Source: Photobacterium sp. DA100
GTDB lineage: Bacteria > Pseudomonadota > Gammaproteobacteria > Enterobacterales > Vibrionaceae
Length of the DNA: 64,000 nt
Assembly: GCF_029223585.1 (NCBI RefSeq)
Contig: NZ_CP119424.1
Coordinates: 1,736,001 to 1,800,000, forward strand
Direction: 5' to 3'
In this document: in pieces, positions 1 through 64,000 of the stretch
Position numbering within the stretch: the stretch's first letter is position 1
Layout: every line of letters begins with the position of its first letter
Program-made: the position numbers and the translations under genes
Notes under the pieces: model-generated
Database searches by the model: none
The model's input: only the letters and a program-made list of their open reading frames with translations
Told to the model about the DNA's origin: nothing

Positions 1-1176
1 TTGACCGATGCCCGCTTCCTTGTGGGCAATACCAGTGTTAATGATCGGCGTGATACCGGTTTCGACAACATGGCGGACATCCAGGCCGAGGCATGCGCCT
101 TGGAAATTCCATGACGGGATCTGCAGCAGTGAGTTTTGCTCCACGAAAATCTCGGCCATCTCTTCAGAGAAATCCAGCGCCGCATCCACACCGCCAACAC
201 CGACAAATCGTGTTACGCCAGGCGCGGCGACCATCGCAGCCCCGCCGACACCATACGTTTCGGTAATGGCACTGTCGCCAACATCCGTATTCGCCTGCTC
301 TTGGGAATAGCCGGTAAAATACAATCCTTCAGGGGTATTCACTGGCGCAGTAAACCACTGGTCCCCCATGCCGCTGACACGAATACCAAAGTCCTTACCG
401 TTTCGGGTCATCGCAGTCACAATGGTGCCCGCTTTGATAGTGGCCCCGGCGTCCATCGCACACTTACAAAATGCCATCGCCAAGTTGAGGAAAAACTGAT
501 CGGTAATGCTCAGGAAATCAAACACTCTTTTCAACACATCCTTGCTGGCATCCACTGCCGCTATGCTCGGCGCTAGCGTACGGAGTAACAATGAAGAGGT
601 CGCAATGTTACGCTGGTGGAATTCATCCCCCATGGTGATCCCCTGTGCCATAATGGCTCCTAGATCAACACCGCCCTCGGTATTTGCCAGCGCATCCTTG
701 AGCACAGGCATCAGCTCTTCACGCATCCAGTGCAGACGCTGCTGGACTTCGTCACCGTAAGCGCCAAAGCGCATTACTTTGCCGATCCCTTCATTCAGGT
801 TGCAGTAGGCAAAGTTACCATCGGCTTTGTTTTCAACCACAATGACCGGCATGTTGGCCGAGGTGATCCCGCCCATTGGCCCTACGGCGTTATGGTGATG
901 ACACGGACTGAATTGCACCTCCCCCCCGGCAAGCATCGCCATTGCATCGGTGTCGGATGTCGCCCATCCCTCGTATAGGCAAGCACTGACACAGGCCCCC
1001 TGCATCGGCCCGGTCATCTCTTCCCATTTGATCTGCGGGCCGGCATGGAGCAGGTGCTTACCTTCTGCCAACCATGGGATAACTTCGCCGGCAGAGGTAA
1101 CATCCACCCAAAATGGACGCGCAGATTTTACTTTTTCCAAAACGGCTGCGTTGGCTTCACTAATTGATGAATACAT
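1..1176 (-). CDS. ylbE: DUF1116 protein (YlbE/AllG family), C-terminus cut by window edge
   Basis: An open frame of 392 codons runs from an ATG at 1176 to the left window edge without a stop, so the C-terminus is missing. The translation begins MYSSISEANAAVLEKVKS and contains the family segments FSPCHHHNAVGPMGGITSANMP and QGITMGDEFHQRN typical of DUF1116 (E. coli YlbE and YahG). An AGGGA ribosome site precedes the ATG, which lies 12 bp after the fdrA stop, so the two are co-transcribed. In E. coli YlbE/AllG is reported to work with FdrA/AllF and YlbF/AllH as oxamate carbamoyltransferase, splitting oxalurate into oxamate and carbamoyl phosphate. Family and context are clear; the exact subunit role is taken from E. 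coli. Confidence 0.85.
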   Translation of the reverse strand, partial: MYSSISEANAAVLEKVKSARPFWVDVTSAGEVIPWLAEGKHLLHAGPQIKWEEMTGPMQGACVSACLYEGWATSDTDAMAMLAGGEVQFSPCHHHNAVGPMGGITSANMPVIVVENKADGNFAYCNLNEGIGKVMRFGAYGDEVQQRLHWMREELMPVLKDALANTEGGVDLGAIMAQGITMGDEFHQRNIATSSLLLRTLAPSIAAVDASKDVLKRVFDFLSITDQFFLNLAMAFCKCAMDAGATIKAGTIVTAMTRNGKDFGIRVSGMGDQWFTAPVNTPEGLYFTGYSQEQANTDVGDSAITETYGVGGAAMVAAPGVTRFVGVGGVDAALDFSEEMAEIFVEQNSLLQIPSWNFQGACLGLDVRHVVETGITPIINTGIAHKEAGIGQ

Positions 1177-1188
1177 ATCTTTAATTCC

Positions 1189-2850
1189 CTATTGCATTTG
1201 CTTTAATAGACTGGCCAATTTTGCGTTCCCGCCTGCGATGGGGGCCCACTGGTAATGCACGACTGGCGTCGCGGCAGACTGCAAATCGTCGGCAAAACTG
1301 CGCAGTCCTACATTCACTACCCTGATCCCATCGAGCAAAGCGGGTCGCTCTTCAACCGCCTTTGTTCCTTGTTGTTCAATCAGAGCCTCTGACAGCAGCA
1401 CCGCTTCTTCCAAGGTATTCACCACAGCCACACCGGCCTCAACCAAGGTTTCGATTTGCTGCGAGCGCTGCTGCGGATCCGCCTCTGTTCCTGTTACCGT
1501 CGCGATGGCGTGCAGCGGGCTTTGGCGCTTCGATTTTGCGCTTTCAACTGCCTCCACCAGCGCTGCCGCCGGATCCGCTGTTGCGCCATAGCCGATAACG
1601 ACATCGAGCAATAGCACCCCAACCTGCTCATCGACTGCGCGTTTTTCAATTTCGAGGGTACGTGTGGTTGGATCAATCATCGGGTGAGGGCGACCGACGG
1701 TATAGTGATCATCACCGAGGTCGATAATGAGGTGGCCGCCATCATTGAGCATAACGCCCTGGTCATGGGCATCATCGACAGCCAAGCCAAGTTGCTCCGC
1801 GGTAAGCATCGCGGCCTCGGCAGCCAGAGTCCCGCCCGTGTATAGGCCGAGGATTTTCTTCCCAGCCGTTTTATTACAACCTGGCACATACTGGCGGACA
1901 TTGGCCAGCATCGCGGCAAGCCTGCCGGCTTCGGCAAGGCTGTTGGCAAAAAAGACATTGCCATCACGCGCCTTTTCACGGCGGGTACCGAGGAACAGCG
2001 CCACCACCGGCTTGCTCATCGCTTTCATGGCTTGGATGACCGCTTGTTCAACTTCTGGAGCTGGCGGTTTGGAGACAAAAGCGACAACCTCGGTTTCCTG
2101 ATCGTTATCCATCATCGCAAGCGCACTCAAGGCACTGGCACCACCGACGTCTGCCGATAAATCACGGCCCCCCAAGCCGAGCGCATGGGTAATACCTTGG
2201 CCTGCCAGGCAAACCTGGGACGCCAGTTCCTGAATCCCGGTACCGGAAGCCCCGACAATACTGATCGGCCCTTTCGGCAACACGTTGGCAAAAGCCAGCG
2301 GCGCCCCCGCAACCATAGCGGTACCGCAGTCAGGCCCCATCACCAACAACCCCTTTGCAGCAGCTTTTCTCTTTAGCGCGACCTCTGACTCAAGCGGGAC
2401 ATTGTCTGAAAACATCATCACATTCAGATCATTGTCCAGAGCCTCATCAGCCAAGTCGGCGGCATAATCACCCGCCACAGAAATTAATGCCAAATTGGCC
2501 TCGGGCTGCTTTGCCAATGCCGTTTGCCAGCGGCGGACGACATCCAACCTCTGCCCGCCGGCGGATGCCTGTGCGATGGATGCCAGTGCGCTATCGAGCT
2601 GAGCCGCAATCTCATCGGACACATCGCCGCTTTCAGCATTGGGGCGAATCGCCACACAAATATCATTGGGTGTGGCTTCGTCGAACAGTGGATGCCATAG
2701 GCCTGTGGACTCCAGCAGAGATTTGTTTGCCGGAGTGCCCATCATGACAGACACCTCCTCAACATTATCACCATTACTCAATTGCCTTGATATCAGCATC
2801 AGGCTCACCGAGTCCTGAAAACAACCTTTTTTTAAAAATGCCTGGATCAT
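1189..2850 (-). CDS. fdrA: FdrA, acyl-CoA synthetase-like subunit of oxamate carbamoyltransferase (AllF)
   Basis: This 553-residue protein matches E. coli FdrA (about 555 aa) along its whole length, from MIQAFLKKGCFQDSVSL to the C-terminal VVHYQWAPIAGGN. It has a succinyl-CoA-synthetase alpha-like fold with SIVGASGTGIQELASQV near residue 195 and GPDCGTAMV just before it. The ATG at 2850 is preceded by AAGGTGG. FdrA was long an orphan of the allantoin cluster; recent E. coli work assigns it to oxamate carbamoyltransferase, making carbamoyl phosphate that carbamate kinase uses to produce ATP. It heads a leftward unit with the DUF1116 gene and is divergent from the AllS-like regulator. The usual third partner, YlbF (DUF2877), is not in the window. 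Confidence 0.92.
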   Translation of the reverse strand: MIQAFLKKGCFQDSVSLMLISRQLSNGDNVEEVSVMMGTPANKSLLESTGLWHPLFDEATPNDICVAIRPNAESGDVSDEIAAQLDSALASIAQASAGGQRLDVVRRWQTALAKQPEANLALISVAGDYAADLADEALDNDLNVMMFSDNVPLESEVALKRKAAAKGLLVMGPDCGTAMVAGAPLAFANVLPKGPISIVGASGTGIQELASQVCLAGQGITHALGLGGRDLSADVGGASALSALAMMDNDQETEVVAFVSKPPAPEVEQAVIQAMKAMSKPVVALFLGTRREKARDGNVFFANSLAEAGRLAAMLANVRQYVPGCNKTAGKKILGLYTGGTLAAEAAMLTAEQLGLAVDDAHDQGVMLNDGGHLIIDLGDDHYTVGRPHPMIDPTTRTLEIEKRAVDEQVGVLLLDVVIGYGATADPAAALVEAVESAKSKRQSPLHAIATVTGTEADPQQRSQQIETLVEAGVAVVNTLEEAVLLSEALIEQQGTKAVEERPALLDGIRVVNVGLRSFADDLQSAATPVVHYQWAPIAGGNAKLASLLKQMQ

Positions 2851-3213
2851 GTATGGCCACCTTTCTCATCCCAAAATAAATAACGTTGAAAATTTTATTT
2901 TTCTTCAGCGTGATTCCCTGTATTTAGCTAGAGGTTAAGGCAGTCATGGAATTAAAATATTGAGCAATATCACACACAATATATTGTTATAATATTTTCA
3001 AAAATAGACTGACTATCGTTCAATCATTATTTATGACACTGGATATAAGAACCTCGACTATTAAAATCTTTTATCAAATCAAGCAATCATTTTAAAAAAT
3101 CTTTTTTTACATTTATATTTGTAACGCATATTAAAATATCGACGTAGATCATTTTTTTTAAGTAATATTCTTTTATAAGATGTTGTGAGTCTCATTCATT
3201 TTCAAGGACGCAC
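2851..3213. promoter_or_regulatory. Divergent fdrA/allS intergenic region
   Basis: This AT-rich 363-bp stretch separates the leftward fdrA unit from the rightward AllS-like gene, so it should hold both promoters and probably the regulator's own site. The sequence CCAAAATAAAT near 2871 and TTTTATTTTTC near 2893 form a loose inverted repeat that resembles the cleaner one before carbamate kinase (5103-5129). I could not assign -10/-35 boxes with confidence and see no coding sequence. Confidence 0.45.
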
Positions 3214-4140
3214 ATGCTAGACAGGGAAACAATCCGATCTTTTATGAAAGTAGCTGAATATGCTAATTTCTCCAAAGCGGCAGAAGTACTGCATAAGACA
3301 CCTGCCGCTATCAGCTATCGAATAAAGGTGTTAGAAGATGCTGTAGATACCCAGCTTTTTATCCGTACCACACGCAGCGTGCACCTTACCGAAGCGGGTG
3401 AGCACCTACTTAGCCAATGTCAGAAGTGGCTCGACTGGATGGAAAGCATGCCGGATGAGCTACGCCAGATAGCCGACGGTATTGAGCGAAATATTAATAT
3501 AGTCATCAATAATTTACTATTCGACCAACATGCCGTCTCCCAGCTCATTCTGGCATTGCATGAGGCCTTTCCGTTTACCCAAATCAATATCTCCAGCGCG
3601 GTATACATGGGGGTATGGGATGACTTATTAAACAACGATTACCACTTGGCTATTGGCGTACCAGGGCTCGATACTATCGATAACACGGTAAAGTTAAGCC
3701 CTTTGGGTAAAATGAGCTGGACCTTTACACTGACCCCCAAGCACCCGCTTGCAACCCTCAACGCTCCGCTCAAAGAGTCCCAGCTCAGGCACCACCCTGC
3801 GATTAACATTGAAGATACCTCCCAACACATCAACAAACGCACGGCCTGGCTGTTGCGGGATCAAAAAGAGATTAAAGTGCCTGACCTGTCGACCAAAGTC
3901 GCCTGCCATATCAATGGAGCGGGTATAGGTTTCCTACCCAAAAACCTAGCTAATCCACTGATTAATGAGGGGTTACTGATTGAAAAAGAAGTGCAGTGGA
4001 GCCGTGCTCCGTCTCCACTTTCTATTGGCTGGCGCCAGGACTCTACCGGGGAAGTGACCCAGTGGATTATAGAATTATTCAAAAAAAACGATCCTATAAT
4101 CCAAGGTTTTTTAAAGAATATCGACCAGTTACACCACTAA
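3214..4140 (+). CDS. allS: LysR-family activator, AllS-like
   Basis: The 308-residue protein has an N-terminal LysR winged helix-turn-helix (about residues 1-60, FSKAAEVLHKTPAAISYRIK) and a LysR substrate-binding domain. Long stretches match E. coli AllS, for example TTRSVHLTEAGEHLLSQ, INIVINNLL, YMGVWDDLL and a GIGFLPKNL segment near the C-terminus. AllS activates genes for ureidoglycolate use in E. coli; the location between fdrA and carbamate kinase fits control of this cluster. AAGGA precedes the ATG. Its stop overlaps the convergent carbamate kinase stop by 12 bp, so the two transcripts collide tail to tail. Confidence 0.88.
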   Translation: MLDRETIRSFMKVAEYANFSKAAEVLHKTPAAISYRIKVLEDAVDTQLFIRTTRSVHLTEAGEHLLSQCQKWLDWMESMPDELRQIADGIERNINIVINNLLFDQHAVSQLILALHEAFPFTQINISSAVYMGVWDDLLNNDYHLAIGVPGLDTIDNTVKLSPLGKMSWTFTLTPKHPLATLNAPLKESQLRHHPAINIEDTSQHINKRTAWLLRDQKEIKVPDLSTKVACHINGAGIGFLPKNLANPLINEGLLIEKEVQWSRAPSPLSIGWRQDSTGEVTQWIIELFKKNDPIIQGFLKNIDQLHH

Positions 4141-5070
4141 AGACGCATCGGGGACAACGGTACAAGCCGGTCTTACACAGGTCCCCTTTTCACCTACCAG
4201 AATTTGTTCCACATCCTGAAGGGCACCAATGAATGCAATCTGGCCCGTCCGCTCTACGAACTGAATCACCGCCTCAGCCTTTGGCCCCATAGCACCGTCA
4301 GGAGCGGCAAAAGGACGCATCTGACTAACCGTCACATCCCGGAGTGCCCGTTGGTTAGGCGTTCCCCAGTCTTGATAAACCGCATCGGCATCCGTCAGGA
4401 TCATCAGGTAATCCGCACCGATTTGTTCTGCCAGCATTGCGGCCACCGAATCTTTATCAATCACGGCTTCCACACCTTTATAACCCACTTGCTGCTGAAC
4501 CACTGGCATCCCACCACCGCCGCAGCACACCACGGTTTTTCCTTGGTCCAATAAACTGACAATAGTACTTGCTTCAAGCACTTGTACGGGTTTTGGTGAC
4601 GCAACGACGCGGCGGATATATTGGCCGTCTGGTTTCATCTGCCAACCATATTGCGCTTCGAGCTCAGCCTTGTCCTGCGGCGAATAGACCGGGCCAATGT
4701 ACTTTGTCGGCAGGGCGAAAGCGGGATCGGAAGCCGACACTTCAACCCGAGTCAGCAAGCAAGACACCTCGTTCATCCCCTGCTCTGTCAGGGCCTGCAC
4801 CAGCATATAGCCCAGCATCCCCTGGGTCTGCGCCACTAAGTTATCAAGCGGATAGGCCGGCACTTCACTGTAGGCCGAGTTTTGCAACGCCAGCAACCCC
4901 ACCTGCGGACCGTTGCCGTGCACTATGGTCACGTCATAATCTTGATCCAACTGCTTGATCAGCTCTGCCGCCTTGTTGATATTCCGTTGCTGATTGGCAG
5001 CAGATAAGACTTCACCCCGTTTGAGCATAGCGTTGCCACCCAGGGCAATAACAATTCTCTTCTTGTTCAT
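4129..5070 (-). CDS. arcC: Carbamate kinase (catabolic, E. coli YbcF/AllK type)
   Basis: This 313-residue amino acid kinase-fold protein carries the carbamate kinase motifs ALGGNAML at the N-terminus, VHGNGPQVGLL, CCGGGGMPVV and VIDKDSVAAMLA. It catalyses carbamoyl phosphate + ADP to ATP, CO2 and ammonia. Here it would harvest the carbamoyl phosphate released by the FdrA/YlbE system. I place the start at the ATG at 5070, six bases after AGG; a GTG one codon earlier is possible. It is convergent with allS (12-bp overlap) and divergent from allE. It may also be called allK; arcC is the generic name. Confidence 0.92.
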   Translation of the reverse strand: MNKKRIVIALGGNAMLKRGEVLSAANQQRNINKAAELIKQLDQDYDVTIVHGNGPQVGLLALQNSAYSEVPAYPLDNLVAQTQGMLGYMLVQALTEQGMNEVSCLLTRVEVSASDPAFALPTKYIGPVYSPQDKAELEAQYGWQMKPDGQYIRRVVASPKPVQVLEASTIVSLLDQGKTVVCCGGGGMPVVQQQVGYKGVEAVIDKDSVAAMLAEQIGADYLMILTDADAVYQDWGTPNQRALRDVTVSQMRPFAAPDGAMGPKAEAVIQFVERTGQIAFIGALQDVEQILVGEKGTCVRPACTVVPDASLVV

Positions 5071-5102
5071 CACACACCTTTTTTATATTTGATCTTTGTT
5101 AT

Positions 5103-5129
5103 GCAAAATAAAAAAATTTATTATTTTGC
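5103..5129. promoter_or_regulatory. Inverted repeat between carbamate kinase and allE
   Basis: GCAAAATAA and TTATTTTGC form a perfect 9-bp inverted repeat with a 9-base spacer, 33 bp upstream of the carbamate kinase start. It has the form of an operator for a dimeric regulator. AllS or an IclR-type AllR are the obvious candidates from context, but I do not recognise the motif. Confidence 0.45.
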
Positions 5130-5321
5130 GTATTTTTAAAATATTAACGACTCGTTTTTATGTCTAGATCAGCAACGGGATTTATCTGTTTATCAAACAT
5201 TTTTATTTAATGTTGCTGCCAACATAAAATTAAACCTTTAAGTAAAAATTGAGATACTCAGATCACACTTTTATTATTTCAATTAGATAATATTTATTCA
5301 CCAACACAGCTTCTGGTAATA

Positions 5322-5356
5322 GGGCCCATAAAACTTCCTTCCGGGCCCGTTTTTTT
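5322..5356 (+). terminator. Terminator-like hairpin just before the allE ribosome site
   Basis: Two copies of the self-complementary GGGCCC (5322-5327 and 5343-5348) can pair across a 15-base loop, followed by G and seven T. It lies 14 bases before the GAGGT ribosome site of allE. No rightward gene ends here, so if it works it would act on the allE leader itself, as an attenuator. No antiterminator stem is obvious. Confidence 0.5.
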
Positions 5357-5379
5357 AGGTGACATATTCGAGGTATAAG

Positions 5380-6168
5380 ATGGGATACTTAAACAACAAT
5401 ACAGGATACATTAATGATCTGCTGGCAACCCGGGCCGTAATTAAAAAAAACAACTTTGCCATTCTTCCACCAGATGGTCTGGTAAAAAATGTCCTGCCGG
5501 GGTTTGAAAATTGCGACCTGACTATCCTGTCATCTCCACAACTAGGCGCCAGCTTTGTCGATTATCTGGTTACCCTTCATGACGGCGGTAACAACCGCTG
5601 TGGGTTTGGCGGCGAGGAAGTCGAAACTTTCTTCTATGTCATCTCGGGTCAAGTTTGTGTCGAGGCCGATGGCCAACGCCATACCCTCACAACGGGGGGG
5701 TATATCTATTGCCCGCCAGGCACACTGCTGTTTATGGAAAATGCCAACCAGGGCGAGGATAGCCAGGCATTCCTCTACAAGCGCAAGTATCAAGCTATCA
5801 CCGGCTACCAGCCCCATTTGCTGGTCAACCACCGCGATAACCTAGAGAAGGTCCACTACGAGGGGATGGAGGATGTCATTGTTGAAGATCTGCTGCCGAA
5901 AGATCTCGGCTTCGACATGAACTTCCATGTTCTGACCTTTGCACCCGGTGCCTGTCATGGCTATATCGAAACCCATGTCCAGGAGCACGGCGCGTATATC
6001 CTGAGCGGTGAAGGTGTCTACAACCTAGACAACAACTGGATCCCGGTTAAGAAGGGGGATTACCTGTTCATGGCAGCATACGTTCCCCAAGCCTGCTACG
6101 CTACAGGCCGCGGAGAACCTCTCAGCTACATTTATTCCAAAGACTGCAACCGAGATATTCCATTGTAA
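5380..6168 (+). CDS. allE: (S)-ureidoglycine aminohydrolase AllE
   Basis: The 262-residue bicupin is nearly collinear with E. coli AllE (261 aa): MGYLNNNTGY at the start, PGFENCDLTILSSPQLGASF, and a C-terminal cupin with GYIETHVQEHGAYILSG and NLDNNWIPVKKGDY. It releases ammonia from (S)-ureidoglycine to give (S)-ureidoglycolate using a bound Mn ion. The ATG at 5380 is chosen because GAGGT lies five bases before it and the product then aligns with E. coli AllE; an in-frame GTG at 5359 is rejected. A terminator follows at 6203-6237, so it is probably transcribed alone. Confidence 0.95.
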   Translation: MGYLNNNTGYINDLLATRAVIKKNNFAILPPDGLVKNVLPGFENCDLTILSSPQLGASFVDYLVTLHDGGNNRCGFGGEEVETFFYVISGQVCVEADGQRHTLTTGGYIYCPPGTLLFMENANQGEDSQAFLYKRKYQAITGYQPHLLVNHRDNLEKVHYEGMEDVIVEDLLPKDLGFDMNFHVLTFAPGACHGYIETHVQEHGAYILSGEGVYNLDNNWIPVKKGDYLFMAAYVPQACYATGRGEPLSYIYSKDCNRDIPL

Positions 6169-6202
6169 TTTTCACTAATGCCAATTTAGTCATATCGCCT
6201 TT

Positions 6203-6237
6203 GGAAGCGTCAGTTTAATCTTTCGCTTCCTTTTTTT
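6203..6237 (+). terminator. Rho-independent terminator after allE
   Basis: GGAAGCG (6203-6209) and CGCTTCC (6224-6230) form a 7-bp stem with a 14-base loop, followed directly by seven T. It stands 35 bp after the allE stop and separates it from the transaminase gene. Confidence 0.8.
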
Positions 6238-6419
6238 AATCGGAATTTGATTTTCAAAAGTTTTTATAAAAAAACCAGACTTCCACCTATATCAATGAAA
6301 TCCTAGCCCCAATCCCGATATCCTCATGCTAAGTGCCGCCATTCCGTGCCCAGGAAATCAAAACATTCAATAGGTCACAGCAGAAAGCCGACAAAATAAG
6401 ATCAAGGAGCCCACAATCA

Positions 6420-7649
6420 ATGACGATTAACAATGCACTGTTTGAAACCCTCAATCCCCCCCAGCGCCTGCTGATGGGGCCAGGCCCGATCAATGCGTAC
6501 CCTCGCGTCCATCAGGCTTTGTCAAACCAGCTCATAGGTCAGTATGACCCGGTGATGACCGAGTATATGCGCCAAACCCAGGTACTTTACCGCCAGGTAT
6601 TTCATACCCAAAACCCGGAAACCCTGCTAATTGACGGTACCGCAAGAGCGGGAATAGAAGCCGTCTTGGTGTCGATTCTTCAGCCTGGCGACAAGGTATT
6701 AATCCCTGTCATTGGCCGCTTTGGCCACCTGTTGTGTGAAATTGCCCAGCGCACCGGTGCCGAGATCACCACCATTGATGTGGAATGGGGCAAGGTCTGT
6801 GATCCGCAGCAGATCGAGGACGCCATCAAACAGGTCAAGCCGAAGTTGCTGGCGACGGTTCAGGGAGACACATCAACCACAATGAACCAGCCACTGGCCG
6901 AAATCGGGGAAATCTGCCAGCGTCACGATGTCCTTTTCTACTGCGACGCCACCGCCTCTGTGGCCGGTAACGAACTGCTGGTCGACGATTGGCACCTTGA
7001 CGCCGTGTCGGTGGGTCTTCAAAAGTGCTTGGGAGGCCCTTCCGGCAGTGCACCTCTGACGCTCAGTCCAAAATTTGTCGAGCAGATCAATCGTCGCAAG
7101 CACATCGAGAAGGGCATCCGCGACCCGCACCATACCGATGGTATCGAAGCGATGATCCAATCGAACTACTTCGACTTGCCAATGATCCTCGACTACTGGG
7201 GAGAGGAAAGACTCAACCACCATACCGAAGCAACATCGATGCTGTACGCCGCCCGCGAATGTGCGCGACTGTTTCTTGAGGAAGGGCCGGCAAAAGTCAT
7301 TGCCCGCCACAAGCAAGCGGGCGATGCCATGGCGGCCGGCCTGCAGGCTATGGGCCTGAGGCTGTTTGGCGACCAAGACTACAAGATGAATAATGTGGTG
7401 GGCGTATACATCCCAGATTTGGTCGATGGCGAAAAAGTACGCCAAGAATTGCTGACCCGGTTTGGGATTGAAATCGGGACATCGTTTGGCCCGCTCAAAG
7501 GCAGGATATGGCGTATCGGGGCAATGGGCTATAACGCCCGCCAAGAGACTGTCCTCCATACCCTGGCCGCGCTAGAAGCAGTATTGTTTAAACACCGGGC
7601 CCAAATACAGCTCGGCACAGCTGTCGCGGCAGCGATGGAGTATTACTGA
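6420..7649 (+). CDS. pucG: (S)-ureidoglycine--glyoxylate transaminase (PucG/HpxJ type)
   Basis: This 409-residue PLP-dependent class V aminotransferase starts MTINNALFETLNPPQRLL and shows LLMGPGPINAYPRV, a FYCDATASVAGNEL segment with the PLP Asp, and SVGLQKCLGGPSGSAPL with the PLP Lys at about residue 202. PucG transfers the amino group of ureidoglycine to glyoxylate, giving oxalurate and glycine. The start at 6420 follows AAGGAG with a 10-base gap; an upstream in-frame ATG at 6333 would add a low-complexity tail unlike the family. It sits beside allE, which uses the same substrate, so this genome can send ureidoglycine to either ureidoglycolate or oxalurate. Confidence 0.88.
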   Translation: MTINNALFETLNPPQRLLMGPGPINAYPRVHQALSNQLIGQYDPVMTEYMRQTQVLYRQVFHTQNPETLLIDGTARAGIEAVLVSILQPGDKVLIPVIGRFGHLLCEIAQRTGAEITTIDVEWGKVCDPQQIEDAIKQVKPKLLATVQGDTSTTMNQPLAEIGEICQRHDVLFYCDATASVAGNELLVDDWHLDAVSVGLQKCLGGPSGSAPLTLSPKFVEQINRRKHIEKGIRDPHHTDGIEAMIQSNYFDLPMILDYWGEERLNHHTEATSMLYAARECARLFLEEGPAKVIARHKQAGDAMAAGLQAMGLRLFGDQDYKMNNVVGVYIPDLVDGEKVRQELLTRFGIEIGTSFGPLKGRIWRIGAMGYNARQETVLHTLAALEAVLFKHRAQIQLGTAVAAAMEYY

Positions 7650-7682
7650 TTATTGGCGGTACACCGGGGCGCTGATCACAAG

Positions 7683-7702
7683 GTGCCACCCGAGGGTGGC
7701 AC
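7683..7702. terminator. Hairpin between convergent pucG and ppiB
   Basis: GTGCCACC (7683-7690) and GGTGGCAC (7695-7702) form an 8-bp stem with a 4-base CGAG loop. The following rightward sequence has a short TTTT; the leftward side has no clear T-run. It may end pucG transcripts. Confidence 0.5.
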
Positions 7703-7710
7703 GCATTGTT

Positions 7711-8205
7711 TTACTCTTTGATCGTCACTTTCTCGATGATAATGTCATCGAGCGGCACATCTTCATGGCCGAAACGGGTCATGGTCAGCGCTTTACCAAT
7801 GTTGTTCACCACCATCATGCCGCCTGTGACTTTACCGAACACCGCATAACCCCAGCCTTGGTTGGTGGTAGCAGTGAAATCAAGAAAGTCGTTGTCTTCC
7901 AGGTTGATGAAAAACTGCGATGTCGCCGAATGTGGCGCATCGGTACGAGCCATTGCAATCGTGCCCGCTTTGTTTTTCAGGCCGCGGTTGGCTTCGTTGA
8001 CAATTGGGTCACGGGTCGGCTTTTCCTTCATTCCCGGCTCGTGGCCACCGCCTTGGATCATAAAACCGTCAATCACACGGTGGAAAATCGTTCCTTCGTA
8101 AAAGCCGTCTTTGCAGTATTGCAGAAAGTTCTTCGAGCTGACCGGAGCCTTGTCGAAATCCAGTTCGATTTCGATATCACCGAAGTTCGTCGTGAAAATA
8201 ATCAT
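7711..8205 (-). CDS. ppiB: Peptidyl-prolyl cis-trans isomerase B (cytoplasmic cyclophilin)
   Basis: The 164-residue single-domain cyclophilin contains [32 protein letters not shown] and [12 protein letters not shown], the standard catalytic and peptide-binding segments, including the FHR Arg and the SQFFI Phe pair. It has no signal peptide, so it is the cytoplasmic PpiB type that speeds proline isomerisation during folding. I place the start at the ATG at 8205 ([15 protein letters not shown]), which matches the family; upstream in-frame starts add an unrelated leader. Its ribosome site is weak. It is a housekeeping gene inserted between the two halves of the ureide cluster. Confidence 0.95.
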
Positions 8206-8274
8206 AAAAATAACTTTGCTAAGTATGAGTGGCTGGCAGTATACAAAGCTTAGCGGATACCGCAAACACCATAC

Positions 8275-8766
8275 CTATTCCCAGGCAGTCAGCATTTTCG
8301 CCAGTAACGCATCAAGCTGTTGCTGCTCCTCCTTTGACAACGCTGTAAGCTTGCGTTGATTGTTTCGGTGCAGCTCCTGAATAATTTCATCTATCAACAC
8401 CCGGCCTGCCACTGTCAGCTGCACCAGTTTGCTACGTTTGTCTTCGGGATTATCCACCCGCTCAACCCACCCCGCCTTGGTTACCCGTGTCAGTACCTTG
8501 GTCAGTCCGCCAGAGCTCAGCAGCATCGAACTGTAGAGCTCGGTGGGCGACAGACAGAAAGGCTCGCCCCCTCTGCGAAGGGTTGCCAACACCCCGAAAT
8601 CGGCACTTTGCAATGCGTATTGCTCAATCACCTGCGCCAAATCTTGCTGCAAATAGTCATGAAGACGGTGGATGCGCAAAATCGGCGGGGAATGTTGCTC
8701 AAACGATTCGGGCCAATTTTGTTCGATATTTTTCAGAATATTAGCAACAGTTTCTTGCTTTGCCAT
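8275..8766 (-). CDS. MarR-family transcriptional regulator
   Basis: This 163-residue protein has a MarR winged helix-turn-helix: GVLATLRRGGEPFCLSPTELYSSMLLSSGGLTKVLTRVTKAGWVER, with wing residues DNPEDKRSK. AAGGAG precedes the ATG. It is divergent from an MFS efflux gene, and the 91-bp gap carries two near-identical palindromes (8796-8813 and 8826-8843), the typical layout of a repressor controlling itself and the pump. The inducing ligand cannot be told from sequence. Confidence 0.9.
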   Translation of the reverse strand: MAKQETVANILKNIEQNWPESFEQHSPPILRIHRLHDYLQQDLAQVIEQYALQSADFGVLATLRRGGEPFCLSPTELYSSMLLSSGGLTKVLTRVTKAGWVERVDNPEDKRSKLVQLTVAGRVLIDEIIQELHRNNQRKLTALSKEEQQQLDALLAKMLTAWE

Positions 8767-8795
8767 CGTTCTACTCCTTCCTAACCCTCCAAATA

Positions 8796-8843
8796 TATCT
8801 TGCTGGAAAGATAAATACCATATAGTATCTTTCTGGAAAGATA
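8796..8843. promoter_or_regulatory. Two tandem MarR-type operator palindromes
   Basis: TATCTTTCTGGAAAGATA at 8826-8843 is a perfect 8+8 palindrome around TG. TATCTTGCTGGAAAGATA at 8796-8813 is the same sequence with one mismatch. Both are followed by AATA and start 30 bp apart, about three helical turns, so two dimers could bind the same face of DNA. They lie in the divergent marR/MFS promoter region. Confidence 0.78.
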
Positions 8844-8857
8844 AATAAGAGAGCTAT

Positions 8858-10063
8858 ATGAACAAACACATTCCTACATCTTTATTGTTATTACTCGCAG
8901 CCGTATTTGCCCTTTCCCCTTTCGCGATTGATAGCTACCTGCCTGCGATCCCCACCATTGCGGGGGATCTCGGCGTCAATACGTCGCTGGTCGCCGTGAC
9001 TGTGAGTATTTATGTCCTCGGTATGGCCGTCGGCCAGTTAATTGGAGGTCCGTTGTCTGACAGGCTTGGCCGCAAACCCACCATGGTGGCTGGCCTGCTG
9101 CTGTTTGCTGCCGGAAGTTTCATGATGGCCGGTGTCGAATCACTGGAAATGCTATGGGCATGGCGTATCGTCCAGGCCCTCGGCGGGGGGATCGCCGTGG
9201 TCGGTGTACCGGCAACCATCCGCGACAATGCGGTCGGCAAAGAAGCGGCCCGATTGTTTTCGCTCATTGCCCTGATCATGATGCTGGCTCCTTCCATTGC
9301 CCCAACGGTGGGGACACTGATTCTACGCACCCAGAGCTGGCACTGGATTTTCTACCTACTTTGCTTCCTGTCGACCCTGATTGCGCTGAACGCGTTAGTG
9401 GTTATGCCCAAGGCAAAACCGGCCAAGAAAGGCAAGGCTTCCGGCGGATACCTGTCCGTCATCAAGGAGCGCCGCGCGTTGGGCTACCTACTGGCACAGG
9501 CTTTTGGCTATGCGGTATTAATGACGTTTATTACCAATGCCCCCTTGGCGTATATCGATCACTTCGGGGTTTCAGCCGAGCTATTTTCCGGGCTCTTTAT
9601 CGCCAATGTGATCGGTATTGTGATCATCAACCGTACCAACACCTTTCTGTTGCGTACCTTTGAGCCATCTACCTTGCTGAAAGTATTTCTGAGCCTGCAG
9701 CTGATCGGCGGTATCGTCCTTATCACCAGTCACGTGGCGGCACCGGAAAAATTGTGGTACATCGTTCCGGGCTTCGTGATCTCCATCGCCGCCAACGGCG
9801 GGATCATGGCCAACTCCAGCGCTTGTTTCATGCGTTATTACGGCCCAAACGCAGGAGTTGCCTCTGCCCTACTGGGCGCGGTGCAATATGGTGTTGGTGC
9901 CGGTGTGAGTGCAATGGCGGCGATGCTGGGCGGGACGTCACTGTGGCCGATGATCATCGCGATGGTCGGCTCTACCGTGATTGCCTTAGCCGGGGCAACT
10001 GTCGGTGCTCGGCTGGACACGGGAAAGAACGATGAAGATGCCGCCTCGGCGGTGGCCTCTTGA
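8858..10063 (+). CDS. MFS drug-resistance transporter, Bcr/CflA family
   Basis: The 401-residue inner-membrane protein has about 12 predicted membrane segments and the Bcr/CflA hallmarks: FAIDSYLPAIPTIAGDLG in the first helix region and GPLSDRLGRKP, the MFS motif A loop. Members export drugs such as bicyclomycin and chloramphenicol, and some export sulfonamides or amino acids, by proton antiport; the substrate here is unknown. The C-terminus ends in a charged tail. It is divergent from the MarR gene and likely repressed by it through the two palindromes upstream. Confidence 0.88.
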   Translation: MNKHIPTSLLLLLAAVFALSPFAIDSYLPAIPTIAGDLGVNTSLVAVTVSIYVLGMAVGQLIGGPLSDRLGRKPTMVAGLLLFAAGSFMMAGVESLEMLWAWRIVQALGGGIAVVGVPATIRDNAVGKEAARLFSLIALIMMLAPSIAPTVGTLILRTQSWHWIFYLLCFLSTLIALNALVVMPKAKPAKKGKASGGYLSVIKERRALGYLLAQAFGYAVLMTFITNAPLAYIDHFGVSAELFSGLFIANVIGIVIINRTNTFLLRTFEPSTLLKVFLSLQLIGGIVLITSHVAAPEKLWYIVPGFVISIAANGGIMANSSACFMRYYGPNAGVASALLGAVQYGVGAGVSAMAAMLGGTSLWPMIIAMVGSTVIALAGATVGARLDTGKNDEDAASAVAS

Positions 10064-10075
10064 CGCTACAAACGA

Positions 10076-10102
10076 CAAAAAAGCCAGAGGGATACCTCTG
10101 GC
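10076..10102 (-). terminator. Terminator of the allA-glxK operon
   Basis: GCCAGAGG (10083-10090) and CCTCTGGC (10095-10102) form an 8-bp stem with a 4-base loop. Read leftward it is followed by a run of six T. It lies about 50 bp past the glycerate kinase stop and just after the MFS stop on the other strand. Confidence 0.78.
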
Positions 10103-10151
10103 AAAACACGAGCTCGACAACATAGCAATAAAAAAGCAGGCAACTGTAACC

Positions 10152-11297
10152 CTATTCACGGTGTGGAAGGTTAACCATCATCCCCGCCACCTGAAAAGCT
10201 GTTGCCGTCAGGTTTTCTGCCCCGCTAGCCAGCGCCTGGGCCAACGAGCACGGCTTGGACAGCACCGAAAAGCATGCGACGATGCCCACTTGCCGCAATG
10301 CATCACAGCCATCGCCAAGCGAGCCGGCCAATGCGACGGTGGGGATCCCCATTGACTGGGCTAATTTGGCGACACCGGCCGGGGTCTTGCCACCAAGGGT
10401 TTGACCGTCCACTCTTCCTTCACCGGTTATCACCCAGTCGGCCCCCTGAAGCTGTTCTGGCAGTGAGACCGTTTCGGACACTATGGTTATCCCTGGCTTC
10501 AACTCCGCCTGCATGAAAGCAAGCAGGGCCGCCCCCATGCCGCCAGCCGCACCGGAGCCCGGCACATTGACAACCTGACACCCCAGTTTTTCGGCGATAC
10601 AGCTGGCATAGCAGGTCAGGGCACTGTCTAGCTGCTCGACAATCTCGGGGGTGGCTCCTTTCTGCGGACCAAAAATGGCGGAGGCTCCCCGTACGCCGAC
10701 CAATGGATTATCAACGTCACATGCCGCGACGACGTCCACTTTGGCCAGCCTTGGATCCAATCCCGCCATGTCAATATCTGCGATTCGGGATAACTGGGCA
10801 CCACCATGACCAATGGGATAGCGGTACTTATCAAGGAACCTGACACCCAGTGCTTGCATCATCCCTACCCCGCCGTCATTGGTTGCGCTGCCCCCAATCG
10901 CGACAATCAACCGTTTGGCGCCGGCATCCAGCGCGGCAGAAATCAACTGCCCAGTCCCGAAACTGGTTGTCAGGCGAGGATCCCGCTGCTCGTTGCTTAG
11001 CAGCTCTATTCCCGATGCCCGTGCCATTTCAATCACTGCGGTTTCACCATCACCCAGCATGCCAAACTCGGCGTCGACCTGCATATCCGGCAACGGCCCC
11101 ATCACCGATACCGTTTGGCGATGACCTTGGGTGGCATCTACCAGCGCGTCCAGGGTGCCCTCCCCGCCATCCGCCATCGGCACGCAGACTACCTCACAGG
11201 CAGGCAGGCGCTGCAGGATGCCTTTTTTTATCGACCGACACACCTCGGCAGCACTTAAGCTCTCTTTGAATGAATCCGGGGCAATGACTATTTTCAT
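10152..11297 (-). CDS. glxK: Glycerate 2-kinase (GlxK/GarK family)
   Basis: This 381-residue protein of glycerate kinase type I begins MKIVIAPDSFKESLSAAEVC and contains MADGGEGTLDALV, GGSATNDGGVGMMQALG and VPGSGAAGGMGAALLAF. It phosphorylates D-glycerate to 2-phosphoglycerate, the exit of the glyoxylate pathway into glycolysis. The ATG at 11297 follows AAGGAG by seven bases; the longer in-frame start at 11315 lacks one. It is the last gene of the leftward allA-gcl-hyi-glxR-glxK operon, 68 bp after glxR with a GC-rich hairpin in the gap, so its level may be set separately. Confidence 0.93.
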   Translation of the reverse strand: MKIVIAPDSFKESLSAAEVCRSIKKGILQRLPACEVVCVPMADGGEGTLDALVDATQGHRQTVSVMGPLPDMQVDAEFGMLGDGETAVIEMARASGIELLSNEQRDPRLTTSFGTGQLISAALDAGAKRLIVAIGGSATNDGGVGMMQALGVRFLDKYRYPIGHGGAQLSRIADIDMAGLDPRLAKVDVVAACDVDNPLVGVRGASAIFGPQKGATPEIVEQLDSALTCYASCIAEKLGCQVVNVPGSGAAGGMGAALLAFMQAELKPGITIVSETVSLPEQLQGADWVITGEGRVDGQTLGGKTPAGVAKLAQSMGIPTVALAGSLGDGCDALRQVGIVACFSVLSKPCSLAQALASGAENLTATAFQVAGMMVNLPHRE

Positions 11298-11337
11298 CCA
11301 CCATCTCCTTTGCAAAACACATTAGCCAAAAACCACA

Positions 11338-11357
11338 GCGGGCACTACCGTGCCCGC
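11338..11357 (-). terminator. Intercistronic hairpin between glxR and glxK
   Basis: GCGGGCAC and GTGCCCGC form an 8-bp GC-rich stem with a 4-base loop. Read leftward it is followed by TGTGG and five T, so it resembles a partial terminator or a mRNA-stabilising end before glxK. Confidence 0.5.
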
Positions 11358-11365
11358 CGTGTTGG

Positions 11366-12253
11366 TTAGCCCCGAATAGAGTGGTTACTCATATGCTCAA
11401 GCGCTTTGATCATCGCAGAGTGATCCCAGCCACTGCCGTCAAGTGCCGCACAAGTGTTGAACAACTCTTGTGCCGTTGCGGTATTGGGCAAGTTCAACTG
11501 CAATTCACGGGCGCCACTGAGGGCAAGATTGAGATCTTTTTGGTGCAGCTGGATACGGAAGCCCGGCTCAAAGGTGCCTTTCACCATGCGTTCGCCATGC
11601 ACTTCAAGAATTTTCGAAGAGGCAAAACCACCCATCAATGCTTCACGGATTTTGGCCGGATTGGCACCTGCCTTTGAGGCAAACAATAGCGCTTCACCAA
11701 CCGCTTCAATATTGAGTGCCACAATGATCTGGTTAGCGACCTTGCAGGTTTGGCCGTCACCATTGCCGCCCACGAGCGTAATGTTCTGCCCCATCACCTC
11801 AAACAGCGGCTTAACCTGCTCAAAAATGTCTTCACGGCCACCGGCCATGATCGATAGCGTTCCGGCCTTGGCACCCACCTCGCCCCCGGAAACAGGAGCA
11901 TCGACATACCAGGCTCCCAGCGCTTCCACTTTCTCGGCAAAACCCTTGGTGGCCATCGGTGAGATAGAGCTCATATCAACCACGACTTTACCCGGGGCCA
12001 ACCCTTTGGCCACACCAATATCAGAGAACAGGACCTCTTCAACCTGAGGGGTGTCCGGCACCATGGTAATGATCACTTCGGCCGCTTCCGCAACGGCGGC
12101 CGGGGTGGGGCAGGCAAACCCTTTTTCGCCCAGCAATTCCGCTGGCGCAGGCTCGAAGTGTTCGGAGAAATACAAGGTATAACCTGCATCCTGCAGATTC
12201 TTCGCCATTGGCTTACCCATGATCCCCGTTCCGATAAATCCGATATTTTTCAT
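11366..12253 (-). CDS. glxR: Tartronate semialdehyde reductase
   Basis: The 295-residue 3-hydroxyacid dehydrogenase has an N-terminal NAD-binding motif (IGFIGTGIMGKPMAKNL), the substrate loop DAPVSGGEVGAKAGTLSIM, and the catalytic Lys in GDGQTCKVANQIIV. It reduces tartronate semialdehyde, the product of Gcl, to D-glycerate. The sequence is closest to GlxR/GarR rather than 3-hydroxyisobutyrate dehydrogenase, and the position between hyi and glxK agrees. The start follows GGGAG. It lies 17 bp after hyi. Confidence 0.93.
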   Translation of the reverse strand: MKNIGFIGTGIMGKPMAKNLQDAGYTLYFSEHFEPAPAELLGEKGFACPTPAAVAEAAEVIITMVPDTPQVEEVLFSDIGVAKGLAPGKVVVDMSSISPMATKGFAEKVEALGAWYVDAPVSGGEVGAKAGTLSIMAGGREDIFEQVKPLFEVMGQNITLVGGNGDGQTCKVANQIIVALNIEAVGEALLFASKAGANPAKIREALMGGFASSKILEVHGERMVKGTFEPGFRIQLHQKDLNLALSGARELQLNLPNTATAQELFNTCAALDGSGWDHSAMIKALEHMSNHSIRG

Positions 12254-12270
12254 CCTACTTTCTCCCTTCC

Positions 12271-13053
12271 TTAAACTAAATTAAATGCTTTAAGCCAACC
12301 CAGACCGGCCTGAGTGCCATTTGCCGGTACGTATTCACAACCAACCCAGCCGCTGTAACCAATATTGTCTAGGTGAGCCAGTAAAAATGGGTAGTTAAGC
12401 TCACCGGAACCCGGCTCATGGCGCCCCGGATTATCAGCTAACTGGACATGGCCAATCTGCGCCAGGTGAGTTTCCAGTGTCCGCGCAATATCGCCTTCCA
12501 TAATCTGCATGTGGTAAATGTCATACTGGTAACGGATGTTGTCAGAGCCAACATCTTCCAGCAGCCCGAGCGCCATACGGGTGTTGGAGACAAAGAAACC
12601 GGGGATATCGCGGGTATTAATTGCCTCGACGACAAAAGCGATGCCAGCCGCCTCCAACAACCCGTTGGCAAAGCGCAAGTTGTCGACCAGTACCCGGTAG
12701 GCCTCGTCATCGGAAACATGGTCTGGTTTGATCCCGACCAGACAGTTAACCTGGCGGCAGCCCAATACCTGGGCGTACTCGATTGCTTTAGTCACCCCCT
12801 GACGAAACTCCTCAACCCGATCAGGATGACAGGCAATGCCCCGCTCCCCGGCGGCCCAGTTGCCTGCGGGTAAATTGAATAGCACCTGCTGTAGGCCGTG
12901 GGCTTCTAGCTGGGCGGCAATATCGGCCGCCGGAAAGTCGTACGGGAACAAGTATTCCACGCCACGGAATCCGGCCTCTGAAGCCGCCTTGAAGCGCTCC
13001 ATAAAGTCGAGTTCGGTAAATAGCATTGAGAGGTTTGCTGCTAGTTTTGGCAT
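12271..13053 (-). CDS. hyi: Hydroxypyruvate isomerase
   Basis: This 260-residue TIM-barrel protein begins MPKLAANLSMLFTELDF and contains VVEAINTRDIPGFFV, YQYDIYHMQIMEGD and GHVQLADNPGRHEPG, the metal-binding Glu, Asp and His positions of the Hyi family. It interconverts hydroxypyruvate and tartronate semialdehyde. The ATG at 13053 is chosen because AAGGAG stands just before it; the longer frame reaching 13122 runs back through an intercistronic hairpin. It lies 77 bp after gcl. Confidence 0.92.
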   Translation of the reverse strand: MPKLAANLSMLFTELDFMERFKAASEAGFRGVEYLFPYDFPAADIAAQLEAHGLQQVLFNLPAGNWAAGERGIACHPDRVEEFRQGVTKAIEYAQVLGCRQVNCLVGIKPDHVSDDEAYRVLVDNLRFANGLLEAAGIAFVVEAINTRDIPGFFVSNTRMALGLLEDVGSDNIRYQYDIYHMQIMEGDIARTLETHLAQIGHVQLADNPGRHEPGSGELNYPFLLAHLDNIGYSGWVGCEYVPANGTQAGLGWLKAFNLV

Positions 13054-13069
13054 ATTCGATGCTCCTTCG

Positions 13070-13094
13070 TGCTGCGGCTGCCTCAGCCGCAGCA
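13070..13094 (-). repeat. Intercistronic hairpin between gcl and hyi
   Basis: TGCTGCGGCTG and CAGCCGCAGCA form a perfect 11-bp stem with a 3-base loop. There is no T-run, so it is more likely a stabilising or processing stem than a terminator. Confidence 0.6.
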
Positions 13095-13130
13095 AAGTTG
13101 AAATAAATGATCTGTCACTCAACGGCGGGG

Positions 13131-14870
13131 TTATAGGTCTATGGTTTCTTCAAATTCCATCACCTTATCGATATCCGGCCCCATCGCGATATTGGTCACA
13201 CGCTCGGTCAGCACCTCGACAACAACAGGCACCTTGTACTTCTGAACCCACTCTTTCGCCTGCTCCAGCGCCGGGCCGATATCTTGCGGCTCATCAACAC
13301 GGATGGCTTTACAGCCCAGCCCCTCAACCACGCGCTTGTGATCCACGCCGTACTCTTTCACTTCCGGCGCATTCTGGTTTTCAAACGAAAGCTGAACGCA
13401 GTAATCAATATCGAAGGCGCGCTGGGCCTGGCGGATCAGCCCCAAATAGGCGTTGTTGATCAGCACATGGATATACGGCAGATTGAACTGCGCCCCCACC
13501 GCCAGCTCCTCGATCAAAAACTGGAAATCGTAATCTCCCGAGATGGCAACAACCGGCTTGGTCGGATCGGCTTTCACAACCCCAAGAGCAGCAGGCATCG
13601 TCCAACCAAGCGGACCGGCCTGGCAGGCATTGATCCAGTGTCTCGGCTGGTGAATATGCAAGAACTGGTTCGCTGCGATCTGCGCCAGGCCAATAGTCGA
13701 CACATAGCGTGTCTCTGGACCAAACGCCTTATTCATTTCGTGGTAAATGCGCTGGGGCTTGACCGGCGTACAGTCAAAGTCTTCACGGCGGAGCATGGTG
13801 CGCTTGCGTTCGGCACAACTCGCCACCCACTCAGTACGGTCTTTCAGATCGCCCTTTGCCTTCATCTCCTGCGCAGCTTCGATAAATGCCGAAAGCGCGT
13901 CATGGGCATCGGAGGCGATACCCAGATCCGGCGAGAAAACACGCCCAATCTGGGTCGGTTCGATATCGACATGAATGAACTTACGCCCTTCGGTGTAGGT
14001 TTTCAGATCGCCCGTATGGCGATTGGCCCAACGGTTGCCGATACCAAACACAAAATCCGACTCAAGGTAGGTGGCGTTGCCGTAGCGATGGTTGGCCTGA
14101 CACCCCATTCGCCCTGCCATTAGCGGGTGTTCGTCCGACAGTGATCCCCAGCCACGCAGTGTCTGGATCACCGGAACGTTGACCAACTCTGCGAATTCGC
14201 GCAGCAAGGCTGAAGCATCAGCATTGATGATCCCGCCACCGGCGACCAAAACAGGTTTTTCCGCCTCGTTCAGCATGGCCAGCGCAGCCTGGGCCTGCGC
14301 TTTGGTCGCCGATGTCTTGGCTGGCGCCATTGGTTGATAGAGATCAATATCAAACTCAATTTCGGTCATCTGCACATCAATCGGCAAATCCAGCAGGACA
14401 GGGCCAGGACGGCCCGAGCGCATTTCATAGAAGGCCTTCTGGAACGTCCCTGGTACCTGGCCAGCTTCGCGGATCGTCACCGCCATCTTGGTAACCGGCT
14501 TGGCTATCGCTTCGATATCAACGGCCTGGAAGTCCTCTTTGTGAAGCTTGGCAACCGGTGCTTGGCCTGTGATACAAAGGATCGGGATCGAGTCTGCAGA
14601 GGCCGAGTACAGGCCGGTGATCATATCGGTGCCCGCAGGGCCCGATGTGCCGATACACAGACCGATATTCCCCGGAGCGGTTCGGGTATAACCCTCTGCC
14701 ATATGTGATGCCCCTTCGACATGCCTTGCCAGCACATGCTCAATACCGCCAATTTTTTTCAGTGCGGCATACATCGGGTTGATGGCAGCCCCGGGAACAC
14801 CAAATGCCGTATCGACGCCTTCTTTCTTTAAAATTAATACCGCCGCCTCTATTGCTCGCATTTTTGCCAT
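13131..14870 (-). CDS. gcl: Glyoxylate carboligase (tartronate-semialdehyde synthase)
   Basis: The 579-residue ThDP enzyme has the three acetolactate-synthase-type domains. It condenses two glyoxylates to tartronate semialdehyde and CO2. The segment [16 protein letters not shown] has Val at residue 51 where nearly all ThDP enzymes have the catalytic Glu, a known signature of Gcl. The C-terminal domain has [19 protein letters not shown] and [15 protein letters not shown] (ThDP/Mg site). AGGAG precedes the ATG at 14870. It is second in the operon, 70 bp after allA; E. coli Gcl is slightly longer at the C-terminus. Confidence 0.96.
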
Positions 14871-14940
14871 AATATGTATTCTCCTAATCCAGGATGAAAT
14901 TTTTCCTATTCAAACAGGATGAATTGATTTTTAAATGTTA

Positions 14941-15426
14941 TTAAAAACTAATGGTATAATTAGTCGATAAATGCTTAACAATACAATTATCTTCACCGGC
15001 ACGGTCAATGGTTAAAAAGTCTGTTTCTTGGTTCTTAGCAAACAGCAAATAATGCCAAACATTGCGGTGATAATTAATTCCTTGATTTCCATTAGTAACA
15101 AAGGCGCGTAAAGTCGACTCATCAATATTCTCATCCCCCTTTGCCACTATGACAATAAAGCGCTCACCCTTTAGTGGGAAGAATGCCTGACTGCCTTTAG
15201 GGTGTTTTTCCAATAAATCAAATGAGATACCATTCTCAAACCCAGCGGCTCGCACAATACTGATCAATGGTGACGATTCATCTGATACATCAATGGCTCC
15301 AAGCCCATGAAAGCGCTGCCCAGAGCGATTATTGATATAGAAGAAATCGGAGTTATCCGTCTCCAACACATCACCAAAAGGGGCAAATGCCTCTTTGGTG
15401 AGAGGCTCTACTATTAGTTCTCGCAT
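14941..15426 (-). CDS. allA: Ureidoglycolate lyase AllA
   Basis: This 161-residue protein matches E. coli AllA (160 aa): FAPFGDVLET near the start, KGSQAFFPLKGERFIVIVA, and the strongly conserved RAFVTNGNQGINYHRNVWH followed by TDFLTIDRAGEDNC. It splits ureidoglycolate into glyoxylate and urea. It is the first gene of the leftward operon, so the glyoxylate it makes is passed to Gcl encoded next. Confidence 0.95.
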   Translation of the reverse strand: MRELIVEPLTKEAFAPFGDVLETDNSDFFYINNRSGQRFHGLGAIDVSDESSPLISIVRAAGFENGISFDLLEKHPKGSQAFFPLKGERFIVIVAKGDENIDESTLRAFVTNGNQGINYHRNVWHYLLFAKNQETDFLTIDRAGEDNCIVKHLSTNYTISF

Positions 15427-15687
15427 AATTAAAGTTACCTGATTTAATTGCCAAATTCATTTAAAGGGTTAACCGTTATTAAACGACTAACAATCATCCC
15501 CGGCATATTCCCTTTTCTGACAATTATAAAAACAGACATTCACCTTAAAATACTTGAGCTAGAGCACACTTTTTTTTCTCGCTATTTTTTTCAAACAATA
15601 CGAAATCATTTAATAAAAATAATTTATTATTCTCATGGTTAAGGCAATTATCAAAATTAAATTAAAATTAATTAGGCTATTAAATAA
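15427..15687 (-). promoter_or_regulatory. Upstream region of the allA operon
   Basis: This AT-rich stretch precedes allA and should carry the operon promoter. I see no convincing ribosome site for the short rightward frames in it and no clear operator palindrome. Confidence 0.4.
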
Positions 15688-15717
15688 AAAAGGTGAGCTT
15701 TTCAGCTCACCTTTTCT
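15684..15717 (-). terminator. Terminator of scrA
   Basis: AAAAGGTGAGCT and AGCTCACCTTTT pair around a short TTTC loop (stem core 15690-15712). Read leftward it ends in six T and then ATTT, about 45 bp after the scrA stop. Confidence 0.85.
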
Positions 15718-15757
15718 CACAATTATGGCATCTGCGCCATCACATTATCTAAACAGG

Positions 15758-17200
15758 TTAAACCGTTAGCGCTTTACTCCCCGCAGCTTGCTTTTTTTTA
15801 TAGCCAAGAGCAATCGTCAAGCTAAACGCAACGGCAAAGGCAATCACCATACCCAACACATAGGATACGACCGAGGTCGGCGCAATGGAGATGATGCCCG
15901 GCAGACCTGCCGCCCCCAGCGCTGTGGCTTTTACCTTGAACAAGGTAATGAACGCACTCGCAGTTGCCGCACCGATAATAGCGGCAATGAACGGGTAGCG
16001 GTATTTCAGGTTAACACCGAACATCGCCGGCTCAGTAATCCCCAGCAAGGCCGTGACACCCGATGGCATCGCGATCCCCTTGGCTTTTTTATCTTTGGTC
16101 GTCAGGCCATAAGCCAGGCAAGCCGCGCCTTGCGCAACGTTGGACATCGCTGCAATTGGGAAGATAAACGTACCGCCAGTCACCGCAATATCTGCCAGAA
16201 GCTGGGTCTCAAATGCAATGAAGCTGTGGTGCATACCGGTGATCACAAACGGCGCGTAAACCAGCCCAAATAAAGCACCGCCGATAAAGCCTGCGGACTC
16301 GTAAAGCCAGTTAAGGCCATCACCCAACAAGAAACCGGCATCACGGGTGATCGGGCCGACAAGCGTTAAGGTGAGAAAACCGGTGATGAAAATGGCCAGC
16401 ATCGGAGTCAACAGGTTATCCAATACCGATGGGATAAATTTGCGCAGACCATTCTCAACCTTAGCAAGAATGAAAGCCGACACCAATACCGGCAGTACTG
16501 AGCCTTGGTAGCCAACTTTTTCGATCTCAAAACCGAAGATGTTCCATACCGGGATATTGCCGCTAACACTGGCACCACCGAAGCCCCAGCCGTTCAACAG
16601 GTCTGGGTGAACCATCAACATACCCAGCGCAGCGCCAAGGAAGGGGTTACCGCCAAATTTCTTCGATGCCGAGAATGCTAGTAAAACAGGGAGATAAACA
16701 AATGGGGCGTTGGCAAACGTATTGATCATCGATGCCAGATCGGCCATTCCCGGATAGGCTTCAATTAGTGACTGTCCATCAATAAACAGGCCCTGTGCGG
16801 TCAGCAGGTTAAAGATCCCCATCAACAGACCACCCGCGACAATGGCCGGGATGATCGGCACGAAAATATCGGACAGGCCCTTCACTGCACGCTGAACAAC
16901 GTTCTGCTTTTGTGCGCTAGCAGAAGCAACCTCTTTTGTCGACATCTCTGTCTGACCTGTCTCTGCTGTCATCGCCGCATACACCTGGTTGACGATCCCT
17001 GAGCCAAAGATCACCTGGATTTGCCCGGCCACCTGGAATTGGCCTTTTACCCCTTCGATGTCATCGATTGCTTGCAAGTCCGCCTTGCTCTCGTCATGCA
17101 AAGCCAAACGCAAGCGCGTCGCACAGTGTGCCGCAGCTGCAATGTTTTCTTTTCCACCAAGCTTTTCAATAAGTTGCTTGGCAATCATCGGAAAGTCCAT
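15758..17200 (-). CDS. scrA: Sucrose-specific PTS enzyme IIBC
   Basis: The 480-residue protein joins an N-terminal EIIB domain (residues 1-90; phosphorylated Cys in AAAHCATRLRLAL) to a membrane EIIC domain of about 10 helices with GITEPAMFGVNLKYRYPF, the glucose-superfamily EIIC signature. It imports sucrose as sucrose-6-phosphate using phosphate from HPr and an EIIA-Glc, since no EIIA domain is present. The start at 17200 (MDFPMIAKQLIEKLGG) matches the family; the upstream in-frame start adds a basic tail. It is divergent from scrR with a long 5' region containing a LacI-type operator and CRP-like site. Confidence 0.93.
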   Translation of the reverse strand: MDFPMIAKQLIEKLGGKENIAAAAHCATRLRLALHDESKADLQAIDDIEGVKGQFQVAGQIQVIFGSGIVNQVYAAMTAETGQTEMSTKEVASASAQKQNVVQRAVKGLSDIFVPIIPAIVAGGLLMGIFNLLTAQGLFIDGQSLIEAYPGMADLASMINTFANAPFVYLPVLLAFSASKKFGGNPFLGAALGMLMVHPDLLNGWGFGGASVSGNIPVWNIFGFEIEKVGYQGSVLPVLVSAFILAKVENGLRKFIPSVLDNLLTPMLAIFITGFLTLTLVGPITRDAGFLLGDGLNWLYESAGFIGGALFGLVYAPFVITGMHHSFIAFETQLLADIAVTGGTFIFPIAAMSNVAQGAACLAYGLTTKDKKAKGIAMPSGVTALLGITEPAMFGVNLKYRYPFIAAIIGAATASAFITLFKVKATALGAAGLPGIISIAPTSVVSYVLGMVIAFAVAFSLTIALGYKKKQAAGSKALTV

Positions 17201-17412
17201 CTTTCTACCCCCGTCGCGAATGCTCTTCACGCTCAGACATTTAAATTCCACCCTCAGCATGCCTGCTGGTATGGGTACATGTTATTAAAATCATTTCGGC
17301 TCCCGGAAAGTAACAAGGTGTGCCATTCGGCTTAGCAGGTGTTGGGACTGCTCACATTGCCAACTCCAATCGAACCAAGTCCAGTTACCTTGAACCTAAG
17401 TAGTTCTAGTTT

Positions 17413-17434
17413 ATTTCGGGAACGTTACCGAAAT
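17413..17434. promoter_or_regulatory. ScrR-type operator upstream of scrA
   Basis: A 22-bp palindrome centred on AACGTT, with arms ATTTCGG and CCGAAAT, is broken at one base pair only. It matches the palindrome before scrB (18726-18747) at most positions, which supports both as ScrR sites. It lies 213 bp before the scrA start, implying a long scrA leader or a promoter close to scrR. Confidence 0.75.
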
Positions 17435-17522
17435 AGTTTTTACGATAGAGTCAGGTGCCGTCAAGCTATGGTTTAATCAGTGTGAGGGGGATCGATGATT
17501 ATGGCTATCTCGCACAATCAAA

Positions 17523-17538
17523 TGTGACCTGGATCACC
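17523..17538. promoter_or_regulatory. CRP-cAMP binding site in the scrA/scrR region
   Basis: TGTGACCTGGATCACC fits the CRP consensus TGTGA-N6-TCACA with one mismatch in the second arm. Its place between the divergent scrA and scrR genes suits catabolite activation of sucrose uptake. Confidence 0.65.
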
Positions 17539-17618
17539 TTAACAGGCTAATCCGTAGCCCAATGATTGCAATGCATCCCTAGTTTGCAGGATCATCGAGG
17601 GTAACCAAGGAGTTATGT

Positions 17619-18608
17619 ATGGCAAGCCTACACGATGTAGCCCGACTTGCCGGGGTATCGAAATCAACGGTCTCCCGGGTGATCAACGACGAATATGGCG
17701 TTAAAGAAGCCACAAAAATCAAAGTAAAACGTGCGATTGAAGAGTGCGGCTACGTAGTCAACCAAGTAGCAAAAGATTTAAAGTCCAATAAAACCAACCT
17801 GATAGGAATCATTGTTCCCCGCGTCGCCTCCAATGCTACCTCACAGGGCGTTGACGGATTAAGCGAAGTGTTTGAACGGGCAGGCAAGCAGGTATTGCTG
17901 GCTAACAGCCGTCTGGAGGCAGGCAAGGAGTTGCAATACATTGAACTGTTCAACCAGAAACGGGTTGAGGGTATCGTGATGTTTGCTACCCACATCGATG
18001 AGCCGCTGGTCACAGCCATCAAGCGCTCCAAGGCGCCAGTGGTGCTGATCGGTCAGGACGGTTCAAACTTCAACATCCCAAGTGTCATCCACGATGACTA
18101 TCGGGTGGGATATTGTGCTGGTGAGGTCTTGAACCAAGCAGGCTGCAAGCATGTCGGCTTTCTCGGGGTACAAAGCGATGATATCGCTGTCGACCAGCAA
18201 CGCTTCGACGGTTTTAGCCGCGCCTTGAGCCATATGGCAGCCGAGCCACCTAAGTTCCATTGCCAAGGGCAATTCTCAATAGCCTCAGGGCGCCAGGAAA
18301 TGGCAAATATTTTGTCTAAAAATCATAAGGTTGACGGAGTATTTTGCGCAACCGACCGTATCGCAATCGGTGCGATGCAAGCCATTGCCGCAGCCGGACT
18401 AGTGCCCGGTGAAGACATCAAAGTGATCGGTGTCGGTAACGATGAAATGGCCTCTGTCGTAACACCAGGCCTGTCTACTTTTGCCTATGGCTTCGAGCCT
18501 GCAGGCAACAATGCCGCCAAAATGCTGCTGGAAATCATTGAGCAAGGCCGCAGCCAGGTGTCCAAACTGGTACTGGGCTTTGACTGGGTCCCGCGCGAAA
18601 GCGCTTGA
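17619..18608 (+). CDS. scrR: LacI-family sucrose regulator ScrR
   Basis: This 329-residue repressor has the LacI helix-turn-helix MASLHDVARLAGVSKSTVSR, the hinge helix QVAKDLKSN, and a periplasmic-binding-protein-like core with DRIAIGAMQAI. In vibrios and enterics ScrR represses scr genes and is relieved by fructose or fructose-1-phosphate. AAGGAG precedes the ATG. It lies between scrA (divergent) and scrB (same direction), with matching palindromes before each, which ties it to both. A hairpin at 18676-18702 separates it from scrB. Confidence 0.9.
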   Translation: MASLHDVARLAGVSKSTVSRVINDEYGVKEATKIKVKRAIEECGYVVNQVAKDLKSNKTNLIGIIVPRVASNATSQGVDGLSEVFERAGKQVLLANSRLEAGKELQYIELFNQKRVEGIVMFATHIDEPLVTAIKRSKAPVVLIGQDGSNFNIPSVIHDDYRVGYCAGEVLNQAGCKHVGFLGVQSDDIAVDQQRFDGFSRALSHMAAEPPKFHCQGQFSIASGRQEMANILSKNHKVDGVFCATDRIAIGAMQAIAAAGLVPGEDIKVIGVGNDEMASVVTPGLSTFAYGFEPAGNNAAKMLLEIIEQGRSQVSKLVLGFDWVPRESA

Positions 18609-18675
18609 TAACCAGCCTTCATTCCCTACCCACCGCCAGCACCAAAAAGGGATCCAACGCACAGTTTTCGTCATA

Positions 18676-18702
18676 AAGGGGAGCAAATACAGCGCTCCCC
18701 TT
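18676..18702 (+). terminator. Hairpin after scrR
   Basis: AAGGGGAGC and GCTCCCCTT pair over a 9-base loop. The nearest T-run begins about 15 bases later, so termination would be imperfect. Confidence 0.5.
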
Positions 18703-18725
18703 GCACTGATAGCTGCATTTTTTGT

Positions 18726-18747
18726 ATTTTTGGAACGTTCCCGAAAT
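18726..18747 (+). promoter_or_regulatory. ScrR-type operator upstream of scrB
   Basis: The sequence TTGGAACGTTCCCGAAAT (18730-18747), within a 22-bp imperfect palindrome, shares GGAACGTT and CCGAAAT with the operator before scrA. It lies about 31 bp before the scrB start, overlapping where a promoter or early leader is expected. Confidence 0.75.
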
Positions 18748-18778
18748 TATCAAACAAACTGGTTAAGGCCTCAACCCC

Positions 18779-20425
18779 ATGACACTGACAGATATCCTTG
18801 CTGCCTGCGGCGGCCCCAACAATCTCTTGCGTGCGCTGCGCGTCGAGCAACAGGTGATTCTGGAACTTAAGGATCCTGAGCTTCGCTCCGATCTTGCACG
18901 TGTGTTGCCATTCCACAGCAGCCTCAATCAGGTAGCATGGACGCCGGAAATGCCTTTATGTCAGGCTAACTGGGAGCAGCTCGGACGTATTATCGAGCAA
19001 AACCAGCGCACTCAACTTGCGGCAGTGTGCGAGATCACTCAATCACCGCACCGGCCGCTATGGCATATTGCCCCACCGCAGGGCCTGCTCAACGATCCTA
19101 ACGGCTTCACCTACCACAATGGCGAATACCATCTTTTCTACCAGCTCTACCCTTTTGGTTGTGTGCACAAAGACAAGTACTGGGCCCATGTCACCAGTTC
19201 CGATCTGGTTAATTGGCAAAGCCAGCCGATGGCGCTATACCCATCGGATTGGTTCGACAGCCATGGGGTGTTCTCTGGCCATGCTGTCAGTACCGACGAT
19301 GAACTGATGCTGTTCTACACCGGCAATGTCCGGATTGGCGAGCAGCGCCAGCGCATTACCACCCAGTGCCTGGCCACCTCGAGTGATGGTGTAAATTTCA
19401 CCAAACACGGACCGGTGATTGACAGCCTACCGCCTTCAGTTACTCCCCATTGCCGCGATCCGAAACTGGTAAAAAACGGCGATCACTGGCTGATGCTATT
19501 GGGTGCCCAGCAAGAAACTGATGAAGGCCAACTGCTTGGCCGCCTGGCAATTTACCGCTCTTTTGATTTACGCCAGTGGGAGTTTGTCTCACTGACTGGT
19601 AGCGAGCTCAATGACTTCGGCTATATGTGGGAGTGCCCGGACCTATTTGAAATCGGCGGGCAGCTGGTTGCCATTATCTGCCCTCAAGGCATTGAGGCGG
19701 ATAGTAAGCACCACAACGTCCCGCACCATAACGGCTACCTGCAAGCCAGCTTGGATGAGAACGATCGGCTTGAATTATCAGAGTTCCGCACGCTGGATCA
19801 CGGCTTCGACTTCTATGCCCCGCAGTCGACACAGGCACCAGACGGCCGCCGCCTGATGATAGGCTGGATGGGATTGCCGGATGAAATCAACCAGCCAAGT
19901 GTTAAAGACAAATGGCTCCACCAGCTCACCTGCCTGCGAGAGCTATCTTGGCAAAACGGTAAGCTGTATCAGCAGCCTGCCCGTGAGTTGCAGCAACTTC
20001 GGGGCGAAACGCAGAGCTTTAACCTCGAGGCTAACAATGAAAAATCTTCGTTGGATCTAGGGAGCAAGAGCTTCGAATTGCAAACGACCTTACCTTGGCC
20101 GGCATCGGGGCAAACCACCCTGCGGGTGATGGACAACGGCAGCGAGTACTGCGACATCATCCTTGATGCCGACCAACAGCGGATCCGCCTGGATCGCACC
20201 CATGCCCAGCCAACCGACGGGGAAACCATCCGTGAATTGCCTTGGCCACACCGGCAAGACGTTGAACTGCAGCTTCTGGCTGACAACTCATCGCTGGAGC
20301 TCTTTATCAATCAAGGCGAGTTTGCCATGACAGCCCGTGTATTTACCGCTCAAGATGCCACAGCTGTTCGGCTGATTGGCGGCACTCCCGTTAGCATTGA
20401 CATTGAAGCTTGGCTGTTGGGCTAA
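18779..20425 (+). CDS. scrB: Sucrose-6-phosphate hydrolase (GH32 invertase)
   Basis: The 548-residue GH32 enzyme has an unassigned N-terminal extension of about 85 residues, then a five-bladed propeller starting WHIAPPQGLLNDPNGF (nucleophile Asp), CRDPKLVKNGDHWLML (RDP motif) and MWECPDLFEIG (EC motif with acid/base Glu), and a C-terminal beta-sandwich. It cleaves sucrose-6-phosphate made by ScrA into glucose-6-phosphate and fructose; the fructose needs the fructokinase encoded near 28 kb. No signal peptide is present, as expected for a cytoplasmic enzyme. Confidence 0.94.
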   Translation: MTLTDILAACGGPNNLLRALRVEQQVILELKDPELRSDLARVLPFHSSLNQVAWTPEMPLCQANWEQLGRIIEQNQRTQLAAVCEITQSPHRPLWHIAPPQGLLNDPNGFTYHNGEYHLFYQLYPFGCVHKDKYWAHVTSSDLVNWQSQPMALYPSDWFDSHGVFSGHAVSTDDELMLFYTGNVRIGEQRQRITTQCLATSSDGVNFTKHGPVIDSLPPSVTPHCRDPKLVKNGDHWLMLLGAQQETDEGQLLGRLAIYRSFDLRQWEFVSLTGSELNDFGYMWECPDLFEIGGQLVAIICPQGIEADSKHHNVPHHNGYLQASLDENDRLELSEFRTLDHGFDFYAPQSTQAPDGRRLMIGWMGLPDEINQPSVKDKWLHQLTCLRELSWQNGKLYQQPARELQQLRGETQSFNLEANNEKSSLDLGSKSFELQTTLPWPASGQTTLRVMDNGSEYCDIILDADQQRIRLDRTHAQPTDGETIRELPWPHRQDVELQLLADNSSLELFINQGEFAMTARVFTAQDATAVRLIGGTPVSIDIEAWLLG

Positions 20426-20432
20426 AAATCAA

Positions 20433-20464
20433 AAGGCAGTCTGGCTCCCCACTTTGGCTGCCTT
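20433..20464 (-). terminator. Weak hairpin between convergent scrB and crotonase genes
   Basis: AAGGCAG (20433-20439) and CTGCCTT (20458-20464) can pair over an 18-base loop. Read leftward it is followed by TTGATTTTT, so it could end the crotonase transcript. It lies only 5 bp from that gene's stop. Confidence 0.42.
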
Positions 20465-20469
20465 CGTTA

Positions 20470-21294
20470 TTAACCTAGTTCAATTTTTACCAACTCAGCT
20501 GCGGTATCGACGAAAATACCTTGGATATCTTTGGCTTCGCGCTCGGTCTGGCCGCCATATTTTAGAAAGGCAGCAATAATCGCTTGGGTCTTCTCTTCTT
20601 TGGCCCGCTCAAGGAAATAGCGTAGCTCCAGTTCCGTCCCTGCATTTTCATCTTCAATCGATGTTGTGATGATTTCCTTGTACATCACTATGTCACGGAT
20701 CTCTAGTTGACTGATGGCACCGAGTACCAGAGCGAGATAGCCTTCCATCTGCGTCGTTGGCACATACTGGGTAATAATATTCAATCCCTCTGCTTGCTGG
20801 GCAGTAAAATCATTGCCAACTAGCAATGCTTGCAGCGCCTTGTTTTTACCCATTTTTCTGGCAAAGTGCACTGCCCCCATACCGCCAGTTGGGATATTGA
20901 CGTGAATTTCTGGCTGGGCAAATACAGCGCTTTCCGTGCCATAGGCTAAATCACATGCCATAACAAATTCATTCCCCCCGCCTCGCGCGACACCATCAAC
21001 CACAGCGACCGAGACTTGCTTCATTGCTTTGATATTGGCAATCATGTGATTGAATTCAATAGATGCAGCTTGGCCTCCCTGCGTGCCGTTGATGACATTC
21101 AAATCCAAATGAGCCAGAAAGAACTGCTCGTGCAGTGACTTAAACACCACCACCTTGGTCTCGCGGCTATCCTTGAGAGACAACACAAACTCATTGACTT
21201 CGTTAATCAAATCAATCGTCAACACGTTTACAGGAGGATTATTGATAATGACTGTCGCAATGCCGTTTTCATGGCTAACCGATAACTTGTTCAT
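20470..21294 (-). CDS. Enoyl-CoA hydratase/isomerase (crotonase) family protein
   Basis: This 274-residue crotonase-fold protein has VVDGVARGGGNEFVMACDL, the family's second oxyanion-hole loop, and PEIHVNIPTGGMGAVHFARKMG. The first oxyanion loop reads FFLAHLDL instead of the usual FxAGAD, and no thioesterase or hydroxyacyl-CoA partner is next to it, so the reaction cannot be named. Family members act on acyl-CoA or acyl-ACP thioesters. AGGAA precedes the ATG. It is divergent from a LysR gene that probably controls it. It could be a hydratase, isomerase or decarboxylase. Confidence 0.8.
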   Translation of the reverse strand: MNKLSVSHENGIATVIINNPPVNVLTIDLINEVNEFVLSLKDSRETKVVVFKSLHEQFFLAHLDLNVINGTQGGQAASIEFNHMIANIKAMKQVSVAVVDGVARGGGNEFVMACDLAYGTESAVFAQPEIHVNIPTGGMGAVHFARKMGKNKALQALLVGNDFTAQQAEGLNIITQYVPTTQMEGYLALVLGAISQLEIRDIVMYKEIITTSIEDENAGTELELRYFLERAKEEKTQAIIAAFLKYGGQTEREAKDIQGIFVDTAAELVKIELG

Positions 21295-21432
21295 GGAATT
21301 TTCCTCACTCTACGTAATGGGCCCTATTCGTTGATGCCCTCTCGATGGGTAATAACTATAGGTTTGTCATAGGCGAAGAAAAATGCTCCAATTGGCATCT
21401 AATTGGTGTACAAAAAGAAACAAAGAGGATGT

Positions 21433-22383
21433 ATGGATCTTCCAACCCGATTACTGCTACTTCTAGAAGTCGTGGAACTTGGCTCATTTACCAAGGTTGC
21501 CGAACAGAGAAATGTTGATAGATCGGTGATCTCAAAACATATCAGCCGGTTGGAAGATGAACTTGGCGTTCGCTTGCTAAATCGCACCACACGTTCGCTC
21601 TCTTTGACTGCCGCAGGCAATGAAATGGTCAACCAAGCAAAATCACTGCGGGACCTACTGAGCAACACTCACCGCTTAGCACAGAATTACCATGCCGAAC
21701 CCAGAGGCGTATTGCGCATCACCAGTACCACCTTGTTTGGCCGCCAGTATGTACAACAAGCCGTATTAGCATTTCAGCATCAATACCCGGGAGTAGATAT
21801 AGAACTGCGCCTGGAAGACCGCGTGGTAGATATGGTCAAAGAAGGATTCGATATCGGTTTTCGTATAGGTAAACCCAAAGACTCAAGCCTGATCATCAGA
21901 AAGGTCGCACGTAGCAGGCTGCTCATTGTTGCCTCGCCTAAATTCATCGACAGGTACGGTGAAATCAATACAGTTGAACAATTGGAGTCTTTGCCTGCCA
22001 CTGTGTATTCGGCACCGGGGTTAGTCATCGATAAATTCGGTTATCTCAATGAAAACAACGAGAGTCGGTCTTTTCAGCTAAAGGTGGCTTACAGAGTCAA
22101 TGACGTAGAGATGATCACCCAAAGTGCCGTGGCCGGAAATACGTTGGCCGTTGTCACTGCGCAGATGATCGAAAATGAAATACTGGAGGGCAAGCTAATA
22201 CCGATTTTGACACAGCTAAACCTCAATGATTTTGGGACTTTCTACGCGGTATACCCTCACCGTGATGCTCCAATCAAAACCAAACTTTTTATCGATACAC
22301 TTAAAGATATTATCGGTGATGATGTACCTGTCTGGGAAAAACAGATCCCCAATTTTGGCAGTATGTATGGCAGGAATGAATGA
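21433..22383 (+). CDS. LysR-family transcriptional regulator
   Basis: The 316-residue protein begins MDLPTRLLLLLEVVELGSF and has the LysR helix-turn-helix in residues 1-60 (TKVAEQRNVDRSVISKHISRLE) and a C-terminal effector domain. The TTRSLSLTAAG and PRGVLRITSTT segments place it in the CrgA/DmlR-like group. The start at 21433 follows GAGG by five bases. The 138-bp gap to the divergent crotonase gene contains CCAATTGG and a nearby AATTGG copy that could be its site. Confidence 0.88.
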   Translation: MDLPTRLLLLLEVVELGSFTKVAEQRNVDRSVISKHISRLEDELGVRLLNRTTRSLSLTAAGNEMVNQAKSLRDLLSNTHRLAQNYHAEPRGVLRITSTTLFGRQYVQQAVLAFQHQYPGVDIELRLEDRVVDMVKEGFDIGFRIGKPKDSSLIIRKVARSRLLIVASPKFIDRYGEINTVEQLESLPATVYSAPGLVIDKFGYLNENNESRSFQLKVAYRVNDVEMITQSAVAGNTLAVVTAQMIENEILEGKLIPILTQLNLNDFGTFYAVYPHRDAPIKTKLFIDTLKDIIGDDVPVWEKQIPNFGSMYGRNE

Positions 22384-22454
22384 GAGTGGATAAGAACCGA
22401 TAGCAATCTATCATGGCTGGAAACCATTTTATTTTAGTAACAAGTAAAACAGGA

Positions 22455-22480
22455 AAACCAGCAGAGGGGATCTGCTGGCT
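22455..22480 (-). terminator. Terminator of the GHL10 lipoprotein gene
   Basis: CCAGCAGA (22458-22465) and TCTGCTGG (22471-22478) form an 8-bp stem with a 5-base loop. The leftward reading continues TTTTCCTGTTTT; the rightward one has fewer T. It sits between the convergent LysR and lipoprotein genes. Confidence 0.7.
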
Positions 22481-22531
22481 TTCATGGGTTATCAAGCTAC
22501 AAAAGGGCATAGTACTAAAAGAGCACTCTTG

Positions 22532-24574
22532 TTAGTCTCTTGAAACAATTACTCGCTGCTGATTCCTGCGCGCATGGTTGTTCCAATACGCTGCATTCAA
22601 CAATCGATTCTCCAAGCGGTGTGCCAGACCAGAATCGAGCTCTTGGTTCTCCGCCAATATGGCTATTGCCGAAATCAACTGCTCAAATTCCGAGTTCAAC
22701 ACAAATTGTCCGCTCTCAATCAACATCGCAAGATGCTGCACTTCAGCGACAATAGCATTACCTGCCGACTCACTAATGGCACCGCGAGGGATATAAATTG
22801 TGGTAAATTTATCTTCCACGTCATTGAGCAGCAACGCTACTCCATCCATTAGGTGTTCTCCCGGATTAAAGGCCGGCTCTCGCCACGGCCCCTGGCTCAG
22901 GGCCTCGCGAGCTCCAGGCAATTGCTTTCCTTGCCCGTAAGCAAACATGTTGACTCCAGAAGTTTGATAACGGCCAGCTAGCACGTCCTGTACAGTCCCC
23001 ATTGCATCAAGCATATGATAGAAAGAATAGATACCGGTATAGTAGATAGTCCCCTCAGGCATTAGCTTCTTGCTGGCGTTAACATGGTTATGAATACTGT
23101 CAAAATCATGCCCATATGCCTGAGGGATCACACCGTCTATGTCATCCTGCCAGTCGGCGATCAACACTTCTTCAGGACCTGGCTCCGGTGTTGCCGTAAA
23201 CATGAAATCAGGATTCACACCTTTAGCCTGATCAGCCAGTTTCTTAATAAAAATGTTCTCCCTGTCACGGATCCATTCTTGGTACTCGGCAAATGCCTCG
23301 GCATCCGTTCGAAGAATTTCAGTGTCCTCAATACCAGATTCTTCCTGATACTGTGCTAGCGCACGGGAATTGAACGAAAACGAATCAGCATGCTCATAAT
23401 GCGGATAGCGCATGTAGTCAATATTGAGCCCGGTAATCGCATATTTTTCCTGCATCTCATGGAAAATTTCGAGCATGTAATCTTGGACGTCATCTTGGAC
23501 AATATCTAACCAAAAGTATCCATACCTGTTATCAGGAATAATCTCTTCGTCGACATTGCTATTCTGAATCGCTAACCAATGGGGATTTACAGCTATTTGA
23601 GGTGGAATAGGTTCAACCAAATTAGGAGAACCAATCATAAAACCATTCGTCCAGCCCTGCACGGTCATACCCAACTTTGCGGCTTCCCCGATATAAGCGG
23701 CAAGAATATCATTGCCATAGGGACCGTAGTTCTTATCGCTAAAATGCGGATGTTGTATTGTCATGCCGTAATCGGCCATTACCTGGCTCGGATAAATGGT
23801 ATACCCCCAGAAAGTGACTTCCAGATAGATACTGTTGAATCCGGTCTTGTGCATTCCTTGCACGGTCTCTATCACCTCACCAAGGTTTTTCTCCTCAGGA
23901 CGATGCCAAATACCACGCTGCTCAACCACTTCGGATTCGATCGTGTGGTAATAGGCGCTATCGGCATTTCGAGAGGCGCTCAGGTATAATTCGTAGGCAG
24001 ATGATGCACTGTGAATACGTGCTTCATCACCAGCGGCTAAATCATCCTTGGCCTGCCCCAAATACCGTTCAGCAAGCTCCTTAGGGAAATCATAGTAACC
24101 TTGGTACGCACTGGCTATGCTATCTGCGGCATCACTGATAGCCATTTCAGCTTGGAATCGGTAACTATTCAAATCCGTATGTAGGATTACCTGCATGCTA
24201 TCTTCATCCAGCTCCACATGCGTCCCAACAATGGAATACTCCGTTAGGAAAGAAGAAGCCGTACCGTGACCACTCAACACGAACCCGTTATCGGGGATCG
24301 CTGAATCAGCCCCACCAAGGCGAGTGATAATCCCATCCTCAACAGTGACTTCATAACCAAATTGATTCGTTTCTGTCGTCTCACCAAAGTCAGGATCATA
24401 GACAATCAGCTCATTGGTATCTCGCTCTTGGTTCAGGAAATAGGCATGCTTACCTGTAGTGGTAATTTCATCTTCACGTCCCCCCTCCTCGTTACTACTA
24501 TTACACCCCACAATAGCCACGGCCCCCATTATTATTAAAGCTCTGGCTTTTGGCATCCACCGTTTTAGTAGCAT
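22532..24574 (-). CDS. GHL10-type (DUF187/UPF0748) glycoside hydrolase-like lipoprotein
   Basis: The 680-residue protein starts with a lipoprotein signal: positive residues, a hydrophobic stretch and the lipobox AIVGC with Cys24 as the lipidated residue. An N-terminal domain of about 200 residues precedes a TIM-barrel of the glycosyl-hydrolase-like 10 family, with RGIWHRPEEKNL, LEVTFWGYTIYPS, GMTVQGWTNGFMIG and LNIDYMRYPHYEH. Family members act on peptidoglycan-related or other polysaccharides; YngK of Bacillus is a distant relative. The substrate is unknown. AGGGG precedes the ATG. It is a single leftward gene ending at the 22455-22480 hairpin. Confidence 0.75.
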   Translation of the reverse strand: MLLKRWMPKARALIIMGAVAIVGCNSSNEEGGREDEITTTGKHAYFLNQERDTNELIVYDPDFGETTETNQFGYEVTVEDGIITRLGGADSAIPDNGFVLSGHGTASSFLTEYSIVGTHVELDEDSMQVILHTDLNSYRFQAEMAISDAADSIASAYQGYYDFPKELAERYLGQAKDDLAAGDEARIHSASSAYELYLSASRNADSAYYHTIESEVVEQRGIWHRPEEKNLGEVIETVQGMHKTGFNSIYLEVTFWGYTIYPSQVMADYGMTIQHPHFSDKNYGPYGNDILAAYIGEAAKLGMTVQGWTNGFMIGSPNLVEPIPPQIAVNPHWLAIQNSNVDEEIIPDNRYGYFWLDIVQDDVQDYMLEIFHEMQEKYAITGLNIDYMRYPHYEHADSFSFNSRALAQYQEESGIEDTEILRTDAEAFAEYQEWIRDRENIFIKKLADQAKGVNPDFMFTATPEPGPEEVLIADWQDDIDGVIPQAYGHDFDSIHNHVNASKKLMPEGTIYYTGIYSFYHMLDAMGTVQDVLAGRYQTSGVNMFAYGQGKQLPGAREALSQGPWREPAFNPGEHLMDGVALLLNDVEDKFTTIYIPRGAISESAGNAIVAEVQHLAMLIESGQFVLNSEFEQLISAIAILAENQELDSGLAHRLENRLLNAAYWNNHARRNQQRVIVSRD

Positions 24575-25130
24575 GTTTTACCCCTCATAAGTGATTTGGT
24601 TTAATAACAGCGGAGCTTAAAATTAAGACCTAATCCATTGTTGAGGACCGTAAAGTCGGCCACAGGAATGAACAAAGGCTCATTTCTCTTTGATGCATGC
24701 TCACGCGATTGCACCACATGATAAATAGAAGTTTCAGAGGGAAGCTCATTGGTAATTTTAATATTCACACTTTGAAGTAATATCACTGATTAATAATATT
24801 TTGTGATCATTGCCCTGCTGGTATATCACATCAACGTTCAGTATGTTGATTGCAGATTACTCGCACTTCCAGTACGTAGACAATGACACTTAGCAGCCAC
24901 TCTGCAATTCATAAATGCTGAGGATAATAAAACGCCCGGATGCCTGAATGACTTTAGGGCATTAAATAAATTAGTTCTTCTCAGGTTGGCCAGCAGCAAA
25001 TACGAAAGACGATATCAAAGCTGGCTTTCGACCGAGGCTATGAGATAGAAAAACAACGACTCTGCATCAACTATACTGTTGTCAGTTCCCTTACTGCTAA
25101 AGACTCCACCAGCCTCTGCGGGGAGACGTT
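24575..25130. other. 556-bp intergenic region with possible gene remnant
   Basis: The stretch separates the leftward lipoprotein gene from the rightward rimB-like operon and should hold both promoters. A leftward 61-codon frame (24601-24786) ends 26 bp before the lipoprotein start; its product resembles no family I know, and I treat it as a possible remnant or chance frame. No strong palindrome or terminator was found. Confidence 0.4.
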
Positions 25131-25568
25131 TTGAAAACAGACAACAAAGTCATCGTTGGATGGCGAGAGTGGGTTAGCTTGCCCCAACTTGGTATCGAGC
25201 GAATCAAGGCAAAAGTGGATACCGGGGCGAGAACATCCTGTCTACATACCTTTGCCATCGAGGAATTTCGCCACAACGACCAGCAATGGTTGCGGTTTTG
25301 GGTGCACCCAATTCAAGCAAACAACAAGGTTGTTGTTCGGTGCGAGTCTCGCGTGATCGACCAGCGAGTCGTCCGGGATTCCGGCGGGCATGAAACGCAG
25401 CGCTATATTATCCAAACGGAATTGGTTGCCGGTGACTCCTCTTTTCCCATAGAGATGACGCTTACTCCCAGGGATAACATGAGATTTCGGATGTTGCTCG
25501 GCCGAACCGCCCTTCATTCACGCATGATCGTCGATCCTGGCAAGTCTTTCTTATTATCAAAGGAGTAA
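25131..25568 (+). CDS. RimB-like retropepsin (DUF785, 'ATP-dependent zinc protease' family)
   Basis: This 145-residue single-domain aspartic-protease-like protein carries IKAKVDTGARTSCLH, whose D-T-G-A is the retropepsin catalytic motif, and FRMLLGRTALHSRMIVDP, typical of the RimB/RloA2 family. A dimer would be needed for an active site. It starts at a TTG preceded by GGGGAG at five bases. In Pseudomonas, RimB modulates the RimK ligase that adds glutamates to ribosomal protein S6. It is followed after 6 bp by a rimK-like gene, which supports the same link. Confidence 0.82.
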   Translation: MKTDNKVIVGWREWVSLPQLGIERIKAKVDTGARTSCLHTFAIEEFRHNDQQWLRFWVHPIQANNKVVVRCESRVIDQRVVRDSGGHETQRYIIQTELVAGDSSFPIEMTLTPRDNMRFRMLLGRTALHSRMIVDPGKSFLLSKE

Positions 25569-25574
25569 CTTATT

Positions 25575-26480
25575 GTGAAAATAGGTATTTTATCCCGCAA
25601 TAAAGAGCTTTACTCAACACGTCGGCTTATCGAATCGTGCCAAGCGCGCGGGCATGAATACAAAATAATCGATGTACTGCGCTGCTATATGAACATCAAC
25701 TCCACTTTGCCTTCCATTCACCTCAAGGGTGATGAACTTGCAGGTTTTGATGCCATTATCCCTCGTATTGGCGCATCGGTGACCTTTTATGGTTGTGCGG
25801 TTTTACGGCAGTTCGAAATGATGGGGGTGTTTCCGGTCAATGAATCCGTCGCCATCACCCGATCTCGGGATAAATTACGTTCGCTACAATTACTTTCCCG
25901 TAAAAATATCGGCATGCCGATCACGGGCTTTGCCAGCAAACCCGGCGATATCAAAGACTTAATTCACATGGTTGGTGGCGCTCCGGTCGTCATAAAGCTG
26001 TTGGAGGGGACTCAGGGCATTGGCGTTGTTCTTGCCGAAACCCAGAAGGCCGCAGAGAGTGTGCTTGAAGCCTTTATGGGGCTGAGAGCCAACATCATGG
26101 TTCAGGAATACATCAAAGAGGCAGGAGGGGCCGATATCCGCTGCTTTGTCATTGGCGATAAAGTCATTGCCGCCATGAAGCGCCAGGCGCAGCCAGGGGA
26201 ATTTCGCTCCAACCTGCACCGCGGGGGGGAAGCCTCCCTGGTACGCATTACCCCCACGGAACGCAAAACGGCGGTCGATGCCGCCAAAGTCATGGGGCTG
26301 AATGTTGCTGGTGTGGATTTGTTGCGCTCCGAGCGCGGGCCGTTGGTCATGGAGGTGAATTCGTCCCCCGGGCTTGAGGGGATAGAATTGGCAACCGGCA
26401 AAGATGTTGCCGGCATGATCATTGACTACATCGAAAAAAATGCCAAACCCCAGAGGACCCGCACCCGTGGCAAAGGCTAG
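25575..26480 (+). CDS. rimK: RimK-type ATP-grasp ligase (ribosomal protein S6 alpha-L-glutamate ligase)
   Basis: The 301-residue protein is collinear with E. coli RimK (300 aa). It has the ATP-grasp segments [38 protein letters not shown] and [15 protein letters not shown] (Mg-binding Glu and Asn). RimK adds glutamates to the C-terminus of S6. It starts at a GTG with AGGAG that overlaps the rimB-like stop, so the two are translated together. The downstream deacylase overlaps its 3' end by 14 bp. A role as a different peptide ligase cannot be excluded, since relatives such as MptN and LysX use other substrates. Confidence 0.88.
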
Positions 26481-27528
26481 CCGGAATAAAGCTTTTCAAT
26501 GCGGGGATACACTGGTGCCTCCGGGCAAGAGAATGAGTGTCGAGCTGGAGGTTGCCAGGCTATATACCCATGCCAACCTATCTGTCACATTAGAAGTCGT
26601 AAACGGCCGCCTCGCCGGGCCGGTACTTTTGGTCGATGCCGCTATTCATGGTGATGAATTAAATGGCGTCGAGATTGTGCGTCAGTTGCTGACAAAAATC
26701 GATCCCATGAAACTGAGAGGGACCTTAATCGCTGTCCCCGTGGTCAACGTGTTTGGTTTCATCCATAAATCAAGATACCTGCCGGACCGGCGGGATCTAA
26801 ACCGCTGCTTTCCCGGATCGGCCCGAGGGTCTATCGCCGGGCGTATCGCCCATTATTTTTTCAACAATATCGTGATGCTGTGCACCCATGTGATTGACCT
26901 CCATACGGCAGCGATCCACCGGACAAACCTGCCACAAATACGTGCCAACCTCAGCCATCCTGTTTCTGCCAATATGGCGATGGCCTTTGGTACACCGGTA
27001 GTGATTGACGCCTCACTGCGTGATGGTTCGCTGCGCTCGGAAGCCGAAAAGGCAGGCATCGCTGTTATCACCTATGAAGCCGGGGAGGCACTGCGCTTCG
27101 AGCCATTTGCCATCACGGCCGGAATTAGAGGCATACAAAGGGTAATGCGCCATCTTGGTATGACCGCACAGGGCAAACTGACAAGGGCCAAACCACCCGT
27201 TGTCGCCAGAGCCACCCGCTGGATACGGGCTGACTTTGACGGTATCCTCCGCTCGCACGTCACTTTGGGCCAGAGAGTAGAGAAAGATCAAACCTTAGCC
27301 ATTATTAGCGATCCACTAGGTAGTGACGAAGTGGCAATAAAAGCCCTGCAGGGGGGAATCATTATCGGCCAGCAAACTCTGCCCTTAGTCAACGAAGGTG
27401 ATGCCATTTACCATCTGGCTTATTTTGAAGAGCCTGACAGTTTCGTCGAGGAAAAAGTTGAGTCGTATCTGGATGATGTCTTGGATGATATGGATAACGA
27501 GATCAAATCAGGTATTGGCAAAGCATAG
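26467..27528 (+). CDS. Succinylglutamate desuccinylase/aspartoacylase family zinc hydrolase
   Basis: This 353-residue M14-like carboxypeptidase-fold protein has the zinc motif [13 protein letters not shown] (His and Glu ligands) and the later ligand in [12 protein letters not shown]-terminal domain (about residue 260 on) resembles the lipoyl-like part of AstE relatives. I prefer the GTG at 26467, nine bases after AGAGGA; an ATG at 26440 or TTG at 26422 would give longer proteins. The family removes acyl groups from amino acids or peptides. Overlap with rimK suggests it edits a RimK product or a related conjugate, which is inference. Confidence 0.78.
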
Positions 27529-27626
27529 CTTGCCGTTTCGATATTTTTCCAAACCACCGAGCTAGCCTTGCCGCACGCTCCAGCCACAAGCCGTTTGTTT
27601 CAATTAGCATTGGTTATTACCACCAA

Positions 27627-27656
27627 GCAAGGATCTTGCCTTAGCGAGATCCTTGC
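27627..27656. repeat. Strong hairpin between the AstE-like gene and scrK
   Basis: GCAAGGATCT and AGATCCTTGC form a perfect 10-bp inverted repeat with a 10-base loop, in the gap between two convergent genes. Neither side has a T-run. It could end transcripts weakly in both directions. Confidence 0.55.
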
Positions 27657-27702
27657 AGCTGTTCAGCCGTCCTTTGCTTTGCCGCCCCGGCCCAAACAGG
27701 GT

Positions 27703-28629
27703 TTACTCAGCCAAATAGTCAACCAGCTGCTTGGCCGTCGGCAACGCCGTCATAGCCCCTTTAGCTGTGGTCGCAAGCGCACCGCAGGCATTAGCCTGCT
27801 TGATAATACCCAGCAAGGTGGATTCATCTTGCCAATTATCAACGGTCACCAAGCCAGCCAGCAAACCACCGACGAAGGCATCACCGGCACCGGTGGTATC
27901 AACGGGGTTGACCGGCTTACCGGTGACCAGCACCTGTCGCTCACCCTGCACCACCAATGCCCCTTTCTTACCTTGCGTCACAATAACCAACGGCAGTTGG
28001 TAGTGCTGCTCAAGGTAAGCCAGCGCAGCTTGCAAATCCGTTTGTGCTGTCAGGAACAATAGCTCATCATCAGAAAACTTCACCACATCCGAAAGCGCGA
28101 CCGCTTGCATCACTACGGGCTTGAGCTCAGAGGGTTCGGCCCACACTTCTTCGCGCAAGTTAGGATCAAAGGACACAAAGCCGCCAGCGGCTTTAATCGC
28201 TTTCATCGCCTCCAAAGTGGTACCGCGTGAGGGTTCGTTGGCCAAGGCAATCGAACAGGCGTGGAGCCACTCGCCCCGAGCAAAAGCCGGTACATCGTCC
28301 TTTGATGTGAATTGGTCGGCACTTGGCTTAACCATAAAAGTAAAGCTGCGCTCGCCCTCATCGTCCAGGTCAACAATGACGGTCGAGGTCCGGTGCTCCG
28401 GATCCAGCTTGATCAAATCGGTGCCAACGCCTTCGTCAAAAAGCACCTGCTTCATAAAACGGCCCAGCGGATCTTGGCCGACACGACCAAAAAATGCCGT
28501 CTCTCCCCCAAGTCGGGCAATACCCACGGCAACATTTGCCGGCGCGCCGCCAGGACATTTGAGGTATGTCCCTTCGCCTTCGGGGATAAGATCAACCACT
28601 GCATCACCTGTGACCCATACTTTTGCCAT
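27703..28629 (-). CDS. scrK: Fructokinase (ScrK, PfkB family)
   Basis: The 308-residue PfkB-family sugar kinase contains KCPGGAPANVAVGIARLGG near the N-terminus and the C-terminal signature DTTGAGDAFVGGLLAGL with the catalytic Asp. The sequence is of the bacterial fructokinase type (VTGDAVVDLIPEGEGTYL). It phosphorylates the fructose freed by ScrB to fructose-6-phosphate. It is about 7 kb from the other scr genes and has its own palindromic operator (28667-28682), so it is probably a separate unit of the same regulon. Confidence 0.9.
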   Translation of the reverse strand: MAKVWVTGDAVVDLIPEGEGTYLKCPGGAPANVAVGIARLGGETAFFGRVGQDPLGRFMKQVLFDEGVGTDLIKLDPEHRTSTVIVDLDDEGERSFTFMVKPSADQFTSKDDVPAFARGEWLHACSIALANEPSRGTTLEAMKAIKAAGGFVSFDPNLREEVWAEPSELKPVVMQAVALSDVVKFSDDELLFLTAQTDLQAALAYLEQHYQLPLVIVTQGKKGALVVQGERQVLVTGKPVNPVDTTGAGDAFVGGLLAGLVTVDNWQDESTLLGIIKQANACGALATTAKGAMTALPTAKQLVDYLAE

Positions 28630-28666
28630 TCGCTAGTCTCCACAACATTTAACTGGGATAATTATT

Positions 28667-28682
28667 GCTAAACCGATTTAGC
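28667..28682 (-). promoter_or_regulatory. LacI-type operator upstream of scrK
   Basis: GCTAAACCGATTTAGC has 6-bp perfect arms around a CCGA centre, 38 bp before the scrK start. The CG-centred form is typical of LacI-family sites, but the arms differ from the two scr operators at 17413 and 18726. Confidence 0.65.
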
Positions 28683-28763
28683 TAAACAATAAAAATAATC
28701 CTCAGTTCGAAAAAATGTGATCAAACTAAAATTTCTTACCCGTCAGGTTATCGTCGATAGCAC

Positions 28764-29459
28764 TCAAAGTGAGTGAATATCTGGGATCGTCACAGCAAGA
28801 AGGGTTTGGCGTGTTTGCTGCCAAAAATGCTGATAGTCAGCATCTCGAGTTAGCGGCTGCCAACCCAATCCATCCAACAACGTGCTCAAGTGGCACCGGG
28901 TGGCGCTTTCCAGCGAATCATGGCCAATAAGAGACATGCCGAAGACCATTGCTCGCACCGCATAAGCGATAGAGTCTGCTGTTTTATCAGTGGGTAGGTC
29001 ACCGCACTGCTGGGCGGTACAGATCGTTTCGACGAGCAGATCATTAACTTGCTCCTCCACTTCTGCATATAACTCCTGCATAGTGTTGGAGAGTTTAGTG
29101 CTGACCTGAGGGTCATTCAGCGACAGGACGCAGTAATGCAGCCTCGGGTATTTTTCCTGGATAAGCACATACACCAAGGCACAGCTCAGTATTCTTTCTC
29201 GAGTTGAACACTCGCCTTCCAGAACCTTTTGCATCATCGCCTTTTGCAGCTTCAGCGTTTTGACACTCAATGCAGAGATAATGTCCTCTTTGCAACTGAA
29301 ATGGCCATACACGGTCCCTTTCGAGTATTCTGAAATGTTTGCCACCTTTTCCATTGTCAGCGCCTGAATGCCTTCCTTGAGCAAGATGTCATAGGCAATA
29401 TCCAGAAATAATGATTCGCGCTGCCGCCTCTCCCTTTCCTTCCTCGTTAATTTACTCAT
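28764..29459 (-). CDS. TetR-family transcriptional regulator at end of lipid-amine operon
   Basis: This 231-residue protein has a TetR DNA-binding domain in its first 60 residues (LFLDIAYDILLKEGIQALTMEKVANISEYSKGTVYGHFSCKED, here abridged by its key helix EYSKGTVYGHF). The C-terminal ligand domain is unassigned. I place the start at the ATG at 29459 (MSKLTRKERERR); the frame extends 30 codons upstream but those residues are not TetR-like. It is the last gene of the leftward cluster, 86 bp after the RND gene, and probably senses the product or its precursors. A 19-bp palindrome before the first gene (43683-43701) is its most likely site. Confidence 0.85.
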   Translation of the reverse strand: MSKLTRKERERRQRESLFLDIAYDILLKEGIQALTMEKVANISEYSKGTVYGHFSCKEDIISALSVKTLKLQKAMMQKVLEGECSTRERILSCALVYVLIQEKYPRLHYCVLSLNDPQVSTKLSNTMQELYAEVEEQVNDLLVETICTAQQCGDLPTDKTADSIAYAVRAMVFGMSLIGHDSLESATRCHLSTLLDGLGWQPLTRDADYQHFWQQTRQTLLAVTIPDIHSL

Positions 29460-29545
29460 TCCCTTCCATAACTCTGCGTAAAACAATTGCCAAGATAAAT
29501 AGAGCCAAGCTGCACCTTCCTCCTTCAAAGATGCAGCTTTTCTCA

Positions 29546-32140
29546 TCATACGGTTAGTGGATCTTTTACCGTAACGACGTTATCTGATGGAATCAACCAA
29601 GGCGCCAGCAGAGTGATTACGTAGATCGACATGATGCCACTGATAAACAAAGATAAGCCAACCAAAGTTCCCAAATCAACGATAGGTTTAAATTCTGAGA
29701 ACAGCAGGGCAATAAAGCCGATACTGAACACAAAAACATTGGCAATTATCGAACGGCCCGACTGTGATAGCGCCTGTAATAACGCATCATCAATGGATAG
29801 CCCCTGTTCAACACCATGCTTAGTTCTAAGCAGATAATGAACGGAGTAATCAACAATACCTAGAATTAGGAAAGAAATAATCGCCGTACCAATATTCAAC
29901 TCGATACCAAAGAAAGCCATGGTTGCGTAATAGATCACCACTGTTGCCGCCAGAGGCAGGGTACCGACTAATCCCATCTTCCAGGACTTCAACCACAGAC
30001 TCATGGTGAGTACGACGGTTAAGAAAGCCAAGCCAATACTGAGTACCTGACCGGAGATCAGCTCATCAAGTACTGCTGTCCAAATAATCGGAGCGCCCGC
30101 CAGCTTATAGCTGATACCAGCCGGCGTATTTTCTTCCAGCCAAGGGATCAATACATCGAGAAAAGCTTGGAACTCACTGGCAACCGTGGTGTTCATGGTA
30201 TAGAGCATCACTGTTTTGGAGAAATCCCCATTGAGAACATTAGTCAGGTCGCTGCCGCCCCCGTTCTCGTACATCAAGATTGACTGGCGAATAATATCCT
30301 GGCCAGAGATGGCTACTTCCTCAACCAAGCCGGTTTCTTCATCGATATCGGTAAATGTCTCCTCACGATATGGCAGGCGGTCGTACTCGGGGGCCATGTC
30401 GTTGAGCACCAGGTTCATCCGCCTCACGTACCTGGCAGCAGAGTAACTGAACGTAATATTTGCCTGCTGGTGGATGAACTTCTCCAGTTTGTCGACAAAC
30501 ATAATGGTGTCATAGTCAAGGGCGGCACCGGGCTCACCCGCATCGATTTCTATCCAGCCCGGGCTGGTTCCCGCCACATTGCTATTGATAAAGTCATCCG
30601 CAATACGAAATTCATTGTCCGGGGCAAAATAGCCACTCCCCATATCATCCACACTGACCTGCAGTGCCATTACCACTAACCCCGCCAGTACCGCTGAAGT
30701 CAGCACCATAAAGCGCGCACGGTAGGCAATAACCGGTTTAAAAAGGATTATCAGACAACGGCTGATGAGGTATGACTCACCGGGTTTGTTATCCTGTTTT
30801 TTAGCTTTACTCTTCGGCTTCAGCAAAGAGAGCCATGCAGGGATCAGCAGCAACGAAATAACCATCGCAACAAACATTCCAAATGACATACTCAGGCCGA
30901 AATTTTGCAGGTTACTGATGCTGGTGGTGGTTGAGATAATGAACGTCAGGCACGTTGTGATTGTCGTCAGAACAACCGGCGCTGTCATCAACCGCATGGT
31001 GACAACAACCGCCTGCTTGTTTGATTGCTCCTGGCGGCGCTGATGGTAATACTCAGCCATGACATGAATTGCGTCGGAGGAACAAATCGTAATTAAAAAT
31101 ACCGGTAGCACACTGGTTATCAAGTCAACGGGAATACCGACCATCGCCATCGCACCCATGGTCCATATTGTGCACATCACAACATTCACCATTGGGATGG
31201 CAACGCCAAGCCCCGACCGAAAAAAAGCAATCAGGATCAGCGCTATGAGCACCATCACTGCAGGTAACAGCGTCCCAAGGTCGCGATCCATAATTTTCTT
31301 TTGCTCGGCAAAGAAAACAGGAACACCACCAATGTAGACTTCATCTTTCAGTTGAGGGTTCGCGGCTTGGTATTCATCAACCAGAAGGCGGATGGCATCG
31401 TATGCCCTCAGCTGTCCCTCGGCATCATCCTGGAGCACGCTAACTTCAATAACCACCAGCCCAACGTGACCCAGTTTATCCACCACTCCCATTTCCATCA
31501 GCTCATTTTTCATGATCGCTTTTTGAATATCAGCCGAATTGCTGTCATTGTGGTTTAGCGTGATACTCGCGCGGAGTGTTCCATCAGGCTCAAGGAATAC
31601 ATTCTCAGTAGCTGCCATTCCAGCCATTTCTCGGACAGGATCAAGACGTTCAGCCAACACCCGGAGGTATTTCGCATCAGCCGCTGACAATGACTGGCCA
31701 TGGCCGTCGGCGACGAACTGCCTGACGGGCGCGGCATCATCCTGGCCAAGTTCTCCGGCCAGAACACCCGCCACTAATGCTGCTAGCTCTGCATGTTGTG
31801 GATATTGTTTTTTCAGCAACGCTAACCTATCAATATCCGATTGATCAGCCAACATTATCTTTCGAGCCGATTGGGTAAGGCTAAAGATGGCATTCAAGCT
31901 TTCCTGGTTGAAAATAGTGTCATGGTTATAAAGCGCAATTAAAATAGAGTCATAGGTTCCCGTAAACTCTTCCCGCATTTCAAGCAAACTGCTTCTCGCC
32001 GGATGGCTCTCTGGCAATAAGTAAGGGTTACTGTCTTCCGTCAGATAGCTAATCTGATAGGTAAAAAAACCAGTAATCAAAACTAACAACAAGATTATTG
32101 ATTTTGCATACTTGGACACAAAATTGATATATGAATTCAT
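29546..32140 (-). CDS. RND/MMPL-family exporter
   Basis: The 864-residue inner-membrane protein has the MMPL layout: one N-terminal helix (residues 14-31), a periplasmic domain, five helices (about 285-430, including GMFVAMVISLLLIPAWLSLL), then a repeat of the same with a second periplasmic domain and a final helix bundle containing FLILGIVDYSVHYLLRTKH. Proteins of this group move lipids and hydrophobic metabolites. It has no adaptor or TolC gene beside it; instead a LolA-like periplasmic protein and a DUF1302-like outer-membrane barrel precede it, with gaps of 3 and 9 bp. It probably exports or distributes the product of the upstream biosynthetic genes. Confidence 0.88.
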   Translation of the reverse strand: MNSYINFVSKYAKSIILLLVLITGFFTYQISYLTEDSNPYLLPESHPARSSLLEMREEFTGTYDSILIALYNHDTIFNQESLNAIFSLTQSARKIMLADQSDIDRLALLKKQYPQHAELAALVAGVLAGELGQDDAAPVRQFVADGHGQSLSAADAKYLRVLAERLDPVREMAGMAATENVFLEPDGTLRASITLNHNDSNSADIQKAIMKNELMEMGVVDKLGHVGLVVIEVSVLQDDAEGQLRAYDAIRLLVDEYQAANPQLKDEVYIGGVPVFFAEQKKIMDRDLGTLLPAVMVLIALILIAFFRSGLGVAIPMVNVVMCTIWTMGAMAMVGIPVDLITSVLPVFLITICSSDAIHVMAEYYHQRRQEQSNKQAVVVTMRLMTAPVVLTTITTCLTFIISTTTSISNLQNFGLSMSFGMFVAMVISLLLIPAWLSLLKPKSKAKKQDNKPGESYLISRCLIILFKPVIAYRARFMVLTSAVLAGLVVMALQVSVDDMGSGYFAPDNEFRIADDFINSNVAGTSPGWIEIDAGEPGAALDYDTIMFVDKLEKFIHQQANITFSYSAARYVRRMNLVLNDMAPEYDRLPYREETFTDIDEETGLVEEVAISGQDIIRQSILMYENGGGSDLTNVLNGDFSKTVMLYTMNTTVASEFQAFLDVLIPWLEENTPAGISYKLAGAPIIWTAVLDELISGQVLSIGLAFLTVVLTMSLWLKSWKMGLVGTLPLAATVVIYYATMAFFGIELNIGTAIISFLILGIVDYSVHYLLRTKHGVEQGLSIDDALLQALSQSGRSIIANVFVFSIGFIALLFSEFKPIVDLGTLVGLSLFISGIMSIYVITLLAPWLIPSDNVVTVKDPLTV

Positions 32141-32143
32141 GAC

Positions 32144-32965
32144 TTAACCTTCATCTCCCTGAATAAGCTCTTTAATCGAAGATATTTTCAGTCCATTTTT
32201 CAAAGCCCGCTTACTGAACTTGTTATTATCCAAACCGACGTTATATTCTAAATTATTAAAAATCATCTCTGATGATGTATCATTGACTAAGTTTATTGTT
32301 CTCGCGTTAGTAATTGTCCAGATCCCCTGAATAGCCTCGACTTCAATGGCCTCTTGCCGTTTGAATAGCACTTCCTTGGCATCGAAATAATCACTACGTA
32401 CAAAAATCTCCCTCTCTTTGTCGACCCACCGCTTCACCTTGTGATAGCCGGTTTTGTTAATCACCTCCTGTGAGGAGGGAATTTGCTCGATAACCCAAGT
32501 CTCTCTGCCATCGATAATTTCTTCCCCAACAACAGTCGATTGATAGTCACCGATCCGAATTTTATCCAGATCATAGTATGAGAAGGTACTGCCCATAAAT
32601 GACCCTCGCTTATCGTTAGAGCCTATCCGACGGATCTTGCGAAAAGCTGGTAAATACAGCCATTGGTCATCCGCACTGCCCGTCTGCTCTGGATAGGTAT
32701 ACATCAGAAAGCTGACCCCGCGGACATCGACTGAGTCATAGAAGTAAATATATGTCATTTCCTTATCGTCACTATCTTTCTGCAACATATACATATTTCT
32801 AGCTCTGACATTACCATCTAAATTAATTAAATTCAGTTCAACATCTGATATATATGAATAACCATCATCACGGTCACGAACAGAAGTTAATATACTGTCA
32901 GCATCAGGGGCTGCATGAGACAGGAATGAACTAAACAATAGCGCTGCAATAATTCCCTTTTTCAT
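32144..32965 (-). CDS. LolA-like outer-membrane lipoprotein-sorting protein
   Basis: This 273-residue protein has a signal peptide (MKKGIIAALLFSSFLSHA, cleavage after HA) and the fold signatures of the TP_0789/LolA-like family: MYMLQKDSDDKEMTYIYF, DQWLYLPAFRKIRRI and RGSFMGSTFSYYDLDK. Relatives carry lipids or lipoproteins across the periplasm and are often encoded next to MMPL transporters. It lies 3 bp before the RND gene and 9 bp after the barrel gene, so the three are one export unit. Confidence 0.85.
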   Translation of the reverse strand: MKKGIIAALLFSSFLSHAAPDADSILTSVRDRDDGYSYISDVELNLINLDGNVRARNMYMLQKDSDDKEMTYIYFYDSVDVRGVSFLMYTYPEQTGSADDQWLYLPAFRKIRRIGSNDKRGSFMGSTFSYYDLDKIRIGDYQSTVVGEEIIDGRETWVIEQIPSSQEVINKTGYHKVKRWVDKEREIFVRSDYFDAKEVLFKRQEAIEVEAIQGIWTITNARTINLVNDTSSEMIFNNLEYNVGLDNNKFSKRALKNGLKISSIKELIQGDEG

Positions 32966-32974
32966 TTTTCCACC

Positions 32975-34186
32975 TTACAAATAATACGTTGTCGACACCC
33001 AGATCCTGTCGTTGTTTTTATATTGGCCAAAGAAGTTATTTTCATTGCCATTCAACAGGTCAACATTCAATTGCAACTTCCAAGTACTAGTGGGTATATA
33101 GGCCAGTTTCACTTGGTACAATCCACCGCCACCGTTGGCATCGGCATAACTTGCGGCAACTCTCGCCGTTAATTTGCTGGCCATCAAGCTGCCCTCCGCA
33201 GAAAGTGTATATATCTCATCAGACTCTGGGGCTGCCAGTTCATCTGACCAGCCACTGATATACCGGTCTGATACTTGGCCGGTGATCAGCCAGTCGCGGT
33301 AAAGGTAATCAATACCGAGCAATCCTTGCGTCGTATTATGCTTCTCCCTGGCAAAAGACGCCGTGCCATAACTTTGCTGGTAAAACCACGCTAACTCTGT
33401 ACGCATAACAAAGTCGCCTAGCGAAAATGACAGGCTATTGCCCAGCATTCGTTGGTCATAGTACTTACCTACCACCTGTTGCCGCTCGGCAATAAAAACC
33501 GGATCGTCCTGATATCCCGCAAAAGCATAAAAGCTCGTATCGGCATCAAACAGGATAGTAGAGAGACGAAAGCCAAACTCACTGCCGTGAGGCTCGTCAA
33601 GCGGCCCCCCCTCCAAAGCCGGCATGGCAAACTCGCTACCACTGGCGGCGAACTGGTTCGGTTCGAAATCAAATAACCAGAGCAACTCCACGTCCCAGTC
33701 GCCAAGGGTGGACTCGGTCCGCAACATAGGCTGGGCAATCCGGTAATCATCAATATCAAACAATACAAAGTCTTTGAGATCTAACGGATTGACAACATCC
33801 GTGACCCTGAGATCATCGGCTTCTCCCCAAACAACTTTTTGGAACCCCAAATATATGAACCAATCTGCCCAACCCCACGACAAAAAAGCTTCATCGAGCC
33901 ACAGTCGGGTTGCATATTCGTCCCTCGCCTTGCGGCTATACTGATTAGTCCAATCAAATACCGCGTCGTATTGCATCTCGCCATCAAAGTTAAATGTCAG
34001 AGCTTCTCCGAAATATTCGAACTTCAACCCCGCGGCATTGACTTGGGAAGTCAGCGTTTCACTGCCATGCAAACGTGAAGATGCTGCAACGGATAACCTT
34101 GGTTCAAGGTACCAGTCACTGGCTTGCACTTGGGGCACCGTTATTGCCCCAATGAGCAGGCCGGACAAAGCCGCTATACGCCACAT
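32975..34186 (-). CDS. Outer-membrane beta-barrel, DUF1302-like
   Basis: The 403-residue protein has a signal peptide (MWRIAALSGLLIGAITVPQVQA) and alternating polar/apolar strands throughout. FQKVVWGEADDLRVTDVVNPLD is typical of DUF1302 barrels, which are found beside RND/LolA-like genes in lipid and sterol export loci. GGAGG precedes the ATG, and the start overlaps the SDR stop by 13 bp. It would be the outer-membrane partner of the RND and LolA-like proteins. The family's transport role is not proven. Confidence 0.75.
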   Translation of the reverse strand: MWRIAALSGLLIGAITVPQVQASDWYLEPRLSVAASSRLHGSETLTSQVNAAGLKFEYFGEALTFNFDGEMQYDAVFDWTNQYSRKARDEYATRLWLDEAFLSWGWADWFIYLGFQKVVWGEADDLRVTDVVNPLDLKDFVLFDIDDYRIAQPMLRTESTLGDWDVELLWLFDFEPNQFAASGSEFAMPALEGGPLDEPHGSEFGFRLSTILFDADTSFYAFAGYQDDPVFIAERQQVVGKYYDQRMLGNSLSFSLGDFVMRTELAWFYQQSYGTASFAREKHNTTQGLLGIDYLYRDWLITGQVSDRYISGWSDELAAPESDEIYTLSAEGSLMASKLTARVAASYADANGGGGLYQVKLAYIPTSTWKLQLNVDLLNGNENNFFGQYKNNDRIWVSTTYYL

Positions 34187-34938
34187 CCGAAACCTCCATC
34201 AATTACAATCCCTTGCGCGGTAATCATTGCGGCAGACGATGATGTCAAAAACGCAACGGTATCGGCCACATCGCTATCTTTGACTAACTGTTTGAGGGGG
34301 ATCCTTTTCTTTATTTGACGGATCATACGATCGACCGAGATCCCTAACGCATCCGCTTGGGGGGCCAGTTCACGGCGCAACATCGGCGTGTCCACCCAAC
34401 AGGGCATCACGGCATTAACCGTGATTTTTCTCGGAGCCCAATCCAGTGCCAGGCTCTTAACCAGCCCCAATAAGCCATGTTTAGAGACGCAATAGGCAGA
34501 GTTGGAGACTTTTCCCGCCTTGCCAAGCACCGAAGATAAAATCACGACCCGGCCGTAAATATTAATATGGGGCTCTAAAGCTGCCAGAAAGCGCTGGGTC
34601 GAATGGAGATTTACATCCAGCACCCGATCCCACACCGACTGTTGGTCAATCTGATTTTCATTACTCAAGGCATGGCTAATGACGATCTTATCGACGCCAT
34701 CTCCTCCACAACAGAAACCGGATACCGCAGCCCGCATTGCATGAATATCAGTGAGATCAATGCAGCAGAAAGTAATGCGTTTTATCTCATCAACGGTAAG
34801 CGATTGTTTTATAAGATCCAATCTGGCTTCATCAATATCAATCGCCACAATATGGCGCTTGGCCTGCATCAGCTCCGATTGGAGCACGGCAGCTCCGATC
34901 CCACTGGCCGCCCCTGTAATGACAACTATCCCTTTCAT
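34174..34938 (-). CDS. Short-chain dehydrogenase/reductase
   Basis: This 254-residue SDR has the cofactor motif VVITGAASGIGAAVL, the catalytic Ser in VVILSSVLGKAGK and the YCVSKHG Tyr/Lys pair. The usual NNAG is replaced by SHAL, so it is a divergent member. It follows the FabG-like gene by 13 bp and overlaps the barrel gene. In this operon it could reduce a ketoacyl group or act on the released aldehyde, alcohol or amine. Which one cannot be told from sequence. Confidence 0.82.
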   Translation of the reverse strand: MKGIVVITGAASGIGAAVLQSELMQAKRHIVAIDIDEARLDLIKQSLTVDEIKRITFCCIDLTDIHAMRAAVSGFCCGGDGVDKIVISHALSNENQIDQQSVWDRVLDVNLHSTQRFLAALEPHINIYGRVVILSSVLGKAGKVSNSAYCVSKHGLLGLVKSLALDWAPRKITVNAVMPCWVDTPMLRRELAPQADALGISVDRMIRQIKKRIPLKQLVKDSDVADTVAFLTSSSAAMITAQGIVIDGGFGCGV

Positions 34939-34951
34939 GTTTTTTCCCTAC

Positions 34952-35710
34952 CTAGCCCAAGACAAGACCACCATCAACAGTCAGCACCTGCCCTGTGATG
35001 TAATGGTTAGCGGGGTGGGCCAAAAACAGAACGGCCTCAGCAATATCACTCGGTTCACCAAATTTTCTAGCCAACAGGCGTTGCTTCAATTGCTTTTCAA
35101 AGTTATCCAACAGCTCTCCCGTCATTTCTGTTTTGATAACCCCAGGCGCGACTGCATTGACCCGAATTCCCTTTTTCCCTACTTCTACTGCCAATGCCCG
35201 TGTAAGGGCTTCGACAGCCCCTTTCGAAGCGGCATAGTTTGTCTGCCCCTTATTAGCCCTAGCCGCAGAAACTGACGATAAATTTACGATGCTCCCGCTT
35301 CTTACGGGCAGCATCAGTTTCACCGCCTCGCGGCAAAACAGCATAGTGCCCACGACATTCGTCGCTAAAACCACTTCCATGTCGTTCTTTTCCATGGTGA
35401 CCAAAAGGCCGTCGCGGGTTTGGCCTGCGTTGTTGACCAACACGTCAAGCCTTCCATACTGTTGCTCTATCCTTGCAAACAGTTCGGTCACAGCCGCCTC
35501 ATCACTGACATCCAACTGGAGGGAAAGAGCCCGGGCACCGCATCTCTCAATATCTGTCATCAGCGAAACCGCCTCTGCTTGGTTGCTGCGATAGCAAAAA
35601 GCAAGGTCATAGCCTTTTTGGGCAAATGCCAATGCAATACTGCGTCCAATTCCCCGCGTTGCCCCAGTAACCAAGGCTACCGGTCTTGAAGTACTTTCGT
35701 TCCGTTCCAT
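34952..35710 (-). CDS. 3-oxoacyl-ACP reductase (FabG-like)
   Basis: The 252-residue SDR is a canonical FabG type: VALVTGATRGIGRSIALAF (NADPH site), VLVNNAGQTRDGLL, IVNLSSVSAARANKGQTNYAASK (catalytic Ser, Tyr, Lys) and TGQVLTVDGGLVLG. It should reduce beta-ketoacyl-ACP made by the cluster ketosynthases. Its ATG shares one base with the stop of the aminotransferase/reductase gene (TAATG), so translation is coupled. Confidence 0.88.
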   Translation of the reverse strand: MERNESTSRPVALVTGATRGIGRSIALAFAQKGYDLAFCYRSNQAEAVSLMTDIERCGARALSLQLDVSDEAAVTELFARIEQQYGRLDVLVNNAGQTRDGLLVTMEKNDMEVVLATNVVGTMLFCREAVKLMLPVRSGSIVNLSSVSAARANKGQTNYAASKGAVEALTRALAVEVGKKGIRVNAVAPGVIKTEMTGELLDNFEKQLKQRLLARKFGEPSDIAEAVLFLAHPANHYITGQVLTVDGGLVLG

Positions 35711-38580
35711 TACATCGACTCCGATACCTTAACTTTGCCTAACTTCATGCCGTGCTCACGCGCTCGCAGTGCTATCCACTTCACCTGTTCTTTGGTTAGA
35801 TTGCCGTATGAGTAATGAGTAGGATATTGCTCCATGCCAAGCACTATGGTTTCAGCCATACAGGCATAAACCTGCCCCTCACTGAGATAGGCCCTTACCC
35901 TGGGATCTAGGCTCTCATTGTGTGGGGTTTGCACAATCCCTCCCCGGATACACCGGATATCTGGCCGAGCACCCAATACGCTGTCCGAAAGGTTATGGGG
36001 AACCGCAATATCACAAACAATGGCGCTTTGCTGGATCATGCCGATATCAATAAAAGCATCAGACGCATTCGAAGCACAGATAACAGTATCAGCCTGGTCA
36101 ATTGCACCGACATCCGTTGAGATCAACACCGGAGCAACGGATAAATGCTGCTGGCACCAATCAAAAATCGCCTCTCCTGCCGTCTTATCCGGCATTTGGT
36201 TAAGCCAATTGGCTATGATTTCTTGATGTGGCTGCAAGGCCGAGGCGATACCTGCGGCAGGCTGACTTGGATTTTGCAAACTTTCCCATTCCGCTTGGTA
36301 GATCTGATATGCGACCTTCTGTAGTCGTTTCACTGAACCCTGTCGGCCACTTCCCACCAGCGTGAGTTGCTGGCAGTGCTCTGCAACGAGCAAACTGTAT
36401 ACCGACCCAATGTTGCCAGCCGCGCCAATGACGGCAGCAGAAACGATAGGGTGCCCCCTGTCTTGCGCGGCATTCAGCAGCGCTTCGTGGGCCATCGCTA
36501 TGGTCAGTGCATTTCCGGTGGTCAGAGAAATACCAGCAGTCTGTGCTGCTTTTCCGTTATTCATCACAATCGAGGTAAACATCCCGAGTCCGGCGTGCCT
36601 ACAGCCATCGGCTTTCGCTGCGGCCAACCTTTCATCAATTGCGGCGCGAAGTGGCTCCAATTGATTATTTTCAAGCTGCTCGCTAATTTGTTGGGAGGTT
36701 GAATTAATGGGATATAGGATAAAATCTACCGTCTGGCCTTGGCTGGACTTCATCCTGACGGGAGCAAACGGGGCAACCCGCTTATCAAAGGCAAAGCGCC
36801 TGACTAATTCATCACATTGGCCATCTGTCCAATGTTGCAAAGAGGCATCCACTTGGCGGAGCCAGTCACTGGAGATCAAATGGTTAACAAAGGCCACCTT
36901 ACTATCTGCCGGCTGTGAATACTGCTGTTCGATCCCCAAAGAGCCGTACCATGGCCGGAAGTCTTTTGGCTCTTTAGTCGGATGGGGCTCATCATGAACC
37001 AGAAAATGCATCAAGTACCCTGTATCTTGGTACCTCAGGGCCAGGCACATCCGCTCGAGGGCATTGATGAGTTCGTCAATTTGTTGCTGGGTCAACAAAA
37101 TAGTCGGCTCTATCCGGATCACATTGCCTGCGCTGGCTGGCGGAGCAACCCTGATCCCGTGTTCATTGAGCAAATACCCGGTTAACAAGTAGCCTAAGGC
37201 CCCTTGGTAGGCGGATGTCCGGATCAAGTGTGCTGGCGCATTATCCTGGGACTGGAATTCAATACCCAATAACAGCCCCTTGCCACGAATATCCTTAATC
37301 ACATCAGGATAGCTCTGGTGCAGCCCCTTCAATGCCTCAAACAGAACTTCCCCCAGATCACGGACCGTGGATAGTGCCCGCCCATCATCTTCCATTAAAC
37401 GGTCGAGGTATGCAGCAGCCAACTGGCAGGACATTTCGTCTTCGGCAAAAGTCGAACTTTGTAAAATATCAAAACCATCCGCATATTGGCCCGAGCGAAT
37501 AGCCACCACCCCTAGTTTGGATAAGCCTGCGCCCAGAGCTTTAGACAGCACGACATAGTCAGGTTTTAAACCAATTAGGCTACCGGCAAGAAATGAGCCA
37601 CAACGACCACTACCGGACTGCACTTCATCAGCAATGAGCGGGCAGCCGAGTGTATCCCTCACCCGGTGTAATACTTTTGCATCAGCTTCGGTTAGGGCAT
37701 GCACGCCCCCTTCACCCTGGACGGGCTCAACCAATACCGCGGCAACAGTTGGAATAGCAACGTCTTCGAGTACTAGACCCTTTTTTGTTTTCTTGGGCAG
37801 CAACAATGATGGTTGATCTAACCAGGACGTATCTCCGTGAGTTAATGTGTCAAGCTGGGCAATAGACACAAACTCAGTCCGTAGACCCAACCGGCGAAAT
37901 GGCTGGCGGTACATAAGACCGTGCGTAAGCTGGATAGATGTGGTGAGCTTGCCGTGGAAGGCATGCTCCAGCGCTATAAACACAGGAGGCTGCTGTAATA
38001 CCGAGGCATTGTGCTTCCTAACATAGGCCAACACTTTATCGCAGGAAGCAGTAGCAAGCTCAGGGTACAACATTGCCTGGGCCTCAGTAAGCGACAGGGA
38101 CAGCATGGCATTTTCTTCAAAGGCCAGCCCTAATTGCTCCAAGGCGCGATCGGACTGATTCGATAAAAGTTCTAGCTTTTGCCCCCGACTCATTTCACTG
38201 TGTTTGATAGCTATCTCAACACTTTCCGCTCCGGTCGAAGTAAAAGCACAACGGAATGGTTCCGACCAGCCTGTTTCTTTTCTCAACAAAGGCTGTAATT
38301 TTTCAGCCAAGGCCCCGGCACCACTGCGAATGGAAAACTGATGGTGAAAAGGGGTATTGGCTTGTAACAAACCTACAGCCTGCTGTCTGAATTCAGGGTC
38401 GTTATGACCAAACAACACAGCGCCATATCCGCCTAAAAGGTCGAGTACCTGCTGTTCAACACCTTGGCTATTTGAATAATATAAATATTGTCCTTCGGCA
38501 CGATGATAAACTTTATCTAGCCCGATACTGGTAAGGGCTGCCGATAAAGAGGGTTTACAGTATTGCAGATAGTGATTCAT
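35710..38580 (-). CDS. Class III aminotransferase fused to acyl-ACP reductase (AAR-like)
   Basis: The 956-residue protein has two enzymes. Residues 1-530 are a class III PLP aminotransferase with CAFTSTGAESVEIAIKHSEM, LIADEVQSGSGRCG (PLP Asp318) and VVLSKALGAG (PLP Lys347); an insertion of about 60 residues at 130-190 is unusual. Residues 600-956 resemble cyanobacterial long-chain acyl-ACP reductase: LGMFTSIVMNN, the Rossmann loop GAAGNIGSVYS (from 719) and QVYACMAETIVLGME, where Cys907 matches the acyl-accepting Cys of AAR. The pair would cut an acyl chain from ACP as an aldehyde and transaminate it to a primary amine. A similar two-enzyme architecture is reported for TamH in tambjamine synthesis. 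The start overlaps the previous stop as ATGA. Confidence 0.85.
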   Translation of the reverse strand: MNHYLQYCKPSLSAALTSIGLDKVYHRAEGQYLYYSNSQGVEQQVLDLLGGYGAVLFGHNDPEFRQQAVGLLQANTPFHHQFSIRSGAGALAEKLQPLLRKETGWSEPFRCAFTSTGAESVEIAIKHSEMSRGQKLELLSNQSDRALEQLGLAFEENAMLSLSLTEAQAMLYPELATASCDKVLAYVRKHNASVLQQPPVFIALEHAFHGKLTTSIQLTHGLMYRQPFRRLGLRTEFVSIAQLDTLTHGDTSWLDQPSLLLPKKTKKGLVLEDVAIPTVAAVLVEPVQGEGGVHALTEADAKVLHRVRDTLGCPLIADEVQSGSGRCGSFLAGSLIGLKPDYVVLSKALGAGLSKLGVVAIRSGQYADGFDILQSSTFAEDEMSCQLAAAYLDRLMEDDGRALSTVRDLGEVLFEALKGLHQSYPDVIKDIRGKGLLLGIEFQSQDNAPAHLIRTSAYQGALGYLLTGYLLNEHGIRVAPPASAGNVIRIEPTILLTQQQIDELINALERMCLALRYQDTGYLMHFLVHDEPHPTKEPKDFRPWYGSLGIEQQYSQPADSKVAFVNHLISSDWLRQVDASLQHWTDGQCDELVRRFAFDKRVAPFAPVRMKSSQGQTVDFILYPINSTSQQISEQLENNQLEPLRAAIDERLAAAKADGCRHAGLGMFTSIVMNNGKAAQTAGISLTTGNALTIAMAHEALLNAAQDRGHPIVSAAVIGAAGNIGSVYSLLVAEHCQQLTLVGSGRQGSVKRLQKVAYQIYQAEWESLQNPSQPAAGIASALQPHQEIIANWLNQMPDKTAGEAIFDWCQQHLSVAPVLISTDVGAIDQADTVICASNASDAFIDIGMIQQSAIVCDIAVPHNLSDSVLGARPDIRCIRGGIVQTPHNESLDPRVRAYLSEGQVYACMAETIVLGMEQYPTHYSYGNLTKEQVKWIALRAREHGMKLGKVKVSESM

Positions 38581-39452
38581 TCGGTATCCCTTCTCAGTAT
38601 TGCTCGCGCTGTGCGTTTGTTGCCATAATCCGCTTCGACAGACCAATGCCCCTGATACTGTTCAGAGTGCACATGCTGCAAGCTTTGTGTAATAGCCATG
38701 ACAATACCGCCCCATTCCAATCCTTCCCGTTCACGAAACATTGCACCGTCAAGCCAAGGTGTGTTTTCCTGCGAATTTGAGCTAAAGCTATTTATCCATG
38801 CCTGTACATTGGCACCACGCCGTTTAGCATGGGCTTCGGACTCAAGAATCAAGACCGCCGCCCCCGTATGTTCCGTATTGATGGGCAAGGGTCTTTGCTC
38901 GGCGACCGCGGTATAGCAATCTTCGTCACAGCCCGACATGACAACCATCGCCACTTCCGCATAACCAGAGCTCAGCTGAAAGTAAGCCTCATCCAAAGCC
39001 GCTGCAGAGCCGGCTTGATCACGAATAAAGGCCACACCATCATTTTTCAGCCGCCATATTTGACTGATGATGCCAATCAGGTTGTTGCTCAGGGCTTTGG
39101 TAATTAGAAATGGATTGACTTGACGGGACTGCCATAACGTCGCAAGCAAAGACGGTTCAACGTGGCGATCCCATCCTTTCAATGCATCGGCGAAATCGTC
39201 AAAATCAGGGTGCTGGTATCCACTTTGTGCGGTATATAAGGCCACTTTTTCGCATAACGTTTTTTCATCCAATCCGCAGCTTTCAACGGCCTGATGGCAA
39301 GCCGCGACGGCGGTAGGTATTGAGCGGGTCGAGAACCGCCTTAATTTTCTAGGGATCAGTTCCGGAACGGTTTGGTTTTGCGCATCATGGTTTGAAGACG
39401 ACTTAGGTAAAACCAGACCAAAGCCGGTAATTGCTATTGCTGATTTATTCAT
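38577..39452 (-). CDS. Short ketosynthase-like protein with active-site Gln (KSQ/chain-length-factor-like)
   Basis: This 291-residue protein keeps the N-terminal half of the ketosynthase fold (AIAITGFGLVLP; GAAVLILESEAHAKRRGA) but ends before most of the C-terminal thiolase half, so the HGT and GH histidines are absent. At the nucleophile position it reads RDQAGSAAALDEA: Gln146 replaces Cys, as in KSQ decarboxylases and type II chain-length factors. It may pair with one of the intact ketosynthases or help start chains. The ATG at 39452 overlaps the upstream ketosynthase stop by 8 bp. Confidence 0.75.
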   Translation of the reverse strand: MNKSAIAITGFGLVLPKSSSNHDAQNQTVPELIPRKLRRFSTRSIPTAVAACHQAVESCGLDEKTLCEKVALYTAQSGYQHPDFDDFADALKGWDRHVEPSLLATLWQSRQVNPFLITKALSNNLIGIISQIWRLKNDGVAFIRDQAGSAAALDEAYFQLSSGYAEVAMVVMSGCDEDCYTAVAEQRPLPINTEHTGAAVLILESEAHAKRRGANVQAWINSFSSNSQENTPWLDGAMFREREGLEWGGIVMAITQSLQHVHSEQYQGHWSVEADYGNKRTARAILRRDTE

Positions 39453-40731
39453 TGTACTTACCAAATACCAAGCTGGAATTTATGCCACCAAAACCAAATG
39501 AATTAGACAGGCAGTGAGTCAGGCTGTATGGCCTTGCTACATCCGGAACATAGTCAAGATCGCAAAGGGGATCTGAGTTCTGTAGGTTGATAGTCGGAGG
39601 AACAAGACCATGGTATATCGCCAGGACTGTTGCGATAGCCTCTGGCGCGGCCGCAGCTGATATCCAGTGACCAATCATAGACTTAGTTGATGAAACCATT
39701 GGCAATTGAGAGCTGTCTCCCCCCTCAGGGCTTACACCGCCATCGCCAAAAATCGTTTTAATTGCGGCCGTTTCGATCTTGTCATTTAACGGAGTCGATG
39801 TGCCATGGGCGTTAATGTAGTCAATCGCATCAGGCTTGATTCCCGCATCAGCCAAGGCGTTCACCATCGCTGCTTGTGCCCCTTTCCCATCGGGCCGAGG
39901 TGCAGTGACTTTAAAGGCATCCATTGAGCTTCCATAGCCTTGTACCTCGGCGTATATCCTTGCACCACGGGTCCTGGCGGAAGATTCACTTTCCAGCACC
40001 AAATAAGCGCCTCCTTCTCCAGCCACGAGCCCGCCACGCTCTGCATCAAAAGGACAACAGAGTTTATTTTTTCGGTGGTTGGCTGTTGCCGTTGCCCCTA
40101 GCAAAAACAATCCAGACATCGTCCTTGCATTCAACACCGAGTCAGCCCCACCGGCGAGCGCCTGTTGCAACTCCCCGCGCCTAATTGCTTGGAACGCAGC
40201 CCCTATTGCCTGCGCGGCACCAGCACAGGCACCGTTAATATTCACTACGGGCCCTGTCGCACCACTTTGGTGGGCGATTTGAACACTGATATTGTCATTG
40301 CCACTTTGCAGCGCGGAAAACTGATTGGCACCTGCCGCCATCGTCTGTTTCGAAAAAGCATGAATGCCATCTCGGTTAACTTGGCTGAGCTCGACATCAT
40401 TAATTTCGGGCACACCGCTACAGCTGAAAACACCGATACCTTCGCCGCACCGAATATCAGCATCAGAAAGAGCTTGCTGCGCAGCCAAAGCCCCGAACAA
40501 CACACGCCTTTCTAGAGGCTTTGTTTCGCCCGGCCAAATCGGGAAGGCCTGCAGTAAATCACAAGTATCAATGACTGATGCATATTGAACGGGAAATTCC
40601 GTACCCTCTACCTCTGGCCACTGCTCGATCCCATTCTTGCCGTGAGAAATAGCCTGCCAGAAGTCGGCTAGCTGGTAGCCATAGCTGCTGATCACGCCCA
40701 TCCCCGTAATCACTACCTTTTGATTAACCAT
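39445..40731 (-). CDS. Beta-ketoacyl-ACP synthase II-like (intact ketosynthase 2)
   Basis: The 428-residue FabF-like enzyme begins MVNQKVVITGMGVISSYG and has a full catalytic set: Cys169 in NINGACAGAAQAIG, His308 in INAHGTSTPLND, Lys349 and His354 in STKSMIGHWISAA. It should extend an acyl chain with malonyl-ACP. AAGGAG precedes the ATG at 40731, which overlaps the previous gene's stop by 8 bp. Its neighbours on both sides are ketosynthase-fold proteins without the nucleophile, as in KS/CLF pairs of type II polyketide systems. Confidence 0.88.
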   Translation of the reverse strand: MVNQKVVITGMGVISSYGYQLADFWQAISHGKNGIEQWPEVEGTEFPVQYASVIDTCDLLQAFPIWPGETKPLERRVLFGALAAQQALSDADIRCGEGIGVFSCSGVPEINDVELSQVNRDGIHAFSKQTMAAGANQFSALQSGNDNISVQIAHQSGATGPVVNINGACAGAAQAIGAAFQAIRRGELQQALAGGADSVLNARTMSGLFLLGATATANHRKNKLCCPFDAERGGLVAGEGGAYLVLESESSARTRGARIYAEVQGYGSSMDAFKVTAPRPDGKGAQAAMVNALADAGIKPDAIDYINAHGTSTPLNDKIETAAIKTIFGDGGVSPEGGDSSQLPMVSSTKSMIGHWISAAAAPEAIATVLAIYHGLVPPTINLQNSDPLCDLDYVPDVARPYSLTHCLSNSFGFGGINSSLVFGKYNE

Positions 40732-41923
40732 GCAGGGCTCCTTTTCCTTCACCAACCAGCGCGTTATCAGTTGATGTATCCCCAATCAATAGAAACACCT
40801 GTTGCCCCTGCAAGCCGTAACAAGCTACCAGCACATGCTGGCAGTTAAGCGGCACACAGTCTGGCGCTTTGAGTACTGACTCATCCACCTTTGCGGGCTT
40901 CGGGTTTGACAACGCTTGGTTACTGCTCAACATCTCTTGCCGCTTGAGGATTTCTAACGCCAAATTAACTCCAATCGCAGCTCCGGCAGGACCTGTGGTT
41001 CCTATCACGGTATCGAGTAACAACTGGTGTGCTCCGGGAAAGAAGCGGCTCATCGGCGCAACCATCTTTTGTGCTGGCTCTGGCAGTCCCACATGGATAA
41101 TCTGCAACGGATTTTCAAATGATGTACCGGCATGGCTTTGCGCTAATTGCAGCGCAATCTGATCAAGCAAATATTGGCTGGCTTGGAAGTTGGCACTGAA
41201 TCCACGGTGAACACTTAACAGAGCCCCTTCAGCTGATTGTGGGGATTGGCTAAGCAGTACCGAGGCCACAGCTTCGGCAGGACACCAGGATTGAGCACTG
41301 ACGCCAGACAAAACCGACTGGTAGGCCAAGAAATACCAGGGGGTAATTTTTTGGCTTCCGCCGGAAACCAAGGCAACATCACACTGGTTTTCCGTCAGGT
41401 TAAAGTACGCCTCGGCAAACGCATTACCCCCGGCATCGGCGTGGGGTGAGTAGACACCATTCACACCTGTTATTTGCAGCCGCTCGGCAATATGGCTCGC
41501 CGTCGTCGAATTTAGCAGGGTCAAGCCAGACAAAGGTTTTATTTGGCAAAGCCCCTCACGGGCCAGCTGATTGTAATCGCCATGGAATGAAATTTGCTCC
41601 CCGTCATCATCACAATCAACAGTGCCCAAACCAAGAAATAACCCTGCTCTTCCCCCTCCTGCTTGGTCTCCAAAATACTGCCGCCAACTGTTAACGCTGT
41701 TCTCTATCACCCAGCGAGACTGTTTTTCCGATGTCTTACGAACGATGCGCGACACTTCTATTTGTTTTAAATCGGTATCTCTCAAATAGGCAGCCTGATC
41801 CGCAAGGCCTAGGCTGGTATTGTTATCGAGGGCAGTAACTGGGAAAGAGGCTTGCGAAAAAAACACCTCCCACCCCATACCTTCAGGTAACTGTTGTTGC
41901 CCTTGTTTTAAATATGCAGGCAT
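40724..41923 (-). CDS. Degenerate ketosynthase-like protein (nucleophile Cys lost)
   Basis: This 399-residue protein has the overall length and pattern of a ketosynthase but lacks all catalytic residues. The nucleophile region reads SPHADAGGNAFAEAY with Asp163 at the Cys position, HVGLPEP stands where NAHGTGT is expected, and TVIGTTGPAGAA replaces the GH motif. It is likely a partner subunit, such as a chain-length factor, rather than an enzyme. It starts one base after the stop of ketosynthase 1 and overlaps ketosynthase 2 by 8 bp, which suggests equal translation with both. Confidence 0.75.
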   Translation of the reverse strand: MPAYLKQGQQQLPEGMGWEVFFSQASFPVTALDNNTSLGLADQAAYLRDTDLKQIEVSRIVRKTSEKQSRWVIENSVNSWRQYFGDQAGGGRAGLFLGLGTVDCDDDGEQISFHGDYNQLAREGLCQIKPLSGLTLLNSTTASHIAERLQITGVNGVYSPHADAGGNAFAEAYFNLTENQCDVALVSGGSQKITPWYFLAYQSVLSGVSAQSWCPAEAVASVLLSQSPQSAEGALLSVHRGFSANFQASQYLLDQIALQLAQSHAGTSFENPLQIIHVGLPEPAQKMVAPMSRFFPGAHQLLLDTVIGTTGPAGAAIGVNLALEILKRQEMLSSNQALSNPKPAKVDESVLKAPDCVPLNCQHVLVACYGLQGQQVFLLIGDTSTDNALVGEGKGALHG

Positions 41924-41924
41924 C

Positions 41925-43175
41925 TTACGGGTACTCCTTGGAAAAAATTAAGCAACAATTTTCCCCGCCAAACCCAAAGGAATTACTGAGAACGTGATTG
42001 ATAGCCTGAGAAGCTCCTCGCTTAACAATATTAAGCCGTGGCTCCTCCGGCTTTGGCTCAGTAAAATTAAGCGTTGGTAGCACCTGCTGCTTTTCAATGG
42101 ACATTACCGACAACACCGCCTCAATTGCACCACTGGCGGCCAGCGAATGCCCTAACGCAGATTTTGTCGAAGTCACTGTAGTTGAGTTAGAAAACAAACT
42201 AGCTAGCGCACGAGACTCGGCTTGGTCATTGCTCACTGTTGATGTGCCATGTGCATTTACATGGCTGATGGCATCAGGTGACAATTGCGCATCTTCCAGA
42301 GCCTTTTCAATGCATTCACGATATAAGCTGCCATCCGGGTTGGTTGCCGTTAGTTTGTAGGATTCAATTTGCCTCGAAGCGCCACTAATATAAGCCAATA
42401 CTTTTTTCCCTTGGCGTTTAGCAAGATCCGCATTTTCCAACACCAAAAATGCCGCCGCATCAGCAAGTACGCAACCAGAACGATCCTTATCAAATGGCCG
42501 CGATGTTTGTTCAGGCGTTGGAAATGTTTGACTACAGGTCGCACCCAGCTTAGTAAATAACAATTGCATAATCGGTTGTGTACCAAACTCAGAGGCACCA
42601 CAAATAGCAACGTCGAGTTGTCCTTGTTGAATACGACGGAAACCAGACATGATTGCAGCAGCTCCAGCCGCGCAAGCATCACCGAAGACTAAACTTGGAC
42701 CACTAATAGACAAACGAGATGAAATATATTCTGATATCAGATCTGGCTTTAAATGTTTTAATCGCTGCAACACCTTCGATCTATCATCATCTGCTATATT
42801 AACCCCTTTGTAGTAATCCCATAGGAAATTCAAATCTTTATTGTCTGGGAAAATTTTATTTACACCTAAAAAAAGACCTGCATTCTTTAGCATTTCTTTT
42901 TTAAGACCAGCAAAATGTACAGCCTGCACGACCGCATCAAAAGCCACATAGGTTCCTTCATAGTTATTATCATCACATCGTATGTGTTTATTTTTTAGTT
43001 TAGAAATAACAGATGAAGAAATAGGCGAGCTCACGATATTATCAATACCTAAATCAAGGAGTCTTACATCTTTCTTTATGGTCGACTCCCCATTGAAAAG
43101 TGCTGAGAATTGACCTTCAGCACTAAGGTGATCGCCAGTTATAAGCCCTATCCCTGTTACAGCAACAGTTTCCAT
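41925..43175 (-). CDS. Beta-ketoacyl-ACP synthase (intact ketosynthase 1)
   Basis: The 416-residue ketosynthase has Cys168 in VFGDACAAGAAAIMSG, His309 in HVNAHGTSTVSND, Lys338 and His343 in STKSALGHSLAASGA, so it should be active. The N-terminal third is AT-rich and diverges from FabF (for example NNYEGTYVAFDAV), and the gene differs in sequence from ketosynthase 2, so they probably take different chain lengths or starters. AAGGGG precedes the ATG. It follows the ACP gene by 19 bp. Confidence 0.86.
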   Translation of the reverse strand: METVAVTGIGLITGDHLSAEGQFSALFNGESTIKKDVRLLDLGIDNIVSSPISSSVISKLKNKHIRCDDNNYEGTYVAFDAVVQAVHFAGLKKEMLKNAGLFLGVNKIFPDNKDLNFLWDYYKGVNIADDDRSKVLQRLKHLKPDLISEYISSRLSISGPSLVFGDACAAGAAAIMSGFRRIQQGQLDVAICGASEFGTQPIMQLLFTKLGATCSQTFPTPEQTSRPFDKDRSGCVLADAAAFLVLENADLAKRQGKKVLAYISGASRQIESYKLTATNPDGSLYRECIEKALEDAQLSPDAISHVNAHGTSTVSNDQAESRALASLFSNSTTVTSTKSALGHSLAASGAIEAVLSVMSIEKQQVLPTLNFTEPKPEEPRLNIVKRGASQAINHVLSNSFGFGGENCCLIFSKEYP

Positions 43176-43194
43176 GACACCCCTTCAGGCCTGG

Positions 43195-43653
43195 TTAGGC
43201 AACAGCTCTCAATTGTTCACAGAAAGTCGAAACATAGTGATGGATAACATCTTCACCAGACAACCCGCTTTCTTTAATAGCCAAACAGACATTTGCCCAA
43301 TTAGAGACTGATGTTGAAAGATAGACTTCTGTTAGGCTTATCCCTTCAGATACTTTGTCTGCAGAGTATTTAAAAGGACTCAATTGCAACAGTTCAGCGC
43401 CTTTTGCAGTCAGGCGCTCATTTACCACGAAAACACTGTCTTCATCCGCAACTTCCAATGCATGAGCTATAACGCTTTTCTGTGGCATTTGAATTTTGAA
43501 AGTTTTCCCTAAGGAAAAAGAAAGGTCAACGATATCTAGGGAATCTGCACCTAAATCATCAACAAGCGCATCATCCAAACCAACTTCATCATTCTCTAAC
43601 TCTAATACTTCAGCAATAATCTCAATGACTTTATCTTTAAATAACTTATCCAT
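43195..43653 (-). CDS. Acyl carrier protein with C-terminal extension
   Basis: Residues 1-80 are a standard acyl carrier protein with Ser38 in DDLGADSLDIVDL as the phosphopantetheine site. A further 70 or so residues (TAKGAELLQLSPFKYSADK to the C-terminus) have no match I recognise and make it twice the usual size. It is the first gene of the leftward operon and should carry the growing chain for the ketosynthases and hand it to the AAR-like domain. No phosphopantetheinyl transferase, acyltransferase or dehydratase gene is in the cluster, so host enzymes would be needed. Confidence 0.85.
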   Translation of the reverse strand: MDKLFKDKVIEIIAEVLELENDEVGLDDALVDDLGADSLDIVDLSFSLGKTFKIQMPQKSVIAHALEVADEDSVFVVNERLTAKGAELLQLSPFKYSADKVSEGISLTEVYLSTSVSNWANVCLAIKESGLSGEDVIHHYVSTFCEQLRAVA

Positions 43654-43682
43654 AAAATTCCCACTTTTAAATATCAGTTACT

Positions 43683-43701
43683 TTTTGACGAAGCGTCAAA
43701 A
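43683..43701 (-). promoter_or_regulatory. Candidate operator before the ACP operon
   Basis: TTTTGACGAAGCGTCAAAA is a perfect 8+3+8 palindrome 30 bp before the ACP start codon. Its size and spacing fit a TetR-family dimer site, and a TetR gene ends this operon. The link is by position and form only. Confidence 0.65.
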
Positions 43702-43860
43702 CGAGTGAAAAACTACAACACAAGATAATTAAAAACAATCAAAACAACAGTGGAAAATATCATTTAGTTATTTTGTTCGGCGCTATTACCACAACGAACT
43801 CACTTACAATCATCTCAAATACTTTATTGTGTGACATGTGCTGGAGAAAACAGATATTTA

Positions 43861-43900
43861 TAAAAAAAGTCTCGCTATTTTCATAGCGAGACTTTTTATT
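43861..43900. terminator. Bidirectional terminator bounding the lipid-amine operon
   Basis: AAAGTCTCGCTAT (43866-43878) and ATAGCGAGACTTT (43883-43895) form a 13-bp stem with a 4-base loop. T-rich tracts follow in both directions. It lies 40 bp after the stop of the 194-aa exported protein gene and marks the upstream edge of the ACP operon, which must have its own promoter in 43702-43860. Confidence 0.85.
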
Positions 43901-43935
43901 TATAACTTAGCTATAAAGGAATAATAAAATAAAAA

Positions 43936-44520
43936 CTATTCTATTTGCTCATAGGTACTTTGCATTTCCTCTGGCGCGATGCCGTAGCCACCGTCGGTTA
44001 AATAACCATCCCTATACACTTTCATGCCCGCATCGTTCCAATCGACAGCGATAACCGCTGTTTCACCATCAAGACTACCTAACAGGCTCAAAACCTCTTC
44101 CGTGATGGGGATGGCCTTAATACTCTTTGCACGTTTAAACGGCATGAAAGTATCGAACAGGGGTAATTCGCCATAGGTGTCCAACCATGTTGCTTTCGGT
44201 ACTAACCACTCGTTGTAAACGGCACCAACCACAGGGGAAGGGTTACGGGCAATAACCACCTCTTGCGTTACCGTGTTTTCAGTCTCGAGAACAGGCTTGC
44301 CATCAACAGCCACATAGGTAGGAAATGCCTTACCCAACTCCAGCTTGTGAGGAAGTCGCCCCAAGGTAACCGCTTTCTTGCGATACTCCGTCGCCTCTTC
44401 GAACTTCACCATAATTTCTGGTACCGCCTGGAAAGAAACAGGCATAGGTGGCGTCGACGAAAAAGCAGGCCAGGAGGACAATAATGCAAACGCGCAGGCA
44501 ACAAGAGAAAGCTTTCTCAT
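43936..44520 (-). CDS. Exported protein of unknown function
   Basis: The 194-residue product has a signal peptide (MRKLSLVACAFALLSSWPAFS) and no lipobox, so it should be periplasmic. The mature part has no cysteine pair or motif I recognise. The ATG at 44520 is preferred over a TTG at 44535. A strong terminator separates it from the ACP operon, so it is not part of that unit. It is divergent from a small membrane protein gene. Confidence 0.65.
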   Translation of the reverse strand: MRKLSLVACAFALLSSWPAFSSTPPMPVSFQAVPEIMVKFEEATEYRKKAVTLGRLPHKLELGKAFPTYVAVDGKPVLETENTVTQEVVIARNPSPVVGAVYNEWLVPKATWLDTYGELPLFDTFMPFKRAKSIKAIPITEEVLSLLGSLDGETAVIAVDWNDAGMKVYRDGYLTDGGYGIAPEEMQSTYEQIE

Positions 44521-44720
44521 TTTTAATCTCAACAATAATCTGAACAGGGCTATATTAATGCTTCAATGGCCTTATTGTCATGCCTTAACAACATAATCTT
44601 CACAACCGCCCTTAAACCATGACTTCCATCAAACAAGAATATACACACCATTGCATTGGTCACCCATTCATTAGATGATAAGCAAACCTACCCATATCCT
44701 TAAGGAATACGAAGGTAGCT

Positions 44721-45278
44721 ATGGACAATCATGCCTCTTGGCTTAAGTGGCTCATGCATACCATGACACTGGCACCTCTGGCCCATCTCGCCATCGGCTT
44801 GCCAGTCTACTTTATCTTGTTCTCCGGTTCGGTGGTGTACACCGTCGGCCTGTGCTTATTCACTGCGGCCAGCATTCTGCCGTTTGATTTCATCCACTCG
44901 CTTGCCCTGACTTACGCCGTATCAGGAAAATTACTGGTTGGTTTTACCCTCTACCATGGCTGGCCGGTGCCGCTGGTTAGCTTGATCCCAGCCTTATACC
45001 TAATTGCATTGCTCATTTTGCGCTATAAACTCAGGGACACCAATTTCAGGCAATGGGCAGCCTACCTGCTAGAAAACGTCTGGCGTTCCATTCTGCTTTC
45101 GTTACTCATGATGCTTATTGGTATTGCCGTCGGACTCAGCATCCATCTTTGCGCATCCTTATCCGGGCTTTTGGCAGCAGCGTATCTGTTTTACCGAGTT
45201 TGCCATTTTTATGTCCCGCTTTGGAGCAAGCTGTTAAGAAGCCGCCTAAATCAAGCCCCCCACCATCATGACTCATAG
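44721..45278 (+). CDS. Small multi-helix membrane protein of unknown function
   Basis: This 185-residue protein has about five hydrophobic segments (roughly residues 15-60, 65-90, 85-105, 118-140 and 145-165) and a basic, His-rich C-terminus. I do not recognise the family. AAGG stands about six bases before the ATG. It is followed after about 100 bp by the DUF3429 gene in the same direction. Confidence 0.6.
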   Translation: MDNHASWLKWLMHTMTLAPLAHLAIGLPVYFILFSGSVVYTVGLCLFTAASILPFDFIHSLALTYAVSGKLLVGFTLYHGWPVPLVSLIPALYLIALLILRYKLRDTNFRQWAAYLLENVWRSILLSLLMMLIGIAVGLSIHLCASLSGLLAAAYLFYRVCHFYVPLWSKLLRSRLNQAPHHHDS

Positions 45279-45377
45279 GGCACCTAAACCAGAGCAATCA
45301 GGATAAGCAAACCAATCAGACTTAGCCGCGCTTTCTTAAGCTATGCTTTTTAAAAGCAAATAATTAGGGAGCGCGCA

Positions 45378-45827
45378 ATGACTTCAACCCCCAATCAAAT
45401 AATGACCCGCCTTGCCTATCTGGGGTTAGTCCCATTTGCACTTAGCCTAATCTGTATCTGGGCGGACAAGACCCTATTCGGACTCAGTGCTCATAAAGTA
45501 TTTATCGCCTACAGCGCAATTATCCTCAGCTTTCTGTCAGGTATTCTGTGGGGAAATGCAATCGACCACATGAAAACCAGCCTAAGCCGCAACGCCCTAC
45601 TGCTCAGTAACCTCTTCGCCCTGATTGCCTGGGGGGTGTTGCTGCATTCACCGGACAGTTATACCTGGTCGGTACTGGTGCTGCTATTTGGCTTCGTTGC
45701 CATCTGGTTTGCCGAGAAAAAAATCCGCGAAGTCGAAAAAGAAAACAGCCCTGCCGATTACCAGCCCATGCGCAACAAACTCACCGGCATTGTCGCCTTC
45801 TTTCATCTTGTCGCTTTGGCAAGCTAA
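45378..45827 (+). CDS. DUF3429 family membrane protein
   Basis: The 149-residue protein has four predicted membrane helices with short loops. LAYLGLVPFALSLICIW at the N-terminus and AIILSFLSGILWGNAI are typical of DUF3429, a family of unknown role that is common in gammaproteobacteria. AGGGAG is six bases before the ATG. It is convergent with the histidine kinase gene. Confidence 0.8.
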   Translation: MTSTPNQIMTRLAYLGLVPFALSLICIWADKTLFGLSAHKVFIAYSAIILSFLSGILWGNAIDHMKTSLSRNALLLSNLFALIAWGVLLHSPDSYTWSVLVLLFGFVAIWFAEKKIREVEKENSPADYQPMRNKLTGIVAFFHLVALAS

Positions 45828-45840
45828 GCCGTTCAGTCGA

Positions 45841-45869
45841 TAAAAAAGAGGAAGCCAAGGCTTCCTCTT
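45841..45869 (-). terminator. Terminator after the histidine kinase gene
   Basis: AAGAGGAAGCC (45846-45856) and GGCTTCCTCTT (45859-45869) make an 11-bp stem with a 2-base gap, so a few inner pairs must open. Read leftward it ends in six T. It lies 7 bp past the kinase stop. Confidence 0.8.
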
Positions 45870-45876
45870 ACACAAG

Positions 45877-47172
45877 TCAATCGATCTGGCACCGTGCCTC
45901 GGGCAAATAAATAGTAAACCTTGCCCCGCCGCTATCACTTTCTCCAATCAGCAATTCCCCTTTATGCAAAGAGACAACCTGGGCAACAATCGCCAACCCC
46001 AAGCCATGACCGCCGGACTGCCGGTCTCGGGAAGTACCAACCCGGTAAAAGGGCTTGAGCACATTCTCCCTCTCTTTGGGCGGAATGCCGCAGCCGTCGT
46101 CGTCGACCTGGATCGTCAAAGCTCCCTGCTGGCAGAATGCGCTAACAACAATGCATTGCTCGGCATAGCGAAAAGCATTACGGATAATGTTAGAGACTGC
46201 CCGCTCTAAATGATGAGCATCAACATCAAAGTAACAGTGCTCCGGGCAGTCTAAAACCAGTTGCTTCGAGGTGTCCTTCTGGCAATGAACGATGGTGCGC
46301 TGCAATACTTCAGCGACATCCTGCTGTTGCAACTGCAATGTGACGCCCGAGCGCTCCATTTTGGCAAAGTACAACAACTCTTCGATTAGCGCCTCCAACT
46401 CATCGACATCCTCATAAATACCGCCCAGGTGCTTTTTCTGCTCGGCGTCTAGCGCCGACTCTTCGAGTAAGTCAAGTTGGCACTGCATCCGGAAAAGCGG
46501 CGTCCTGAGTTCATGGGCAATGGCGTTGGTCAGGTGTTTATGGCTCTGGATCAACTCAGAGATCTTGTCTGCCATCTGGTTAAACCGGGCATTGAGCCGG
46601 CCAACCCGATCGCCGGCTTTTTCCGACGCTCGCACCGTAAACTCTCCATTGGAAAAGGCCATTGTGGCATTTTCCAGTTTACGGAACCGGTTAGATAACA
46701 ATTTCAGCATTATTGCGCTGTAGAGGGCGAACGTGGCGAAAAAAGAGACCCAAAGTAATTTGAACTCTAAATCAAGCATCTGCCAAAGGTCTTGCTCGGG
46801 ATCTGGCTGGAGGAAATAGACCCACTTCTGGTCACCGTACACCACCCAGTATTGGTTTTCGCCCTCGAACAAGGCACCGCGCCGGCTCAGTTTATCGTGC
46901 TGGGCTTGGCTCAGCCCAATTTCATCCCAGCTAAACCGCTGATAGGTCAAATGGCTGCGCTCGGCATAGCCTGCCAGCAAAGTATCCGCTTTCTCTTGGC
47001 CCCGCTGCGCGGCCACATCATCCAATATCTGCATCACGCTGGAAACGTAGCTGATCTCCAGCTCTGCCTCGTAATCGGTTGTCAGCTCCTGGGTCACAAA
47101 AGAGAAAGCAAAAATGCACAAGAAGAAAAGCCCGGACAAGCCAACAAAAAACTCTAAGTAGAGACGCTTCAT
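45877..47172 (-). CDS. rstB: Sensor histidine kinase, RstB-like
   Basis: This 431-residue kinase has a first membrane helix (residues 8-26), a periplasmic sensor of about 110 residues, a second helix (140-158), a HAMP linker, the phospho-accepting His220 in AIAHELRTPLFRMQ, and an ATPase domain with NIIRNAFRYAE (N box), DDGCGIPPKE (G1) and GGHGLGLAIV (G2). It is similar to RstB over the cytoplasmic part. It follows the response regulator gene by 9 bp. The signal is unknown; RstB of enterics is linked to the PhoPQ network. Confidence 0.85.
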   Translation of the reverse strand: MKRLYLEFFVGLSGLFFLCIFAFSFVTQELTTDYEAELEISYVSSVMQILDDVAAQRGQEKADTLLAGYAERSHLTYQRFSWDEIGLSQAQHDKLSRRGALFEGENQYWVVYGDQKWVYFLQPDPEQDLWQMLDLEFKLLWVSFFATFALYSAIMLKLLSNRFRKLENATMAFSNGEFTVRASEKAGDRVGRLNARFNQMADKISELIQSHKHLTNAIAHELRTPLFRMQCQLDLLEESALDAEQKKHLGGIYEDVDELEALIEELLYFAKMERSGVTLQLQQQDVAEVLQRTIVHCQKDTSKQLVLDCPEHCYFDVDAHHLERAVSNIIRNAFRYAEQCIVVSAFCQQGALTIQVDDDGCGIPPKERENVLKPFYRVGTSRDRQSGGHGLGLAIVAQVVSLHKGELLIGESDSGGARFTIYLPEARCQID

Positions 47173-47181
47173 GGCAACGCC

Positions 47182-47904
47182 TTACCAGCGGTCTGGTACA
47201 AACAAATAGCCTTTTCCGCGCACCGTAATAATCTTCCTTGGCAGAGAAGGGTTGTCCCCCAACTTCTTGCGCAGGGTAACAATCTTGTTGTCGATGGTGC
47301 GATCCAATCCATCATATTTGATGCCGCGGGTCTCCATCACCAAGAATTCCCGTGTGAGTACCTCGTCCGGATGACAAGCCAGCAACCACAATAAGTTGAA
47401 CTCACTGTCCGTCAGGCTTACGGCCTCACCATCCATTTCACAACTGCGGCTGCGGTGGTTGATAGTCAATGTACCGTATCGATATTCCAGCCCATCAGAC
47501 GGCGCAGCGGCACTTTCATCCTCACTCTCCGGATTGGCGCTATTGAGCTCACGGCGCAGCAGCATTCTGATCCTTGCTAGCAAAACACGGGGCTTGATCG
47601 GTTTATTGACGAAATCATCCCCACCCACTTCCAAACCAGCCACATGATCAATGTCATCATCGCTGGCGGTCAGGATCATGATCTTACTCTTAACTTTGCC
47701 ACGGATCTTGCGGCAAATACTCAGCCCATCCATGCCCGGCAGCATCAAGTCCAGTACCACTAAATCTGGTTGATGACTAATGATCACGTCTGGTGCTTCT
47801 AGCCCATCATGTACGGTGATCACTTCAAACTGCTGTTGCCGAAGGTAATTTGCCAATAGCTCACACAGCTTCTCATCATCTTCGACCAACACAATCTTTA
47901 ACAT
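47182..47904 (-). CDS. rstA: OmpR-family response regulator, RstA-like
   Basis: The 240-residue protein has a receiver domain with the acidic pair in LVEDDEKL, the phosphorylated Asp52 in LVVLDLMLPGMDG and the conserved Lys in FVNKPI, then an OmpR winged helix (about 140-240) with LTREFLVMETRGIKYDGLDRTID, abridged here to the RstA-like YDGLDRTID. A Glu/Ser/Ala-rich linker separates them. It is paired with the kinase 9 bp downstream. Confidence 0.87.
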   Translation of the reverse strand: MLKIVLVEDDEKLCELLANYLRQQQFEVITVHDGLEAPDVIISHQPDLVVLDLMLPGMDGLSICRKIRGKVKSKIMILTASDDDIDHVAGLEVGGDDFVNKPIKPRVLLARIRMLLRRELNSANPESEDESAAAPSDGLEYRYGTLTINHRSRSCEMDGEAVSLTDSEFNLLWLLACHPDEVLTREFLVMETRGIKYDGLDRTIDNKIVTLRKKLGDNPSLPRKIITVRGKGYLFVPDRW

Positions 47905-48057
47905 GTAACCAACCTACACCAAATAAAACAACGTTCAAAAACGGAGGATACACAATTTTCAAACCTATTTCGATAGGAGATAGGATCAAAACCTAACATG
48001 CATGTAAGCTAAGATTGCCATAGCGCATACAGCGTTAGGGCAGAGTCGGAATAAGGT

Positions 48058-48600
48058 TCATATCCGCTGTTTAGCCCGCCCCATCATCCGCAACAAAACT
48101 TGATTCTTGGCAACAAAGTGATGCTTCAACGCCGCACAAGCATGGAGTGCGATAACGACAGCCAGCGACGCGCAAGCATAGCGGTGCACCATAAAGAAAA
48201 AACTATTTATTTCTCTGGAATTGATTAGATTTGGGATTTCCACCAGCCAAAATAATGGATAACTTGTCTCTAACATCAAAAAACCACTGATAAAAACGAC
48301 AAACATCAGCTGATAGATAATCCCATGGATCATATGGGCCGCACTGAGTTGCCAGTGAGGGAGCTTATCATTTGAAAACGCTCTGGTGGGTCGAAAGTAT
48401 TTCCAAGCCCAACGTACCACAAATACCCCACTTCCCACGGTTGCTAACGACATGTTCATGACAGAAAGAAAGTTAAACACCGGCGGATGGGAATCGATAA
48501 CCAGATGCATCACATATCCTGCGGCGGTAGCATAAATAATAATCACTGCCATTATCCAATGCAGATAACGGGTTACCTTGTCATAATTTATTATTTCCAT
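48058..48600 (-). CDS. Cytochrome b561
   Basis: This 180-residue protein has four membrane helices and the haem-binding histidines of the bacterial b561 family: RYLHWIMAV in helix 1, MIHGIIYQLMF and VHRYACASLAVVIALHA, followed by LKHHF. It moves electrons between quinol and periplasmic or inner-membrane acceptors; E. coli CybB is a superoxide:ubiquinone oxidoreductase. It stands alone upstream of rstA in the same direction, separated by 153 bp. Confidence 0.88.
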   Translation of the reverse strand: MEIINYDKVTRYLHWIMAVIIIYATAAGYVMHLVIDSHPPVFNFLSVMNMSLATVGSGVFVVRWAWKYFRPTRAFSNDKLPHWQLSAAHMIHGIIYQLMFVVFISGFLMLETSYPLFWLVEIPNLINSREINSFFFMVHRYACASLAVVIALHACAALKHHFVAKNQVLLRMMGRAKQRI

Positions 48601-48955
48601 ATGAAGACTAAACCTTACTTTTGATACTTAATGAATGCTATGAAAATTATCAATGCAGATGTTTGCTGTCATGGTTCAAGACGTGATCCCCATTCAAATT
48701 AACAAGAATAAACATACAATTAATAAATTAATCATAATAAAAACAAGAAGCCTATAGGCAATATTAATAAGTCACACAACAATAATCATTAATACCAATG
48801 TAGTTGATGCCTTTCAGACTCTCTCATTTACTTATATGCCTTCTCAAAAAGCAATATTCATTGCAACTGTTTTTGTGACTAACAAGGACGATTTTACTCA
48901 AAGCGTTTTTCATAATAATCATCTTACAAATTGCATCAGAACAATAGAGGGATAT
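48601..48955. promoter_or_regulatory. Divergent cytochrome b561/aroQ intergenic region
   Basis: The 355-bp AT-rich gap must contain promoters for both genes. The aroQ frame is open back to 48836, but the residues there do not match any dehydroquinase and no ribosome site is seen, so I treat that part as leader. No clear palindrome was found. Confidence 0.4.
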
Positions 48956-49405
48956 ATGTCTGCTATCTTGGTATTAAATGGACCTAACTTAAATTTATTG
49001 GGTACGCGAGAGCCAACACAATACGGCTGCGAAACGCTCAGTGACTTGAAAGAGCGCTGTATTTCCGCTGCCAGCAAATTTGACCATAGCGTTGACTTTC
49101 GCCAATCCAACCATGAAGGCGTTTTGATTGATACGATCCATGAAGCAGGAGAGCGCTACAAGCAAGGGGAGATCCTGGGGATTGCCTTTAACCCCGGTGC
49201 TTACACCCACACCTCCATTGCCCTGCATGATGCCATCAAGGGGGTCGATGTCCCGGTGATCGAGGTTCACATTTCCAACGTGCATGCCCGGGAATCATTC
49301 CGCCATCATTCTTATATTTCCCCTGTAGCCAAAGGCACGATTATCGGTATGGGGTTGAAAGGATATGAACTGGCTATCCAGGCCCTCGCCGAAGCTTGCG
49401 ACTAG
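48956..49405 (+). CDS. aroQ: Type II 3-dehydroquinate dehydratase
   Basis: The 149-residue enzyme begins [21 protein letters not shown] and contains [17 protein letters not shown] and [17 protein letters not shown], the substrate-binding and catalytic His loops of type II dehydroquinases. It interconverts 3-dehydroquinate and 3-dehydroshikimate. AGAGGG precedes the ATG at 48956. It is convergent with the QuiC-type dehydroshikimate dehydratase gene, so a catabolic role in quinate use, besides or instead of the shikimate pathway, is likely. Confidence 0.93.
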
Positions 49406-49426
49406 ATAGCGGTATGGCTGAATAAG

Positions 49427-49453
49427 ACCATCGCTCCGAGCGATGGTTTTTTA
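49427..49453 (+). terminator. Terminator of aroQ
   Basis: ACCATCGCT and AGCGATGGT form a 9-bp stem with a 3-base CCG loop, followed by a run of T, 21 bp after the stop. Confidence 0.88.
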
Positions 49454-49464
49454 TTTATCGGCTC

Positions 49465-49498
49465 AAAACAAAAGGCCACCATGATATTCATGGTGGCC
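49465..49498 (-). terminator. Terminator of the quiC operon
   Basis: GGCCACCATGA (49474-49484) and TCATGGTGGCC (49488-49498) form an 11-bp stem with a 3-base loop. Read leftward it is followed by TTTTGTTTT. It lies 27 bp past the quiC stop. Confidence 0.85.
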
Positions 49499-49525
49499 TC
49501 ATTATTAATAGTTAAATTTGATTAC

Positions 49526-51373
49526 TTAATCTGTTTCCCGCGTTGCCGCCTGAGCAGACAGGCGAATGAAAGCATTATCTTCGCCGTATTTCTTATATTC
49601 GCCAATACGTTGTAGTACCTCGAAGAAAATACCATTGACTTCCTTGGTATAAAAATGGAAAAACTCCCCATCCTCGCTGCGGTCATACATAATGTTGTCT
49701 TGCTTCATTCTTTGGATTAACAACTCATCCAAGCCATACTTGGCTTCAATATCACGGTAGTAGTTATCCGGGATCGGTAATTGGAACTCCGCCTCCAGCG
49801 ACTCTGCCGCTTTGAAAATGTCCCGACACTCAAGGGCAATTTGATTCACTGCCGCACCATTTGATTGGTTTAGGAACTGCTGTGTGGCCGTTTCTGAGGC
49901 TTTGGTCGTATTGAGTACAATCTTCACATTGTTGTTGCTGCTGGTGACAGTCTTGCTGGTGATCAAGCCATTGATATCAGGCAGGTCAAAACTTTGTTCC
50001 GGCTTGAAACCAAAGATAGAGCGGTAGAAGAAGGCCATCGACAGCATATCGGTATTGGGCACCGTCTGACCAATGTGATCAATTCGCAGCAGGTTACCAT
50101 CATCCTCGGTTGCCTGGGTGAGTACCGGCTCGAAGTCATGGTCATAGAAATTACGCTGGGCTTTTTCATCCAAGAAATACACCAGGCTATCACCGGCCCC
50201 CACCACCGCAGGAATGCTCAGCTCGTCATTGAGCCTTTGATTGTGGATGATATCGCAATGATAGCGGCTGGCTAACGCCAAACTACGCTGGCTATCTTCT
50301 GAAATCAGGCCAATCGCACAAACCGACTCACCATGGCGCTTGAGGTATTCGTGAGCACTGCTGTTCTTCTCGCCATTGAGCACGATATTGATCTCGCCTT
50401 TATTCATCAGCACCACATTCTTTGATTTATGCACGTGCGTTTTCCTGAACCCGAGCGATGTCAGCAGGTTGTAGAAAGAATTGTCAGACTCATCGGCAAT
50501 AGAAAACTCAATAAAGCCAATACCTTGGATGTCCGGCGCAGGGGTGGCAGGTGCTTGTTGGGTGCCAACCTGATCCTCCAGCCACTTCAATGAGCGGATA
50601 CCATCGATGGATTTCTCTAGCGGCGAAGAGGCTCGGAACTCATCATTGAAAATTTCATGCGACAAGTAGTCGTCAAAACCCTTATCCTTGAGCACTTGCA
50701 GGAACTCGATAACCGGCAGATCACCTTGGCCCGGGAAGCAACGGAAGTGACGGCTATATTGCAGGATATCCATATGGATCTTCGGCGCATCAGCCACCTG
50801 AACCATGGCGATTTTATCGGTAGTGATCTCGTTCTTGAGCACCTCCAAGGTATTGCCACGCGCGAACATGTGGAAGGTATCGAGAATAATCCCCATGTTG
50901 GGGTGATCCGCACGTTTTACCAGATCCCAAGCATCATGGTAGTCCGCAATGTGCCGTCCCCACGCCAAGGCTTCATAGCCTAGCTTGATGTCTTCACGCT
51001 GGGCAAGCTCTGCCAAGGTATGCAGATCACTGGCACATTGGCTTCGATCTGCCGATGCATAAGGCTGTACATTACTGCACATCAAGATCCGACTCGTACC
51101 CAGTTCATGGGCAACCTCGAACTTCTTCTGCAGCATGTTGATTTTCTGTTGGCGCAGAAGCTCGGGCATCCCTTCCATATCACGCATTGGCTGGAGGGCA
51201 ACAATGCTTAACCCGAAATCATCAGCCATACGCTTGACCTGTGCAGGGCTGTAGCGGCACTGCGTCAGGTCATTTTCGAAGATTTCAACACCATCAAAGC
51301 CCGCATTGGCGGCAGCTTCAAACTTCTGCGGCAAGGTTCCAGAGAGACTCACCGTTGCGATAGAATATTTCAT
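49526..51373 (-). CDS. quiC: 3-dehydroshikimate dehydratase with HPPD-like C-terminal domain (QuiC type)
   Basis: This 615-residue protein has an N-terminal xylose-isomerase-like TIM barrel (1-280) with GYEALAWGRHI, ILDTFHMFARG, MVQVADAP and a metal-binding SHEIFNDEFR, and a C-terminal vicinal-oxygen-chelate part like 4-hydroxyphenylpyruvate dioxygenase (about 300-600). The barrel dehydrates 3-dehydroshikimate to protocatechuate. In the C-terminal part the metal triad reads His433, Gln511, Glu585, with the spacing of HPPD but Gln for the second His, so oxygenase activity is doubtful. It is the last gene of the leftward dctP-dctQ-dctM-AEC-Gfo-quiC unit. The start could be one codon earlier. 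Confidence 0.9.
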   Translation of the reverse strand: MKYSIATVSLSGTLPQKFEAAANAGFDGVEIFENDLTQCRYSPAQVKRMADDFGLSIVALQPMRDMEGMPELLRQQKINMLQKKFEVAHELGTSRILMCSNVQPYASADRSQCASDLHTLAELAQREDIKLGYEALAWGRHIADYHDAWDLVKRADHPNMGIILDTFHMFARGNTLEVLKNEITTDKIAMVQVADAPKIHMDILQYSRHFRCFPGQGDLPVIEFLQVLKDKGFDDYLSHEIFNDEFRASSPLEKSIDGIRSLKWLEDQVGTQQAPATPAPDIQGIGFIEFSIADESDNSFYNLLTSLGFRKTHVHKSKNVVLMNKGEINIVLNGEKNSSAHEYLKRHGESVCAIGLISEDSQRSLALASRYHCDIIHNQRLNDELSIPAVVGAGDSLVYFLDEKAQRNFYDHDFEPVLTQATEDDGNLLRIDHIGQTVPNTDMLSMAFFYRSIFGFKPEQSFDLPDINGLITSKTVTSSNNNVKIVLNTTKASETATQQFLNQSNGAAVNQIALECRDIFKAAESLEAEFQLPIPDNYYRDIEAKYGLDELLIQRMKQDNIMYDRSEDGEFFHFYTKEVNGIFFEVLQRIGEYKKYGEDNAFIRLSAQAATRETD

Positions 51374-51419
51374 CATGACTTCCTTTCAATGAATACGTGA
51401 TAATCTGCCCGATGCTGTG

Positions 51420-52475
51420 TTAGCCGACCTGGCGCACCTCAACATAGCTTTTGCTCTCGCTGGCTTCGACAATAGCGTCGATCACCAACAGGTTCTGCAA
51501 GCCGTCCTTAATACTGACTCTTGGCTCAGTTTCGCCCCGGATCAATGCGCAGAAATGCGTGAGTTGTAGCGCAAGAGGGTCTTGGCGCTCTAGCTCAACC
51601 GTATCGACCGCCAACGGCTTCCACCATGATTTTTCTTCACTGCCAGTATGGAATTTCATACGCATGGTAGGAATGGATAGCGATCCGTTGGTACCCGCAA
51701 TGTGGTAGCAGTCTTCGTCGCCATAGCTAGCGTAGGATTTATTCTCCAGCGAAGTCTGCTCCCAACTTCGGCCGCTACAGGCTGTATCCGAAAGAACAAA
51801 GGTACCCAGCGCTCCACTAGCGAAATGTAGGGTCATGACCGCCGTGTCTTCCACCTCAAACTGACGGTTCACATTCGAACTCATCGCCTGGACACCGACG
51901 ATCTCACCCAACAAATACCGCAAGTTGCCAATCTCGTGGATCATATTGATCAAGATTGGCCCGCCGCCTTTTTGCGTGCGCCAAGGACCTTCGTCAAAAT
52001 AAAAGTCAGGTTTGTAGAAAATCGCACTGCCAATCACCGCTACCGAGCTGCCAAACCGCTCGCTTTCAATCACCTGCTTGGCAGTTTCCAGAATCGGGCT
52101 ATACGCGCGGTGATGGCCGACCAAGATCTTGCTGTTGTACTTTTCGGCTTCTTTGAAAAGCGCAAAGCCCTCTTCAATAGTTTGTGTCACCGGTTTTTCA
52201 ACAATGGCCGCTACCCCTTCATTGACACACTGCATCGCCTGCTCGGCATGAAGTTTATTAGGTGTAGCCAAGATGATGCCATCAGGTTTGGCGTCATCGA
52301 AGAGCGCATTCAAGCTTGGAAATAACGGGACATTATATTGCTCAGCTAATTCTTTTGCTTGCGGAGAGGGATCTACGATAGCCGAGAGTTCACATTCATC
52401 ACTCGCATTAATTAACTTTAGGTGCGTTTTACCAATTAGCCCCGCCCCAGCCACTGCAATTTTTATTTTTTCCAT
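51420..52475 (-). CDS. Gfo/Idh/MocA family oxidoreductase, possible quinate/shikimate dehydrogenase
   Basis: The 351-residue protein has an N-terminal NAD(P) fold (IKIAVAGAGLIGKTHLKLI), the family's EKPVT motif with catalytic Lys, and GGGPILINMIHEIGNLRYLLG, which has the conserved His of the C-terminal domain. It lies 46 bp before quiC. Gfo/Idh/MocA enzymes oxidise cyclic polyols; given the next gene it may oxidise quinate, shikimate or a related cyclitol to feed QuiC. That assignment is inference from position only. Confidence 0.8.
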   Translation of the reverse strand: MEKIKIAVAGAGLIGKTHLKLINASDECELSAIVDPSPQAKELAEQYNVPLFPSLNALFDDAKPDGIILATPNKLHAEQAMQCVNEGVAAIVEKPVTQTIEEGFALFKEAEKYNSKILVGHHRAYSPILETAKQVIESERFGSSVAVIGSAIFYKPDFYFDEGPWRTQKGGGPILINMIHEIGNLRYLLGEIVGVQAMSSNVNRQFEVEDTAVMTLHFASGALGTFVLSDTACSGRSWEQTSLENKSYASYGDEDCYHIAGTNGSLSIPTMRMKFHTGSEEKSWWKPLAVDTVELERQDPLALQLTHFCALIRGETEPRVSIKDGLQNLLVIDAIVEASESKSYVEVRQVG

Positions 52476-52545
52476 TTCTTGCCTCTTATTTCACATTTAT
52501 TATGGTAATACAAAGCCACCAAACACCCAGTGGCTTATCCATTTT

Positions 52546-53487
52546 CTAGATATTTATTGATAGTTGATTTACATAGAGAATGACGGAAAGTGTCACTCCA
52601 GATAATAGCGTTGTAATTAAAAGTGTACTTGAGCAAAAAACGCTATCACCATATTGCCCGCCTATTACCGGGTATATACTCAGCATTGGCATAGCCGAAA
52701 ATAAAATAACCGCTAGTTGTAACTCTCCATCAAGTGGAAAAATAAACGTCAACAATAAAGCAATAACGGGACAGATTATTAGTTTTGTACTGCATACCAA
52801 TAATGACCGACTAATATTAGCTTTTATGGTTGCTCCTACTAACGACCCACCAATGACAAATAAAGCGAGCCCGGTAGAAACCTTGGCAGCCATTTCCAAA
52901 ACACCACCGACGACACTCGGCAGAGAAACATCAAAGATGTTAATCGCAAAGCCAATGGTTACAGCGATGATCATTGGGTTTCTGGTTAATTTCGTCAATG
53001 AGGCCAGGTAGATGGCTTTCTTACTTTTTCCTGATTGGTTATGTGTGATTTCTAAGATCATGAATGCCAATGGGATAAGAATGATATTCTCAATTAGAAA
53101 GCACATCACAAACGCTTGTGCTGTCGTGTCTTCGAAAACTTGTATAACAATCGGTATACCGACAAACGCACTGTTTGATAGTGCGCAGCCCAAACTATTC
53201 ATTGCTGATGATTTGCTATTATTCTTCAGCAGAGCTCGGCTCGCGATAAAACCGATGGTCATTGCGGCAAGCCCTGTCACTCCGTAAACCAATAAATAGT
53301 TAAAGCTGATCGCTTCTGATAACTCGATAGTACTGACATTCAAGATAATCAATGCCGGCAACGCAATGTACATGACGAACTTGCCACATTCAGCCACAAA
53401 GCTTTTTGAAAACGCACCTATTGATACCGCGAAGTAGCCAACCGATATCATCACAACGATAGGAGCAAGTATTTCAGCCACCGACAT
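52546..53487 (-). CDS. AEC (auxin efflux carrier) family transporter
   Basis: This 313-residue membrane protein has about ten helices in two halves and the AEC features: N-terminal ILAPIVVMISVGYFAV, GCALSNSAFVGIPIV in the crossing helix region, and GGSLVGATIKANI. Bacterial AEC members carry malate or other organic acids. The ATG at 53487 follows GAGGAT by about eight bases. It lies between the TRAP genes and the Gfo gene in the same direction, so a carboxylate such as quinate, shikimate or protocatechuate is a reasonable guess for the substrate. Confidence 0.85.
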   Translation of the reverse strand: MSVAEILAPIVVMISVGYFAVSIGAFSKSFVAECGKFVMYIALPALIILNVSTIELSEAISFNYLLVYGVTGLAAMTIGFIASRALLKNNSKSSAMNSLGCALSNSAFVGIPIVIQVFEDTTAQAFVMCFLIENIILIPLAFMILEITHNQSGKSKKAIYLASLTKLTRNPMIIAVTIGFAINIFDVSLPSVVGGVLEMAAKVSTGLALFVIGGSLVGATIKANISRSLLVCSTKLIICPVIALLLTFIFPLDGELQLAVILFSAMPMLSIYPVIGGQYGDSVFCSSTLLITTLLSGVTLSVILYVNQLSINI

Positions 53488-53523
53488 TGTTATTATCCTC
53501 AATCAACCTAATAGCCGAACAAA

Positions 53524-54789
53524 TTAATACCCAAAGAGCCTTGGCAACATCGTCACTGAGCTTGGTACGAACGTAATAAACATCAGGACAATCACTTCGA
53601 TGATGAACAGCGGCATAACCTGACGTGAAATAGCGGCAATCCCTACTTTCGAGATGGAGTTCGCCACGAACAAACACATCCCCATTGGCGGCGTGATCAA
53701 GCCAATCATCAAGTTGAAGATCACGATGACACCAAAGTGGATTGGGTCGATACCGAAACTCATCGCAATCGGGTGCAAGATCGGGATAAGGATCAGCATG
53801 GCTGCAATGCCTTCAAGGAACAGGCCGATACATAGCAAGATCAAGTTAACCAACAGCAGGAATACAATAGGATTGGTGATGTTATCCAGTACCTGCTGGC
53901 TGATCATTTGCGGCACTTGCGAGAATGTCAGCAGCCAGTTAGCCACCGACACCACCGCAATCAAGATCAATACAATTGATGAGTCGCGCATGGAGGTAAT
54001 GAAGATCTCAGGCAAGTCTTTAATCTTCAGCGTCTTGAAGACGAACATACCAATCGTCAGGGCGTAGAAAGCTGCGAAGGCTGCCGCTTCAGTCGGTGTC
54101 ACAATCCCCATCAAGATAGAACCCAGGATCAACACCGGCATAGTCAGCGGTATGATCGCATTGATAAAGGCTTTAAAGCGCCCCGTCACAACTGCAGTAT
54201 TTTTGATATTGTGCTTCGTCGCGTAGTAATACACATAGGCCGACAAGCAAATTGCTGAGAGAATGCCAGGAACAATACCTGCCAGAAACAGACCCGGTAC
54301 CGATACACCACTGGCAATAAGGGCATAGATAATCACCGGAATACTCGGTGGGATCATCGGCCCAATCACCGAAGAAGCCGCTGTCAACGCCGATGAGAAT
54401 GACTTGGAATAGCCTTCCTTCTCCATTTCAGGAATAAATACTCGACCCAGTGCAGAAGTATCTGCTACTGCCGAGCCAGATAGCCCTGCAAACATAACCG
54501 AAGACCAAATATTGACCTGAGCCAGACCGCCTTTGAACGTACCAACCAGTGCATTAGCAAAAGTAATAATTCGCTTGGTGATGCCACTTTTATTCATTAG
54601 CTCGCCAGCTAAAACGAAAAGTGGGATCGCAAGGATTGAAAATGAGTCCAACCCGCCAAAAATACGTTGCCCAATCAGGCTTAAAGAAATAGGGGTATCA
54701 GAAATAAATAACGTTATTGACAGAATAATACCGAACACGAGCGGTATACCCAGTATTAGCATACTGGATAGAAATGCTAAAGATAACAT
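53524..54789 (-). CDS. dctM: TRAP transporter large membrane subunit DctM
   Basis: The 421-residue protein has about 12 membrane helices and TRAP-M motifs: FSILAIPLFVLAGELMNKSGIT, FAGLSGSAVADTSALG, ASSVIGPMIPPSIPVIIYA and GLITPPMGMCLFV. It forms the Na-coupled channel part of a DctPQM carrier for a carboxylate. It follows dctQ by 25 bp. Confidence 0.93.
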   Translation of the reverse strand: MLSLAFLSSMLILGIPLVFGIILSITLFISDTPISLSLIGQRIFGGLDSFSILAIPLFVLAGELMNKSGITKRIITFANALVGTFKGGLAQVNIWSSVMFAGLSGSAVADTSALGRVFIPEMEKEGYSKSFSSALTAASSVIGPMIPPSIPVIIYALIASGVSVPGLFLAGIVPGILSAICLSAYVYYYATKHNIKNTAVVTGRFKAFINAIIPLTMPVLILGSILMGIVTPTEAAAFAAFYALTIGMFVFKTLKIKDLPEIFITSMRDSSIVLILIAVVSVANWLLTFSQVPQMISQQVLDNITNPIVFLLLVNLILLCIGLFLEGIAAMLILIPILHPIAMSFGIDPIHFGVIVIFNLMIGLITPPMGMCLFVANSISKVGIAAISRQVMPLFIIEVIVLMFITFVPSSVTMLPRLFGY

Positions 54790-54814
54790 GTTACTTCCTT
54801 ATATTTTTTATCTT

Positions 54815-55300
54815 TTATTTGCTGGTAAGCGTACTTAACTCATAGCGGCGCAGTTGAATATAGCTAGCTAATTTCATGATTGCGGCGATGGTTAATCCTG
54901 CTCCACCAATAACAATGGCTGATTGGAAGAAATACATACTCAAGCCTGTGCCTGGAGAGGTAATTGAACCGCGACGCATTACAAATAAATAACCCGACCA
55001 AGTAATTAATACACCACTTGCCAATACGGCTATGTCCGTCAGGATATTTAATCTAGCCAGATTTTTTTTCGATAAAAAGCTGTCAAGAACCGAAAACTTA
55101 ATATGAAGGCCCTCTAAATAGCAGAGGATCATGCCAAACATAACACCGTATATCATGGAGTATTTGGCCACTTCCTCACTCCATAAAATTGGGCTATCCA
55201 AAAAGTAACGGCTAATACTGGCAGCCAGCATGACACTAAAAAGAACAAATAACGACAAGGCCGCTAGCACTGACAGTAGTTTTTTATAGAAGACCATCAT
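54815..55300 (-). CDS. dctQ: TRAP transporter small membrane subunit DctQ
   Basis: This 161-residue protein has four helices and the DctQ pattern, including DSPILWSEEVAKYSMIYGVM, with the conserved Trp-Ser-Glu-Glu. The start at 55300 is set by AAGGA five bases before it; adjacent ATG codons exist at 55306 and 55297. A hairpin terminator between dctP and dctQ (55328-55356) may lower its level compared with the binding protein. Confidence 0.9.
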   Translation of the reverse strand: MMVFYKKLLSVLAALSLFVLFSVMLAASISRYFLDSPILWSEEVAKYSMIYGVMFGMILCYLEGLHIKFSVLDSFLSKKNLARLNILTDIAVLASGVLITWSGYLFVMRRGSITSPGTGLSMYFFQSAIVIGGAGLTIAAIMKLASYIQLRRYELSTLTSK

Positions 55301-55327
55301 ACACATCCTTGATATTGCTTAAGGCGG

Positions 55328-55356
55328 AAAAGCCGGCATGGTTTCCCATACCGGCT
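55328..55356 (-). terminator. Attenuator-type hairpin between dctP and dctQ
   Basis: AGCCGGCATGG (55331-55341) and CCATACCGGCT (55346-55356) form an 11-bp stem, one pair being a G-U wobble when read leftward, with a 4-base loop followed by TTTT. It lies just after the dctP stop, where a partial terminator gives more binding protein than permease. Confidence 0.75.
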
Positions 55357-55364
55357 AAAACCAC

Positions 55365-56375
55365 TTACTGAACCTGACTCGCTGCGTTTACAGAGTCCTG
55401 CACTTTCACTACCCACTTAGGATCAACCTGTTTCTTCAGCCACTCAACAATCTGTGGCTGCGCGGCTGAGCGAAATTTTTCCAGCTCTTCCTGTGATAGG
55501 GAGGTGATTTCCATACCGTTCTTAGCCAGAATTTCCAGACCTTGCGCCGAGTTGACCTGCTGGATAGCACGACCGACGGTTCCGGCCACTTTACCCGCAC
55601 GGTCAATGATTTCCTTGTCCGCAGCGCTCAACGACGAGTAGAAGTCTTCATTGATCAGCAGGAAGTCCGTACTGTACACATGGCCATCTAGGGTGATGTA
55701 TTTCTGAAATTCGTAGAATTTACTCAGGGTAATAACGCTAACTGGGTTTTCCTGACCATCAATCACACCAGTTGTCAGTGCAGTAGGCACCTCAGGGAAG
55801 GCGATAGGCGTCGCTTCAGCACCCAAGGATTTCATCATCTCGATGTACAGAGGCAGCGTCATGACACGAATTTTCAGCCCTTTCAAATCATCCGGAGAAT
55901 GGATTGGACGTTTAGAGTTGGTGAAATGGCGGAAGCCTGTCTCGCCGTAAGAAAGGGTACGTAGACCTGTTTGCTGTAGGCAGTGCTCACTCAAGCTCTG
56001 ACCAAACTCGCCATCCAGTACTTTCCACGCTACTGGTGATGAAGGGAATAGATATGGGATTTCTAGTACCGATGCTTCCTTACACACTTTGGCAAAAGCC
56101 CCCGATACCAAGCTCATTGTGACCATACCTTCCTGGGTAGACTGCACCAACTCGGTTTCCGAGCCCAGCTGACCCGCAGGATAGATGTTGACCTTCATCC
56201 TGCCGCCGGATTCCGCCTCAACCAAGTTTTTGAACACCTGAGTGGCCGCCCCCTTTTTGGATGTTGTCCACTCTTGGGCATCGACGTGACCAATGGTGAT
56301 GTTGATTGTTTTTGCACTCACTGTGCCTGCAGTTGCTAGCGAAAGCGCTATGACTAATGACTTTATAATATTCAC
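55365..56375 (-). CDS. dctP: TRAP transporter solute-binding protein DctP
   Basis: The 336-residue protein has a signal peptide (residues 1-21, ending TVSA) and DctP-family segments: VYPAGQLGSETELV type sequence (here IYPAGQLGSETELVQST), the substrate-carboxylate Arg region GLKIRVMTLPLYIEM, and GVIDGQENPVSVI. It binds an organic acid in the periplasm and delivers it to DctQM. It starts at GTG after AGGAGG. As first gene of the quiC operon its ligand is likely a quinate/shikimate-type or aromatic acid. Confidence 0.92.
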   Translation of the reverse strand: MNIIKSLVIALSLATAGTVSAKTINITIGHVDAQEWTTSKKGAATQVFKNLVEAESGGRMKVNIYPAGQLGSETELVQSTQEGMVTMSLVSGAFAKVCKEASVLEIPYLFPSSPVAWKVLDGEFGQSLSEHCLQQTGLRTLSYGETGFRHFTNSKRPIHSPDDLKGLKIRVMTLPLYIEMMKSLGAEATPIAFPEVPTALTTGVIDGQENPVSVITLSKFYEFQKYITLDGHVYSTDFLLINEDFYSSLSAADKEIIDRAGKVAGTVGRAIQQVNSAQGLEILAKNGMEITSLSQEELEKFRSAAQPQIVEWLKKQVDPKWVVKVQDSVNAASQVQ

Positions 56376-56671
56376 AACCGTTTACCTCCTGTTAACATAC
56401 ATTTGATACTAACAGTGGAAATTTATCGCCAGAAATTGATATAGCGCATAGGGCATTCAAATTAGGTATAAGCCGTTTAAAACAAGCCAGTTTAACCTTT
56501 ATTTTTCATCGTGTTACACAAATAAATGTAAAAATTAACTTTGAATCACTATTGGTATTTTATTGATAAATTGATGCTGGCTCACATTTAATTTTGCATC
56601 CTAACAATAGCGATTATTCAATACTTACAACCGGTAAAATGTAGAATAATTTCCACACATTTATGCAACAA
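56376..56671 (-). promoter_or_regulatory. Promoter region of the dctPQM-quiC operon
   Basis: About 300 bp of AT-rich sequence lie between the terminator at 56674-56699 and the dctP start. It must hold the operon promoter and probably a site for the LysR regulator of the locus. I could not assign boxes with confidence, and saw no gene. Confidence 0.4.
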
Positions 56672-56673
56672 AC

Positions 56674-56699
56674 AAAAAAACCCGAGGCATAGCCTCGGG
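56674..56699 (-). terminator. Terminator after the aldo/keto reductase gene
   Basis: CCCGAGGC (56681-56688) and GCCTCGGG (56692-56699) form an 8-bp stem with a 3-base loop. Read leftward it is followed by seven T. Confidence 0.88.
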
Positions 56700-56766
56700 C
56701 AAGGACAGAACATGACTTATCGCCTATTACAAATCAGTTCACGTCTAGCAACACACCTTGATGTAA

Positions 56767-57774
56767 CTAAAACTCTTCAGTATCAATTTCTAGCTGAACC
56801 ACACTGTTGTATCGAGGGCCCTTTACCGTTTGCTGATTGATGATCCTATCCAGCTGGGCTACCACCTCTGCGGACAACTCGTAATCCGCAGCTTGCCAAT
56901 TCTCAACCAGATGATCGCTATTTGTGGTGCCCGGCAAAACAATACTGTCTTGTTGCTTGGCCAGTACCCAAGCTAAGGACAGCTGAGCCAACGAGATTTG
57001 TCGTGATGATTCTCCCGGAAAATTTACCTGTTGTGCAATCTCAAACAGCTGGTCAATCAACTTCAGATTACTCGGGTAATATTCCGAAGAAAAACGCGGC
57101 ATTGCCCGGCGGATGTCATTACCTTCAAAATTATCCGGGTCACGGATGCACCCGGTCAACGCCCCCCGCCCCAGCGGACTGAATGCCACAAAGGTAACGC
57201 CAATGTCTTGACAGGCATCAAGCAGCGCGATTTCAGGGTTGCGGCTCCACAGCGAGTACTCAGACTGCACTGCCGCAATAGGATAGACCTCATCGGCTTT
57301 TCGCAACGTATCTGCCGAGACTTCCGACAAACCGATCTCACGAATTTTCCCTTCTTCGACCAGACGCGACAGCTCGCCGACACTGTCTTCAATTGGCACA
57401 GTTTTATCCCAACGGTGCAAATAATAAAGATCGAGCACATCGGTTTTTAGTCGGGACAAACTCTGCTCACAATGCTTACGCAGTGAGGCTGGTCGGCCAT
57501 CAATCTGCTTCTTGCCATTGTCACCGATGAACATGCCGCCTTTAGAGGCCAAAAGAAACTCCGAACGGCGATGACCCACGGCTTTGGCCAGCAGCTCTTC
57601 ATTGGCTCCAGCACCGTACAACATGGCCGTATCGAGCATGTTGTAGCCCAGATCCAACGCTTGGTTGAGCAGCCTTATCCCCTGCTGCTTTGTCGGCGGT
57701 TGGCCGTATGCATGGGACAGGTTCATACACCCAAGGGCGACCGGCGCGGTATCTAGCTGGCCTATCCTGCGCAT
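56767..57774 (-). CDS. Aldo/keto reductase
   Basis: This 335-residue TIM-barrel oxidoreductase has the AKR catalytic residues: Asp and Tyr in NMLDTAMLYGAGANEELL, Lys in LLASKGGMF and His in YYLHRWDKT. The NADPH-binding C-terminal part has VLPGTTNSDHLVEN. The substrate is unknown; co-transcription with ligC (13-bp overlap) suggests an aldehyde or keto compound of the quinate/protocatechuate pathway. It is the last gene of the leftward DUF1932-ligC-AKR unit. Confidence 0.88.
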   Translation of the reverse strand: MRRIGQLDTAPVALGCMNLSHAYGQPPTKQQGIRLLNQALDLGYNMLDTAMLYGAGANEELLAKAVGHRRSEFLLASKGGMFIGDNGKKQIDGRPASLRKHCEQSLSRLKTDVLDLYYLHRWDKTVPIEDSVGELSRLVEEGKIREIGLSEVSADTLRKADEVYPIAAVQSEYSLWSRNPEIALLDACQDIGVTFVAFSPLGRGALTGCIRDPDNFEGNDIRRAMPRFSSEYYPSNLKLIDQLFEIAQQVNFPGESSRQISLAQLSLAWVLAKQQDSIVLPGTTNSDHLVENWQAADYELSAEVVAQLDRIINQQTVKGPRYNSVVQLEIDTEEF

Positions 57775-58739
57775 GCATGCCCCCGAGACCAGTCACTTTC
57801 CAATTCCTGCTCAATACGATCCAACGTTTCCATTGCGCTCAGGCACTGGCGAACACTGGAGTTAGGCTCACGGTTTTCGCGAATGGCAGCAAAGAACTCA
57901 CGGTCAATCAGCTCAATACCATTGTTCGATACCGCCACATCACTCAAATCAATTGGGTTTTCTCGGCCATCAAACAAGTCATCGTAGCGCGCAATGAAAG
58001 TGCCTTCGTCGCAGATGTATCGGAAGAATGTACCGAACGGGCCGTCATTGTTGAATGACAGTGACAAGGTACAGATAGCACCAGACGGGACTTTCATGCC
58101 AATGCTCATGTCCATCGCAATACCAAGTTCAGGATGGATTGGTCCTTGCAACGCAGTAACTTTCGATGCGACTTCGCCAGTCTGGTACTGGAACAAATCA
58201 ACAGTATGACAAGCGTGGTGCCAAAGCAGATGATCCGTCCAGCTACGAGGTTCTCCCTTGGCATTGGTATTGGTACGACGGAAGAAGTAAGTTTGGACAT
58301 CCATCTGCTGGATATTCAACTCACCAGCTTGGATTTTATTGTGGATCCACTGATGGCTTGGATTAAAGCGACGAGTATGACCAGCCATTGCCACCAAACC
58401 GGTTGTCTGCTGTACATCAACCAAGCGGCGGGAATCTTCCAGGTTATCTGCCATCGGAATCTCTACCAGCACATGCTTGCCGGCCTCCAGACACTGAATG
58501 GCCTGACTAGCATGCATCTGGGTTGGCGTTGCTAAAATCACTGCATCCAGATCCTCAAGTGCCAGCGCCTGCTCTAGCTCTTCGGTAACCAGCGGCTGAT
58601 TATACTCAGCCGCTACTAACTGGAGTTTATCCAGATCGCGGCCAACAAGCGCCGTCACTTCAACATCTTCGATATTCTTGATTGCTTCAAGATGCTTAGT
58701 ACCAAATGCACCGTTTGCACCCACTACACATACTTTCAT
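57762..58739 (-). CDS. ligC: 4-carboxy-2-hydroxymuconate-6-semialdehyde dehydrogenase LigC
   Basis: The 325-residue Gfo/Idh/MocA enzyme matches Sphingobium LigC closely: HTRRFNPSHQWIHNKI, QQMDVQTYFFRR, GEPRSWTDHLLWHHACHTVDLF (split here by length) and FFRYICDEGTF. It oxidises the ring-cleavage product of protocatechuate 4,5-dioxygenase, in hemiacetal form, to 2-pyrone-4,6-dicarboxylate with NADP. The start may be 58739 or one codon earlier (58742); AAGGGA precedes both. The C-terminus overlaps the aldo/keto reductase by 13 bp. Confidence 0.93.
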   Translation of the reverse strand: MKVCVVGANGAFGTKHLEAIKNIEDVEVTALVGRDLDKLQLVAAEYNQPLVTEELEQALALEDLDAVILATPTQMHASQAIQCLEAGKHVLVEIPMADNLEDSRRLVDVQQTTGLVAMAGHTRRFNPSHQWIHNKIQAGELNIQQMDVQTYFFRRTNTNAKGEPRSWTDHLLWHHACHTVDLFQYQTGEVASKVTALQGPIHPELGIAMDMSIGMKVPSGAICTLSLSFNNDGPFGTFFRYICDEGTFIARYDDLFDGRENPIDLSDVAVSNNGIELIDREFFAAIRENREPNSSVRQCLSAMETLDRIEQELESDWSRGHACAG

Positions 58740-58788
58740 CATTACATCCCTTTTATGTTTAAGTCAGTCTGTAACGCTTTAGCTCCTG

Positions 58789-59670
58789 TTAAGAGGACAA
58801 GCGTTTAAGCACCGTGTTTGCTAATTCAGTAAAATCTTCGCTATCGGCTTTCAGTGCCAATGCACCAATTTTCTCTTGCCATTGCACCGTTGCCTGCGCC
58901 ATGGCGTTATCCAGTTCGAGTTGCTCCACCGTCAAAGCAACTTCGCGCATTTCAGCAGCCCGGCGCTGGCCATGCACCATCATTCGCTCAAGGTTGTAAG
59001 CCGCAGCCTGACGCCAGTTGATACCAGGATGGCTTGCTTCCAGCGAGCTGAGCACATAGTCTTCGACATTGGCTTTTTTGGCGCTGAGGAATGATTCCGC
59101 CATCAGAGCTTCCATCCCCTTCACCATAATGCTTCTGATCATCTTGACCGAAGAGGCGGCACCAACATCGCCTTCAATCACATCTAGCTTCATGTCCAGC
59201 TGCTCCATGAGCTTTTTAGCCTCCGTCACATGAGGTCCACTGATCAATACAGGTGTCTGGTGCCGCTTTGGATAAATCGGCGACATGATGGCGACATCGA
59301 CATATTTGCCGCCGGCTTGCTCTATCAATCTGCCATTGATGCGCTTAGAGTCTGGCGAGCAAGAATTACAATCGAAATAAAACTGTCCCGGCTGAATATG
59401 CAGCGCAGCATGTTCGGCAGCAACTCGCGCCTGATCAGCGGTAACCAGAGAAAAAATAGCAGTTGCACCACTCAGTGCAGCTTCAAGGTTGAAGCATCCC
59501 TGTACCCCTGACTCGATATAGTCAGTCAGCTTCGCCTTCCGTAGGGAAGGGTTATCCGTTTTGATGTCATAAGCGGTTGCAACCGGAGCCTGAATGTCAC
59601 TCCAGCCAGACATGATCGCCTTGCCCGCTTCACCAAAACCTAGAAAGGCAACTTGTGATAACTTGGCCAT
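58789..59670 (-). CDS. NAD(P)-binding oxidoreductase with DUF1932 C-terminal domain
   Basis: This 293-residue protein has a 6-phosphogluconate-dehydrogenase-like N-terminal domain (VAFLGFGEAGKAIMSGW) and a DUF1932 helical domain (about 190-260, VKMIRSIMVKGMEALMAE). Such proteins are often found in protocatechuate 4,5-cleavage clusters, where their exact reaction is not settled. The ATG at 59670 follows AAAGGAG; the longer frame to 59709 is less likely. It is the first gene of the unit with ligC. Confidence 0.82.
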   Translation of the reverse strand: MAKLSQVAFLGFGEAGKAIMSGWSDIQAPVATAYDIKTDNPSLRKAKLTDYIESGVQGCFNLEAALSGATAIFSLVTADQARVAAEHAALHIQPGQFYFDCNSCSPDSKRINGRLIEQAGGKYVDVAIMSPIYPKRHQTPVLISGPHVTEAKKLMEQLDMKLDVIEGDVGAASSVKMIRSIMVKGMEALMAESFLSAKKANVEDYVLSSLEASHPGINWRQAAAYNLERMMVHGQRRAAEMREVALTVEQLELDNAMAQATVQWQEKIGALALKADSEDFTELANTVLKRLSS

Positions 59671-59810
59671 TGCCACTCCTTTCAATCGATTAACATTTAC
59701 CATGCGCAATTGTTAATGCGCCGTTAACCAAAAGCTATCACCGGCTGAATTTTAAAGGTAATTAATTAAAAGCGAGAGATATTCATTTTTTGAATAGACA
59801 GCAATAATTT

Positions 59811-61034
59811 CTAGCTTAAAACCGATAGCGCCAGCCCCTTATCACGCAATAAACTTATAAAGCTTTTCTGTAAGTCTGTTGCATGCCAGTTCTGCCTAAA
59901 GGTTAAACCTATCGGCCGCGAGTGGCTGAATGAAGGAAAGTCTAAAATGGTAAACTTACCCTCATTAAGTTCCCGCTGAACCTGATGTTTTGAAAGAATC
60001 GCTAACTTATTACTGCCTAATAATATTTCCCTCACCAATATTTGTGAGCTGGTTTCAATTAATTTCTGGGGATACTTGTCGGTATTAGAAAAAAATGCAT
60101 TAAACATCTTGCGAGCAGGGGTATGCTCGCCTGGTACCACCCAGCTTTGCTCCGCGAGAATATCCATTGTTAAATCATCCACTTTCGTTAATGGGTGATC
60201 AGTTCTGGCAATAATATTATTGCTTGAATCAAACAGGGTTTCTTGCCTGATATCGACGGCGGGGGGCGGGAAGCGCAGCGCGCCGATCAACACATCGATT
60301 TCACCATTGCGAAGGTGGTAAAGCAGGTCAGAATAGTCCCCTTCCACAACCTTGATATTAAAGTCATCATTGATATAAGAAAAGTCATTGATCGTCTCCG
60401 GCAGCAGGCAGGTTCTGGCAAGCGGCATACTGCCAACCACGATTCTCCCTGCCCCTGCCGACTGCTCGGAGCTGATTTCCTCCAGGCCCTGCTGGATCTC
60501 CTTGAACGCCAGCTTGGTTGCTTTCAGCAAGCCGAGCCCCACTTTACTGATACTGATCCCCAACGATGTTTTCTCAAATAAAACAACATCTAAGCTTGCT
60601 TCGAGCTCTTTCGATGCCCGATAAAGCGAAGACTGCGACACGCCAATACTGCGCCCAGCAGCCGAATAACTTTTATTTTCGGCAACCGCCAATAAAGCCC
60701 TTAACTGAGTGATAGTCACGGTATTGATATAATTGGAAGATTTTGCTTTTTTTGAGCTGCCAGTTTTTATATTAAGAATTTTGGTAAGTTCATCGTCCAA
60801 GATATTAATTGCTCGACATACTCGCTTATTAAGCATCATTCCTAGTGATGTCAAATGCATGCCGTCAGAGCGCCTTTCAAATAGCGTTGCCTTAACAACA
60901 GATTCTAGCTTTGCTATGGCTTGGGTTAATGCGGGCTGGGATAAAAAAACCAATTCCGATGCCTTACTGATACTGCCTGAATCAGCAATGTAAATAAATG
61001 CTCGCAAATGCCTTAAATTAGGAATATCTACCAT
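59811..61034 (-). CDS. LysR-type regulator with two helix-turn-helix domains
   Basis: The 407-residue protein has two LysR DNA-binding domains in tandem. The first covers residues 8-66 (FIYIADSGSISKASELVFL and SQPALTQAIAKLE); the second covers 108-167 (LLAVAENKSYSAAGRSIGVS and QSSLYRASKELEASL). A LysR effector domain follows from about 196. Usual LysR proteins have one HTH and about 300 residues. It is divergent from ligJKU and next to ligC, so it likely controls protocatechuate catabolism with an intermediate as co-inducer. The ATG at 61034 lacks a strong ribosome site. Confidence 0.87.
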   Translation of the reverse strand: MVDIPNLRHLRAFIYIADSGSISKASELVFLSQPALTQAIAKLESVVKATLFERRSDGMHLTSLGMMLNKRVCRAINILDDELTKILNIKTGSSKKAKSSNYINTVTITQLRALLAVAENKSYSAAGRSIGVSQSSLYRASKELEASLDVVLFEKTSLGISISKVGLGLLKATKLAFKEIQQGLEEISSEQSAGAGRIVVGSMPLARTCLLPETINDFSYINDDFNIKVVEGDYSDLLYHLRNGEIDVLIGALRFPPPAVDIRQETLFDSSNNIIARTDHPLTKVDDLTMDILAEQSWVVPGEHTPARKMFNAFFSNTDKYPQKLIETSSQILVREILLGSNKLAILSKHQVQRELNEGKFTILDFPSFSHSRPIGLTFRQNWHATDLQKSFISLLRDKGLALSVLS

Positions 61035-61131
61035 CTTCACGTCTAATAATAATTGAAATAATAAGGGCACTATACCAAAAACGAATACCTTTACATTATT
61101 TCTAAATGGTAAAAAAAGTGTTAAGACCAGA

Positions 61132-61147
61132 TACTGTGATCACTGTA
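61132..61147. promoter_or_regulatory. Dyad/direct repeat before ligJ
   Basis: TACTGTGATCACTGTA contains the palindrome core GTGATCAC with TAC/GTA flanks, and also two direct ACTGT copies four bases apart. It is 47 bp before ligJ in the divergent region with the double-HTH LysR gene, so it is a candidate activator site. Confidence 0.45.
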
Positions 61148-61194
61148 ATCTTCTAGCAGCCAATCGGATACATTTTTACAAGGATGAGAAGGCT

Positions 61195-62214
61195 ATGATC
61201 ATCGATTGTCACGGACACTACACAACAACGCCACCTCAAGTGGGCGATTACCGAGAGTCTCAAAAAGCAGCGGTTGCCAAGGATCCGCTATACAAAGGCC
61301 AGAAGGGCACCATCAACATCAGTGATGATGAAATCCGCGAAAGCATTGATAACAACCAGCTGCGCCTGCAGCAAGAACGCGGCACCGACCTGACGATTTT
61401 CTCACCGCGCGCCAGCTGGATGGGGCACCATATAGGTAATGAACACACCAGCCGTTACTGGACAGAACACCAGAACGAACTTATTCGCCGTGTTTGTGAT
61501 CTCTACCCGAACAACTTTGCCCCGGTAGCCCAACTGCCCCAATCTCCAGGTGTCACACCGGCAAAATCCATCCCTGAATTGGTACGCTGTGTCGAGGAAA
61601 TGGGCTTCATTGGCTGCAACCTGAACCCAGATACCACAGGTGGCTTCTGGAAAGATGCGTCTCTGGCTGACCGCAGCTTCTACCCACTCTATGAAAAGCT
61701 GGTTGAGCTGGATGTCCCGGCAATGATCCATGTCAGTGCCGCCTGCAACAGCTGTTTCCACACCACCAGCTCGCACTACTTGGGAGCAGACACCACGGCT
61801 TTCCAACAATTGATGATGTCAGATGTCTTCAAAGACTTCCCGACCCTGAAAATCATCATCCCGCACGGTGGCGGCGCGGTGCCTTACCACTGGGGACGCT
61901 TCCGTGGCATCGCACAGGATATGGGCCTAGCGCCACTTGAAGAGTTAGTACTCAATAACATCTTCTTCGATACCTGTGTCTACCACCAGAAAGGCATTGA
62001 TTTGCTGCTAGATATTCTGCCAGCTGAAAACATCTTGTTTGCTTCTGAAATGATTGGTGCCGTTCGCGGTATCGATCCGGAGACCGGCCATTACTTCGAT
62101 GATACCAAGCGTTACATCGACGCCAGTACCAAGGTTTCCGATGAAGAGAAATCCTTGATTTTCGAAGGCAATGCCCGCCGCGTATTCAGCCGCCTAAAGC
62201 TCAACAATGTATAA
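61195..62214 (+). CDS. ligJ: 4-oxalomesaconate hydratase LigJ
   Basis: This 339-residue amidohydrolase-superfamily enzyme begins MIIDCHGHYTTTPPQV (metal His6 and His8) and has MIHVSAACNSCFHTTSSHY and IIIPHGGGAVPYHWGRF, all typical of LigJ/GalB-type hydratases of the amidohydrolase kind. It hydrates 4-oxalomesaconate to 4-carboxy-4-hydroxy-2-oxoadipate. AGAAGG precedes the ATG. It starts the rightward ligJ-ligK-ligU operon. Confidence 0.93.
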   Translation: MIIDCHGHYTTTPPQVGDYRESQKAAVAKDPLYKGQKGTINISDDEIRESIDNNQLRLQQERGTDLTIFSPRASWMGHHIGNEHTSRYWTEHQNELIRRVCDLYPNNFAPVAQLPQSPGVTPAKSIPELVRCVEEMGFIGCNLNPDTTGGFWKDASLADRSFYPLYEKLVELDVPAMIHVSAACNSCFHTTSSHYLGADTTAFQQLMMSDVFKDFPTLKIIIPHGGGAVPYHWGRFRGIAQDMGLAPLEELVLNNIFFDTCVYHQKGIDLLLDILPAENILFASEMIGAVRGIDPETGHYFDDTKRYIDASTKVSDEEKSLIFEGNARRVFSRLKLNNV

Positions 62215-62226
62215 GGGAAGTGAACA

Positions 62227-62904
62227 ATGAACAACAACGTCGTAGTGCAAAACATCGAACGCGTTAACCCAGAAATCATCCAGGGACTGGCTGAATGCGG
62301 AGTAGCCACTGTCCATGAAGCTCAAGGTCGTAGAGGACTCTTGGCGGACTACATGCGTCCCATATACTCTGATGCCGCCGTTGCCGGTTCAGCCCTGACC
62401 ATCTCAGGCGCAGCCGGCGACAACTGGATGATGCACGTGGCCATCGAACAAGCCCGTGAAGGCGATATCCTTGTTTTTGCCCCGACCTCCCCGTCAAACT
62501 TCGGCTTCTTCGGCGATCTACTGGCCACCTCGGCGCAAGCCCGTGGCGTCGTTGGCTTGGTGATCGAAGGCGGTGTCCGTGATGTGCGCGACCTGAAAAA
62601 GATGAACTTCCCGGTCTGGTCGAAACATGTCTTTAGCCAGGGAACCATCAAGGAAACCCTCGGCTCGGTCAATGTCCCTATGGTGTGTGCCGATGAGCTG
62701 ATCAATCCGGGCGATGTCATTGTTGCCGACGATGACGGCGTCTGTGTGGTCCGCCGCGATGAAGCCGAACAAGTGCTTACCCTAGCCCGCGAAAGGATGG
62801 CGAGAGAGGAAGAAAAACGGGTTCGTTTGGCAAACGGTGAGCTCGGCCTGGATATCTACAACATGCGCGGCCGGTTGGCAGAGAAGGGCCTGAAGTATGT
62901 CTGA
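62227..62904 (+). CDS. ligK: 4-carboxy-4-hydroxy-2-oxoadipate aldolase LigK
   Basis: The 225-residue RraA-fold class II aldolase has [15 protein letters not shown] near the N-terminus and the metal/substrate motif [13 protein letters not shown] with the Arg-Asp pair. It splits its substrate into pyruvate and oxaloacetate, the last step of the 4,5-cleavage route. It follows ligJ by 12 bp with AGGGAAG as ribosome site, and overlaps ligU by 8 bp. Confidence 0.93.
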
Positions 62905-63964
62905 CCTAACTGCTGTCCGCTGTATGTGGATGCGGGGTGGCACCTCGAAAGGTGCCTACTTCCTCGCCAGCGATTTACCAAGCGACCCACAGCTGCGCGA
63001 TAACGTTTTACTTGGCGTAATGGGCTCTCCAGATCCCCGCCAGATTGATGGCATGGGCGGGGCTGATCCTCTCACCTCTAAGGTGGCCATCATCACGCCA
63101 TCGCAGCGCGAAGGCGTGGATGTCGACTACCTTTTTCTCCAAGTCTTCGTCGACAAGCCTGTTGTAAGCGACGGGCAAAACTGCGGCAATATCCTTGCCG
63201 GCGTGGCGCCCTTTGCTATTGAGCGTGGCTTGGTAGAGGCCAGAGACGGCGAAACGTCCGTCACTGTCTACATGGAAAATACCGGTCAAATCGCTGAATG
63301 CCTGGTGCCGACTCCGAACAAGATTGTGAGCTATCAGGGTAACGCGGCTATCGACGGCGTACCTGGCACTGCCGCCCCAATCGCAGTGACTTTCCGCGAT
63401 ACGGCGGGCTCAAGTTGCGGGGCCCTGCTGCCGACCGGGCGTCAATTCGACAACATCGACGGGGTTGCCACCACCCTTATCGACAATGGTATGCCGGTTG
63501 TTGTCATTCGCGCCGAAGATGTGGGAATCGAAGGTAATGAAAGCCGGGATGAACTCGATAATAACGAAGCGCTCAAAGCCCGCCTGGAATCTATCCGATT
63601 ACAAGCAGGCCCGATGATGAACCTTGGCGATGTCACTGACAAATCCGTCCCGAAAATGTCACTGGTAAGCCCGGCACAACATGGTGGGGCTATCTCGACC
63701 CGCACATTTATCCCTCACCGCTGTCATGCCTCTATAGGAGTGTTAGGTGCCGTGAGTGTGGCATCCGCCTGCTTGTTACCAAAATCGCCGGCCTTTGAGC
63801 TAGCCAGTGTTGAAGTTGGTGACACGATGACATTGGACATCGAACACCCAACCGGCGCACTGACCGTCATTGTTAACCGAAGTGATGATGACGAGAGCGC
63901 TGCAATATTGAGAACAGCAAAAAAGCTGTTCGATGGCAATGTATTCGTCGCAAACCAATTTTAA
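62897..63964 (+). CDS. ligU: 4-oxalomesaconate tautomerase (LigU/GalD, PrpF family)
   Basis: This 355-residue PrpF-family isomerase begins with [19 protein letters not shown] and contains [36 protein letters not shown] and [20 protein letters not shown], the diaminopimelate-epimerase-like two-domain pattern. It converts the keto/enol isomers of oxalomesaconate so that LigJ can act. The ATG overlaps the ligK stop (8 bp). Confidence 0.9.
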
Positions 63965-63986
63965 AAATAACGAAAAAGGAATAAAC

Positions 63987-64000
63987 ATGGACGCTGATTA
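63987..64000 (+). CDS. Start of a further gene, cut by the right window edge
   Basis: An ATG at 63987 lies six bases after AAAGGA and 22 bp after the ligU stop, giving Met-Asp-Ala-Asp before the window ends. It looks like the next gene of the operon. Missing pathway steps (ring-opening dioxygenase LigA/LigB or PDC hydrolase LigI) are the obvious candidates, but four residues cannot decide. Confidence 0.45.

Follow-up and report, generated by a model that had tools for sequence, protein, structure and literature searches.

A probable koreenceine-type kecA-kecK gene cluster with an added TetR gene in a marine Photobacterium

The window, a 64,000-nucleotide stretch of the genome of Photobacterium sp. 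DA100, contains twelve ORFs on the minus strand between 28764 and 43653, and the ORF coordinates, in which neighbours overlap or lie no more than 19 bases apart, confirm the packed leftward twelve-gene run seen in the sequence-only reading. That reading had drawn the region to 43701, where no gene but a palindrome located upstream of the ACP gene comes to its end; the ORFs themselves reach to 43653. Profile matches for the twelve proteins comprised a PP-binding ACP, two ketoacyl synthases, two weak ketosynthase (KS)-like proteins, a class III aminotransferase fusion, two SDRs, LolA_like (PF17131), MMPL and TetR_N, and mostly agree with the families assigned initially (ACP, KS, aminotransferase/acyl-ACP reductase (AAR), SDR, LolA_like, MMPL, TetR). 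The features are:

43859..43902, no strand: hairpin between a 199-aa gene and the cluster (20-nt arms, 90% complementary, 4-nt loop)
43683..43701, no strand: candidate TetR operator TTTTGACG-AAG-CGTCAAAA, a palindrome 30-48 nt upstream of the ACP start
43195..43653, minus: KecA-like acyl carrier protein, 152 aa (PF00550; Ser38 in LGADSLD; C-terminal extension)
41925..43175, minus: KecB-like ketosynthase 1, KS-alpha (PF00109/PF02801; Cys-His-His present)
40724..41923, minus: KecC-like KS-beta, chain-length-factor-like (PF00109, E 2e-6; catalytic Cys absent)
39445..40785, minus: KecD-like ketosynthase 2, FabF-like (PF00109/PF02801; Cys-His-His present)
38577..39464, minus: KecE-like KS-beta, 295 aa (PF13723/PF00109, both below cut-offs)
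35710..38580, minus: KecF-like fusion, 956 aa, class III aminotransferase (Lys347) plus acyl-ACP reductase (GAAGNIG, Cys907)
34952..35710, minus: KecG-like FabG-type ketoreductase (YxxxK; NF009466, a FabG subfamily, 230.8 bits, above its cut-off of 222)
34174..34938, minus: KecH-like second SDR, classical type (PF13561; YxxxK)
32975..34186, minus: KecI-like predicted outer-membrane beta barrel (no Pfam match; barrel-shaped model)
32144..32965, minus: KecJ-like LolA-like periplasmic protein (PF17131, E 1.3e-49)
29546..32140, minus: KecK-like MMPL/RND (HAE3-type) exporter (PF03176)
28764..29549, minus: TetR-family regulator at the operon end (PF00440)

The hairpin is probably a bidirectional terminator, judging from its sequence. 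Promoter-like sites were less frequent in the region (16) than in shuffled sequence (mean 23.2) and were for this reason not used as evidence.

The ACP shares 35-40% identity with KecA of the five Pseudomonas strains compared, and its serine (LGADS) is conserved in all nine aligned rows. When the four KS-type proteins were aligned across five loci, Cys-His-His was present in 10/10 KS rows and the catalytic Cys in 0/10 KS-beta rows, where the window has A (KecC-like) and Q (KecE-like). This agrees with the two inactive KS-fold proteins proposed earlier, and the window has the koreenceine-type arrangement, in which both KS-alpha carry Cys-His-His and both KS-beta lack the Cys. Identity to the five Pseudomonas proteins is 38-40% for the first ketosynthase and 48-49% for the second (for whose gene an in-frame ATG is also located at 40731), compared to 24-27% for the KecC-like and 29-34% for the KecE-like protein. 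The latter is missing a large part of the C-terminal half of a KS and has 295 aa, against 332-463 aa in seven loci outside Photobacterium (with script-chosen starts).

The most likely start of the fusion is the in-frame ATG at 38580, giving 956 aa, rather than the TTG at 38646. It contains what defines KecF, namely a class III aminotransferase, a COG5322/AAR-like domain, the PLP lysine and the catalytic cysteine. A VIA-align comparison of its structure model listed aminotransferases only and covered the N-terminal domain, with the C-terminal half barely tested; the assignment of the latter as acyl-ACP reductase is based on residue conservation and on sequence matches to the acyl-ACP reductase 6JZQ/6JZU and to PigE (4PPM). 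Homology thus supports, as predicted functions, both the reductive release of an ACP-bound chain and the transamination of the resulting aldehyde that had been proposed initially. In the tree the fusion groups with marine and metagenome sequences, apart from Pseudomonas, the marine fusions being on branches of their own. A search of the same genome with the fusion gave no second match at E 1e-100; contig 1 has an aminotransferase frame of 969 aa that had looked like a second fusion but is rejected on this ground, and which we take to be of the 2,4-diaminobutyrate aminotransferase-decarboxylase type. The active-site Tyr is conserved in 9/9 rows for both SDRs, and the KecG-like protein scored 269.5 bits with TIGR01830, below the cut-off of 297.75.

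The last three structural genes are consistent with the attached envelope export set suggested earlier, as far as homology can indicate. The exporter is 46-48% identical to those of the five Pseudomonas strains, and its best NCBIfam model is HAE3 (TIGR00921), below its cut-off; the LolA-like protein has relatives of solved structure (9TP6, 3BK5, 4Z48). The barrel had been labelled DUF1302, a label that has to be dropped, since the Pfam search at E 0.001 found no match. It aligns with the proteins at the kecI position of seven other loci (31-97%), and its low-confidence structure model (pLDDT 63) resembles Occ porins and AlgE.

Eleven of the twelve genes pair one-to-one with kecA-kecK of Pseudomonas koreensis, in identical order and on the same strand, so that the complete kecA-kecK set is present in the window; according to the ORF list, the TetR gene is the only addition. 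The koreenceine cluster was described for P. koreensis CI12, with functions listed in this gene order (Lozano 2019, PMC6498172), and is named as MIBiG BGC0001987 in PMC11888242. The reference loci were confirmed as kec since in L123 the four published kecA-kecK deletion primers are found on either side of the eleven genes (1, 0, 0 and 0 mismatches), the inner pair lying where kecA starts and 18 bases past the kecK stop; L100 contains three of the four primer sites (2, 2 and 0 mismatches). Window and Pseudomonas proteins are 24-52% identical, the KS-beta pair being lowest. The genes present, their order, their catalytic residues and their homology are established here, and the window very probably contains a koreenceine-type cluster with an added TetR gene in a Photobacterium-like marine bacterium.

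The co-occurrence of the fusion with the LolA-like/barrel/RND set, proposed as a check, was found: 14 of 16 Pseudomonas neighbourhoods contain all eleven genes in the order and orientation of the window, one contains A-G and then reaches the contig end, and one, a distant match (35% identity), contains none of the other cluster genes. Complete sets are also present in another genus of the same family (L113) and in the close relative G012 (L106). A Streptomyces locus (L109) has only A-H, in line with what is reported for clade C (PMC6498172). A scan of 369 evenly drawn genomes of the class, including the window's own, gave four matches, and the three others are distant (29-35%); no other cluster gene was present in the roughly 5.9 kb of each locus, a length that would not suffice to rule one out. 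An alignment-based scan returned at least 80 loci, the majority being distant fusions or further class III aminotransferases; among the matches listed none was, by identity, a Pseudomonas kec locus (best Pseudomonas row 31%). Five plasmid records matched at E 1e-60, all below 60% identity, and a first scan of genome contigs with a single-protein query gave no match. One relative (G034) has the flanking genes without the cluster; in G001 and G043, of the same genus, these genes are separated by about 4.6 kb of other DNA, so that G034 is the one genome providing an empty site.

The operon had been regarded as uncharacterised, with no described cluster of exactly this set. The koreenceine cluster has the same set in the same order (PMC6498172), and comparable clusters were already counted in Photobacterium (3), Vibrio (2) and Pseudoalteromonas (5) (Prout 2024, PMC10829540, Table 1), of which the three Photobacterium may include the present strain. 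Since eleven genes are collinear with kecA-kecK, the operon represents a further host for a pathway already described rather than a pathway of a new kind. Locally distinct are the TetR gene, the candidate operator, the shortened second KS-beta and the empty site in one relative. No cluster product for Photobacterium was found in the literature searched, from which subscription papers were mostly absent, and a Photobacterium comparative genomics article (PMC9456166) contains none of the six terms sought.

By analogy to koreenceine we infer every step in this organism, as well as chain length, export route and regulation. A medium-chain acyl starter from host fatty-acid synthesis would be loaded on the dedicated ACP and extended by the two KS/KS-beta pairs, perhaps by one malonate each. 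The first beta-keto group would be retained and become C5, while the second would be reduced by the FabG-like enzyme, followed by dehydration and enoyl reduction, probably by host enzymes, since the cluster gave no match to a dehydratase family and its two SDRs belong to the classical YxxxK type. The C-terminal domain of the fusion would take the chain on Cys907 and release a 5-keto aldehyde, which the N-terminal domain would transaminate; the amine could then close on the C5 ketone, yielding a 2-alkyl-3,4,5,6-tetrahydropyridine. The RND protein, the LolA-like protein and the barrel would export this hydrophobic alkaloid, and TetR would control the operon.

The expected product is thus a cyclic imine and not a lasting primary amine, because koreenceines A-C are tetrahydropyridines. 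The sequence-only reading had favoured a primary amine; its amine formation is retained, the amine being best regarded as a short-lived intermediate, and the product class needs revision in view of the cyclic koreenceines A-C (PMC6498172). For the end product to be a stable, lipid-like long-chain primary amine that is inserted into the outer membrane or passed across it, both keto groups would have to be reduced or removed. The release chemistry does yield an amine first, the cluster encodes two SDRs, and TamH, a fusion with the same layout, makes the fatty amine for tambjamine YP1 (PMC9594044); however, the pathway and export genes, eleven in all, follow the order of a cluster whose products A-C are cyclic, and a simple fatty amine would presumably not need two KS/KS-beta pairs, making this outcome improbable. 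Homologues assigned to a non-amine product had been named as evidence against the amine; the tetrahydropyridines come close to this, yet alkaloids of the cyclic-imine type still derive from an amine. Aryl polyene clusters contain a similar mix of ACP, ketosynthases, FabG, LolA-like and MMPL proteins and are defined by dehydratase and acyltransferase genes. An aryl-polyene-like lipid cluster with an MMPL/LolA export set would account for the resemblance to this mix, but the twelve proteins gave no match to a dehydratase, acyltransferase or ammonia-lyase family and include the aminotransferase-reductase fusion, so that such a cluster is extremely unlikely.

Within the koreenceine-type reading, the pathway may have drifted to another tail or ring, differing in chain length, in an unsaturated tail or in a reduced piperidine. 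Chain length or reduction pattern may differ, since identities are 24-52%, lowest for the KS-beta proteins, and the second KS-beta is shorter. The low conservation of the KS-beta proteins (24-34%), the shortened KecE and the separate branches of the marine fusions point in this direction, whereas the checked catalytic residues and both reductases are conserved and the operon has no extra gene beyond TetR; we consider such drift to have somewhat less than an even chance.

The TetR protein is shared with G012 (92%), and among 18 loci compared only L106 gave a BLAST match; in L105, outside this set, the TetR match is weak and generic, at 27% across 86 residues. For the exact operator pattern, which was picked after being seen, 0.02 occurrences are expected in the window when up to two mismatches are allowed; it is the sole site in the 6.0-Mb genome at up to one mismatch and has one difference in the relative. 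It is conceivable, though we put this forward tentatively, that the marine Photobacterium makes its own hemlock-type tetrahydropyridine. The diverged short KS-beta would then set the side chain, and a dedicated TetR, which may respond to the alkaloid or to its acyl precursor, would control production from the palindrome that precedes the ACP gene.

Besides correcting the earlier claim of novelty for the operon, the analysis predicts koreenceine-like masses in extracts of the marine strain. Complete, diverged and equipped with a regulator of its own, this second kecA-K set can be used to ask how KS-beta sets chain length, and an HAE3-type/LolA-like/barrel export set would be tied to a small hydrophobic alkaloid.

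Parts of the locus resemble other systems. In the AmeABCD monoterpene efflux system of Castellaniella defragrans, too, an HAE3 RND pump is encoded together with a periplasmic member of the LolA superfamily and an outer-membrane protein (PMC6394551); this system differs in its setting, monoterpene metabolism, and in a fourth protein, AmeC, and the window's barrel has no DUF1302 match. PigE of prodigiosin biosynthesis (4PPM) likewise joins AAR-like and aminotransferase domains, but in reverse order (AAR-like domain N-terminal) and for a pyrrole product, and the window's fusion scored 244.8 bits against the NCBIfam cut-off of 850. TamH has the layout of the window's fusion, an N-terminal transaminase followed by a C-terminal domain of the acyl-ACP-reductase type, in which a Cys is putatively catalytic, and works with the adenylation-ACP enzyme TamA on a proposed C12 substrate, both together converting fatty acids to amines in one pot (PMC9594044); no TamA-like adenylation domain matched in the twelve proteins. 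The PP_2777-PP_2787 cluster of Pseudomonas putida KT2440, with the fusion PP_2782, is described as being of the same kind, although host and sequence differ (PMC10829540; PMC12490732). PP_2782 transaminates aldehydes in vitro and, among the ketones tested, only 1,2-cyclohexanedione, and its C910 maps to C294 of AAR (PMC10829540). The closest parallel is koreenceine, an antibiotic resembling a poison-hemlock alkaloid: koreenceines A-D were isolated, their structures are in print, the cluster is required for them in Pseudomonas, and the cyclic imines A-C are related to hemlock gamma-coniceine (PMC6498172). Inhibition of Bacteroidetes would be expected of a cluster of this type. The koreenceine cluster shares with the window the series ACP, KS, KS-beta, KS, KS-beta and aminotransferase/AAR fusion, followed by two reductases, barrel, LolA-like protein and RND transporter in the same order and strand, while the window is set apart by 24-52% protein identity, the extra TetR, the shorter KecE and a different genus.

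The twelve minus-strand genes at 28764-43653 form a cluster of the known koreenceine type, of which they are an additional member. The sequence-only reading had taken the cluster to be undescribed, which is wrong: the 11-gene cluster kecA-kecK of Pseudomonas koreensis is already in print (Lozano et al. 2019, PMC6498172). Its reported gene order is ACP, KS-alpha, KS-beta, KS-alpha, KS-beta and a fusion of an aminotransferase with the acyl-ACP-reductase-like COG5322, the rest being two reductases, two membrane-predicted proteins and one drug-transporter-like protein (PMC6498172). The fusion was searched in 199 genomes of the genus of Pseudomonas gingeri (G420, the genome of locus L008), and the neighbourhoods of all 16 matches were inspected. 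The twelve-gene observation itself was sound. Fourteen of the 16 loci contain all eleven homologues in the same order and on the same strand as in the window. One further locus (L127) carries genes A-G and then reaches a contig end, and at the distant locus L105 (fusion 33-35% identical) the other ten genes were not found within 19.5 kb. Protein identity between the window and five Pseudomonas loci ranges from 24% (KS-beta 1) to 52% (FabG-like protein). As a test of kec identity, the published kecA-kecK deletion primers (PMC6498172) were mapped onto the Pseudomonas loci. All four sites are present in locus L123 (mismatches 1, 0, 0 and 0), with one primer of the inner pair at the ACP gene start and the other 18 bases past the RND gene stop; locus L100 has three of the four (mismatches 2, 2 and 0), the fourth site showing 7 mismatches.

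In an alignment of five loci, the ketosynthases keep Cys-His-His in 10/10 rows and the KS-beta proteins have the catalytic Cys in 0/10. Lys347 (PLP lysine) and Cys907 (reductase cysteine) are invariant in all 29 aligned fusions, drawn from 120 listed of 377 matches. Since profile searches matched none of the 12 cluster proteins to a dehydratase family and both SDRs are YxxxK enzymes, dehydration and enoyl reduction are probably supplied by host enzymes. PP_2782, the Pseudomonas putida KT2440 homologue of the fusion, is reported to transaminate aldehydes and, of the ketones tried, 1,2-cyclohexanedione alone (PMC10829540). This preference fits a route in which the fusion would aminate C1 and the amine would then close a ring on the C5 ketone; for this organism we infer this, like every step. 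The chemistry proposed from the sequence was right in part: amination would stay, and the expected product class is that of the gamma-coniceine analogues known for kec, whose products are koreenceines A-D, with A-C being such analogues (PMC6498172).

In genome G034 the flanking sequences of the cluster adjoin: window 27704-28735 corresponds to 4213-5245 of its locus L115 and window 43933-46977 to 5364-8419, with 118 bases separating both flanks. The cluster therefore forms one unit of roughly 15.2 kb that was either acquired in the window genome or lost in G034. In genomes G001 and G043 some 4.6 kb of other DNA separates the two flanking genes, thus the insertion site is variable. The GC content of the cluster is not distinctive (0.482 vs 0.492 for the window). 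A 199-aa gene at the right edge of the site (43936-44535) is present in 24/52 genomes of the genus; it had no Pfam match and no strong NCBIfam match, NCBIfam being scanned at E 1e-60 only.

The window's TetR gene at the operon end has a BLAST match in 1/18 loci, that of the close relative G012 (L106); L105 gave a weak generic TetR match only and G730, the third carrier in the family, none. Judged by eye, a TetR-like gene lies upstream of the ACP gene in the G730 cluster (L113 3379-3972); BLAST did not match it to the TetR of the window. Each of the two clusters may have acquired its regulator independently. A perfect palindrome, TTTTGACG-AAG-CGTCAAAA, lies 30-48 nt upstream of the ACP start and is the sole such site in the genome at ≤1 mismatch, the pattern having been chosen after being seen; in G012 one base differs. 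Because of this post hoc choice, because arms of 8 bases are nothing unusual in AT-rich sequence and because the upstream DNA of window and G012 is 88% alike overall, we put it forward as a candidate operator, as a proposal only. KecE (KS-beta 2) has 295 aa in the window and about 291 in G012 vs 332-463 in seven other loci compared, therefore its shortness is not a one-strain frameshift.

Elsewhere in the window, 10152-14870 encodes glyoxylate carboligase, a hydroxypyruvate isomerase family protein, tartronate semialdehyde reductase and glycerate kinase. Carbamate kinase and FdrA are encoded close by, and further parts of this glyoxylate/glycerate block lie at 1189-2850 and 4129-5070; we presume the block serves allantoin/ureidoglycolate breakdown. 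On the other contig (G000:C1:1318127-1319368; L114 975-3881), a 969-aa frame with a class III aminotransferase at its N-terminus is followed by a 420-aa frame; by type the first would be a diaminobutyrate aminotransferase-decarboxylase and the second a carboxynorspermidine dehydrogenase.

The cluster is rare among the window's relatives, the fusion occurring in 2/52 genomes of the genus and 3/329 of the family (own genome included in both). An 83% homologue whose source is given as Photobacterium satsumensi(s) indicates Photobacterium as this genus. G730 has all of ABCDEFGHIJK, its fusion being about 50% identical to the window's. A rapidly built tree of 47 fusions, some of whose outgroup branches are long, places the window's fusion first with three Photobacterium-like rows and next with five rows, among them MAGs that bear the labels Kangiellaceae and Cellvibrio-like (SH-aLRT 99). 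The Streptomyces locus L109 has genes A-H only, as is also given for clade C by Lozano (PMC6498172). For those who screen marine bacteria for natural products, the finding is modestly interesting. Comparable clusters were counted by Prout et al. 2024 in Photobacterium (3), Vibrio (2) and Pseudoalteromonas (5) (PMC10829540), so clusters of this type had already been published for Photobacterium.
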